Notes under the pieces: generated by a model
Seen by the model: only the letters and a program-made list of their open reading frames with translations
Told to the model about the DNA's origin: nothing
Database searches by the model: none
Translations under genes and position numbers: made by a program
Part shown: positions 1 through 36,183 of the stretch, one piece after another
Layout of the letters: every line of letters starts with the position of its first letter
Numbering within the stretch: position 1 is the stretch's first letter
Source of the DNA: SAR116 cluster bacterium AG-335-B03
Lineage (GTDB): Bacteria; Pseudomonadota; Alphaproteobacteria; Puniceispirillales; Marisalimonadaceae
Assembly: GCA_003282435.1 (NCBI GenBank)
Contig: QBZG01000012.1
Coordinates: 1-36,183, forward strand
Length of the DNA: 36,183 nt
Reading direction: 5' to 3'

Positions 1-1
1 A

Positions 2-379
2 AAAGAGCCCCTATTAAAAGGGAAAGAACCTAGAGATATAGCCCCTATAGTTGCTAAAACATTAATTGGTGACATGAAAAATACTTCTGCTTTTAAGCAA
101 CTAGTTGATTCAATGTCTCTACTTCATAAAGACAGTTATTTAAAAACAATTGATACATCTATGAGAACAGAACATCGTCATATTTTTAAAACAATTAATG
201 TACCTACATTAATAATGGTTGGTGAACTTGATAGTCTAACACCACCTTCAATGTCTAAAAAGATTATGAAAGAAATTAAAAATAGTTATATCAAAATTAT
301 TCCAGAGGCTGGTCACTTAATAAATATTGAGAAACCAGAATTATTCAACCATAATTTAAGGTCATTTTTGGAGAGTTGA
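2..379 (+). CDS. alpha/beta hydrolase, C-terminal part (cut by window edge)
   Basis: The reading frame is open from base 2, so this is the last 125 residues of a gene that starts before the window; the ATG at 74 is internal. The segment VPTLIMVGELDSLTPP is the typical late beta-strand plus acidic residue of alpha/beta hydrolases (Asp of GELD), and AGHLINIEKPE carries the catalytic His followed by the usual 'E-P' helix. The nucleophile elbow (G-x-S-x-G) must lie upstream of the window, so it cannot be checked. Substrate is unknown; esterases, enol-lactone hydrolases and C-C hydrolases share this tail. A 69-base spacer separates it from the methyltransferase on the same strand. Confidence 0.85.
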   Translation, partial: KEPLLKGKEPRDIAPIVAKTLIGDMKNTSAFKQLVDSMSLLHKDSYLKTIDTSMRTEHRHIFKTINVPTLIMVGELDSLTPPSMSKKIMKEIKNSYIKIIPEAGHLINIEKPELFNHNLRSFLES

Positions 380-448
380 ATGAAAATAAATTAAATTAAA
401 TTTTATGTTTATTTATTAATCTACTCTCAAATAAAACACACAAAATTG

Positions 449-1051
449 ATGACAAAAAATATGAGAAGTCCCAGTGATGGATTTCTTGGTAACATTGCAA
501 AACATTTAATGATAAATTTTAACGAGTTTATAATTAATGACTCAGTTAAAAAGCTTGATGTAAGAAATAATGACGAAGTTATAGAGATAGGATCTGGAAA
601 CGGACAAGCAATTGAAAAAATACTTCAACTAACTAATAAAAAAATTACTTCCATAGAAGTAAGTGAAAAGTTTCGTAATCAATTAATTCAAAAATTTAGT
701 AATCAAAAAGTAGTTTTTTTTTCAAATGATGCGAAGCAATTGGGAGACATTATAAAAGACAACACATTTACAAAACTTCTAGCTATCAATGTAATTTATT
801 TTTTATATCCACTTTCTGACTACGCAAAAGAATTTTATAGGATTTTGAAATTTGATGGAGTTGGTCTCTTAGCATGTAAATTTAAAGGAATTAAAAATTT
901 TGATGATAAAGTTGCTCCTAATAAAGACTTAAATGAAGTAGTTAGAACATTTGAAAAAGTTGGGTTTTTGGTTAATACAGAATTTGTAGATTCAAAGAAT
1001 GAGCAAAAAGTATATCACGCGATTTATTTAAGAAAGGTGAAAAATGGATAG
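449..1051 (+). CDS. class I SAM-dependent methyltransferase
   Basis: A 200-residue soluble protein with the SAM-binding motif I VIEIGSGNGQ at residues 44-53, an acidic end of strand 2 (SIEVSE), and a later LLAINVIYFLYPL segment corresponding to motif IV and the following helix, then YRILKFDGVGLLACK matching the 'L-x-P-G-G' region. This is a Methyltransf_11/25-type fold. The substrate cannot be told. I chose ATG 449; a TTG directly before it (446) is also possible and no clear Shine-Dalgarno sequence is visible. Its last 8 bases overlap the start of the CitE-like gene, so the two are very likely co-transcribed and translationally coupled. Confidence 0.85.
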   Translation: MTKNMRSPSDGFLGNIAKHLMINFNEFIINDSVKKLDVRNNDEVIEIGSGNGQAIEKILQLTNKKITSIEVSEKFRNQLIQKFSNQKVVFFSNDAKQLGDIIKDNTFTKLLAINVIYFLYPLSDYAKEFYRILKFDGVGLLACKFKGIKNFDDKVAPNKDLNEVVRTFEKVGFLVNTEFVDSKNEQKVYHAIYLRKVKNG

Positions 1052-1922
1052 TAATAACTTAATTCAATCGAGAAGGAGTTTTATCTTCACTCCGGGTCTA
1101 AAACCAGAAATGTTTCACAAAGCTATTAAATCTGGGACAGATATGGTGTGTGTTGAATTAGAGGATGGGATTGCTCCCCAAGACAAAAATTTAGCTAGAA
1201 AATTAGCGATAAAGTTATTTGAAACAAAACAAAATGATGATGGTATTGAGAGGATACTTAGAATTAACTCCCTAAGAGAAAAATTTGGCATAGATGATGT
1301 ACAAGCTATCTTAAATACAAACACCCCTCCTCCTGCTTTAATGATCCCGAAAGTTAAAAGTTCTGAGGAAATAGTCCTATTAGATAGTTTACTCACTGAA
1401 AAAAAGCATAATTGTAGACTACACATTATTATTGAAACTAATGAAGGACTTGAAAAAGCATACGATATAGCTAATTGCTCTAACAGAATTGATGCTCTGT
1501 TTTTTGGTGGAGTAGACATGTCAGCTGAATTAAGGTGTGAAAATAAATGGGAACCTTTACTATATGCCAGGTCAAGAATAGTACATGCAGCTTCATCTGC
1601 TGGAATTGATGCCATAGACGTTCCCTTTTTAAACTTAGATGACCCTGAAGGCATGAAACAAGAAGCAATTAAAGCAAAAGGACTAGGCTTTAGCGGGAAA
1701 GGATCAATACACCCAAAACAAATACCAATTTTAAATGAAGTGTTTACTCCATCAGAGGAAGTCATTCAAAGAGCAAAAAAAATAACGTCAACTTTTGAGA
1801 AAGCAAATACAGGGCTTGTTGTTATTGATGGAAAACTTATTGAGAAACCTGTCTTAAGAGAAATGTATAGAATCTTAGCCGTTGCCAAAAAAATCGAAAA
1901 GAACAATGTAATTTTAAAATAA
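1044..1922 (+). CDS. CoA ester lyase, HpcH/HpaI aldolase / CitE family
   Basis: A 292-residue TIM-barrel lyase of the citrate lyase beta/malyl-CoA lyase family. Visible family marks are RRSFIFTPGLKP near the N-terminus, VCVELEDGIAP (about 35-44), the metal ligand Glu131 in IIIETNEG and the second ligand Asp158 in FFGGVDMSAEL. Family members cleave or hydrolyse 3-hydroxy-acyl-CoA esters such as malyl-CoA, beta-methylmalyl-CoA or citramalyl-CoA in a Mg-dependent reaction; which one applies here is not visible. The length matches stand-alone CitE-like/CLYBL proteins, and no citrate lyase alpha or gamma subunit is present, so true citrate lyase is unlikely. AAAGGTGA precedes the ATG. Convergent with the TRAP permease gene, 25 bases away. 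Confidence 0.88.
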   Translation: MDSNNLIQSRRSFIFTPGLKPEMFHKAIKSGTDMVCVELEDGIAPQDKNLARKLAIKLFETKQNDDGIERILRINSLREKFGIDDVQAILNTNTPPPALMIPKVKSSEEIVLLDSLLTEKKHNCRLHIIIETNEGLEKAYDIANCSNRIDALFFGGVDMSAELRCENKWEPLLYARSRIVHAASSAGIDAIDVPFLNLDDPEGMKQEAIKAKGLGFSGKGSIHPKQIPILNEVFTPSEEVIQRAKKITSTFEKANTGLVVIDGKLIEKPVLREMYRILAVAKKIEKNNVILK

Positions 1923-1947
1923 TTAATAAATTAACTATTTTATTTTT

Positions 1948-3927
1948 TTATAATAAATCTTTATTAAATTTATTGTTAAACTTTAAAAATAATAGATAGG
2001 TGATTGGTATAGAAAATAACAAAATCGCAAAAAAATTAATTTCATAATTTGAATACCCTGTAATATCTCCACCTGGAAGGGCCATTAATATACCTGAAAA
2101 TCCAAGCATGATTCTTATTGGCCATTCTAAGTATCTTGAGTTTTTAAGATTTCCTATTCCAACTAAATATCCTTGTAAAGAGCTTGAAATAAGAATAATT
2201 CCAGCAATAGCAGAAAAGAAAACAGTAAAAATTTCGAGCACCGATCCTCTGCCTATTAGTGCAGGATTTAGAACAAAAAAGAATGGAATGAAATAAATAA
2301 CACTACCTAATTTCATTGCTTCTACGCCTGTTCTTATTCCATTTGCACCAGCAACTGTCGCAGCGGCAAATGCACCTATAGCAACTGGCGGAGTTATAAA
2401 TGATATCATTCCCCAATATAACATAAATAAATGAACAGCAACTTTATCTAATCCACTACCTGTTAATGCTGGCGCAAGTGTTACTGCTAGAAATAAGTAA
2501 GCGGCAGTTACTGTCATCCCAATACCCAGTATAAAACTAGTAAGCGCACCCATAATAAGTAAAATGATTATAGAATCACCCGCAAAATCTACAAGCGCGT
2601 ATGTAATAGTACCAATTTTACCAGTAAAAGTTAGTGAACCAATAATAAGGCCAATTGCAACTAGAATACCAGCAAGTTCCGCAAACAATCTACCTACGCT
2701 TTCAATGAAATTAAGAAATTTTTTGGAGTTCCACCTGTGTATTTTTACAATTTGATTGATTATTAATAATGTAGCTGTGGCATAGTAAGGAGCTTGTGCT
2801 TCTCTTTGCATATACAATAACATTAAAATTAACATTACAAATACAAATACAAAATACCACCCTTCTTTTAAAACCTTTTTAATGGATGGAAGTTCTTGTG
2901 CAGGTAAACCTTTAAGGTGATTTCTTGCTGCGTACGCGTCTATTTGCATAAAAAGACCAAAATAATACAATATAGAAGGAAAAGCAGCTGCAATAATAAT
3001 CTCAGAGTATGGGACCTCTAAAAAAGTTGCCATCACAAAAGCAGTTGCTCCCATAACTGGAGGCATTAATACTCCACCTGTAGATGCACATGCCTCGACA
3101 CCTGCTGCATAAGAGGATTTGAAGCCAGTTTTCTTCATTGCGGGGATAGAAAGTACACCAGTAGTTAAAACGTTTGTAATTACACTTCCACTCATTGAAC
3201 CCATTAGACCAGAAGAAAAAATTGAAACTTTTGCAGGTCCACCTCTTCTAGTACCCAAAAGTGCAAAAGCTAAATTTAAAAAAAAAGATCCACCTCCAGT
3301 ATGTTGAAGAGCTACTCCAAAAATTAAAAAACCAACAACTAGGGTTGCAAATGCAGTCATTGGTATACCCATAATACTTTCTGTACCAAAAATATGGAAT
3401 GTAGCGGTAGTATCCCATGGTTGGGCTGGCGCACTTAAAAACCCAGGTAGAAAAGTCGAAATTGCTGGGTAAATAGAAATAATTAAACAAATAATAAAAA
3501 TTGCATTTCCACCAGCTCTTCTACTAGCCTCTAAAACCAAACCCCATAAAATAAATGCCATTATTTTTGCATACGTTGGTGCAAGATATTCCCACCCCTC
3601 TTCTAAAATTAATGAACCACTATAACAAAAATAGCTTGCAATTATAAACGTAGAGGCAGCAAAAATTATATCATACCAGGGTATTTTATTTCCTCTCCTA
3701 AGAGTGGGATGATATACAATAAATGGTAAAGGTAATAATAGAGCAATCATAGCATAGAGATACTCGGTATCCAGCAGCACATAAGTATTTAAAAAATTAC
3801 CAACACCGAACAACATATAAATTGAAAGAAAAGAAGATAATATGGCGGCAAACCTTAAAACATAGTTGGAGATATCGTTTGGAGCCCTATTTCTAATTAA
3901 AGAATCTTCTAGTTGATTTTTGGACAT
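1948..3927 (-). CDS. TRAP transporter permease, fused 4TM/12TM subunit (TAXI type)
   Basis: A 659-residue very hydrophobic protein with roughly 16 membrane segments. The first ~190 residues are the small-subunit (DctQ-like) four-helix part. The rest is the DctM large subunit, with the conserved stretches around HTGGGSFFLNLAFALLG, the SGLMGSMSGSVITNV loop and PPVMGATAFVMA (about residues 205-300), and the repeat-like FITPPVAIGAFAAA later on. Fused permeases of this size pair with TAXI solute-binding proteins and use an ion gradient to import organic acids or related solutes. It lies downstream of the TAXI gene on the same strand, separated by 56 bases that contain a strong hairpin. Substrate is not evident. 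Confidence 0.95.
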   Translation of the reverse strand: MSKNQLEDSLIRNRAPNDISNYVLRFAAILSSFLSIYMLFGVGNFLNTYVLLDTEYLYAMIALLLPLPFIVYHPTLRRGNKIPWYDIIFAASTFIIASYFCYSGSLILEEGWEYLAPTYAKIMAFILWGLVLEASRRAGGNAIFIICLIISIYPAISTFLPGFLSAPAQPWDTTATFHIFGTESIMGIPMTAFATLVVGFLIFGVALQHTGGGSFFLNLAFALLGTRRGGPAKVSIFSSGLMGSMSGSVITNVLTTGVLSIPAMKKTGFKSSYAAGVEACASTGGVLMPPVMGATAFVMATFLEVPYSEIIIAAAFPSILYYFGLFMQIDAYAARNHLKGLPAQELPSIKKVLKEGWYFVFVFVMLILMLLYMQREAQAPYYATATLLIINQIVKIHRWNSKKFLNFIESVGRLFAELAGILVAIGLIIGSLTFTGKIGTITYALVDFAGDSIIILLIMGALTSFILGIGMTVTAAYLFLAVTLAPALTGSGLDKVAVHLFMLYWGMISFITPPVAIGAFAAATVAGANGIRTGVEAMKLGSVIYFIPFFFVLNPALIGRGSVLEIFTVFFSAIAGIILISSSLQGYLVGIGNLKNSRYLEWPIRIMLGFSGILMALPGGDITGYSNYEINFFAILLFSIPITYLLFLKFNNKFNKDLL

Positions 3928-3940
3928 ATTTAATTCCGAT

Positions 3941-3975
3941 TTTGATAAGGTAAAACTAAGTTTTACCTTATCAAA
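3941..3975 (-). promoter_or_regulatory. intergenic RNA hairpin between TAXI binding protein and TRAP permease
   Basis: A perfect inverted repeat: the arm TTTGATAAGGTAAAACT at 3941-3957 pairs with its exact complement at 3959-3975, giving about 15-16 base pairs closed by a minimal loop. On the transcribed (minus) strand it comes 8 bases after the binding-protein stop codon and is followed by ATCGGAATTA, not by a U run. It therefore looks more like a 3'-protecting or attenuating stem than a full intrinsic terminator. Such stems are known to allow more binding protein than permease to be made from one operon; that role here is inferred. Confidence 0.7.
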
Positions 3976-3983
3976 TTCATTTT

Positions 3984-5132
3984 TTAATTATATGCATTTG
4001 GCATGCCGGCAGCTTTTAAAGCAGATGCTCTATTTTCAAGCCATTTTTTCTTAAAAGCATCACCAGATAAATTTGCCTTTAGAGTTTTCTGCCAAGCTTT
4101 AGCTAAAACATCCTGTCTTTTTATTAAGTTTGCGTTATGTTTGTCATGCTTTGATGTCCAAACACCTTTCTTTTTGTAAAACTTAACTGCTCCTGGATGA
4201 TATGGAAAAATCCAACTAAAATTTTGATTTGACAATTGATACCCATCCATTCCTGGTCCAGAATCTTTAAATTGGTCGTAATTATTCATAACAGCTTCAG
4301 TCAGATGATATGATAAATCTTCAGAGGTTGTTTCCATAGTAACAAAAATAGGATAAGGGTAATTCATTCCTTCAAAAGATTTATTACTATCGGAAGATCC
4401 AACAAAGTTTGTTACAACTGCTTTAGCAAAATGGGGAGCTGTAGCTATTGCTCTTTTCCAACTTACTTCATCGTTATGTGGCATTGGTGGAAAGAAAAGA
4501 CCTCTAGGTGAAGCATTAGTTTTATTAAAAATACTACTTACAGAAGAACCCATACTTGCATCTGCTTGACCATTTATAACTGCATTAGCCGATGCTCCAT
4601 AACCAGAAACCTCTACCTTAATAACATCATCCCATGTTAGGCCACCAAACGCTAAAAAACCTGCCATGTTCCCATTAAGAGCTGGAGATCCTTTTACCCA
4701 AGTAACTCTTTTACCTTTAAGGTCTGCCATCGTTTTAATGTTTGCATCTTTGGCTGTAGCAACTGTTTGACCATTTCTTCCAATATTATTGAACATATTG
4801 TAAACTTTCATTGGTCCCCATTTTTTATCTGCAAACATAAACACGCCCTCTTGCGCAAATAAACTTGCTATTCCACATGCGCATATTTCTGCTTGTCCTG
4901 CTTTAAGTGGGACCATTCTAGAAACATCATTTTTGCCAGGAATTATTCTTAAATCCGTACCATAATTTTTTTTAAGCATTTGGCCAATACCAACAGATTG
5001 AGCATAACCTGATGAGGTCGTTCCATATGCAGTCCAAGAAATGTTTTTAGGTAATTTATCAGCAATAGAATTTGATATATTAAAAGAAATTACTAAAGCT
5101 AAAAAAGAAAAGTAAAAACAAAATTTTTTCAT
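3984..5132 (-). CDS. TAXI family TRAP transporter solute-binding protein
   Basis: A 382-residue periplasmic protein. Residues 1-24 form a signal peptide (MKKF, hydrophobic core, likely cut after SIA before DK). The mature part shows the TAXI/NMT1-like features: ISWTAYGTTSSGYAQSVGIGQML, RIIPGKNDVSRMVPLKAGQAEIC, LKGKRVTWVKGSPA and VINGQADASMGSSVSS. It captures the substrate for the fused permease encoded downstream. TAXI proteins of known specificity bind small carboxylic acids, but nothing here fixes the ligand. A strong Shine-Dalgarno (GGAGG) 7 bases before the ATG fits high expression. It lies 100 bases downstream of the TauE-like gene on the same strand. Confidence 0.93.
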   Translation of the reverse strand: MKKFCFYFSFLALVISFNISNSIADKLPKNISWTAYGTTSSGYAQSVGIGQMLKKNYGTDLRIIPGKNDVSRMVPLKAGQAEICACGIASLFAQEGVFMFADKKWGPMKVYNMFNNIGRNGQTVATAKDANIKTMADLKGKRVTWVKGSPALNGNMAGFLAFGGLTWDDVIKVEVSGYGASANAVINGQADASMGSSVSSIFNKTNASPRGLFFPPMPHNDEVSWKRAIATAPHFAKAVVTNFVGSSDSNKSFEGMNYPYPIFVTMETTSEDLSYHLTEAVMNNYDQFKDSGPGMDGYQLSNQNFSWIFPYHPGAVKFYKKKGVWTSKHDKHNANLIKRQDVLAKAWQKTLKANLSGDAFKKKWLENRASALKAAGMPNAYN

Positions 5133-5139
5133 ATTAATT

Positions 5140-5144
5140 CCTCC
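5140..5144 (-). promoter_or_regulatory. strong ribosome binding site of the TAXI binding protein
   Basis: GGAGG on the minus strand, 7 bases upstream of the ATG at 5132. This and the site of the Liv-type binding protein (32139-32143) are the strongest Shine-Dalgarno matches I noticed in the window; most other genes have only AGGA or GAGG-like cores or none. Confidence 0.7.
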
Positions 5145-5232
5145 ATCTTTTTAATATTAATTATAAGTTTACATCTTCTTTTTAAAGAATCAAATTGATA
5201 CTAATAAATTTAAAATAAAAAAATTAAGATAA

Positions 5233-5964
5233 TTAAATAATAAGAAGTCTTATTGCTAAAAAGATTAATACTAATTGGAAAATTCTCATAAATATTTTGT
5301 TACTAATTTTCAAAAGTAATAACTGACCGATTCTACTTCCAATTAATGTTGCTGGTAATATTATCAAAAAAGTATCTATATATTCAAAAAAAGAAAATCC
5401 AATAAATGTAAACCCTATTATTTTTATTAAATTACCGATTAATCCAAAATAACCTAAAGTACCCACAATAGATTTTTTGTCTGAAATGCTTTGTTTTAAA
5501 ATAACAGCTAAAAGAGGAGCAATTACACCCACTAATATATTTAAAATACCTGTGAAAAAACCAACTATTAAATATATATTTGTTGGAACTTTTAAACTGT
5601 CAATAATTTTTAAATTCTGAATTCCAAGTGCAAGTAATATAAAAAATCCAATTAAATTTTTAATATTATCACCATCGATATTTTGAAAAATTTTAAGACC
5701 TATAAATATTCCAATAGGTAACAATAATGAAAACTTAAATATTATATTCCAATTTACAAATTTCCTTAAAAGCCATGTTCTTGTTATATTTGAAGTAAAT
5801 TGAATAACTCCATGTACTGGTATTGCTTCTGCTGGATTCATAAACTGAAGCATGGCAGCTAATAGTACAGTACCTCCACCTGCCCCTGCTATTGATGTCA
5901 TCAAGGCTGTAAAAAATGACAGAACTGCTAGAATAATATTTTCTGATAAAGATAGTTCAAGCAT
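5233..5964 (-). CDS. TauE/SafE family membrane transporter
   Basis: A 243-residue membrane protein with about seven to eight hydrophobic segments. The N-terminal stretch SFFTALMTSIAGAGGGTVLLAAML and the second-half GFFTGILNILVGVIAPLLAVIL are the two repeat signatures of the TauE/SafE (DUF81) family, whose members export sulfite, sulfoacetate or related anions. Length is typical. It stands 100 bases upstream of the TAXI binding-protein gene on the same strand, so it may be the first gene of that operon. That would pair uptake through TRAP with efflux of an anion released during breakdown (inference). Convincing as family, open as to substrate. Confidence 0.88.
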   Translation of the reverse strand: MLELSLSENIILAVLSFFTALMTSIAGAGGGTVLLAAMLQFMNPAEAIPVHGVIQFTSNITRTWLLRKFVNWNIIFKFSLLLPIGIFIGLKIFQNIDGDNIKNLIGFFILLALGIQNLKIIDSLKVPTNIYLIVGFFTGILNILVGVIAPLLAVILKQSISDKKSIVGTLGYFGLIGNLIKIIGFTFIGFSFFEYIDTFLIILPATLIGSRIGQLLLLKISNKIFMRIFQLVLIFLAIRLLII

Positions 5965-6021
5965 TTAAGATGCCTAGTTTAAATAATTTAGAATAAATTT
6001 AATTTGTAAAGCTGTGACATT

Positions 6022-6045
6022 ATTTGATAAAATCAAATTATCAAA
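6022..6045. promoter_or_regulatory. nested inverted repeats, possible operator
   Basis: ATTTGAT-AAA-ATCAAAT (6022-6038) is a perfect 7-bp inverted repeat with a 3-base centre. It overlaps a second pair, TTTGATAA (6023-6030) and TTATCAAA (6038-6045). It lies in the divergent spacer, 58 bases upstream of the TauE-like start and 31 bases upstream of the broken small ORF. The arrangement could be a dimeric repressor site, but in DNA this AT-rich such repeats arise easily, so support is weak. Confidence 0.3.
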
Positions 6046-6075
6046 CAAATAAAAACAAAAGAAAGAACCTTCAAA

Positions 6076-6304
6076 TTGAAAATTAAGGATTCAGTTGCAA
6101 TAAATTCAATAAATAATGATAACAATAATCTATGCATTGATTTCTTTATGAGAAAAAATAAAACCTTTGGTTATCAAGAATATAGAAAAGATCCAGAAAA
6201 CATTTCAGAATGGTATAGAATTGGTAATTATGATTATAAGGTTTTTTTTAAATAAAGACGATGCTTATCATGACGCAAAGAAAACTATTGTTTGGTTTAA
6301 ATAA
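6076..6304 (+). pseudogene. small conserved-looking protein gene with a one-base frameshift
   Basis: From TTG 6076 the frame gives 59 residues, including CIDFFMRKNKTFGYQEYRKD and ENISEWYRIGNYDYKVFF, and stops at 6253-6255. The stop follows immediately after a run of eight T (6242-6249). Removing one T continues the frame as ...YKVFLNKDDAYHDAKKTIVWFK and ends at TAA 6302-6304, two bases before the next ATG, giving 75 residues. Both halves have protein-like composition and the joined product ends neatly against the downstream gene. From memory it resembles small alphaproteobacterial hypothetical proteins of the form '...FGFEEYRRDPED...W', which I cannot verify. It may be a real gene with a sequencing error, a slippage-decoded gene, or a decaying one. 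The rest of the 5965-6306 gap holds only AT-rich spacer and the inverted repeats. Confidence 0.5.
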
Positions 6305-6306
6305 AA

Positions 6307-7233
6307 ATGAAAATTGTTAGTTTACTTCCTTCAGCTTCAGAAATTATTTGTGATATGGGATTATCTAATTATTTATACGCAGTAAGTCATGAGTGTGATT
6401 ATCCAGACATAATTAGTGGAATTAAAAAAGTCACCTCCAGTATTATACCAAACAATTTGAACCAAAGTTCAATTGATAAATTAGTTAAAAAGGCGGTTAA
6501 GAATGATATTCCTCTTTATAAAGTAGATAACGATGAAATACTTAAAATCAATCCTGACCTAATAATTACTCAAGGACTATGTGATGTTTGCTCTATCTCA
6601 GAAAACTTTATTCAAGCAACATTAAAAAACAACTTGTGTACTCTAAAATCTAAGACAAAAATTATCTCACTAAATGGAACAACCTTTGATGAAATTTGTT
6701 CAGATATATTGATGATAGGTATAGCAGTCAATAAAGAGGAAACCGCTAAAAAAATAATTGCTGAAGCGAAACTTAAACAAAAACAAGTTACAAGGAAAAG
6801 AACAAATAAAACTGTTCTTCTACTTGAATGGATAGACCCCTATTTTACACCAGGGCACTGGATACCTGAGCAAATAGAAATGGCAGGATTTTTGTCATGT
6901 ATAGGTAATAAAGGAGAAAAATCTATAGAAATCACACCTAAAGATATAGCAGATCTAAATCCAGACTTTATTGGGATAATTTGTTGTGGTTATAATCTTA
7001 AAGAAAATAAATCTTTTGCAGAAAATATTTATCTGGATGAAAGGATTAATCATATTGAAGCAATTCAAAAACAAAGAGTATATGCATTTGATTCTAATTC
7101 TTACTTCAGCCGACCGTCTTTAAGAGTTTTAGACGGTGTAATTCAGTTGAGCAATGCCATTTCAGATACAAACCCAAAATTTCATTGTAAAAAATCAGAC
7201 TTTATAAATAATAGGAAACTCTCTTCCTGTTAA
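6307..7233 (+). CDS. BtuF-like cobalamin/substrate-binding family protein without signal peptide
   Basis: A 308-residue protein starting directly with the fold: MKIVSLLPSASEIICDMG followed by VSHECDYP, the hallmark of the PF01497 (BtuF/FhuD-like) group called 'cobalamin-binding protein'. Further marks are ILKINPDLIITQGLCDVC, LLEWIDPYFTPGHWIPEQI and GEKSIEITPKDIADLNPDFI. There is no N-terminal hydrophobic signal, so it should be cytosolic, unlike periplasmic BtuF, and no ABC permease or ATPase accompanies it. It could bind a corrinoid or another ligand inside the cell; function is not established. Its end overlaps the end of the convergent PhyH gene by 39 bases. It follows the broken small ORF by two bases, suggesting coupling. 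Confidence 0.85.
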   Translation: MKIVSLLPSASEIICDMGLSNYLYAVSHECDYPDIISGIKKVTSSIIPNNLNQSSIDKLVKKAVKNDIPLYKVDNDEILKINPDLIITQGLCDVCSISENFIQATLKNNLCTLKSKTKIISLNGTTFDEICSDILMIGIAVNKEETAKKIIAEAKLKQKQVTRKRTNKTVLLLEWIDPYFTPGHWIPEQIEMAGFLSCIGNKGEKSIEITPKDIADLNPDFIGIICCGYNLKENKSFAENIYLDERINHIEAIQKQRVYAFDSNSYFSRPSLRVLDGVIQLSNAISDTNPKFHCKKSDFINNRKLSSC

Positions 7234-7992
7234 TTTATCACCAGTTTTAAGCTTAATATTTTCAAAGGGTGGTGAGCCTTTACCTTGTCTATCCACAAAA
7301 AATGCATCATCACCAACAATTCTTGCTGAAAACACTCTTCTTCTGCTATTTTTGTTAATATTTTCTGAAGCTCCATGAAGTGTTCTAAAGTCAAAAGCAA
7401 CAGCGTCACCTGCTTTAATATCCCAACTTAATATTTTGTAATCTTTTCTATTTGAATTAATATCAGGTACTTCCTTAGAGTTGTCATTTTCGTACAAATC
7501 ATTCCCATTAAATCTTTTGGGCTTATGTAATATATTCGATAAATGTGAGCCGGCTATGCACTCTAAACAACCTTCTTTAGAGATGTTATCTAGAGCAATC
7601 CAAAAACTGACACTCTGTTTACCGTCAACACAATAATATGGTTTATCTTGATGCCATGGAGTTACAATAGATGAACCAGGTTCCTTAACTAAAACATGAT
7701 CATGAAAAAATCTTGATTTTTTGGACTTCATTAATTTTGCAGCATAAAATCCAATTTTTGATTTAAAAATAAAATCTTTAAATTCCGGTATTCTATCCCA
7801 ATTAACTAAATCTTGAAAAAATGGAGCCGTTCCATCCTTAGGAGTATATGACCTTTCTCTAACACTAGGATTTTGAATTAATTTATCAACACCAATTCTA
7901 AGTGGGTCAAGCCAATCTAAAAATATTCCTTTAAATAAAACTGCACCCTCAGTGGAAAAATCCTCAATTAATGTATTATCTATAAACTCCAT
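7195..7992 (-). CDS. phytanoyl-CoA dioxygenase (PhyH) family protein
   Basis: A 265-residue Fe(II)/2-oxoglutarate oxygenase. The iron triad is visible as His114-x-Asp116 in TPWHQDKPYY and His206 in TLHGASE, and an Arg (217-219, RRR) after it can bind 2-oxoglutarate. The double-stranded beta-helix core (SFWIALDNIS..GCLECIAGSH, then GDAVAFDFRTLHGA) is complete. Members hydroxylate phytanoyl-CoA or many small metabolites; the substrate is open. A longer frame to 8022 exists, but I chose the ATG at 7992: GGAAG lies just before it, and it gives a 17-base overlap with the flavin reductase gene instead of 47. Coupling suggests the two work together. Confidence 0.9.
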   Translation of the reverse strand: MEFIDNTLIEDFSTEGAVLFKGIFLDWLDPLRIGVDKLIQNPSVRERSYTPKDGTAPFFQDLVNWDRIPEFKDFIFKSKIGFYAAKLMKSKKSRFFHDHVLVKEPGSSIVTPWHQDKPYYCVDGKQSVSFWIALDNISKEGCLECIAGSHLSNILHKPKRFNGNDLYENDNSKEVPDINSNRKDYKILSWDIKAGDAVAFDFRTLHGASENINKNSRRRVFSARIVGDDAFFVDRQGKGSPPFENIKLKTGDKLTGREFPIIYKV

Positions 7993-8638
7993 CCCATTCT
8001 TCCACAGGTTGTAATTTACCATCTTTACCTAATCTTGGTCTGTTCCTCGTAAATGTGTTTTCTGAACCTACAACACCGTAATCCATATAACCTAACCTGA
8101 CCAAAGGCCTAGCTGCGCTAGCATTAAACAGCCCATCTTTAATAAACTTATCGTTTATAAAAATACCTACAACCTGCCCAAATATTACATAGTTTCCCGT
8201 TCCTTTGTCTCTATCTACGTTTGGGAGGTCTATTGTTTTCCAATGTTTACATTCAAGAGCAGCAGATGCTTCAGAAACAAATGGTGCAGAAACAAATTTA
8301 CCTATTTGTGGTTTTAAACCTGCTAATTCAAATTCATCAATATTTGAATCTGCGGGAACAGAACTACCATTCATATGATCAAACAAATCTTCAGTTGCCA
8401 AAGAAACAGTAAACTCTCCTGTTTCTTCTATATTTTTAACTGAATCTTTAATATCTACCGAAGAAAACATTACAAAATGAGGTCTATCTGCGATTGCATT
8501 AAAGTAGCTATATGGAGCTAAATTATAAACACCTGTTATAGAACGACTTCCAATCCAACCAATCGGCCTCGGGGCTACAATTGCTTTGAAAGGGTCATGT
8601 GGTAGACCATGCTCATTTTTTAAGGTATCGTAGTGCAT
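7976..8638 (-). CDS. flavin reductase-like FMN-binding split-barrel protein
   Basis: A 220-residue protein of the flavin-reductase-like (DIM6/NTAB) family. PFKAIVAPRPIGWIGSRS, GVYNLAPYSYFNAIADRPH and FTVSLATEDL are the FMN-binding strands, and ECKHWKTIDLP plus IFGQVVGIFIND form the later barrel strands. Such proteins bind FMN, often as the reductase partner of a monooxygenase or as stand-alone flavoproteins. It is the first gene of a two-gene minus-strand unit; its 3' end overlaps the PhyH start. AGGA lies 7 bases ahead of the ATG. A functional link with the PhyH enzyme (which needs no flavin) is only suggested by the overlap. Confidence 0.9.
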   Translation of the reverse strand: MHYDTLKNEHGLPHDPFKAIVAPRPIGWIGSRSITGVYNLAPYSYFNAIADRPHFVMFSSVDIKDSVKNIEETGEFTVSLATEDLFDHMNGSSVPADSNIDEFELAGLKPQIGKFVSAPFVSEASAALECKHWKTIDLPNVDRDKGTGNYVIFGQVVGIFINDKFIKDGLFNASAARPLVRLGYMDYGVVGSENTFTRNRPRLGKDGKLQPVEEWDGVYR

Positions 8639-8751
8639 TATATTTTCCTATTTGTAACAAAAAATGTAGATTAAAATAAACAATATAAATTAAATGTATA
8701 GAATATTATTAAATTAATTATTTTATTAAATTCCCAATTTAACGGTGAAAT

Positions 8752-9636
8752 ATGATTGATAGAGAAATTAAAGTTATAGGTTTTATTGGACTAGGTGTCA
8801 TGGGTTGTTCCATGAGTAAAAACTTACTTAAAAATAAAAATTGGAATGTCTTAGTAAAAGATTTGAATGCCAACAAAGAAAAAGAATTAGAAAATCAAGG
8901 TGCTAAAATAGCAAGTGATACTAGAGAAATTTTTACCATATCAGATTTGGTTATTACATGTTTACCAGGAGGAGATTTTGTTAGAGACCTATATTATGGT
9001 AAAGATAAAAATATCTCTGATATAAAAATCAATCAGTTTATTATTGATATGTCAACATCGCAACCCGATTTAATGATTAAATTAGAAAATGAGATTAAAA
9101 TAAAAGGTGCTCATTTTGCTGACGCTCCCATTGCCAGAACAAGACAGGCTGCTATTGATGGAACTTTAGCTATAATGGTTGGGTCTGATAAAGATGTTTA
9201 TAATAAAATTCTGCCCGTGTTACGATATATGGGTAAGGATATTTTGCATTGTGGAAAAGCAGGAACAGGCCAACTTACCAAAATATTGAATAACATGATA
9301 CTTTTTGAAACAGTTGTAGCATTAAGTGAAGCAGCTAATATTGCTGAGCAATACGGCATGAACGTTGAAAATTTATATGAAAATATTACAAAATGTTCTG
9401 GAGATAGTTTTGCTCTTAGAAACCATGGGTTAAAAAGTATTGCTAAAAATAATTTTCCTTCTCCAGCTTTCTCCTCAGAATATGCTCTCAAAGATTTATC
9501 CTATGCTTTAGAATTAGGTGAAAAACTCAACGTTAAAATGCCTGGCGCATTATCAGCAGAAAATCTCTTAAAAGCTTCAATTAAAAATGGTGACAGAGAC
9601 TTATATTTTCCTGTAATGAAAAAATATTTTAGTTAA
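8752..9636 (+). CDS. NAD(P)-dependent beta-hydroxyacid dehydrogenase (3-hydroxyisobutyrate dehydrogenase family)
   Basis: A 294-residue two-domain dehydrogenase. The Rossmann motif GLGVMG sits at residues 13-18, followed by an acidic strand end (VKDLNA), which favours NAD. LVITCLPGG and IIDMSTSQP are conserved, and the catalytic Lys177 lies in GTGQLTKILNNM. The substrate loop usually written DAPVSGG reads DAPIARTRQAAIDGTL here, so it belongs to a variant subgroup and the substrate may differ from 3-hydroxyisobutyrate or tartronate semialdehyde. It is divergently placed from the flavin reductase (113-base spacer) and runs head-on into the SDR gene, three bases away. Confidence 0.9.
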   Translation: MIDREIKVIGFIGLGVMGCSMSKNLLKNKNWNVLVKDLNANKEKELENQGAKIASDTREIFTISDLVITCLPGGDFVRDLYYGKDKNISDIKINQFIIDMSTSQPDLMIKLENEIKIKGAHFADAPIARTRQAAIDGTLAIMVGSDKDVYNKILPVLRYMGKDILHCGKAGTGQLTKILNNMILFETVVALSEAANIAEQYGMNVENLYENITKCSGDSFALRNHGLKSIAKNNFPSPAFSSEYALKDLSYALELGEKLNVKMPGALSAENLLKASIKNGDRDLYFPVMKKYFS

Positions 9637-9639
9637 AGA

Positions 9640-10380
9640 TTAACCTCTACCTACAAATGGCATTTTATTTGCCATAACTGTCATATTTAGAACATTTACC
9701 GTTACAGGTAAATTAGCCATGTATAAAACTGCTTCTGCTATGTGAAGAGAATCTATAACTGGCTCAATATCCATATTACCATTAGCCTGAGGAACACCCT
9801 CTTTCATTCTCTGTGTCATTGGCGTTTCAGCATTTCCAATATCAATTTGACTACATGCAATGTCATATTTTCTTCCATCCAATGAAATTGTCTTAGTCAT
9901 ACCTGTAACAGCGTGTTTTGTTGCTGTATATGGTATACTTCCTGGTCTGGGAGTAACTGAAGAGACACTACCATTATTTATTATTCTACCACCTTGAGGG
10001 TTTTGTTTTCTCATCAGAGCAAAAGCATATTTAGCGCATAGAAACATTCCATTTAAATTAATGTCTACGACACTTTTCCAGTTTTCAAATGGCATTTCGT
10101 CTATTGATTGTGCCGGCACACCTATCCCTGCATTATTAAATAAAACATCAATTCTTTCGTGCTTTTTTTCTATAATTTTGAATACATTTTCTACCGAAAT
10201 TTGATCACTTACGTCACACGACATTACTTCAGTTATGCCAGTACATCTCTGTTGTGTTTCAATTAATTTATCTTTTCTTCTTCCTATTAAATAAACAATG
10301 AAATCTTCTTTTGATAATACTTCAGAAACTCTCCTACCAACTCCTGTTCCTGCTCCTGTAACTATTGCAATTTTTGACAT
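9640..10380 (-). CDS. SDR family oxidoreductase
   Basis: A 246-residue classical short-chain dehydrogenase. It shows the cofactor motif TGAGTGVG (8-15), an Arg pair after strand 2 (LIGRRKDKL) that favours NADP, FNNAG (81-85), Ser138-140 in INNGSVSSV and the catalytic YTATK (Tyr151, Lys155). The C-terminal TVNVLNMTVMANKMPF resembles the 'serine 3-dehydrogenase/YdfG-like' side of the family. Substrate is not evident. AAGGA precedes the ATG. Divergent from the AtuA-type gene with a 115-base spacer in which I see nothing distinctive. Confidence 0.9.
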   Translation of the reverse strand: MSKIAIVTGAGTGVGRRVSEVLSKEDFIVYLIGRRKDKLIETQQRCTGITEVMSCDVSDQISVENVFKIIEKKHERIDVLFNNAGIGVPAQSIDEMPFENWKSVVDINLNGMFLCAKYAFALMRKQNPQGGRIINNGSVSSVTPRPGSIPYTATKHAVTGMTKTISLDGRKYDIACSQIDIGNAETPMTQRMKEGVPQANGNMDIEPVIDSLHIAEAVLYMANLPVTVNVLNMTVMANKMPFVGRG

Positions 10381-10495
10381 TTTTATTTCCTTTTTTTATT
10401 AGAGTAGGTATATTTATTAAAAATTTATTAAAATCTTACCATTTTAAGTTTAATATAAATACAAAAATCAAAGTTTTTTATTAGAAGATTTTATT

Positions 10496-11857
10496 ATGAC
10501 AGAAAAAGTTTTTATTGGCTGTGGCGCTGGATTTTCAGGTGATAGATTTGATGCATCAATTCCAATTGTAAACGAATTTAAAAAAATAAATGCTCCTAAA
10601 TATCTAATGTTTGAAGTCCTTGCAGAAAGAACTCTTGCTATAGCCCAACAATTTAGATTAAAAAATCCTGAGGAAGGTTATTCACCATTTTTAGATTCTT
10701 ACATAAATCCAATTCTTGATGATTGCCTCGAAAATAATATAAAAATAATTTCAAATATTGGTGCTGCAAATCCTATGGGAGCGGCTAAAAGAATACTTGA
10801 AATAGCAAAAAAACAAAATACTAAAAAACCTAAAATTGGTGTTGTTTTAGGTGATGATTTATTAGAATACATGTCTAACGATGAAATACTAAATAGTCCA
10901 ACAATGGAAGGTTTGGATTTTTCTAATAACAAAATTACTGCAGCTAACGTATATCTTGGAGCTCAACCCATTGCTGAAGCTTTAGAGATGGGTGCTGACA
11001 TTGTAATTGTTGGTAGAACAGTTGACAGTGCTCTTGCCTTAGGACCCTTATTATACGAATTTAAATGGAAAGAAAATGAATTAAATTTGATTGGCTCAGG
11101 TACAATTTGTGGTCATCTTCTAGAATGTGGAGCTCAAGTAACTGGAGCTTATTTTGCTGACCCTGGCTTCAAAGACGTACCTAATCTGGCTAACGTTGGT
11201 TTTCCCATAGCAGAAGTTAATCAAGATGGTTCATTTATTATTACAAAACCTGATGGAACAGGTGGTCTAGTCAGTAAAGCAACGGTTACAGAACAATTGT
11301 TGTATGAGACACATGATCCTTCTAATTACTTAGTCCCAGATGTAACGGCTGACATGACAAGTTTAACTTTAGAAAACAATGGAGAAAATAGAATTTTAGT
11401 TAAAGGAGGTAGAGGTAAAAAATCTCCTGAAAAACTAAAAGCTACTATTTGTTGTGATAATGGATTTATGGGTGAAGCTGAAATAAGCTACGCGGGACCT
11501 AATGCACTTGCACGAGCAAAGCTTGCAGGTGAAGTAATTAGTGAAAGAATTCAAATTTTAGGATTACAAGGACAGTTGAGAGTTGAAATTATTGGTGCTG
11601 GATCAGTTCATTATTCTATGCATGAAACTTCTTCTTATCATCTCCCTGAAAATGGTGATTACAGAGTAAGAACTTCCGCAATATATCCTAAAAAAGATCA
11701 AGCACAACAAATGGTTGATGAAGTCATGTCATTATATTGTTGTGGACCTGCTGCTGGAGGTGGAGGACGTGGATATGTTACACCTCAATCATCGACAGCA
11801 TCTATTTTAGTTAACAGAGACATTGTTGACCCCAACATTCAAATTAAAATTATATAA
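10496..11857 (+). CDS. acyclic terpene utilization AtuA-type protein, large part (DUF1446)
   Basis: A 453-residue soluble protein matching the DUF1446/AtuA N-terminal family. FIGCGAGFSGDRFDA at the start, SNIGAANPMGAAKRI, ADIVIVGRTVDSALALGP, GHLLECGAQVTGAYFADPG, and GPAAGGGGRGYVTPQSS at the end are its usual blocks. In Pseudomonas, AtuA is needed for growth on citronellol or geraniol, but its chemistry is not defined, and relatives are widespread beside acyl-CoA genes. Here the protein ends before the C-terminal AtuA domain, which is encoded separately 18 bases downstream. A role in a branched or hydroxylated acyl-CoA pathway is inference. Confidence 0.9.
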   Translation: MTEKVFIGCGAGFSGDRFDASIPIVNEFKKINAPKYLMFEVLAERTLAIAQQFRLKNPEEGYSPFLDSYINPILDDCLENNIKIISNIGAANPMGAAKRILEIAKKQNTKKPKIGVVLGDDLLEYMSNDEILNSPTMEGLDFSNNKITAANVYLGAQPIAEALEMGADIVIVGRTVDSALALGPLLYEFKWKENELNLIGSGTICGHLLECGAQVTGAYFADPGFKDVPNLANVGFPIAEVNQDGSFIITKPDGTGGLVSKATVTEQLLYETHDPSNYLVPDVTADMTSLTLENNGENRILVKGGRGKKSPEKLKATICCDNGFMGEAEISYAGPNALARAKLAGEVISERIQILGLQGQLRVEIIGAGSVHYSMHETSSYHLPENGDYRVRTSAIYPKKDQAQQMVDEVMSLYCCGPAAGGGGRGYVTPQSSTASILVNRDIVDPNIQIKII

Positions 11858-11875
11858 AATTCTTTTGAGGCAATT

Positions 11876-12250
11876 ATGATTATATTAGACTTACCTGTTC
11901 ATGCAATTGCTCATGCTAGAGCTGGTGATAAAGGAGATGTATCTAATATTTCACTTATTGCTTATTTAGATAGTGGATGGAAGGTAATAAATGATCTTGC
12001 TACTGAAGAAAGAGTATTGGATATTTTTAGTCATTTAGGTGCAACTCAAGTTAAAAGATTTCAACTTCCATCTCTAAAAGCATTAAATTTTGTAATTCAA
12101 AATGCTCTTGGGGGTGGTGTTAATAGTTCCTTAAGACTTGATAGACACGGTAAAACTTTATCTTCACATCTACTTCACGAGCTAATTTTACCTATTAGTG
12201 AAGACATGATACCCTCTAATTCACCATATTTAAAAAATTTTAAGGAATGA
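11876..12250 (+). CDS. AtuA-like C-terminal domain as a separate protein
   Basis: A 124-residue protein with the block VHAIAHARAGDKGDVSNISLIAY and the later LPSLKALNFVIQNALGGGVNSSLRLDRHGKTLS, which matches the ferredoxin-fold-like domain found at the C-terminus of full-length AtuA. It therefore complements the preceding DUF1446 protein, and the two should form one functional unit. GAGG lies 7 bases ahead of the ATG. Its stop is three bases before the ATG of the next gene, whose ribosome site (AAGGA) lies inside this gene's last codons, so the three genes form one operon. Confidence 0.88.
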   Translation: MIILDLPVHAIAHARAGDKGDVSNISLIAYLDSGWKVINDLATEERVLDIFSHLGATQVKRFQLPSLKALNFVIQNALGGGVNSSLRLDRHGKTLSSHLLHELILPISEDMIPSNSPYLKNFKE

Positions 12251-12253
12251 AAA

Positions 12254-13918
12254 ATGCAAGAAGCTGGATCACTCTTAGTAAAATTACTTGAAAAACAAAA
12301 AGTTGATAGAGTGTTCTGCGTTCCAGGCGAAAGCTACCTTTCGGTAATGAATGGCCTCCAAGAAACATCTATAGAAACAATTCTTTGTAAACACGAAGGC
12401 GCGGCGTCAATGATGGCTGAAGCCGACGGTAAGCTTACTGGCAGGCCTGGTATTGCTTTTGTGACTAGAGGTCCAGGAGCTACAAATGCTGCATCAGGAA
12501 TACATATTGCGCAGCAAGATAGTACTCCTATGATATTATTTGTAGGCCAAATTGGTAAGGAAATGTATGGCCGAGATGCTTTCCAAGAAGTTGATTATCA
12601 ACAATTTTATGGTGGTATGGCAAAATTAGTAATTGAAGTTCAGCAATCTGACAGATTATCAGAAATCTTCTCACGAGCTTACCACACAGCTATGTCAGGA
12701 AGACCTGGACCTGTTATAATAGCATTACCAGAAAACATGCTAACTGAAAAAACAGATAAAAAACCATTAGAGTTCATTGATCAATTGATGTCTGCTCCTA
12801 CAACAAAGGATCTTGCACAATTTATTGAAGAAATAAAAGAAGCTAAAAATCCAATTGTTGTTTTAGGAGGATCAATATGGTCTCACGAAGCTGAAAAAGA
12901 TTTAATATCTATTTCTGAAATGCTTGGATTAACAATAATTACGTCTCATAGAAGACAAAGTTATTATAATAATTTACATAAAAATTATGGTGGTGATCTC
13001 GGGCTTGGTGTTAATCCAAAATTAATCAATCGAATTAATAATAGTGATTATCTAGTATTGTTAGGTGGTAGATTAAGCGAAAACCCTTCGCAAGGTTTTA
13101 CATTGTTGGGTATTCCAGAACATAATAAAAAGTTTATTCATATTCATCCAGGTTCAGAGGAAATAGGAAGAATTTATAAACCTCATCTTGGAATTGTATC
13201 AAATCCAATAGCATTTGTGAACATACTTAACAACGCATTAAAGGGTCTTAATACAAAACCCAATTCTAATAATGAACTTAATGCAGTTAAATCTCACGAA
13301 GAATATATTGAATGGGGCGATATGCCTTTAGAAGCTCCTAATTCAGGTGTTGACCTAACATCAGCTTTTAGAACTCTCAGAAAACATTTAGATCCTAATA
13401 CAATTATTACTAATGGGGCTGGTAACTATGCTGTTTGGGGTCATAGATTATTTAGGTTTACAAAAGTTAAGACGCAACTTGCACCAATTTCTGGTTCAAT
13501 GGGATACGGACTGCCAGCTGCAATAGCAGCTAAATTAAGATTTCCCGATAATATGGTTATAGCCCTTGCAGGTGATGGATGTTTTCAGATGACTGAAAAT
13601 GAATATGCTACAGCCGTTCAATATAATGCTGCAGTAATTGTATTAGTAGTAGATAATGAAATGTACGGAACAATTAGAATGCATCAGCATAAACATTATA
13701 AAGGAAATTATAAACATACTGGATTAGTCAACCCAAACTTTTCTGATTTAGCCAACGCTATGGGTGGTAAAGGTTATACAGTTAAAAATACCGAAGATTT
13801 TTATGAATTATTTGTAGAAGCTGATAATTGGGCAAATAAGAATAAACTTCCCACTTTACTTCATATTAAAACTGGGTCTGAGATGGTGTTGCCTGGGAAG
13901 CGCTTCAACTCATTATAA
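12254..13918 (+). CDS. thiamine diphosphate-dependent enzyme (acetolactate synthase-like fold)
   Basis: A 554-residue enzyme with the three ThDP-enzyme domains. The N-terminal pyrimidine-binding domain has catalytic Glu48 in CKHEGAASMMAEADG. A middle domain covers about 190-330. The C-terminal domain has the LAGDGCFQMTENEY...DNEMYG diphosphate/Mg motif (GDG then N about 27 residues on). The HEG motif in place of the HEQ of true acetolactate synthase, and the lack of a regulatory subunit gene, argue against branched-chain amino acid synthesis. A 2-oxoacid decarboxylase or carboligase acting on a catabolic intermediate is more likely, given the AtuA, hydroxyacid oxidase and aldolase neighbours. 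Convergent with the oxidase gene, three bases away. Confidence 0.88.
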   Translation: MQEAGSLLVKLLEKQKVDRVFCVPGESYLSVMNGLQETSIETILCKHEGAASMMAEADGKLTGRPGIAFVTRGPGATNAASGIHIAQQDSTPMILFVGQIGKEMYGRDAFQEVDYQQFYGGMAKLVIEVQQSDRLSEIFSRAYHTAMSGRPGPVIIALPENMLTEKTDKKPLEFIDQLMSAPTTKDLAQFIEEIKEAKNPIVVLGGSIWSHEAEKDLISISEMLGLTIITSHRRQSYYNNLHKNYGGDLGLGVNPKLINRINNSDYLVLLGGRLSENPSQGFTLLGIPEHNKKFIHIHPGSEEIGRIYKPHLGIVSNPIAFVNILNNALKGLNTKPNSNNELNAVKSHEEYIEWGDMPLEAPNSGVDLTSAFRTLRKHLDPNTIITNGAGNYAVWGHRLFRFTKVKTQLAPISGSMGYGLPAAIAAKLRFPDNMVIALAGDGCFQMTENEYATAVQYNAAVIVLVVDNEMYGTIRMHQHKHYKGNYKHTGLVNPNFSDLANAMGGKGYTVKNTEDFYELFVEADNWANKNKLPTLLHIKTGSEMVLPGKRFNSL

Positions 13919-13921
13919 TTT

Positions 13922-15103
13922 TCAATTAGGATTTCTTAAATAAAAATCATTTCCGAGAACTACCTTTTGTGATTTCAATTCTTTGATATCCTTCGAACAA
14001 ATTTGTTCCATTACATTTGATAGTTCGTCTTTTAATATATCATGTACGTGATCAGCTCCTTTGCCTCCTAATGCAGCAAGTCCAATAATAAATGGTCGAC
14101 CAGTCATTATAAAATCAGCGCCAAGCATTAAGCCTTTACTTATATCTTGGCCAGAATAAAAGCCTGAATCTATAATTATCGGAAATTTTGACCCTATTTT
14201 TTTTCTTATTTCTGGTAATACTTGTAATGGACTTGGCGCAATATCAATTTGCCTTCCTCCATGATTTGAAATATAAATAGCATCAACAATTTTACTAGCT
14301 TGAACTGCGTCGTTTACATCCATTAAGCCTTTTAGGATGATTGGACCGCTCCATAAATCCCTAACTTCTTTTAGATAATCCCAATCTAAATAACGCTGCA
14401 TCTGACTTCCAGCAAATCCTGCTTTGGACTTTGCGTTTCCATGCCAACTACCATCACTATATTGATCCATAGTCCCAAATGCAGGAATACCATTTATAAG
14501 CGTCCCAATTGACCATGATGGGCATATTGCTGCTTGAAAGAAAGTTCTTAAATTATTTTTAGGTGGCACTGATACTCCTGCCATTCTAAGCCTCTCTCTT
14601 CTGCTAGATGCGGGTATGTCGGCAGTAACAATTAAGGTTTTAAAGCCAGCATTTTTTGCCCTTTTTAATAAGTCATTTCTTATGGCTTTGTCCGCAGGAG
14701 GATATAACTGAAACCAACCCATACCATTAAGATGTTTTCCAACATCTTCAACTGAAGCACACGCAACTGTCGATAATGAATAAGGAATATTATTTTTAAC
14801 GGACATTTTTGATAATGCTATTTCTGCACCTGGCCACATTAAGCTAGTCATTCCCACAGGAGCCATTCCAAAAGGTGCGTCATATTCATAATCAAATAAC
14901 TTAGTTTTTAAGTTTGGGTTTACGGTTCCCTTTAAATACTGAGGTACTAAAAAGATCTGGTTAAAGACCTTTCTATTATTTTCTAAAGCCTCATCATAAC
15001 CAGTACCAGCAAATAAGTATTCTGCAGCAAAATGTGGCATTCTCCTTTTTGCAACATTAACCATATCACTAACTCTTGGATATTTATCAACTAGGTTAGA
15101 CAA
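13922..15103 (-). CDS. FMN-dependent alpha-hydroxyacid oxidase/dehydrogenase (LldD/glycolate oxidase family)
   Basis: A 393-residue TIM-barrel flavoprotein. It shows APVGMTSLMWPGAE (FMN site), FQLYPP with Tyr134, the Lys258 in ILKGLMD that contacts FMN N1, and the active-site ISNHGGRQID with catalytic His281 and substrate-binding Arg284. It oxidises L-2-hydroxy acids to 2-oxo acids, with oxygen or an electron carrier as acceptor. The phosphate-binding loop usually reading DGGIRRG is DSGFYSGQD (312-320), lacking the usual Arg, which is unusual. The 2-oxo acid produced could feed the ThDP enzyme encoded convergently next door (inference). AGGAG is the likely ribosome site. Confidence 0.9.
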   Translation of the reverse strand: MSNLVDKYPRVSDMVNVAKRRMPHFAAEYLFAGTGYDEALENNRKVFNQIFLVPQYLKGTVNPNLKTKLFDYEYDAPFGMAPVGMTSLMWPGAEIALSKMSVKNNIPYSLSTVACASVEDVGKHLNGMGWFQLYPPADKAIRNDLLKRAKNAGFKTLIVTADIPASSRRERLRMAGVSVPPKNNLRTFFQAAICPSWSIGTLINGIPAFGTMDQYSDGSWHGNAKSKAGFAGSQMQRYLDWDYLKEVRDLWSGPIILKGLMDVNDAVQASKIVDAIYISNHGGRQIDIAPSPLQVLPEIRKKIGSKFPIIIDSGFYSGQDISKGLMLGADFIMTGRPFIIGLAALGGKGADHVHDILKDELSNVMEQICSKDIKELKSQKVVLGNDFYLRNPN

Positions 15104-15196
15104 AGATTTCTCCTAAAGCTTATAAAAGTTGTGTATTAAATATTTTATAGTTAAATTATTAATAAAATCAAAAATAAAATTAAGTGAGTATAATTA

Positions 15197-15901
15197 ATGA
15201 TTGAAAATCCTCCTTTGATACAAATCAAAAAACCTACCAGCAGAAACAGACCCAACCAAGAACAACTCAATTATTTCAAGGATGTTCCAACCGGTTTTAT
15301 ATGTGATGCACTAGATGGTTACGCTGCATTAGACCCTTCGATAAAACCCCTTTTAATTCCTGGAAAGATTGTAAATCATATAGTAGGGCCAGCATTGACT
15401 GTTTTTTCTGGGGCTGCTGACGTTTTAGGAATGGCTATAGCTTTAAGTGAAATACAAGAAGGCGACATTGTTGTTAATAGTGTAAGTGGTTTTCAAGGAA
15501 CTGCCGCGGTTGGCGACAGAATAGCTGGAATGATAAAAAATAATGGAGGAGTAGGACTTGTTACTGATGGACCTATGAGAGACTTAAATGGAATTATTAA
15601 AACTGGTTTAGATTGTTTTTGTACAGGATTAAATCCAAATTCACCTTATAATAGTGGTCCTTCAAAAATTGGTTTTTCTATCGATATAGGAGGAAAAACT
15701 ATAAATAGTGGTGATATTATTGTTGCTGATACCGATGGAGTTACAGTTATTCCATTTGATAAAATTGATGAAGTAATTAAAAAGCTTGAAAGAATTGTTG
15801 AGGTTGAAAATGCTATGGATGAAAAAGTGTCTAATGGACTTAAGATATCTCAAAAAGCTCTAGATTATTTAAATAGTGGTCAAGTTGTTTATTACGATTA
15901 A
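15197..15901 (+). CDS. RraA-like family protein, probable HMG/CHA-type aldolase
   Basis: A 234-residue protein of the RraA/4-hydroxy-4-methyl-2-oxoglutarate aldolase family. The key block NGGVGLVTDGPMRDLNGI contains the Arg128-Asp129 pair that binds substrate and metal, preceded by the glycine-rich VGDRIAGMI, and DIIVADTDGVTVIPFDKIDEV is the usual C-terminal block. With catabolic neighbours (PcaIJ-like transferase, PimCD-like dehydrogenases) it is more likely an aldolase releasing pyruvate or oxaloacetate than an RNase E regulator. Longer than minimal RraA (about 160 residues), as in the class II aldolases of catabolic clusters. Divergent from the hydroxyacid oxidase (93-base spacer). Confidence 0.85.
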   Translation: MIENPPLIQIKKPTSRNRPNQEQLNYFKDVPTGFICDALDGYAALDPSIKPLLIPGKIVNHIVGPALTVFSGAADVLGMAIALSEIQEGDIVVNSVSGFQGTAAVGDRIAGMIKNNGGVGLVTDGPMRDLNGIIKTGLDCFCTGLNPNSPYNSGPSKIGFSIDIGGKTINSGDIIVADTDGVTVIPFDKIDEVIKKLERIVEVENAMDEKVSNGLKISQKALDYLNSGQVVYYD

Positions 15902-15908
15902 AACAAAA

Positions 15909-16565
15909 TTATTGATAAACTCTGCCTTCAGTAACTGTTTGTAAATATTCTATTGATAGATTTTCATTTATTTCAACAATTTTAAAACCTTCTTTAGTAA
16001 TATCTATAACAGCATAATCTGTATAAACTCGGGATACCACTCCTGACCCCGTTAATGGCAATGTGCATTTTTCAACTAGCTTAGGTTTCCCTTCTTTAGT
16101 TAAATGTTGGGTCATTACAAAGACGTTTTTGGCTCCAGCTACTAAATCCATTGCTCCACCAACAGCTGGAATACCTTTGCCGGTGGACCAATTTGCTAAA
16201 TCACCATTCATGGAAACCTCCATAGCTCCGAGCACACAATAATCAATATGCCCACCTCTTATCATGGAAAAACTATCTGCATGGTGACAAAAACTACCAC
16301 CAGGTAAAATTGTAACTGGTTTTTTGCCTGCATTAATTAAATCAAAATCAATTTCATTTTCGTTAGGAGTTGGTCCCATCCCCAAAAGACCATTTTCTGA
16401 ATGATAAATGATTTCACGATCATCTTTGATATGTTGTGAAACTAGTTCTGGCATTCCTATCCCTAAATTTACATATGATGCGTGTGGAAGATCATTTGCT
16501 ATTTTGGAAGCGATAACACCCCTTTCCCATCCCTTTTCTGCATTCGTAAAATTTTTTTTTGTCAT
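15909..16565 (-). CDS. CoA transferase subunit B, 3-oxoadipate/3-oxoacid type (PcaJ-like)
   Basis: A 218-residue beta subunit of a class I CoA transferase. YVNLGIGMPELV and the active-site HSENGLLGMGP with catalytic Glu57 are clear, as are FCHHADSFSMIRGGH, GIPAVGGAMDLVAGA and CTLPLTG. From memory the sequence is closer to PcaJ (3-oxoadipate:succinyl-CoA transferase) than to acetate or glutaconate transferases; the exact acid is not fixed by this. The start ATG overlaps the subunit A stop (ATGA, 4 bases), so the two are translated together to form the heteromer. Its stop lies seven bases from the convergent RraA-like gene. Confidence 0.92.
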   Translation of the reverse strand: MTKKNFTNAEKGWERGVIASKIANDLPHASYVNLGIGMPELVSQHIKDDREIIYHSENGLLGMGPTPNENEIDFDLINAGKKPVTILPGGSFCHHADSFSMIRGGHIDYCVLGAMEVSMNGDLANWSTGKGIPAVGGAMDLVAGAKNVFVMTQHLTKEGKPKLVEKCTLPLTGSGVVSRVYTDYAVIDITKEGFKIVEINENLSIEYLQTVTEGRVYQ

Positions 16566-17275
16566 GGATATATCATTCCCTCCTCAATTGCATTTGTTTC
16601 AATAATAGCATTATCAATTTCAATTATCTTTTTTACAAATATACCTGGGGTTATAACATTTTCTGGATTAGTTTGATCAGGTTCTATAAGTTTTCTTACT
16701 TGAATTAAAGATTGTCTTGCTGCCATACACATTATAGGATTAAAATTTCTTGCAGTTTTTTTAAAAGTCAGATTACCATATCTATCTGATACATCAGCCT
16801 TTATTAGTGCAAAATCTGCATTGAGGGCCTCTTCCAAAATATACTTCTTGCCATTAAAGATTTTTTCTTCTTTTCCAATTGCTAAAGGAGTTCCAACCGC
16901 TGTTGCAGTATAGAATGCAGGTATACCTGATCCCGCAGCTCTAATTCTTTCTGCTAAAGTGCCTTGTGGGACAACTTCTAATTCTATTTCACCCTTGTTG
17001 TATAGTTCTTGAAAAGTTATACCTTTGGGTGATCTAGCAAATGAACAAATTACTTTTTTAACCTGTTTTTGACCAATTAATGCACCAAGGCCAACTCGTC
17101 CATTTCCAGAGTTATTAGCAATAATAGTGAGATCTTTAGCTCCATGATCAATCAAACCGTGAAGAAGTTCTATTGGACTTCCCGCTTCTCCAAAACCTCC
17201 AACCATAATTGTAGCTCCATCAAAAACATCTGATAACATTTCTGCAATTTCTGTTTTTATTTTGTTGATTTGCAT
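16562..17275 (-). CDS. CoA transferase subunit A, 3-oxoadipate/3-oxoacid type (PcaI-like)
   Basis: A 237-residue alpha subunit. The CoA-binding glycine loop VGGFGEAGSP lies at residues 25-34. TIIANNSGNGRVGLGAL, VPQGTLAERIRAAGSGIPAFYT and ADFALIKADVSDRYGNLTFKKTARNFNPIMCMAA follow in the usual order; the 'NN-x-GNG' stretch is typical of PcaI. With subunit B it moves CoA from succinyl-CoA (or a similar donor) to a 3-oxo acid or dicarboxylic acid. First gene of the two-gene unit, divergent from the PimC-like gene; the short spacer presumably carries both promoters. Confidence 0.92.
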   Translation of the reverse strand: MQINKIKTEIAEMLSDVFDGATIMVGGFGEAGSPIELLHGLIDHGAKDLTIIANNSGNGRVGLGALIGQKQVKKVICSFARSPKGITFQELYNKGEIELEVVPQGTLAERIRAAGSGIPAFYTATAVGTPLAIGKEEKIFNGKKYILEEALNADFALIKADVSDRYGNLTFKKTARNFNPIMCMAARQSLIQVRKLIEPDQTNPENVITPGIFVKKIIEIDNAIIETNAIEEGMIYP

Positions 17276-17361
17276 TTTGCGCTTTCATGTTGTTTAAATT
17301 CTTTTAAAATATATAATATAATTTATACACTAAAAATAAATTAAACTGAATGGTAATAAAA

Positions 17362-18558
17362 ATGAATTTTGAATACTCCAAAAAAGATGAAAACTTTCGA
17401 AAAGAAGTGAAAGATTGGCTTGATGAAACCCTACCCAAATCTCTTTCCGAAAAAGTAAAGAAATATCAAAGACTAACGAAAGAGGATTATGAAATATTCA
17501 TGAACAACCTAACTGCTAAAGGTTGGTTAGCATGGCACTGGCCTAAAAAACATGGGGGAACAGGTTGGAACGCAATTGAAAAACATATTTTTGAAGAAGA
17601 AATAATTAAGGCTTCTGCTCCCAGGATTGTACCTTTTGGAGTTAATATGCTAGGTCCAGTATTGATAGAATTTGGAACTGAAGAACAAAAAAATTATTAT
17701 CTTCCTAGAATTTTAAGTAATGAGGATTGGTGGGCACAAGGTTACTCTGAACCAGGTGCTGGTTCGGATCTAGCTAGTTTAAAAACAACAGCAGTAGATA
17801 AAGGTGATCACTATCTAGTTAATGGCCAAAAAACTTGGACTACTCTTGGTCATCATGCAGATAAAATATTTTGCTTAGTTAAAACAGATTTAAATGCAAA
17901 ACCGCAACTTGGAATTTCTTTTTTATTGATTGATATGGATACTCCTGGGGTCGAAGTAAAACCAATAATCACCTTAGATGGTGAACATGAAGTGAATGAA
18001 GTATGGTTTACAAATGTAAAAGTTCCCAAAAAAAATATTGTAGGAAAAGAAAATGAAGGATGGACTTATGCAAAATATTTATTAACTTTTGAGCGAACTG
18101 GTATCGCTGGTGTCCCTTATTCAAAATCAGCATTAAATCACTTAAAAATGATATCTAAAAGATCTTTAAAAAATGGCAAACCCTTAATTGAAGATCCTAT
18201 TTTCTCTTCTGAGATTGCTGAACTAGAAATAGATTTATTAGCTATGGAAATTTTCAATTTAAGGACAGTAAGTGCTGCCGCAGAAGGAAAAGCTCCTGGG
18301 ATGGAAAGCTCATTACTTAAAATCAAAGGGACGCTTGTAAGACAAAAAACAACCGAGTTACTCAGAAAAGCACTAGGTCCACAAGCGCTTCCTTATTTAC
18401 CAGAGCAATTTGATGAAGGATGGAATGAGATGCCAGTTGGACCTAGTTATGCTGGCCCAATAGCAAAACAATACTTTAATATGCGGAAGATATCTATATA
18501 TGGCGGATCTAACGAGATCCAAAAAAATATAGTAGCAAAAGCATCATTTGGCTTATAG
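17362..18558 (+). CDS. acyl-CoA dehydrogenase, pimeloyl-CoA dehydrogenase large-subunit (PimC) type
   Basis: A 398-residue FAD enzyme: N-terminal helical domain, GYSEPGAGSDLASLKT and VNGQKTWTTLGHHAD (FAD and substrate contacts, about 127-166), and the C-terminal helical domain ending SIYGGSNEIQKNIVAK. The usual catalytic Glu before that motif is replaced (YGG for YEG), but Glu244 in FERTGIAG lies at the alternative base position used by isovaleryl-CoA dehydrogenase, so it should be active. Sequence and order (large then small subunit, eight bases apart) match PimC/PimD and other heteromeric ACADs acting on dicarboxyl- or steroid-side-chain-CoA. I chose ATG 362 bases after 17000 over the one at 17350 because GGTAA precedes it. 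Confidence 0.9.
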   Translation: MNFEYSKKDENFRKEVKDWLDETLPKSLSEKVKKYQRLTKEDYEIFMNNLTAKGWLAWHWPKKHGGTGWNAIEKHIFEEEIIKASAPRIVPFGVNMLGPVLIEFGTEEQKNYYLPRILSNEDWWAQGYSEPGAGSDLASLKTTAVDKGDHYLVNGQKTWTTLGHHADKIFCLVKTDLNAKPQLGISFLLIDMDTPGVEVKPIITLDGEHEVNEVWFTNVKVPKKNIVGKENEGWTYAKYLLTFERTGIAGVPYSKSALNHLKMISKRSLKNGKPLIEDPIFSSEIAELEIDLLAMEIFNLRTVSAAAEGKAPGMESSLLKIKGTLVRQKTTELLRKALGPQALPYLPEQFDEGWNEMPVGPSYAGPIAKQYFNMRKISIYGGSNEIQKNIVAKASFGL

Positions 18559-18566
18559 GAACAAAT

Positions 18567-19685
18567 ATGGATTTTACATTATCTGAAGAAAGAAAAATGC
18601 TTCAGGAGACTGTTGGAAAGTTTTTTAATAGTAATTATAAAAATATAGATAAAAGAAGCGAAAATGTAAATTTACCTGAAGGTTATTCAAAAGAATTTTG
18701 GAAAGAAAGTTCAGATTTAGGAGTAATTAGTGCTTTAGTATCTCCAAAGTTTGGTGGATTAGGTGGAAGTGGAGAAGACATTTCAATTATATTTGAACTT
18801 GTAGGAAAATCACTATGTGTAGAGCCTTTTTTGTCATCAGCTGTGTTATCTAGTACTGTATTATCTTCAATATCAAATCCAAGAAATGATTTAATTACTG
18901 ACATAATAGAAGGAAATTTATTAATATCATTTGCTCATTGTGAAATGAATAATAGGTATGAAGATCATTACATTGAGACTAATGCTTATTTAAAAAATGA
19001 TGAATGGAATATTAATGGAACTAAATCATTTGTCATGAATGGAGATGATGCTAGCAAAATCATTGTTTCAGCAAGAATAAATGGTGATGTAAATGACAGG
19101 GATGGAATAGGACTATTTTTGGTTGATAATGACCAAACTTTAAAAAGACCTTATAATACAATAGATGGTTATAGGTCGACAGAGCTAACTTTTAAAGATT
19201 TAAAAGGTGAATTACTTGCAAAAGATGAAAATGCTCTAAAATGCATTATCAAAGCTAATTCTGCAGGTGCCCTAGCTTTGTCAGCAGAAGCTTTAGGTAT
19301 TATGCAAATTTGTTTTGATTTAACACTTGATTATTTGAAGACAAGAAAACAATTTGGTAAATCTATTGGAGCTTTTCAAAGTATTCAACATAGGATGGTT
19401 GATATGATGCTTGAGATAGAACAAGTGAAATCAGCAGTAATGTTAGCTTCATCCACTTTTGAGACAGATGATTTAACAAGAGATAAAAATATTTCAGCAG
19501 CAAAAAATTTGGTTGGTAGAGTTGGTAAATTAATTGCTGAAGAAACAATTCAATTACATGGGGGAATTGCAATGACTTGGGAGTATTCTGCAGCACATTA
19601 TGCAAAAAGACTTATAATGATAGATCATTTAATGGGTGATAGCGATTATCACAGAGATAGATTTAAACTTTTAAGCAACTTTTAA
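18567..19685 (+). CDS. acyl-CoA dehydrogenase, small-subunit (PimD) type, probably non-catalytic
   Basis: A 372-residue ACAD-fold protein starting MDFTLSEERKMLQETV, with LDYLKTRKQFGKSIGAFQSIQHRMVDM and TIQLHGGIAMTWEYSAAHYAKRL in the C-terminal domain. The usual end motif (Y-E-G-T-x-E-I-Q) is replaced by MIDHLMGDSDYH. No Glu stands at the alternative position either (KANSAGALALSAE). Both catalytic-base sites are therefore empty, as expected of the second subunit in heteromeric ACADs such as PimD. It follows the large-subunit gene by eight bases with GGA ahead of its ATG. Its stop overlaps the stop of the convergent thioesterase gene by four bases. Confidence 0.9.
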   Translation: MDFTLSEERKMLQETVGKFFNSNYKNIDKRSENVNLPEGYSKEFWKESSDLGVISALVSPKFGGLGGSGEDISIIFELVGKSLCVEPFLSSAVLSSTVLSSISNPRNDLITDIIEGNLLISFAHCEMNNRYEDHYIETNAYLKNDEWNINGTKSFVMNGDDASKIIVSARINGDVNDRDGIGLFLVDNDQTLKRPYNTIDGYRSTELTFKDLKGELLAKDENALKCIIKANSAGALALSAEALGIMQICFDLTLDYLKTRKQFGKSIGAFQSIQHRMVDMMLEIEQVKSAVMLASSTFETDDLTRDKNISAAKNLVGRVGKLIAEETIQLHGGIAMTWEYSAAHYAKRLIMIDHLMGDSDYHRDRFKLLSNF

Positions 19686-20938
19686 TTATTAACTAACAAA
19701 ATAGATGCCTTACTTCTAAAATCTTTTGGAACTTCAATAGATTTTCTCTTTTTTAAGTCAAATAAAACTGCGACTATTTCAATATCCATCAAAATATCAC
19801 CTGAGGCATCATCAACCATGTGATGGATGAATTTAAGGGATTTATTACCAATTTTAGTAAAATTAGTATGCATGGTAACAGCCATACCAAGAGGTGCTTT
19901 TTTAAAATATCTAACTGAATAATCGAGAGCGGCTGAACCAATACTATATTCAGTCCTCCAATTGTAATCTGCCCCACAATAAGTAAATAAATGAGTTGCC
20001 GCATCAGAGACGCACCCAATTTTAAACTGACTGGAACCCACTAATTCATAATCTAAATCCCAAGTATTTACGGCTTTTTTACACGATATGAAAGCTTTTT
20101 TAGATGGTTTATTTGAAGGTCTCTTGTCAGATAGTGGACGTAAATCTTTAAATTGTGGTTCGTTGAGATAAGTAAAGCTTTTAATAGAAAAAATTTCATT
20201 TATTATTTTTTTTATTTTTTCATCAATTTTAAATGAAATATTAGTTTCAAAATATGCTGATACATTTTGGTTATCAATACAGTAAATTTTAGTGAGTAAA
20301 ATTATTTTATCATCATCAATATTTTTTATAGTAAAAATAAATTCTAAGGCATTCCCAAGGTTTACTTCTTTACTAAAAATACATCTTTCATTAACAATTT
20401 GAAAAATTAAATTATCTGAAGTTTTACTTGAAATTTTATTGAAAAGAATTTTAATAGCATCATTGTGTTTTCCAAAGTAATATTGAACGTTCATGTGAGA
20501 CATTTGATCACAATCATTTTTTCTAACTAATCCTTTAAAAGCTGAAAAAATATCTTTTTCAATTACTGGTTTATTTTTCGAAATACTATCTAAATTTATA
20601 TCATTTACTCGATCTTTTTTAACCATCATTAATTGATCTTTTGAATCATTGTTTAAGTTGGTGAGATGCAATTTATGAATAATTTGAATATCATCTTTTT
20701 GTTGTATTAAATCTGTTAAAATGTAAATAGTTTGAAATTCTTGATAACTAAAAACAAGATTATCTATTTCTAATTTCTCATCAAAATTGAAATCTATTTT
20801 CTTATTTAATAATGAAGAAGTAAAACCTGTTGCCTCTTCAAAAAACTTATATATAGAAGATACTTTAAGTTGGTTGCTATTGTCCAAATCAAACTTTTTG
20901 ATAAGCCCCTTAAAAGTTTCTAAATTATTTATATGCAT
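19682..20938 (-). CDS. triple-hotdog acyl-CoA thioesterase-like protein
   Basis: A 418-residue protein made of three hotdog-like units, about 9-115, 134-255 and 285-410. The second carries the thioesterase hallmark NDCDQMSHMNVQYYFGKHNDA (from 141) and the third has GSAALDYSVRYFKKAPLGMAV with HHMVDDASGDILMDIE. Units 2 and 3 match the two-hotdog thioesterases common in Alphaproteobacteria. Unit 1 looks like a duplicate of unit 2: FKGLIKKFDLDN (9-20) against FKGLVRKNDCDQ (134-145), each followed by a similar hotdog helix. Unit 1 lacks the HMN motif and may be structural. Last gene of the kinase-ACAD-thioesterase operon, 25 bases after the ACAD. Acyl specificity unknown. Confidence 0.8.
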   Translation of the reverse strand: MHINNLETFKGLIKKFDLDNSNQLKVSSIYKFFEEATGFTSSLLNKKIDFNFDEKLEIDNLVFSYQEFQTIYILTDLIQQKDDIQIIHKLHLTNLNNDSKDQLMMVKKDRVNDINLDSISKNKPVIEKDIFSAFKGLVRKNDCDQMSHMNVQYYFGKHNDAIKILFNKISSKTSDNLIFQIVNERCIFSKEVNLGNALEFIFTIKNIDDDKIILLTKIYCIDNQNVSAYFETNISFKIDEKIKKIINEIFSIKSFTYLNEPQFKDLRPLSDKRPSNKPSKKAFISCKKAVNTWDLDYELVGSSQFKIGCVSDAATHLFTYCGADYNWRTEYSIGSAALDYSVRYFKKAPLGMAVTMHTNFTKIGNKSLKFIHHMVDDASGDILMDIEIVAVLFDLKKRKSIEVPKDFRSKASILLVNN

Positions 20939-20963
20939 AGAGTTAATAATATTAGGAATAATC

Positions 20964-22166
20964 CTAATTTCTATCTCTCAACTCTAATTTTGCAACGCTC
21001 ATATTATGAACCTCGTCTGGACCATCAGCCAACCTTAAAGCCCGAGCATAACCATATGCATAAGATAATGGAAAATCTGATGTTACACCACCGCCTCCAT
21101 GAATCTGTATTGCTCTATCAATCACTCTTGTGGCCATATTAGGTGCTACAACTTTAATCATTGAAATTTCTTTTCTTGCAATTTTATTTCCAACGGTATC
21201 CATCATATGAGCGGTCTTTAATACTAACAATCTAGCTTGTTCAATCTCAGCTCTACTTTCTGCTATTGCCTCCATAATAACACCCTGTTGGGCAATAGGT
21301 TTACCAAAAGCAACCCTAGACTTTGCTCGTGAAATCATTAATTCTAATGCTCTCTCGGCTTGACCAATTAATCTCATACAATGATGAATCCTACCTGGTC
21401 CCAGACGACCTTGAGCTATTTCAAACCCTCTTCCTTCACCTAGAAGAATATTGGAGGCGGGAACTTTTACGTCTTTAAACTCTACCTCAGCATGTCCATG
21501 TGGTGCATGATCATAACCAAACACAGGCAAATGCCTTAAAACTTTAACACCAGGGGTATTAAAAGGAACAAGTATCATAGACTGCTGTTTATACTTATCT
21601 GCACTAGGATCTGTTTTACCCATAAAAATCATAATCTTACACCTCGGATCCATCGCACCTGAGGTCCACCACTTCTTGGCATTAATTACATAGTGATCTC
21701 CATTCTTGACAATGCTAGCTTGAATATTAGAAGCATCTGAAGACGCTACATCTGGCTCGGTCATCGCGAAAGAAGATCTGATTTCTCCACTTAATAAAGG
21801 AGTTAGCCAATCTTTTTTCTGTTCTTCAGTACCATATCTTACCAAAACCTCCATATTTCCAGTATCTGGGGCAGAACAATTAAAAATTTCGGCACCTATT
21901 GGAGATCTTCCCATTATTTCACAAAGAGGAGCATATTCAGTATTAGTAAGACCTGCACCTAAATTACTTTCAGGAAGAAATAAGTTCCACAAACCCTCAG
22001 ATTTTGCTTTAGCTTTTAATGTTTCCATTATTTCTGGTATGCACCATCTTCCACCCTTCTCCACTTGATTTTTATAAACATCTTCATTTTCATAAACGTT
22101 TTCGTTCATAAAATTTGTAACTTTTTCTTGAAGATCTTTTACTTTTTGAGAATATTCGAAATCCAT
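20964..22166 (-). CDS. acyl-CoA dehydrogenase, ACAD10/ACAD11 type
   Basis: A 400-residue ACAD very like the dehydrogenase half of mammalian ACAD11: [75 protein letters not shown] and [10 protein letters not shown] are all present. The catalytic Glu position of the medium-chain enzyme (Y-E-G) is Asp381 here (A-D-G), as in that subfamily. It follows the phosphotransferase gene by nine bases, so the two proteins of this operon equal the two halves of the ACAD10/11 fusion. Family knowledge then suggests action on 4-phosphoacyl-CoA made by the kinase, rather than plain fatty acyl-CoA (inference). Confidence 0.92.
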
Positions 22167-22175
22167 TTTTTTCCT

Positions 22176-23243
22176 CTAAGTTAAATTAAAAACATTATTT
22201 GCCCTATTTATAAGAGCATCGATTCTAGTTCCAAAATTTGCAAACCTTTTATCTTTTGTTTGTCCTTTTTGAAACCTATAAAATATTTGTTGTAATATAA
22301 CAGCTAACTTAAATGCACCAAAAGCATAATACCAGCTAATATTTTGTAAATTAAAACCAGTTTTTTGTGAGTAATAATCTATCATTTCAGTTCTAGTAGG
22401 ATAATAAATTTTATCTGTTGGCATTGAAGTAATATTTTTGCATTCTTCATAATCATTTTTATCAATCCAATAATTTAGCATATGTCCCACATCCATAAGA
22501 GGGTCACCTCTTGTACACATATCCCAATCAAACAACGCAACAGGTGTAATTTCTTCAGAGTTACTCCACATAATATTATCTAATTTAAAATCATTATGTA
22601 AAATAGTAGTCGCTTGTGGCTCAGGTAAATTTAATCTCAAATAGTTTATTAATTTGTCAAACTTAAGTTTAAGAATTTTGTTGTCAGTTGATTTTTTCCA
22701 TCTAACTTCCCATCCATCAAGTTGTCTTTTCACAAAGCCTTCAGGTCTTCCTAAATTTCCTAAACCCACGAGCTCTGGGTTAATTTTATGAAGCTCTGCC
22801 AAAACATCAATAATGCGAAAGCTCAATTTTCTTACATTTTCCTTAGTTTGTTTTATAAAAGGTTCCATTTTCTTTCTAATAACAAAGCCATTTCTTCTTT
22901 CAATAATATGAAAAGTCGAGCCAATTACGCTTTCATCACCGCAAAAATATAAACTTTTTGGTGCTAAAGAGAACATAGTATTGATTTTAGATTGAACAGT
23001 GTGCTCTCTAAACATGTCATGTGACGAAGGTGCTATTGGGCCTAAAGGTGGTCTTCTAAGTACATATTCTGTCTCATCTACTTTTAAAAGATAGGTTAAA
23101 TTTGCATGCCCTCCTGAAAATTGGAGAATTTCAATATTTTTAAATTGCATATTTAAAGTATCTTTTAAATATGAGCTCAAATTATTTAAATCAAGTTGCT
23201 CATCTTGTCTAATTTCAATTAATTCTTGGTCCATTAAATTCAT
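22176..23243 (-). CDS. phosphotransferase (APH family), ACAD10/11 N-terminal or LvaA-like acyl-CoA kinase
   Basis: A 355-residue APH-fold kinase. YVLRRPPLGP (60-69) is the ATP-side strand typical of the ACAD11 kinase domain. The catalytic loop is HNDFKLDN (216-223: Asp218 base, Asn223 metal), and the second metal motif is FDWDMCTRGDP (Asp239/Asp241). All key kinase residues are intact. In mammals the equivalent domain is fused to the ACAD and phosphorylates the hydroxyl of 4-hydroxyacyl-CoA; in Pseudomonas LvaA does this for 4-hydroxyvaleryl-CoA. An antibiotic resistance role is unlikely given the acyl-CoA neighbours. First gene of the operon; an alternative ATG lies at 23234. Confidence 0.9.
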   Translation of the reverse strand: MNLMDQELIEIRQDEQLDLNNLSSYLKDTLNMQFKNIEILQFSGGHANLTYLLKVDETEYVLRRPPLGPIAPSSHDMFREHTVQSKINTMFSLAPKSLYFCGDESVIGSTFHIIERRNGFVIRKKMEPFIKQTKENVRKLSFRIIDVLAELHKINPELVGLGNLGRPEGFVKRQLDGWEVRWKKSTDNKILKLKFDKLINYLRLNLPEPQATTILHNDFKLDNIMWSNSEEITPVALFDWDMCTRGDPLMDVGHMLNYWIDKNDYEECKNITSMPTDKIYYPTRTEMIDYYSQKTGFNLQNISWYYAFGAFKLAVILQQIFYRFQKGQTKDKRFANFGTRIDALINRANNVFNLT

Positions 23244-23359
23244 ATCAAGTTACCATTAATATTTTAATTTAAAATTATTTTGGTTATATTTTATAACTAT
23301 TTATTATGTTAAATAAAAGTATAATAAGTAAAAGATTATAATTAAATTCAAGGAAAAGT

Positions 23360-24142
23360 ATGAAAAATTTATTTGATTTAGATGGAAAAGCAGCGCTTGT
23401 TACAGGAGGGTCAAGAGGCATAGGAGCTATGATTGCTGAAGGGTTTGTTAGGAATAACGTTAAAACATATATAACATCTAGAAAAGCTGAAGCTTGCGAC
23501 TTTAAAGCGAAAGAACTTTCAGAATTTGGGGAATGTATTTCGGTCCCTGCTGACTTAACTGATATGAATGAAATGGATAAATTAGTCTCTCGAATAAAAG
23601 ACAAAGAAGAAAAACTTAATATTCTTGTAAATAATGCAGGTGCTGCGTGGGGTGCGTCTTTTGATGATTTTCCTGAAAATGGTTGGGATAAAGTAATGGA
23701 TACAAATGTAAAATCAGTGTTTTTCTTAACTCAAAAATTTGCTGATATTTTAGAGAAATCCGCTAGTAATACTGATCCATCAAGAATAATAAATGTAGGT
23801 TCGATAGATGGAATAGGCATCCCAAGAGCAGAGACATATTCCTACCCTGCTTCAAAAGCTGCTGTTCATCAACTTACTAGAGTTCTAGCAAATAGGTTAG
23901 CTAAAAGAAATATTAATGTTAATGCAATAGCCCCTGGTCCTTTTCAAAGTAATATGATGGCCCATACGCTTCGGGAGCATGGAGAAGAGATTAAGTCATC
24001 TGTACCAAGAGGTAGGATTGGTATCCCAGAAGATATGGCAGGAGTTTCAATTTTTTTGTCTTCGAAAGCCAGCTCTTATATTACCGGATCTATAATACCA
24101 GTGGATGGCGGTTCTCTTATAGCAAGAAGACACATGGAATGA
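23360..24142 (+). CDS. SDR family oxidoreductase (RhlG / 3-oxoacyl reductase-like)
   Basis: A 260-residue classical SDR: TGGSRGIG (15-22), TSRKAE after strand 2 (NADP-type), NNAG (91-94), Ser148 in INVGSIDGI, YPASK (Tyr162, Lys166), and IAPGPFQSNM plus SSYITGSIIPVDGG near the end. It looks like gluconate-5-dehydrogenase/RhlG-type members that reduce or oxidise 3-oxo/3-hydroxyacyl groups. Divergent from the kinase gene (116-base spacer containing TATAAT at 23320, not significant alone). AAGGA precedes the ATG. In a 4-hydroxyacyl route it could interconvert 3-hydroxy and 3-oxoacyl-CoA, or reduce a 4-oxo acid (inference). Confidence 0.9.
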   Translation: MKNLFDLDGKAALVTGGSRGIGAMIAEGFVRNNVKTYITSRKAEACDFKAKELSEFGECISVPADLTDMNEMDKLVSRIKDKEEKLNILVNNAGAAWGASFDDFPENGWDKVMDTNVKSVFFLTQKFADILEKSASNTDPSRIINVGSIDGIGIPRAETYSYPASKAAVHQLTRVLANRLAKRNINVNAIAPGPFQSNMMAHTLREHGEEIKSSVPRGRIGIPEDMAGVSIFLSSKASSYITGSIIPVDGGSLIARRHME

Positions 24143-24181
24143 AAAATTACTAAAATAATTAAGTTAATTTTAGCTAATTTT
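24143..24181. terminator. weak possible bidirectional terminator
   Basis: AAAATTACTAAAAT (24143-24156) can pair with ATTTTAGCTAATTTT (24167-24181), one base bulged, around a 10-base loop. It sits between the converging SDR and acyl-CoA ligase genes and overlaps the end of the latter. The stem is almost all A-T and therefore weak; only its position between two stop codons supports a terminator role. Confidence 0.3.
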
Positions 24182-25804
24182 ATGACCTCCAAATTGGTCT
24201 CTTAATTTATTTTTAAGAATTTTTCCTGTAGCTCCTAAAGGAATTAAATCAGTAAAAAGAACATCATCAGGTATCATCCATTTTGCTATCTTACCTTCAT
24301 ACATGTCTAGAATGTCGTCTTTCGAAGGTGATTTGCCTGGCATGGGTTGCACTATAACTATTGGTCTTTCTTCCCATTTTTCGTGAGGCACTGAAATTAC
24401 TGCAGCATTAGCTACTTCCGGATGACCAACACAAATATTTTCCAAATCTATGGAACTTATCCATTCTCCACCAGATTTAATTATATCTTTTGTTCTATCC
24501 GTTATGGTCATGAAACCATCTGCATCTATCTTAGCAACATCGCCCGTATCAAACCAACCTCCATCAAGAAATCTATCTTTTTCTGTAGTATCATTATAAT
24601 ATTCCTTAAGAACCCAGAAGCCTCTTGAAAGTAACCTACCCTGAGTTTCTCCATCTTCAGGTAAATCGTTACCTTCATCATCAACTAATTTCATTTGGTG
24701 ACCAAAAATAGTTCTACCTTGTGCAATTTTTTGATCATAATATTCAGTTCTATTTTTTGGCTCTTCCGCAAGTGCAGGCATATTTACAGTACCTAATGGG
24801 CTCATTTCTGTCATACCCCATGCATGTATCACCTCAGCTCCGAACTCATCTTCAAAACCTTCAAATAATGTCCTTGGACAGGAAGATCCTCCTATGACTA
24901 ACCTTTTAACTGTATCTATTCTTTTGCCAGATTCTCTTAAGTGGTTTAATAATAAAAGCCAGATAGTCGGCACTCCAAGAGAAATTGTAACCTTTTCTGC
25001 ATTCATGAGATCTGTTATGTTTTCACCATCTAACTTAGCACCAGGAAAAACAATTTTAGTCCCACACATTGGTGCCGCATAAGGGGTACCCCAAGCATTT
25101 ACGTGAAACATTGGAACAACAGGCATTACCACATCTTTAGCACCATAAGGGACGACATCTTTTAAATTCATGCCATATGCATGAAGAACAGTTGACCTAT
25201 GTGAATAAAGCACGCCTTTTGGATTGCCAGTAGTTCCAGAAGTGTAACATAATGATGAAGCTGTTTTTTCATCAAATTGTGGCCAGACAAATTTATCAGA
25301 TTGATCTTTTATAAACTCTTCATAACATATAACTTTTATACCATCTTTAATATAGGGTTTAACCATATTTTTTTCGTCAGTCATAATAACTAAAGCTTCA
25401 ACAGTTTTAAAATTTTTTGATGCTTTCTCTATTAATGGTAAAATGTTCAAGTCAACGCATAGGACTTTATCTTCGGCATGATTTACAATATAAGATACTT
25501 GGTCAGGGTGCAATCTAGGATTAAGTGTATGGCATATAAGGCCGCTACAAGAAGTTGCATAATATATTTCTAAATGTCTATAGCCATTCCACGCTAAAGT
25601 TCCAACCTTATCACCCCACTTTAAATTTAATGATTTAAAAGCATTAGCTAATTTTTTAGTTCTCTTTCCCCAACTTGAATAATTGTATTTATGAATTCCA
25701 CCTTCAACTGTATTAGAAACAATTTCTTGTTTTCCATAATTTTTAATTGCATGTTCAAAAATGCTTGAAACTAGCAAAGGATGGTCCTGCATTAATCCTA
25801 ACAT
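24170..25804 (-). CDS. AMP-forming acyl-CoA synthetase (DmdB/fatty-acyl-CoA ligase type)
   Basis: A 544-residue adenylate-forming ligase: [19 protein letters not shown] (ATP loop), [41 protein letters not shown] (ribose-binding Asp) and the C-terminal [11 protein letters not shown] with the catalytic Lys. The N-terminal [20 protein letters not shown] resembles the group that includes DmdB, the 3-(methylthio)propionyl-CoA ligase, and medium/long-chain ligases of Alphaproteobacteria. A true DMSP route is not supported, because no ~600-residue DmdC-like dehydrogenase is here. AGGAG precedes the ATG. It follows the other ligase by 55 bases on the same strand, convergent with the SDR. Confidence 0.92.
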
Positions 25805-25859
25805 TCTATAACTCCTAAAATTATATAATGATATAATATATTAAAAATATTATTAAAAC

Positions 25860-27425
25860 CTAAAATTTATCTTCCATTTTATCAATTAACAAAGTTTTTA
25901 AAATCTTGCCATTTTTATTCTTTGGCAACTCCGAATCTAAAAATGTCCAGTAATCAGGTTGTTTGTATTCAGAAAGATTTATTGAACAAAGTTTTTGTAA
26001 TTTTTTTAAATTTTTACTTTGGTTGTCTGAATAAATGATAACATGTATTTTTTCTCCTAAAATCGAATCCATATGAGGTATCACAGCAACTTCTAAAACT
26101 AAACCAGTCAAACTTATTAAATTTTCTATTTCAGTAGAATAGATTTTGTAACCTCCCCTATTTATTACATCTTTTTTTCTATCTAAAATATATATATATC
26201 CATTTTTATCTTTGTACCCAATATCACCAGACCTCCAATATCCGTTAACGAATTCTTCTGATGTTTTTTTTTTATTTTTCCAATAACCTGGGATGACCAT
26301 AGGTCCAAAAATCCACAACTCTCCTGTTTCTTCAATTGAAACTTCTTCATTATTATCATTCATAATTATTATTTTGCCTGTTTCCACTACTTTCCCAACA
26401 CTTGCTATAAGATTATTTTTATATTTGAGAGGCATTAATGTAGCAGGTGAACATGTCTCGGTAGATCCATATGCATTTACAAGTGAAAGATTAGGTAATA
26501 AAGATTTTAATTTTTTTATTGTGCCCAATGGCATAGATGCCCCGCCAAAGCATCCAATTCTCCAATTTGATAAATCATATTTACTTAAATCGTCTCTAAT
26601 TAAACATAAATTATACATGGCAGGAACCATTATTAAGTATGTTAAGTATTCTTTTTCTGCCAGATATAGAAATTCTTTAACGTCAAAGTTTTTCATTAAG
26701 ATCAGTGTTCCACCAGAAAAAAACATTGTCATAATATGAGCTACTAAGCCAGTTACATGACTGGCGGGCACCACTAAAATACTGTTGTCTTTATCTGATA
26801 AACTGAAATGTCTTTGAAAATGAAGACAAGAGTGAATTATGTTTATATTTGTGATAACTGCACCTTTTGGATTTCCAGTAGTACCAGATGTATATAAAAT
26901 AAAAGCAGGATCTTCTTCGTCAACAACATAAAAAGATTTCTTATTTTCAGTTATATTTTTTTTTAAACTCTTTTCGTCAAAATTTAGAAAGTACTTAACT
27001 GAAGTTATTTTTTGTTTTTCAGGTATGTTTATATTTAATAATATGTCAAAAAAAATACTATTAGGGGTACAATCATTAATAATAGTTTCATTTTCAACAA
27101 TAGAAGATTTTGGGTTTAAAGGTACAATAATTATTCCATCTTTTAAGCCTGCAAGAATATATATCAGTAAGGGCCAAGAGTTTTCAAATAAAACACAAAC
27201 TCTATCACCTTTTTTTATTCCTAGCTGGATAAAATGACAGGATTGATTAATAGCCAAATTATAAATTTCTTCATAAGAAATCCTTACACCGTTATCTATA
27301 ACAGCTATATTAGCAGGATTTTTTTTTACATTCTTTTCAAATGCATGCCAAAAGTTTGTATCTCTTTTAACGAATGTAGAGACTAACCTATCCCGAAAAT
27401 GAACCTCTTTGGAAACTTCTCGCAT
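25860..27425 (-). CDS. AMP-forming acyl-CoA synthetase / class I adenylate-forming ligase
   Basis: A 521-residue ligase of the ANL superfamily, distinct from its neighbour. It has [16 protein letters not shown] (ATP loop), VPASHVTGLVAHIMT, GGASMPLGTIKKL, VNAYGSTETCSPATL, GYWRSGDIGYKDKNGYIYILDR and PKNKNGKILKTLL (catalytic Lys near the C-terminus). It activates a carboxylic acid to acyl-CoA through acyl-AMP; the substrate is open. It begins 29 bases after LivF on the same strand and so is probably the sixth gene of the uptake operon, which suggests it activates what the transporter imports. AGGAAGG lies about 12 bases before the ATG. Confidence 0.9.
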   Translation of the reverse strand: MREVSKEVHFRDRLVSTFVKRDTNFWHAFEKNVKKNPANIAVIDNGVRISYEEIYNLAINQSCHFIQLGIKKGDRVCVLFENSWPLLIYILAGLKDGIIIVPLNPKSSIVENETIINDCTPNSIFFDILLNINIPEKQKITSVKYFLNFDEKSLKKNITENKKSFYVVDEEDPAFILYTSGTTGNPKGAVITNINIIHSCLHFQRHFSLSDKDNSILVVPASHVTGLVAHIMTMFFSGGTLILMKNFDVKEFLYLAEKEYLTYLIMVPAMYNLCLIRDDLSKYDLSNWRIGCFGGASMPLGTIKKLKSLLPNLSLVNAYGSTETCSPATLMPLKYKNNLIASVGKVVETGKIIIMNDNNEEVSIEETGELWIFGPMVIPGYWKNKKKTSEEFVNGYWRSGDIGYKDKNGYIYILDRKKDVINRGGYKIYSTEIENLISLTGLVLEVAVIPHMDSILGEKIHVIIYSDNQSKNLKKLQKLCSINLSEYKQPDYWTFLDSELPKNKNGKILKTLLIDKMEDKF

Positions 27426-27454
27426 AAATTAAATAAACCTTCCTAACAATTAAT

Positions 27455-28096
27455 TTAATTTACGTTTTCTCCTCTTTCAATTAGAAATTTTTTATCAAAA
27501 ATATCCTCTGTGTGATTTTGTTCTGACTGACTTAGTATAATCGACATATTTTGTTTTTTTAAACCTTTTATCACCTCACTTAATCTCTGACTTAAAGCTG
27601 GTGCCACCCCTTCAAAAGGCTCATCAAGTAAAAGTAGTTGAGTTCCAGACACTAAGGCTCTTCCTAAAGCAGCCATTTTTTGTTGCCCTCCAGATAATAG
27701 CAAAGCTTTTCTTTCTGACATTTCTTTTAGCTCCGGCATTATTTGATAGACTAAAGTAAGTCTATTATTACTATCTAAACTTTTAATTGACCAAGATGGT
27801 AATAATATATTTTCTTCAACAGTCAATTCTGGTATCAAACCTCTATCTTCCGGCATATACCCTATTCCTAAAGCTGCTCTTTCGTGGCTTGCTGAATTAT
27901 TCAAATCTAGATCGTTAAATTTAATTGTACCATTTGCTAATTTGTTTACACCCATAATTGATTTCAACAGTGTGGTTTTACCAGCGCCATTTCTACCAAT
28001 TAACGAAATCATTTCACCTTTTTTAATATCTAAAGTAAAATTTTTTAAAGCTAGAATAGCACCAATTTTGACACTTACGCTATTAACAGTTAACAT
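27455..28096 (-). CDS. livF: branched-chain amino acid-type ABC transporter ATPase (LivF)
   Basis: A 213-residue ATPase: Walker A GRNGAGKTT (34-42), GIGYMPEDRGLIPELTVEENILLPSW (Q-loop region typical of LivF), signature LLSGGQQKMAALGRAL, and Walker B LLLLDEPFEGVAP. It is somewhat shorter than usual LivF (about 235 residues) and its tail, SQSEQNHTEDIFDKKFLIERGENVN, deviates from the common VEQN...LERG form but keeps the LIERGE end. It powers the transporter with LivG. Start overlaps the LivG stop by one base (TAATG). The real substrate may be a carboxylic acid or amide rather than an amino acid. Confidence 0.92.
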   Translation of the reverse strand: MLTVNSVSVKIGAILALKNFTLDIKKGEMISLIGRNGAGKTTLLKSIMGVNKLANGTIKFNDLDLNNSASHERAALGIGYMPEDRGLIPELTVEENILLPSWSIKSLDSNNRLTLVYQIMPELKEMSERKALLLSGGQQKMAALGRALVSGTQLLLLDEPFEGVAPALSQRLSEVIKGLKKQNMSIILSQSEQNHTEDIFDKKFLIERGENVN

Positions 28097-28863
28097 TATG
28101 ATTTTGCCTTGACTTCAGTTTTTCCTGTTACATATTTTTTAACGTTACTATCGTTTAAAACTGTATTTCCATTTCCATCAGCAATCACCGCACCTTGATA
28201 AAAAGCTATAATTCTATCTGAATAATTTTGAACTATATCCATATCATGTTCCACAAAAATGACAGTTAATCCCTGACCGGACAGAGCTTTTGCAATAGTA
28301 TCCATTAATGGATATTTTTCTTCTGCCCCTACTCCACTAGTTGGTTCATCCAACAATAAAATATCGGGTTTTCTTACTAATGCCATAGCTATGTCAAGAA
28401 GTTTTCTAACTCCACCAGGTAATTCACTTACTTGCCTGTGTGCAAATTCGTTTAATGCAAATCTATTTAGTATTTCATCAATGAAATCGCCATTTTCTTT
28501 CGATCTTGCATTTTTGAAATAAGAGTGTTTTTTTTGGGAGGTACCCAACGCAATAAGTAGATTTTCCCAAGCTGTCATAGGTTCAAAAATTTGGGGTATT
28601 TGAAATGATCTACTAATACCCTTTTGAGTAATTATTCTCGGATCAAGTTGAGTAATTTCTTCATTTTTTAAGTATATATGTCCGGTGTCTGGTTTAAGAT
28701 ATCCTGTAACCATGTTCATAAAGGTTGTTTTTCCAGCTCCATTTGATCCAATTAGTGAAACCTTTTCTCCTTTATCAATATTTATATTGATATTATTGGC
28801 TGCAACTACAGCTCCAAAAGATTTATTAACATTTTCCGCTCTTAAAAGACTTTGTTTAGACAT
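28096..28863 (-). CDS. livG: branched-chain amino acid-type ABC transporter ATPase (LivG)
   Basis: A 255-residue ATPase: Walker A GSNGAGKTT (39-47), the LivG-type segment ITQKGISRSFQIPQIFEPMTAWENLLIAL, signature ELPGGVRKLLDIAMAL, Walker B DILLLDEPTSGVGAEE and switch His in VIFVEHDMD. The signature reads LPGG instead of the common LSYG or LSGG. It forms the ATPase pair with LivF at the inner membrane. It lies 21 bases downstream of LivM and overlaps LivF by one base, in the usual H-M-G-F order. Confidence 0.93.
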   Translation of the reverse strand: MSKQSLLRAENVNKSFGAVVAANNININIDKGEKVSLIGSNGAGKTTFMNMVTGYLKPDTGHIYLKNEEITQLDPRIITQKGISRSFQIPQIFEPMTAWENLLIALGTSQKKHSYFKNARSKENGDFIDEILNRFALNEFAHRQVSELPGGVRKLLDIAMALVRKPDILLLDEPTSGVGAEEKYPLMDTIAKALSGQGLTVIFVEHDMDIVQNYSDRIIAFYQGAVIADGNGNTVLNDSNVKKYVTGKTEVKAKS

Positions 28864-28884
28864 TTAGAAACTCTATAACTCTAT

Positions 28885-29844
28885 TTATTTACTTTTTTTT
28901 AATCTATCAAAAAATTGTTTGAAAAAGGATCCAATTCCTGAAGGAATAAAAATAATACTTAATATCAGAAACAACCCTAAAATTAACTGCCACGTATCAG
29001 GGAAATATCTTCCTGAAAAAGATCTGACTAATTCTAATAACAACGCTGCCAAAAATACTGCCGGAACACTTAAATATCCCGCAAGTATTGATATGAATAC
29101 AAATTCACCAGAGGTAGTCCAATATGTAAATTCAGGGTCTATATGTCCTAACGCAATTCCATTAAGAGCTCCACCCATACCACCTAATCCTGCTGCAATT
29201 GTAAAATTTAATACTGCTACATTAAAAGCTGAAGACCCGAGATATTCCACTCGCAGTTCATTCTCTCTAACAGCTAAGGCAATTAATCCAGGAGTCGAAT
29301 CATAATAATACCTGAGCAAAATTGATATAAATCCTGTCATTATTATAGCAACCACGTACAATACATAATCAGCATATTCTGATGAAGGTTTAATTCCAAA
29401 ATAAGTAGACTCAGGAAGTACAAAACCGTCAGAACCACCAATTGCATCAATTTTTATTAAAATTCCGTATAGGACCATAGAAAAAGCAAGTGATAGCATG
29501 GCAAAAAATATATCTCGATATCTAGCAAGAAGTGGAGCTATTATTAAGCCAACCAAGCCTGTAAATAAAAAACTTACAAATAACAATAACATTGCATCAG
29601 TTAGACCGGCTTGTGTACCAAGAAGTCCAGCGGTATAACCACCAATTCCAAAAACAAAACCTTGGCCAAAAGATACCAATCCACCTCTCATAAGAGTAAT
29701 TATTCCCAGACCAACAAGACCATAAGCAATAGCTTTTGTAATAACAAAGACAAGCCAGTTTGGAATTAATAGTCCAACGAGAATTAAAAATGACATTAAA
29801 AAAATACTTTGAAACAATAAGTTATTATAAAGTTTTTCTGACAT
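28885..29844 (-). CDS. livM: branched-chain amino acid-type ABC permease (LivM)
   Basis: A 319-residue permease with about nine membrane segments. GLGIITLMRGGLVSFGQGFVFGIGGYTAGLL (about 41-72) is the family's N-terminal signature, and VRENELRVEYLGSSAFNVAVLNFTIAAGLGGMGGAL (about 197-232) is the EAA-like loop that contacts the ATPases. The C-terminus ends FKQFFDRLKKSK. It forms the membrane channel with LivH. Start overlaps the LivH stop by one base (TAATG), indicating tight coupling. Confidence 0.94.
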   Translation of the reverse strand: MSEKLYNNLLFQSIFLMSFLILVGLLIPNWLVFVITKAIAYGLVGLGIITLMRGGLVSFGQGFVFGIGGYTAGLLGTQAGLTDAMLLLFVSFLFTGLVGLIIAPLLARYRDIFFAMLSLAFSMVLYGILIKIDAIGGSDGFVLPESTYFGIKPSSEYADYVLYVVAIIMTGFISILLRYYYDSTPGLIALAVRENELRVEYLGSSAFNVAVLNFTIAAGLGGMGGALNGIALGHIDPEFTYWTTSGEFVFISILAGYLSVPAVFLAALLLELVRSFSGRYFPDTWQLILGLFLILSIIFIPSGIGSFFKQFFDRLKKSK

Positions 29845-30743
29845 TATATTTTCCTAGCTTGAGCACCTTGAAACAAACCCTTGGGTTTAAAAATTAACAT
29901 CCCTGCCATACAAAAATACATTATAAAAATTTCAGCCTCTGGAAGTTTATGAACACATGCTGCTCTTGCCATTCCAATTATCAAAGCACCAATAACAGCT
30001 CCTGGAATGCTACCTAGCCCTCCAATTATCACTACTGCAAAACTTTCAATTACAACCGCAACACTAATGCCAACCTGAACTGAAATTAATGGAGCAGTAA
30101 AAGATCCGGCCAATGCGGCTAAAAATGCTCCAATAAAAAAGGCTGCTAAGTAAACTTTATTTATATTTACTCCCATACAACCACTTATTTCCGGATTATG
30201 AATGACTGCCAGTACTATTTTACCTGACTGAGTTTTATTAAGTACAAACCATAGAAAAAGGCCACAAAAAATAGCTAATCCGATAAGAGCTAAATCATAA
30301 CCGACATAATATAAAGATCCAAACTCTAAGGCTCCAAGAAGTTCTCTTGGTTCTGAAACATATAAGGAGTTCATTCCCCAAATTAATTTTTGAACATCTT
30401 CTAAAACAAGATAAATAGCATAAGTCACAAGAACGATTAAAACTTCATCTTGACCATAAAATCTTCTTAAAATTCCTCTTTCCATTATTGGAGTAATAAC
30501 TATAGCCACTGCTAATGCTGAAACTAGCATCGCTAAAATAACTAATTGTTCTGGCATTCCCAATGAATAAAAAATAGGTACTAGTGTAGCAGTTGAGTAG
30601 GCTCCTAGTGCATATATTCCACCGTGAGCAATGTTAAGTATTTTAAGGACACCAAAAACAAAAGTTAAACCAAGGGCTACAATAAATAACCATGATGCAT
30701 AAATCGCACCGTCTAAAACTATAGTTAAAATTTCATCAACCAA
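29844..30743 (-). CDS. livH: branched-chain amino acid-type ABC permease (LivH)
   Basis: A 299-residue permease: ALGLTFVFGVLKILNIAHGGIYALGAY (about 22-49) is the LivH signature, the ATPase-contact loop is VIHNPEISGCMGVNINKVYLAAFFIGAFLAALAG, and VVIIGGLGSIPGAVIGALIIG precedes the last helices. About eight membrane segments. The start is TTG at 30743 with AAAGAG upstream; no in-frame ATG lies nearby, so a weak start is used. It follows the binding-protein gene after an 87-base spacer containing a hairpin. Confidence 0.93.
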   Translation of the reverse strand: MVDEILTIVLDGAIYASWLFIVALGLTFVFGVLKILNIAHGGIYALGAYSTATLVPIFYSLGMPEQLVILAMLVSALAVAIVITPIMERGILRRFYGQDEVLIVLVTYAIYLVLEDVQKLIWGMNSLYVSEPRELLGALEFGSLYYVGYDLALIGLAIFCGLFLWFVLNKTQSGKIVLAVIHNPEISGCMGVNINKVYLAAFFIGAFLAALAGSFTAPLISVQVGISVAVVIESFAVVIIGGLGSIPGAVIGALIIGMARAACVHKLPEAEIFIMYFCMAGMLIFKPKGLFQGAQARKI

Positions 30744-30782
30744 TTTTTATCTCTTTAAGTGAATTTATTAGTAATAAATAAA

Positions 30783-30810
30783 GCCAAGACAAATGATTTT
30801 ATGTCTTGGC
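30783..30810 (-). terminator. hairpin after the Liv-type binding-protein gene (leaky terminator or stabiliser)
   Basis: GCCAAGACA (30783-30791) pairs perfectly with TGTCTTGGC (30802-30810) around a 10-base loop. On the transcribed minus strand it lies about 20 bases after the binding-protein stop and is followed by TTTATTTATT, a broken U tract. This is consistent with partial termination that leaves abundant binding-protein mRNA and less permease/ATPase mRNA. The G-C content of the stem stands out from the AT-rich surroundings. Confidence 0.65.
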
Positions 30811-30830
30811 CATATTATTTTTATTTTAAA

Positions 30831-32132
30831 CTAGCAATCGGCTCCAGGAAATCCAGCATTAATCCAATCTACAGCTTTGATGCCATTAGGTGGGTTCACA
30901 CAACTTGCTTTATATCTCACTATATCAGTAACAGTTATATTTCCATCCTTATCCTTTACAGTTGTTCCAATAGCATGGGGTTGAATGGCCTGATGACCGT
31001 CACCAAGTTTCATTTGCACAAGACCACCTGGAGAGTCAAACTCAAGACCTTTAAAAGCAGCAGCTATTTCATCTTTATTAGGTTTTTTACCACCATTTTT
31101 TTCCATAGCTTTTTCAATTGCCATTTTCAGACCCATCAATCCTTGAACCATTCTATATGGAGGTTGTGCAGGGAAAACTCCATATTCGTCCATATATGAT
31201 TTATAAAACCATTTATTTAACTCGGTGTCAGGAGCCATCATTCCATATTGTCCTCTTGCGCCCAGAATAACACCTTCAGGATACTTGTTACCAAGACCAG
31301 GCATTACATGGTCACCAGCTGAAAAAACAACCTGTGTTCTTTTAAACAATCCTCTAGGCTTGGCTTGCAAAATGAAAGATTGAAGGTCTCCACCCCATAG
31401 TGAACTATGAACAACTTTTGCTTTTGAATTCATTAAAGCAGAAATTTCAGTTCCATATTGACCTGAGAAAATTTTTGGAAATAATTCATTTTTAATTTCA
31501 GAACTAGGAGATAGTTTCTTCACTGAAACACTAAAATCTTTCCAACTATCTTTTCCCCAAGCATAATTTTGATTAATGCCAGCTATAGAACTTATATCGT
31601 GGCCCTTTTCTATCAAATATTTTGCTATGGCAATATTATCCATAGCTGCGTGAGCTGCAGTTCTAAAAACATATTTATATGATGCGTCTTCAAAAACTCT
31701 AGGAGTTCCACAATCATAAAGTACCGTCAAAGCCTTGAGTTCGTCTGCTACTGACGGAATAGCCATACAATCACCAGAAGATACATAACCTAATACAGCA
31801 TCAACTTTATCTCTTTGAACTAAATTTCTAAATTCTTGAACCTGCTTTGTTGCTCCACCAGATTCATCAATGGGTATCGCAGTAATTTTCATACCACCAA
31901 AACCTTTTTTATTATATGGTGCTGGCACTTTTCCTTCATTCAATAATTTAATAAATAACTTACCACCATTCCACGCAGGAACTCCGAATGGCTCAGCCGC
32001 CGGCCCTGATAAGAATGTTACTACACCAAGTTTAAAACCTTTATGTCCGTCAGCATTACTAATGCCCACAAAAGTTAATAAAGAAATCAAAATTGATGAT
32101 ATTAAAATTAGACATTGTCTAAAAAAATTCAT
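30831..32132 (-). CDS. ABC transporter substrate-binding protein, LivK/amide-type
   Basis: A 433-residue periplasmic protein with a signal peptide (about 1-27, likely cut after SNA before DG) and the Peripla_BP_6 fold: FKLGVVTFLSGPAAEPFGVPAWNGGKLF, KITAIPIDESGGATKQVQEFRNLVQRDKVDAVLGYVSSG, VLYDCGTPRVFEDASYKYVFRTA, and a Cys-containing end (YKASCVNPP...PGADC) that may form a disulfide with the third Cys. It delivers the substrate to LivHMGF. The protein is larger than LivK (about 370) and closer in size to binders of amides, aromatic or other carboxylates; the ligand is unknown. GGAGG lies 6 bases before the ATG. Confidence 0.92.
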   Translation of the reverse strand: MNFFRQCLILISSILISLLTFVGISNADGHKGFKLGVVTFLSGPAAEPFGVPAWNGGKLFIKLLNEGKVPAPYNKKGFGGMKITAIPIDESGGATKQVQEFRNLVQRDKVDAVLGYVSSGDCMAIPSVADELKALTVLYDCGTPRVFEDASYKYVFRTAAHAAMDNIAIAKYLIEKGHDISSIAGINQNYAWGKDSWKDFSVSVKKLSPSSEIKNELFPKIFSGQYGTEISALMNSKAKVVHSSLWGGDLQSFILQAKPRGLFKRTQVVFSAGDHVMPGLGNKYPEGVILGARGQYGMMAPDTELNKWFYKSYMDEYGVFPAQPPYRMVQGLMGLKMAIEKAMEKNGGKKPNKDEIAAAFKGLEFDSPGGLVQMKLGDGHQAIQPHAIGTTVKDKDGNITVTDIVRYKASCVNPPNGIKAVDWINAGFPGADC

Positions 32133-32138
32133 TGTTTT

Positions 32139-32143
32139 CCTCC
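32139..32143 (-). promoter_or_regulatory. strong ribosome binding site of the Liv-type binding protein
   Basis: GGAGG on the minus strand followed by AAAACA and the ATG at 32132. It fixes the start of the binding-protein gene and fits high expression of the periplasmic component. Confidence 0.7.
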
Positions 32144-32219
32144 AAAGTTAAAAAGTATCATAATTAAACTAAATATTTAATTCTAATTCAATATATAAAC
32201 CATTATAGTTTTTAAAAAA

Positions 32220-33152
32220 TTATAGTCTAGACTGCTTTATTGCTTTTTTAAGATTAAATATTTCTTTTTGAGAAATTTTCATAAGTGGAGGCCTCACGAT
32301 TGCCTCTTCCATCTTTCCAGTTAAAACTAAAACTTCCTTCATTCTATTATGCATATCCAAAAATGGAGGAGAATAAAAAGCTTGAGTTAAAGGAAAAATT
32401 TGATCATTAATTCTTTGGGCACTCTGTAAATCTTTGGCTTTAACAGCATTAAACATTTCAACCTGTAAAGAAGCAATTACGCTGCCTGCACCTGATAGCA
32501 AACCTTTCGCTCCCATTACTAATGATGACATCAACCAAGAGCTATGTGTAGTAAGAACGTTTACTGGATTAGAGAGATTTTGAAATGTTTTTATATGTTT
32601 TTCATGAACCATAGGATCGTTTGACCAATCTTTTATGGCTTTAATAGTGGGTACAGCTTCAAATAATGTTAGTAATGTATCAAATGGATAAGTTAAATTT
32701 CCTGCAGATGGGTAGTTAAAACATATAAGAGGTAGATCTGTTGCATCTGCAATTCTTTTAAAATGCTCCACAGCCATTTCCGGCCTCAAATGACCACCCA
32801 TAGCCATACTTTGCGGAGGAAAGCATAATAAAGCAGAGGCGCCAGTTTTATAAGACATTTTAGCAATTTTGGCAGCCTCTATACTGCCGTCAGCATAAAC
32901 ACCATTTATAATAGGCATAAAATCACCAACCTCTTCAAGAGAAAAACTTAAAATGCGCTTTTGTTCTTCAAAATCACAGGCATGTATCTCAGAAGAATGT
33001 CCATTGACAGTAATAGCTGAAATACCGTTTGTTACCGCGCACTCTTTTATATGCTTTCTACTTGCTTTTTCATTTATTTGATAATCTTTATCAAAGGCTA
33101 GTAATGTTGCTGGAATAACACCTTCTAATTTTATGTTTTTATTTTGTAACAT
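32220..33152 (-). CDS. dihydrodipicolinate synthase (DHDPS/NAL) family lyase
   Basis: A 310-residue TIM-barrel class I aldolase. The GTTGE-like loop reads VNGHSSEIHAC (49-59), the catalytic Tyr147 lies in FNYPSAG, and the Schiff-base Lys174 in AIKDWSND. Because the GTTGE and G-x-x-x-R motifs deviate, a lysine biosynthetic DapA role is unlikely. The family also includes aldolases and dehydratases acting on 2-oxo acids in catabolic clusters, which fits the context. First minus-strand gene here, 87 bases upstream of the binding-protein gene, so it may or may not share its transcript; divergent from the MaoC gene. Confidence 0.88.
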   Translation of the reverse strand: MLQNKNIKLEGVIPATLLAFDKDYQINEKASRKHIKECAVTNGISAITVNGHSSEIHACDFEEQKRILSFSLEEVGDFMPIINGVYADGSIEAAKIAKMSYKTGASALLCFPPQSMAMGGHLRPEMAVEHFKRIADATDLPLICFNYPSAGNLTYPFDTLLTLFEAVPTIKAIKDWSNDPMVHEKHIKTFQNLSNPVNVLTTHSSWLMSSLVMGAKGLLSGAGSVIASLQVEMFNAVKAKDLQSAQRINDQIFPLTQAFYSPPFLDMHNRMKEVLVLTGKMEEAIVRPPLMKISQKEIFNLKKAIKQSRL

Positions 33153-33240
33153 TAAAATCTCCGCAGAAATTTATTTTTATTTAATATTAAATAATCTATC
33201 ATTCATGATGAAAATTAAAAATAAAATAAGAGAGTAGAAA

Positions 33241-33699
33241 ATGGTAGTTATTAAACACCCCTCAGAAATTGGAAATTTTATTAAAAAGCCATTGACACCA
33301 AGTGAATGGTATCACGTAACTCAGGAAAAAATTAATAACTTTGCTGAAGCAACTTCTGATCATCAATGGATACATGTTGATGAAGAAAGAGCAAAAAAAG
33401 AAATGCCCGATGGTAAAACTATTGCTCATGGCTACTTCATGGTATCTTTACTACCAAAATTGGCAGCCCAAAATGCTCAAATTCAAAACTCATCTAAAAC
33501 ATTAAATTATGGTTCTGATAAAGTACGCTTTATCAACACGGTAAAGGCTGGATCACATGTTAGACTCAATAGAACTATAATATCATGTGAAGAAATGAAG
33601 AATGGTGGATACAGAGTCGTAAATAAATGTGAATTAGAAATTAAAAATGAAAGTAAGCCAGCATTTATTGCTGAAACAATATCTTTAGTATTTTCATAA
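33241..33699 (+). CDS. MaoC family (R)-enoyl-CoA hydratase
   Basis: A 152-residue single hotdog protein. The hydratase motif is FAEATSDHQWIHVDEERA, with catalytic Asp40 and His45, followed by the helix GKTIAHGYFMVSLLP; the C-terminal strands include GSDKVRFINTVKAGSHVRL. It hydrates trans-2-enoyl-CoA to (R)-3-hydroxyacyl-CoA or the reverse. Length and motif are typical of the NodN/PhaJ-like group. It precedes the quinone-oxidoreductase-like gene by 24 bases, so the two form a small operon. Confidence 0.92.
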   Translation: MVVIKHPSEIGNFIKKPLTPSEWYHVTQEKINNFAEATSDHQWIHVDEERAKKEMPDGKTIAHGYFMVSLLPKLAAQNAQIQNSSKTLNYGSDKVRFINTVKAGSHVRLNRTIISCEEMKNGGYRVVNKCELEIKNESKPAFIAETISLVFS

Positions 33700-33723
33700 T
33701 TAATAAATTATAAAGGGCCTGAA

Positions 33724-34692
33724 ATGAAAGCGATTGTTTGTAGTGATTTTGGACCAATCCAAAATATAGAATATAAAGATGTCAAAGAACCTATTATTCA
33801 AAGTGAAAGTGTAATCATAAATGTTAAGTCTGTAGGTGTAAATTTTCCAGATGGATTATTAGTTCAAGGCAAATATCAATTAAAACCAGAAACTCCTTTT
33901 ATTCCTGGAATGGAAGTAGCTGGAGAAATTTTAAAAGTTGGATCAAGTGTAAAAAACTTTAAAATAGGAGATAGAGTTACAGCTCTTTCTCAGCTTAGTG
34001 GATATGCAGAACAAGCTGTTGTCCAAGAAAAAAAAGTTTTTAAAATACCGCCTAAAATGTCTTTTGATGATTCATGCGCACTTTTGTGTGCATATGGGAC
34101 TTCTCATTACGCTCTAAAACAAAGAGCTAAATTAAAAAAATATGAGTTACTAGTTGTTTTAGGAGCTTCAGGTTCAACTGGAATAGCAGCCATTCAAATA
34201 GGTAAAATAATAGGAGCAAAAGTAATTGCTGTATCTTCAAATCCTGAGAAGCAAAAGATAGCCAAAGATAATGGAGCAGATATTTCCATTGGATACGATA
34301 ATCTTAAAGAAGAATTAAAAAGCATATCAAATGGAAAAGGTGTCGATGTTATTTTTGACCCTGTTGGAGGGGATATATTTGATACAGTGGCTAGAACAAT
34401 GGCTAGAAGTGGTAGATTATTAGTTATTGGATTTGCATCAGGTACAATACCAAAATTAGCAGTTAACTTAGCATTAGTAAAAGAGTTTAGTGTAGTTGGT
34501 GTCTTCTGGGGAGCTTTTACCCGAGGAGAACCCGAAGAATATAAAAAGAATATGATTGAACTATTTGAATGGTATCAAAAAGATCTACTTAAACCTCTGA
34601 TAGAGGAAAATTATCCATTGTCAGAAGCTGCAAAAGTGTTAGAAAAAATTCTTGCAAGAGGCGCTAAGGGTAAAATAATTTTAAAACCTTAG
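33724..34692 (+). CDS. NADPH:quinone oxidoreductase-like MDR family protein
   Basis: A 322-residue medium-chain reductase of the zinc-free quinone-oxidoreductase group. It has MKAIVCSDFG..., NVKSVGVNFPDGLLVQGKYQ, PFIPGMEVAGEILKVGSSVKNFKIGDRV, the nucleotide-binding VLGASGSTGIAAIQIGKIIGAKVIAVSS (about 142-169) and VDVIFDPVGGDIF. No zinc-binding Cys cluster is present. It reduces quinones, enones or enoyl-CoA with NADPH. AAAGGG lies just before the ATG. With the MaoC hydratase it may handle an unsaturated acyl-CoA (inference). Convergent with znuB. Confidence 0.92.
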   Translation: MKAIVCSDFGPIQNIEYKDVKEPIIQSESVIINVKSVGVNFPDGLLVQGKYQLKPETPFIPGMEVAGEILKVGSSVKNFKIGDRVTALSQLSGYAEQAVVQEKKVFKIPPKMSFDDSCALLCAYGTSHYALKQRAKLKKYELLVVLGASGSTGIAAIQIGKIIGAKVIAVSSNPEKQKIAKDNGADISIGYDNLKEELKSISNGKGVDVIFDPVGGDIFDTVARTMARSGRLLVIGFASGTIPKLAVNLALVKEFSVVGVFWGAFTRGEPEEYKKNMIELFEWYQKDLLKPLIEENYPLSEAAKVLEKILARGAKGKIILKP

Positions 34693-34715
34693 TTGATATA
34701 AAATTATAAAATTTT

Positions 34716-35507
34716 TTATTCTCTTTTTAAAAACTTCCCAAAAAAATGGGAAATAAAAAATAAAACTGCACTAACAACTACAATGGAAGGTCCAGATGGA
34801 ACATCTGTTTCAACAGATATAAAAATTCCTATTATAACTGAAAAAATACCAATTAGGGTTGAAGCTACTACCATAATTTCTGGTGAATTGACTAGTCTTC
34901 TAGCAGTTGCAGCAGGTATTATTAACATTGCTGTAATTAATAAAAGTCCAATAATTTGCAATGACAACGCAACAACTATGGTTAAAACTGATGTCAATAA
35001 CAAATTCATGTATAGAGGATTAATTCCCTCTGCTTTTGCTAAATCTTCATCCACGGTCACTAAAAGTAAAGATGACCAATTTAATAATATAAGAATTATA
35101 GCTAAAAAAACTCCTATATACATTCCCCAAATATCATTTGAGCTTACTGTCAAAATGTCACCAAATAAAATAGCATGTAGATCTATTTTAATTTTATTGA
35201 ATGAAATTACTATAATCCCAATAGCAAGGGCTACGTGGGCTAATACACCTAATAAGGTATCGGATGAGAGAGCTTTACTTTGTTGTAACCATAAAAATAG
35301 AAATCCAAAGACCAAACAGACAAAAACAACTCCTATATTTATGCCGACACCAAGTAATATTCCTATTCCCGCACCTAGTAAGGAACTATGTGCAATTGAT
35401 TCGCCATAATATGAGAGTCTTCTCCAAACGACAAAACAGCCTACTAGCCCAGATATTAGAGCAACGGCAACACCTGCTAAAACACCTCTTATAATGAAAG
35501 GATCAAT
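34716..35507 (-). CDS. znuB: zinc/manganese ABC transporter permease (ZnuB) with non-canonical start
   Basis: About 263 residues with roughly eight membrane segments. Conserved ZnuB blocks occur in order: DPFIIRGVLAGV at the N-terminus, GCFVVWRRLSYYGESIAHSSLLG (the ATPase-contact region), SDTLLGVLAHVALAIG, and LLITAMLIIPAATARRL. The protein imports Zn(II) or Mn(II) with ZnuC. No in-frame ATG, GTG or TTG precedes the conserved start; the first (TTG 35315) would delete 64 conserved residues. GGAG at 35517-35520, inside the end of znuC, points to ATT 35507 or ATA 35510 as initiator. It is coupled to znuC, with four bases between the znuC stop and ATT. Confidence 0.88.
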   Translation of the reverse strand: MDPFIIRGVLAGVAVALISGLVGCFVVWRRLSYYGESIAHSSLLGAGIGILLGVGINIGVVFVCLVFGFLFLWLQQSKALSSDTLLGVLAHVALAIGIIVISFNKIKIDLHAILFGDILTVSSNDIWGMYIGVFLAIILILLNWSSLLLVTVDEDLAKAEGINPLYMNLLLTSVLTIVVALSLQIIGLLLITAMLIIPAATARRLVNSPEIMVVASTLIGIFSVIIGIFISVETDVPSGPSIVVVSAVLFFISHFFGKFLKRE

Positions 35508-35511
35508 TATT

Positions 35512-36183
35512 TTATTCTCCAGTAATAATATTATTGTGTTGAACTGTTTCAGTCTCGTTTGAATGTTGATAAACTGCCATTATATCTGCCATATCTTTAC
35601 CAAACATAGATATAAATTCAGGATCTTTGGTAATTTGCTGAGGTTTACCGACGCAGCATATGTGATTAGAAAGACATAATACTTTCTTTGTTGAAGCCAT
35701 AACTAGATGTAAATCGTGAGACACCATCAAAATACTTAAACCTCTTTTCAGATATATGGATTGCAAAAGATTATAAAAGTAGATTTGACCAGAAACGTCT
35801 AAATTTTGAGCTGGTTCGTCAAGAATAAGTAATTCAGGATTATTCAGCAAACTTCTTGCAAGCAATACTCTTTGCATTTCACCTCCAGACAAAACTGAAA
35901 GTTGCTTGTTAATTATTTTCTTAATCTGAGTTTCTGATACAACTTGTCTAAAAGAAATCTCATCAAATTTTTTTCTTACGGTTATAAAATTTTGGACACT
36001 CATAGGCATTGTATTAATGATATTTATGGACTGGGGCATATATCCCATTTTTAAATTTGGTTTTTTTATAATTTGGCCACTATCAGGCTTGTAGAACTGC
36101 ATTAAACATTTTAGTAGCATAGTTTTACCAGCACCATTTGGTCCAATAATTGTAAGAAAGTCGTTTTTTTTTATTTTTATATC
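35512..36183 (-). CDS. znuC: zinc/manganese ABC transporter ATPase (ZnuC), cut by window edge
   Basis: The frame is open to the last base of the window, so the gene's N-terminal codons lie beyond it; 223 residues are visible. Walker A GPNGAGKTMLLK lies just upstream of the first in-frame ATG (36120), showing that ATG is internal. Then come MGYMPQSINI (Q-loop), the signature VLSGGEMQRVLLARSL, Walker B LLILDEPAQNLDV, and the switch His in LMVSHDLHLVM. The C-terminal part HICCVGKPQQI matches ZnuC-type ends. It supplies ATP hydrolysis to ZnuB. znuA and a Zur regulator would be expected outside the window. Confidence 0.92.
   Translation of the reverse strand, partial: DIKIKKNDFLTIIGPNGAGKTMLLKCLMQFYKPDSGQIIKKPNLKMGYMPQSINIINTMPMSVQNFITVRKKFDEISFRQVVSETQIKKIINKQLSVLSGGEMQRVLLARSLLNNPELLILDEPAQNLDVSGQIYFYNLLQSIYLKRGLSILMVSHDLHLVMASTKKVLCLSNHICCVGKPQQITKDPEFISMFGKDMADIMAVYQHSNETETVQHNNIITGE

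Follow-up and report, generated by a model that had tools for sequence, protein, structure and literature searches.

The window, i.e., the whole analysed stretch of 36,183 nt (SAR116 cluster bacterium AG-335-B03, GCA_003282435.1, contig QBZG01000012.1, from a genome that is 66% complete), contains a kinase gene, an acyl-CoA dehydrogenase (ACAD) gene and a gene for a thioesterase-like protein on the same strand (Table 1). The kinase and ACAD ORFs are separated by 9 bases (22167–22175) and the ACAD and thioesterase-like ORFs by 25 bases. ORF coordinates and Pfam matches confirmed the layout in the initial annotation, which had described a kinase, an ACAD nine bases downstream, a thioesterase, a divergent SDR and a neighbouring ligase. 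The locus was shown to be larger than described there, since the CoA-transferase and ACAD pairs (15909–19685) belong to the same conserved block. ACAD_B is convergent with the thioesterase gene, with a 4-base overlap. The nearest NCBIfam model for LIG1 was 3-(methylthio)propionyl-CoA ligase, at 780.1 bits and thus below its cut-off of 822. The ABC ATPase and permease genes were named from reading of the ORFs and the binding protein by family match.

Table 1. Positions of the genes at the SAR116 locus and of neighbouring genes in the window.
Feature	Position	Strand	Details
CoAT_A, 3-oxoacid CoA-transferase subunit A	16562–17275	-	TIGR02429 323.6 bits, cut-off 128.5
CoAT_B, 3-oxoacid CoA-transferase subunit B	15909–16565	-	TIGR02428 289.3 bits, cut-off 243.55
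ACAD_A, PimC-like acyl-CoA dehydrogenase subunit	17350–18558	+	442.9 bits, below equivalog cut-off
ACAD_B, PimD-like acyl-CoA dehydrogenase subunit	18567–19685	+	270.8 bits, below equivalog cut-off
Triple-hotdog (predicted) thioesterase-like protein	19682–20938	-	418 aa; Pfam 4HBT_2 E 4.5e-23
ACAD, ACAD11-class acyl-CoA dehydrogenase	20964–22166	-	400 aa; Pfam Acyl-CoA_dh N/M/C
KIN, APH-fold kinase, predicted 4-hydroxyacyl-CoA kinase	22176–23243	-	355 aa; Pfam APH E 1.6e-35
SDR oxidoreductase, divergent from kinase	23360–24142	+	260 aa; Pfam adh_short
LIG1, acyl-CoA ligase	24170–25804	-	544 aa; Pfam AMP-binding
LIG2, second acyl-CoA ligase	25860–27425	-	Pfam AMP-binding; variable neighbour, not core
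Liv-type ABC transporter genes and binding protein	27455–32132	-	Binding protein Peripla_BP_6; variable neighbour, not core
MaoC gene	33241–33699		Variable neighbour
AtuA gene and AtuA-ferredoxin gene	10496–12250		Outside conserved core

Conservation within the SAR116 family

A core of nine genes was found in one SAR116 family: the CoA-transferase pair, the PimC/PimD-like ACAD pair, thioesterase, ACAD, kinase, SDR and ligase. The kinase-ACAD-thioesterase module was present in 41/58 genomes of the family, compared to 42.5 predicted from completeness, and all 41 family genomes with the ACAD carried the three genes adjacent, on the same strand and in the same order, including G049, in which the thioesterase gene is cut by the contig end. 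Gaps between the matches were 11–30 and 27–48 bp, and the lowest protein identities were 57% for the kinase, 78% for the ACAD and 40% for the thioesterase. As the order is kept in all 41 of these genomes at such identities, the arrangement is not due to chance.

Conservation of the neighbourhood was counted in 20 regions from relatives. SDR, ACAD_A, ACAD_B and CoAT_A were each present in 20/20 (CoAT_A once as two overlapping pieces and once cut by a contig end), CoAT_B in 19 with the remaining one cut by a contig end, and LIG1 in 18, the other two regions stopping at or ≤1.3 kb from a contig end. LIG2 was found in eight regions, with contig ends shortening some of the remaining 12, and the ABC transporter was seen in five. 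Whole-gene dN/dS was 0.02–0.22 for the seven core genes other than the CoA-transferase pair, showing purifying selection. None of the nine core genes matched a hydratase or thiolase in Pfam or NCBIfam.

Kinase and ACAD compared to known systems

The ACAD showed high similarity to human ACAD11 (2wbi; phmmer E 1.1e-137) and to 4hr3 (9.1e-138). All five ACAD11 active-site residues were present in the alignment (R254, R259, H262, R265 and D381, corresponding to R626, R631, H634, R637 and D753 in mouse ACAD11), the roles of which are taken from excerpts of PMC12440821. In a quick tree without bootstrap, the ACAD fell within 37 of 49 rows that also hold human ACAD11 and 4hr3 (SH-aLRT 99). Strict-GPGR rows were placed on one side of a single branch (support 64), and a column check of the alignment showed that seven rows outside this group still have all five residues. 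Residues and tree position thus support assignment of the ACAD to the ACAD10/11 class, and elimination of phosphate from 4-phosphoacyl-CoA is its predicted activity.

The kinase showed highly significant matches to PDB 9o56 (phmmer E 1.7e-84) and to the ACAD11 kinase domain (E 2.7e-38), and its catalytic residues are complete (E80, D218, N223 and D239). R173 corresponds to ACAD11 R176, which modelling places near the CoA moiety (PMC12440821, excerpts). The kinase tree placed it in a 9o56-type clade, which a split with support 100 separates from the clade of 3dxp and the ACAD11 kinase domain; the kinase is thus outside the subfamily of the ACAD11 kinase domain. The initial proposal of an ACAD10/11-type system was supported at sequence level for the ACAD, by residues and tree, and for the completeness of the kinase, but not for the clade of the kinase. 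Among the rows compared, neither protein grouped with known families of unrelated function. Kinases of both clades were found near ACADs with the five residues in other bacteria, including Deinococcus and Bacillota. At several 9o56-type loci the kinase gene is accompanied by those for a histidine phosphatase, an ACAD and an SDR, which is also the case in the P. citronellolis cluster according to excerpts of PMC6692424.

Like mammalian ACAD10/ACAD11, the SAR116 locus combines a kinase with an ACAD that has the R-x4-R-x2-H-C-M-R residues and the catalytic Asp. Unlike in mammals, where the two are fused, they are encoded by two ORFs, with the kinase from another clade, no HAD gene among the genes identified at the locus, and additional genes for the triple-hotdog protein, the ACAD pair and the CoA-transferase. 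Bacterial relatives of the kinase and of the ACAD could each stand in for the matching ACAD10 domain (PMC11342911, excerpts). Elsewhere in the SAR116 genome, another kinase-ACAD module lies next to a HAD gene and resembles a split ACAD10.

Compared to the lva and P. citronellolis clusters, the locus shares a split kinase and ACAD with SDR and acyl-CoA ligase genes nearby (gene content only, from excerpts of PMC6692424). The SDR and ligase belong to the same broad families as LvaD and LvaE, and the SAR116 genes are putative orthologues of the lva genes. The locus differs by the histidine phosphatase, which was not found there, by the added triple-hotdog protein, ACAD pair and CoA-transferase, and by LvaB, for which no candidate was recognised at the locus. 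Absence of LvaB from the window, as noted in the initial annotation, says little, since excerpts of PMC6692424 show that P. citronellolis, the second published lva-like cluster, also lacks it.

Pfam DUF6285, our guess for the LvaB family, had no match in the genome of the window (66% complete), and matches were found in one of 41 genomes in one search and in 18/199 in another. A kinase was found beside DUF6285 at 21/21 loci (19 distinct places), scoring ≤97 bits to either tree clade. The ACAD end seen at these loci was similar to an ACAD without the five residues in 10 cases and to the ACAD of the second module of this genome in seven, and in four no ACAD was found. DUF6285 is thus a doubtful LvaB, and because its neighbouring kinases are close to neither clade its absence carries no weight.

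The thioesterase-like protein

The protein encoded third in the operon is predicted to be a triple hotdog, with domains at about residues 1–125, 126–275 and 276–418. The AlphaFold2 model (pLDDT 89.3, pTM 0.91) matched FatA-type thioesterases over residues 125–393 (Z about 22), and the predicted fold of domain 1 alone matched hotdog thioesterases with Z up to 10.4. No PDB entry was matched by sequence at an E below 0.01, and comparing the domains with each other as profiles (hhalign) did not reach significance (best P 0.024); the triple-hotdog call rests on structure models. Structure comparison gave no single chain aligned over all three domains among the 50 matches listed, which carries no weight either way. 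Residues D144, H148 and N150 in domain 2 are invariant, distant relatives included, and this Asp is the predicted catalytic residue, as in the hotdog family. In the alignments of the SAR116 proteins, neither domain 1 nor domain 3 shows such a motif. Domain 1 evolves fast, with dN/dS of 0.26–0.65 versus 0.03–0.09 for domain 3 (six comparisons).

FatA/FatB acyl-ACP thioesterases, which are double hotdogs, align with residues 125–393 of the model with an rmsd of about 3 Å over about 240 residues. They differ in that identity to the SAR116 protein is 8–13%, and in that the latter has an extra hotdog domain in front; of its two matching domains, the first carries the conserved Asp motif. Single-plus-double hotdog fusions from Ferrovibrio (L172, L171; L168 from an alphaproteobacterial MAG) likewise form an in-frame three-hotdog chain, but their first domain retains a CDQYGHMNVQ motif. 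No kinase was found at E 1e-15 near distant thioesterase relatives, Ferrovibrio-type loci included (L160–L195). In Burkholderiales relatives, the N-terminal extensions seemed to come from translation in the wrong frame, and the later alignment excludes them. A link to carnitine was also rejected, as the match to NCBIfam carnitine 3-dehydrogenase (30.2 bits, cut-off 592) covers the hotdog part only.

A thioesterase in third position had initially been regarded as new. This applies in part: thioesterase genes are found beside other modules, e.g., adjoining the kinase in Cytobacillus and 24 bp away from the ACAD gene in a proteobacterium outside the Alphaproteobacteria, but these are of other types, and the SAR116 protein is unusual as a predicted triple hotdog. 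In modules elsewhere a histidine phosphatase often occupies the place of the thioesterase. Among the literature matches listed, titles and beginnings of abstracts mentioned no thioesterase with ACAD11-type genes; the one listed paper in which SAR116 and "levulin-" both occur is on Zymomonas.

Proposed pathway and alternatives

We propose, with a probability of roughly 0.75, that the locus acts by phosphorylation of 4-hydroxyacyl-CoA followed by elimination of phosphate. This reading, made from sequence comparison, is favoured by the five ACAD residues, the ACAD tree, the complete kinase, the adjacency in 41/41 genomes, the modules elsewhere, the ACAD10 domain swaps and purifying selection. Counting against it are the clade of the kinase, the 9o56-type kinases that have no ACAD11-class gene in the region examined and the lack of a recognised hydratase or thiolase gene in the core. 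LIG1, LIG2 or the CoA-transferase would form the acyl-CoA of an acid bearing, or reduced to bear, a 4-hydroxyl, and the SDR may interconvert the 4-keto and 4-hydroxy groups. The kinase would move phosphate from ATP onto the 4-hydroxyl, after which Asp381 of the ACAD would take the alpha proton while Arg254, His262 and Arg265 hold the phosphate. Expulsion of phosphate and return of the hydride would give a 2-enoyl-CoA, which could enter beta-oxidation, and an external electron acceptor would not be needed. The triple-hotdog protein would most likely release CoA by hydrolysing a thioester of the pathway, namely an acyl-CoA that accumulates or is a dead end. That the bacterium uses gamma-hydroxy or gamma-keto acids, as initially suggested, is something that we infer.

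Since the lva genes include neither the ACAD pair nor the CoA-transferase, a substrate more complex than a plain 4-hydroxy fatty acid is possible. It is possible, though we regard it as tentative, that the same chemistry has as its substrate a branched or cyclic acyl-CoA with a hydroxyl group (e.g., terpenoid- or sterol-derived) instead of levulinate or straight 4-hydroxy fatty acids, with the ACAD pair and CoA-transferase acting before or after. ACAD_A/ACAD_B adjoin the module in all 20 regions from relatives and a pair of this kind is also present in the regions around kinase-ACAD11 modules of two alphaproteobacteria (L276, L277) and of a proteobacterium outside that class (L286), and the AtuA and AtuA-ferredoxin genes are present in the window. 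These two genes lie outside the conserved core, however, which itself yielded no gene specific to terpenes or steroids, and the PimC/PimD matches are under the equivalog cut-offs. It is very improbable that the ACAD transfers electrons like an ordinary acyl-CoA dehydrogenase and has an unrelated small-molecule kinase as accidental neighbour: APH-family kinases do act on many substrates, and an ACAD11-class gene was absent from the examined region of several 9o56-type kinases (e.g., L251–L254, L256), but all five active-site residues are kept and the adjacency, constant in the 41 family genomes with the ACAD, recurs elsewhere.

The triple-hotdog protein might also be a non-catalytic partner or regulator that, for example, links kinase and ACAD as a fusion would. 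The lack of a catalytic motif in its fast-evolving domain 1 and its constant place as third operon member would fit such a role, which we nevertheless consider unlikely given the invariant D144, H148 and N150 in domain 2 and the other thioesterase types that adjoin related modules. As a speculative extension of the phosphorylation-elimination pathway, about as doubtful or slightly more so, stalled 4-phosphoacyl-CoA (e.g., the wrong enantiomer) may need a clean-up hydrolase; this would be a histidine phosphatase in many 9o56-type modules and, in SAR116, a purpose-built triple-hotdog thioesterase, the decayed domain 1 of which may shape substrate choice or dock on the kinase or ACAD.

The chemistry is known from mammals and Pseudomonas; the way the genes are arranged, and the triple domain, add new detail. 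A partner hydrolase would be a step absent from the present pathway scheme, and the strict kinase-ACAD-thioesterase order together with the recurring phosphatase or thioesterase neighbours makes the need for it testable. Phosphorylation-dependent breakdown of 4-hydroxy acids would be a near-universal trait of one seawater SAR116 family, which suggests that this family draws carbon from 4-hydroxy (or 4-keto, or lactone-forming) acids.

Layout and conservation of the locus

The gene arrangement proposed in the initial annotation, with a kinase, an ACAD, a thioesterase-like gene, an SDR and an acyl-CoA ligase, was borne out by ORFs and family matches in the window, contig 12 of a genome assembly that totals 1.45 Mb at 66% completeness.

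Coordinates of the genes of the window locus and of a second kinase-ACAD module on contig 1 of the same genome (region L038)
Feature	Location	Strand	Remark
Thioesterase-like gene	window 19682-20938	-	25 bp beyond ACAD
ACAD11-type ACAD	window 20964-22166	-	
Kinase	window 22176-23243	-	9 bp from ACAD
SDR	window 23360-24142	+	
Acyl-CoA ligase (ligase 1)	window 24170-25804	-	
HAD gene	L038 7018-7683	+	second module
ACAD	L038 7686-8894	-	second module; all five ACAD11 residues
SDR	L038 8902-9636	-	second module
Kinase	L038 9707-10747	+	second module; ACAD11-type clade

The conserved locus extends beyond the genes first described. Gene order was identical across 20 regions from other genomes of the family, picked among the 43 genomes with the thioesterase-like gene. 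CoA-transferase A, the PimC-like and PimD-like ACADs, the thioesterase-like gene, the ACAD11-type ACAD, the kinase and the SDR were each present in all 20 regions, CoA-transferase B in 19 (one region was cut by a contig end) and ligase 1 in 18, the other two regions ending at, or at most 1.3 kb from, a contig end. SDR-to-ligase spacing was 1.0-2.6 kb in five regions. Scores of 323.6 and 289.3 bits, vs. cut-offs of 128.5 and 243.55, identified the CoA-transferase as a true 3-oxoacid enzyme, and the ACAD pair was PimC/PimD-like with scores under the equivalog cut-offs. A second ligase and an ABC transporter were found in 8/20 and 5/20 regions, some others being cut short; they are thus variable neighbours, and their transport can therefore not be attributed to the system. 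Close to the conserved block but outside it, window positions 10496-13918 contain consecutive genes for AtuA, an AtuA-ferredoxin-like protein and a thiamine-diphosphate enzyme. A TRAP transporter of the fused-permease/TAXI type (1948-5132) showed no relation to the kinase-ACAD locus.

In a survey of 136 genomes of the order, the thioesterase-like gene was present in 43 genomes, all from one family (58 genomes), and the ACAD, at a threshold of E 1e-100, in 44 genomes, 41 of them in this family. The kinase, ACAD and thioesterase-like genes were adjacent and on the same strand in all 41 family ACAD carriers, the matches being spaced by 11-30 and 27-48 bases; in the three carriers outside the family, this survey found nothing that matched the thioesterase-like gene. 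The three genes lay in a row in 40 of 43 named loci (L117-L159), and the other three start within the thioesterase-like gene at a contig end. In the two carriers of this gene beyond those 41, G020 and G023, only its last part was found, and the matching loci (L158 and L154) show a contig end there; it was split in two pieces in G049, and G021 contained the kinase without matches to the ACAD and the thioesterase-like gene. At a mean completeness of 73%, a universal locus would be expected in 42.5 of the 58 family genomes, and 41 were observed. Six family genomes reach a completeness of 90% or more, and five of them carry the locus; since it was absent from G045 (90%), loss in some family members is possible.

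The ACAD and the kinase

The window ACAD aligned to human ACAD11 (2wbi, E 1.1e-137) and to 4hr3 (9.1e-138). In the mouse ACAD11 study (PMC12440821), R626, H634 and R637 are reported to bind phosphate and to be absent from ordinary ACADs, R631 to be general and D753 to serve as catalytic base; the equivalents by alignment are R254, H262, R265, R259 and D381. A quick tree of 49 ACADs, from a short search without bootstrap, placed the window ACAD inside a 37-row set with human ACAD11 and 4hr3 (SH-aLRT 99). Rows with the strict GPGR motif were split from other rows at a support of 64 only, and seven rows beyond the strict-motif group still carried all five residues.

Catalytic residues were present in the window kinase. 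Its closest solved relative by sequence was 9o56 (E 1.7e-84), deposited as an aminoglycoside phosphotransferase, with the ACAD11 kinase domain far behind (2.7e-38). A quick tree of 59 kinases showed two deep clades (support 100): the window kinase groups with 9o56, and the second kinase of the genome groups with 3dxp and the ACAD11 domain. Both clades include kinases near ACADs with the ACAD11 residues as well as kinases whose fetched region showed no ACAD of this kind. The Pseudomonas citronellolis levulinate cluster comprises genes for a kinase, a histidine phosphatase, an ACAD and an SDR (PMC6692424), a set also present in 9o56-type loci such as that of Azospirillum; this common gene content suggests that LvaA may belong to the 9o56-type clade.

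The predicted triple-hotdog protein and hydrolases beside other modules

An AlphaFold2 model of the thioesterase-like protein (27-sequence alignment; pLDDT 89.3, pTM 0.91) contained three hotdog units. Residues 125-393 of the model aligned with FatA-type acyl-ACP thioesterases (Z ~22, rmsd ~3 Å over ~240 residues) at 8-13% identity. Domain 1 modelled alone (pLDDT 82.8) gave moderate matches to hotdog thioesterases (Z at most 10.4). In domain 2, D144, H148 and N150 were invariant in 11 SAR116 rows and in all rows of two wider alignments. Domain 1 is evolving rapidly: in six comparisons, dN/dS was 0.26-0.65 for this domain, 0.03-0.09 for domain 3 and 0.02-0.05 for the ACAD. In the two distant comparisons dS exceeds 1, and their values are rough. 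Among 385 genomes of the class, the family profile gave matches at 1e-10 in 38 besides that of AG-335-B03; the top match spanned residues 119-414 only, and most spanned the last hotdog alone. Distant relatives in Sneathiella and Burkholderiales have chains of ~300 residues, which in Burkholderiales are apparently preceded by a hotdog in a different frame. Those of Ferrovibrio and of one alphaproteobacterial MAG are in-frame triples in which the first domain retains the motif. The SAR116 protein therefore appears to have arisen by joining a single hotdog to a double one, with loss of the motif in the first unit. Three-hotdog arrangements have a precedent, as PMC4491049 describes the dehydratase of fungal fatty acid synthase as a triple hotdog. 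The invariant motif favours a predicted role in hydrolysis of a pathway thioester, and the decayed first domain would favour a structural role. In the loci of thioesterase-like relatives (L160-L195) a kinase was not found at E 1e-15; those in Burkholderiales and Sneathiella are surrounded by many ACAD and SDR genes.

Eight sample hydrolases served as queries (E 1e-4) against 50 loci, namely the window, L038 and L244-L291. Histidine phosphatase was detected in 18, three of which were query sources. In one subclade of 9o56-type kinases, with 15 rows, 14 loci have an ACAD11-class ACAD, and 13 of these contain the phosphatase as well (L248, L249, L250, L255, L259, L260, L262-L267 and L269). Thioesterase was detected in five loci (the window, Cytobacillus, L286, L258 and L261), the matches in L258 and L261 being weak (22-26% identity). 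None of the 50 loci contained both histidine phosphatase and thioesterase. The L286 cluster, from a proteobacterium of another class, comprises an ACAD pair, MaoC, a SurE-type phosphatase alongside a single-hotdog thioesterase, a kinase, an ACAD11-class ACAD (65%), two SDRs and ligases. Thirteen loci with a kinase and a five-residue ACAD gave no match to the eight sampled hydrolases; hydrolase-free loci include L244, L268, L272, L273, L276-L279 and L281. Because of these loci, and of L286 with two kinds, a hydrolase near kinase-ACAD modules is a tendency and no rule, in a small and partly circular sample.

Proposed function and the second module

In the best reading of the locus, to which we give a probability of about three in four, the kinase would act first, followed by flavin-dependent phosphate elimination by the ACAD. 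An exotic substrate is less likely than a plain 4-hydroxy or 4-keto acid, but the ACAD pair and the CoA-transferase in the regions examined, neither being among the lva genes, would still allow for a branched or cyclic one. The chemistry and the split kinase/ACAD arrangement are already known. In the portions of the literature covered by our searches, we did not meet the nine-gene block conserved in SAR116, a triple hotdog encoded in such an operon or the phosphatase-or-thioesterase tendency beside such modules.

The ACAD of the second module shows 35% identity to the window ACAD. ACAD10 consists of HAD, kinase and ACAD parts, according to PMC12440821 and PMC11342911, and since the HAD, kinase and ACAD genes match these parts, the second module (L038:7018-10747) looks like a split ACAD10 set. 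The HAD gene (71% identity) was likewise present in L291, the only other second-module locus retrieved from this genus. Separately, DUF6285 (PF19802) genes were adjoined by a kinase in 21/21 loci (L037 and L292-L311; 19 distinct places); by tblastn these kinases were near neither kinase clade, and in seven of the loci a neighbouring ACAD end was like that of the genome's second module. With the second module on contig 1, the genome thus has two such modules, that of the window included, and each may serve substrates of its own.
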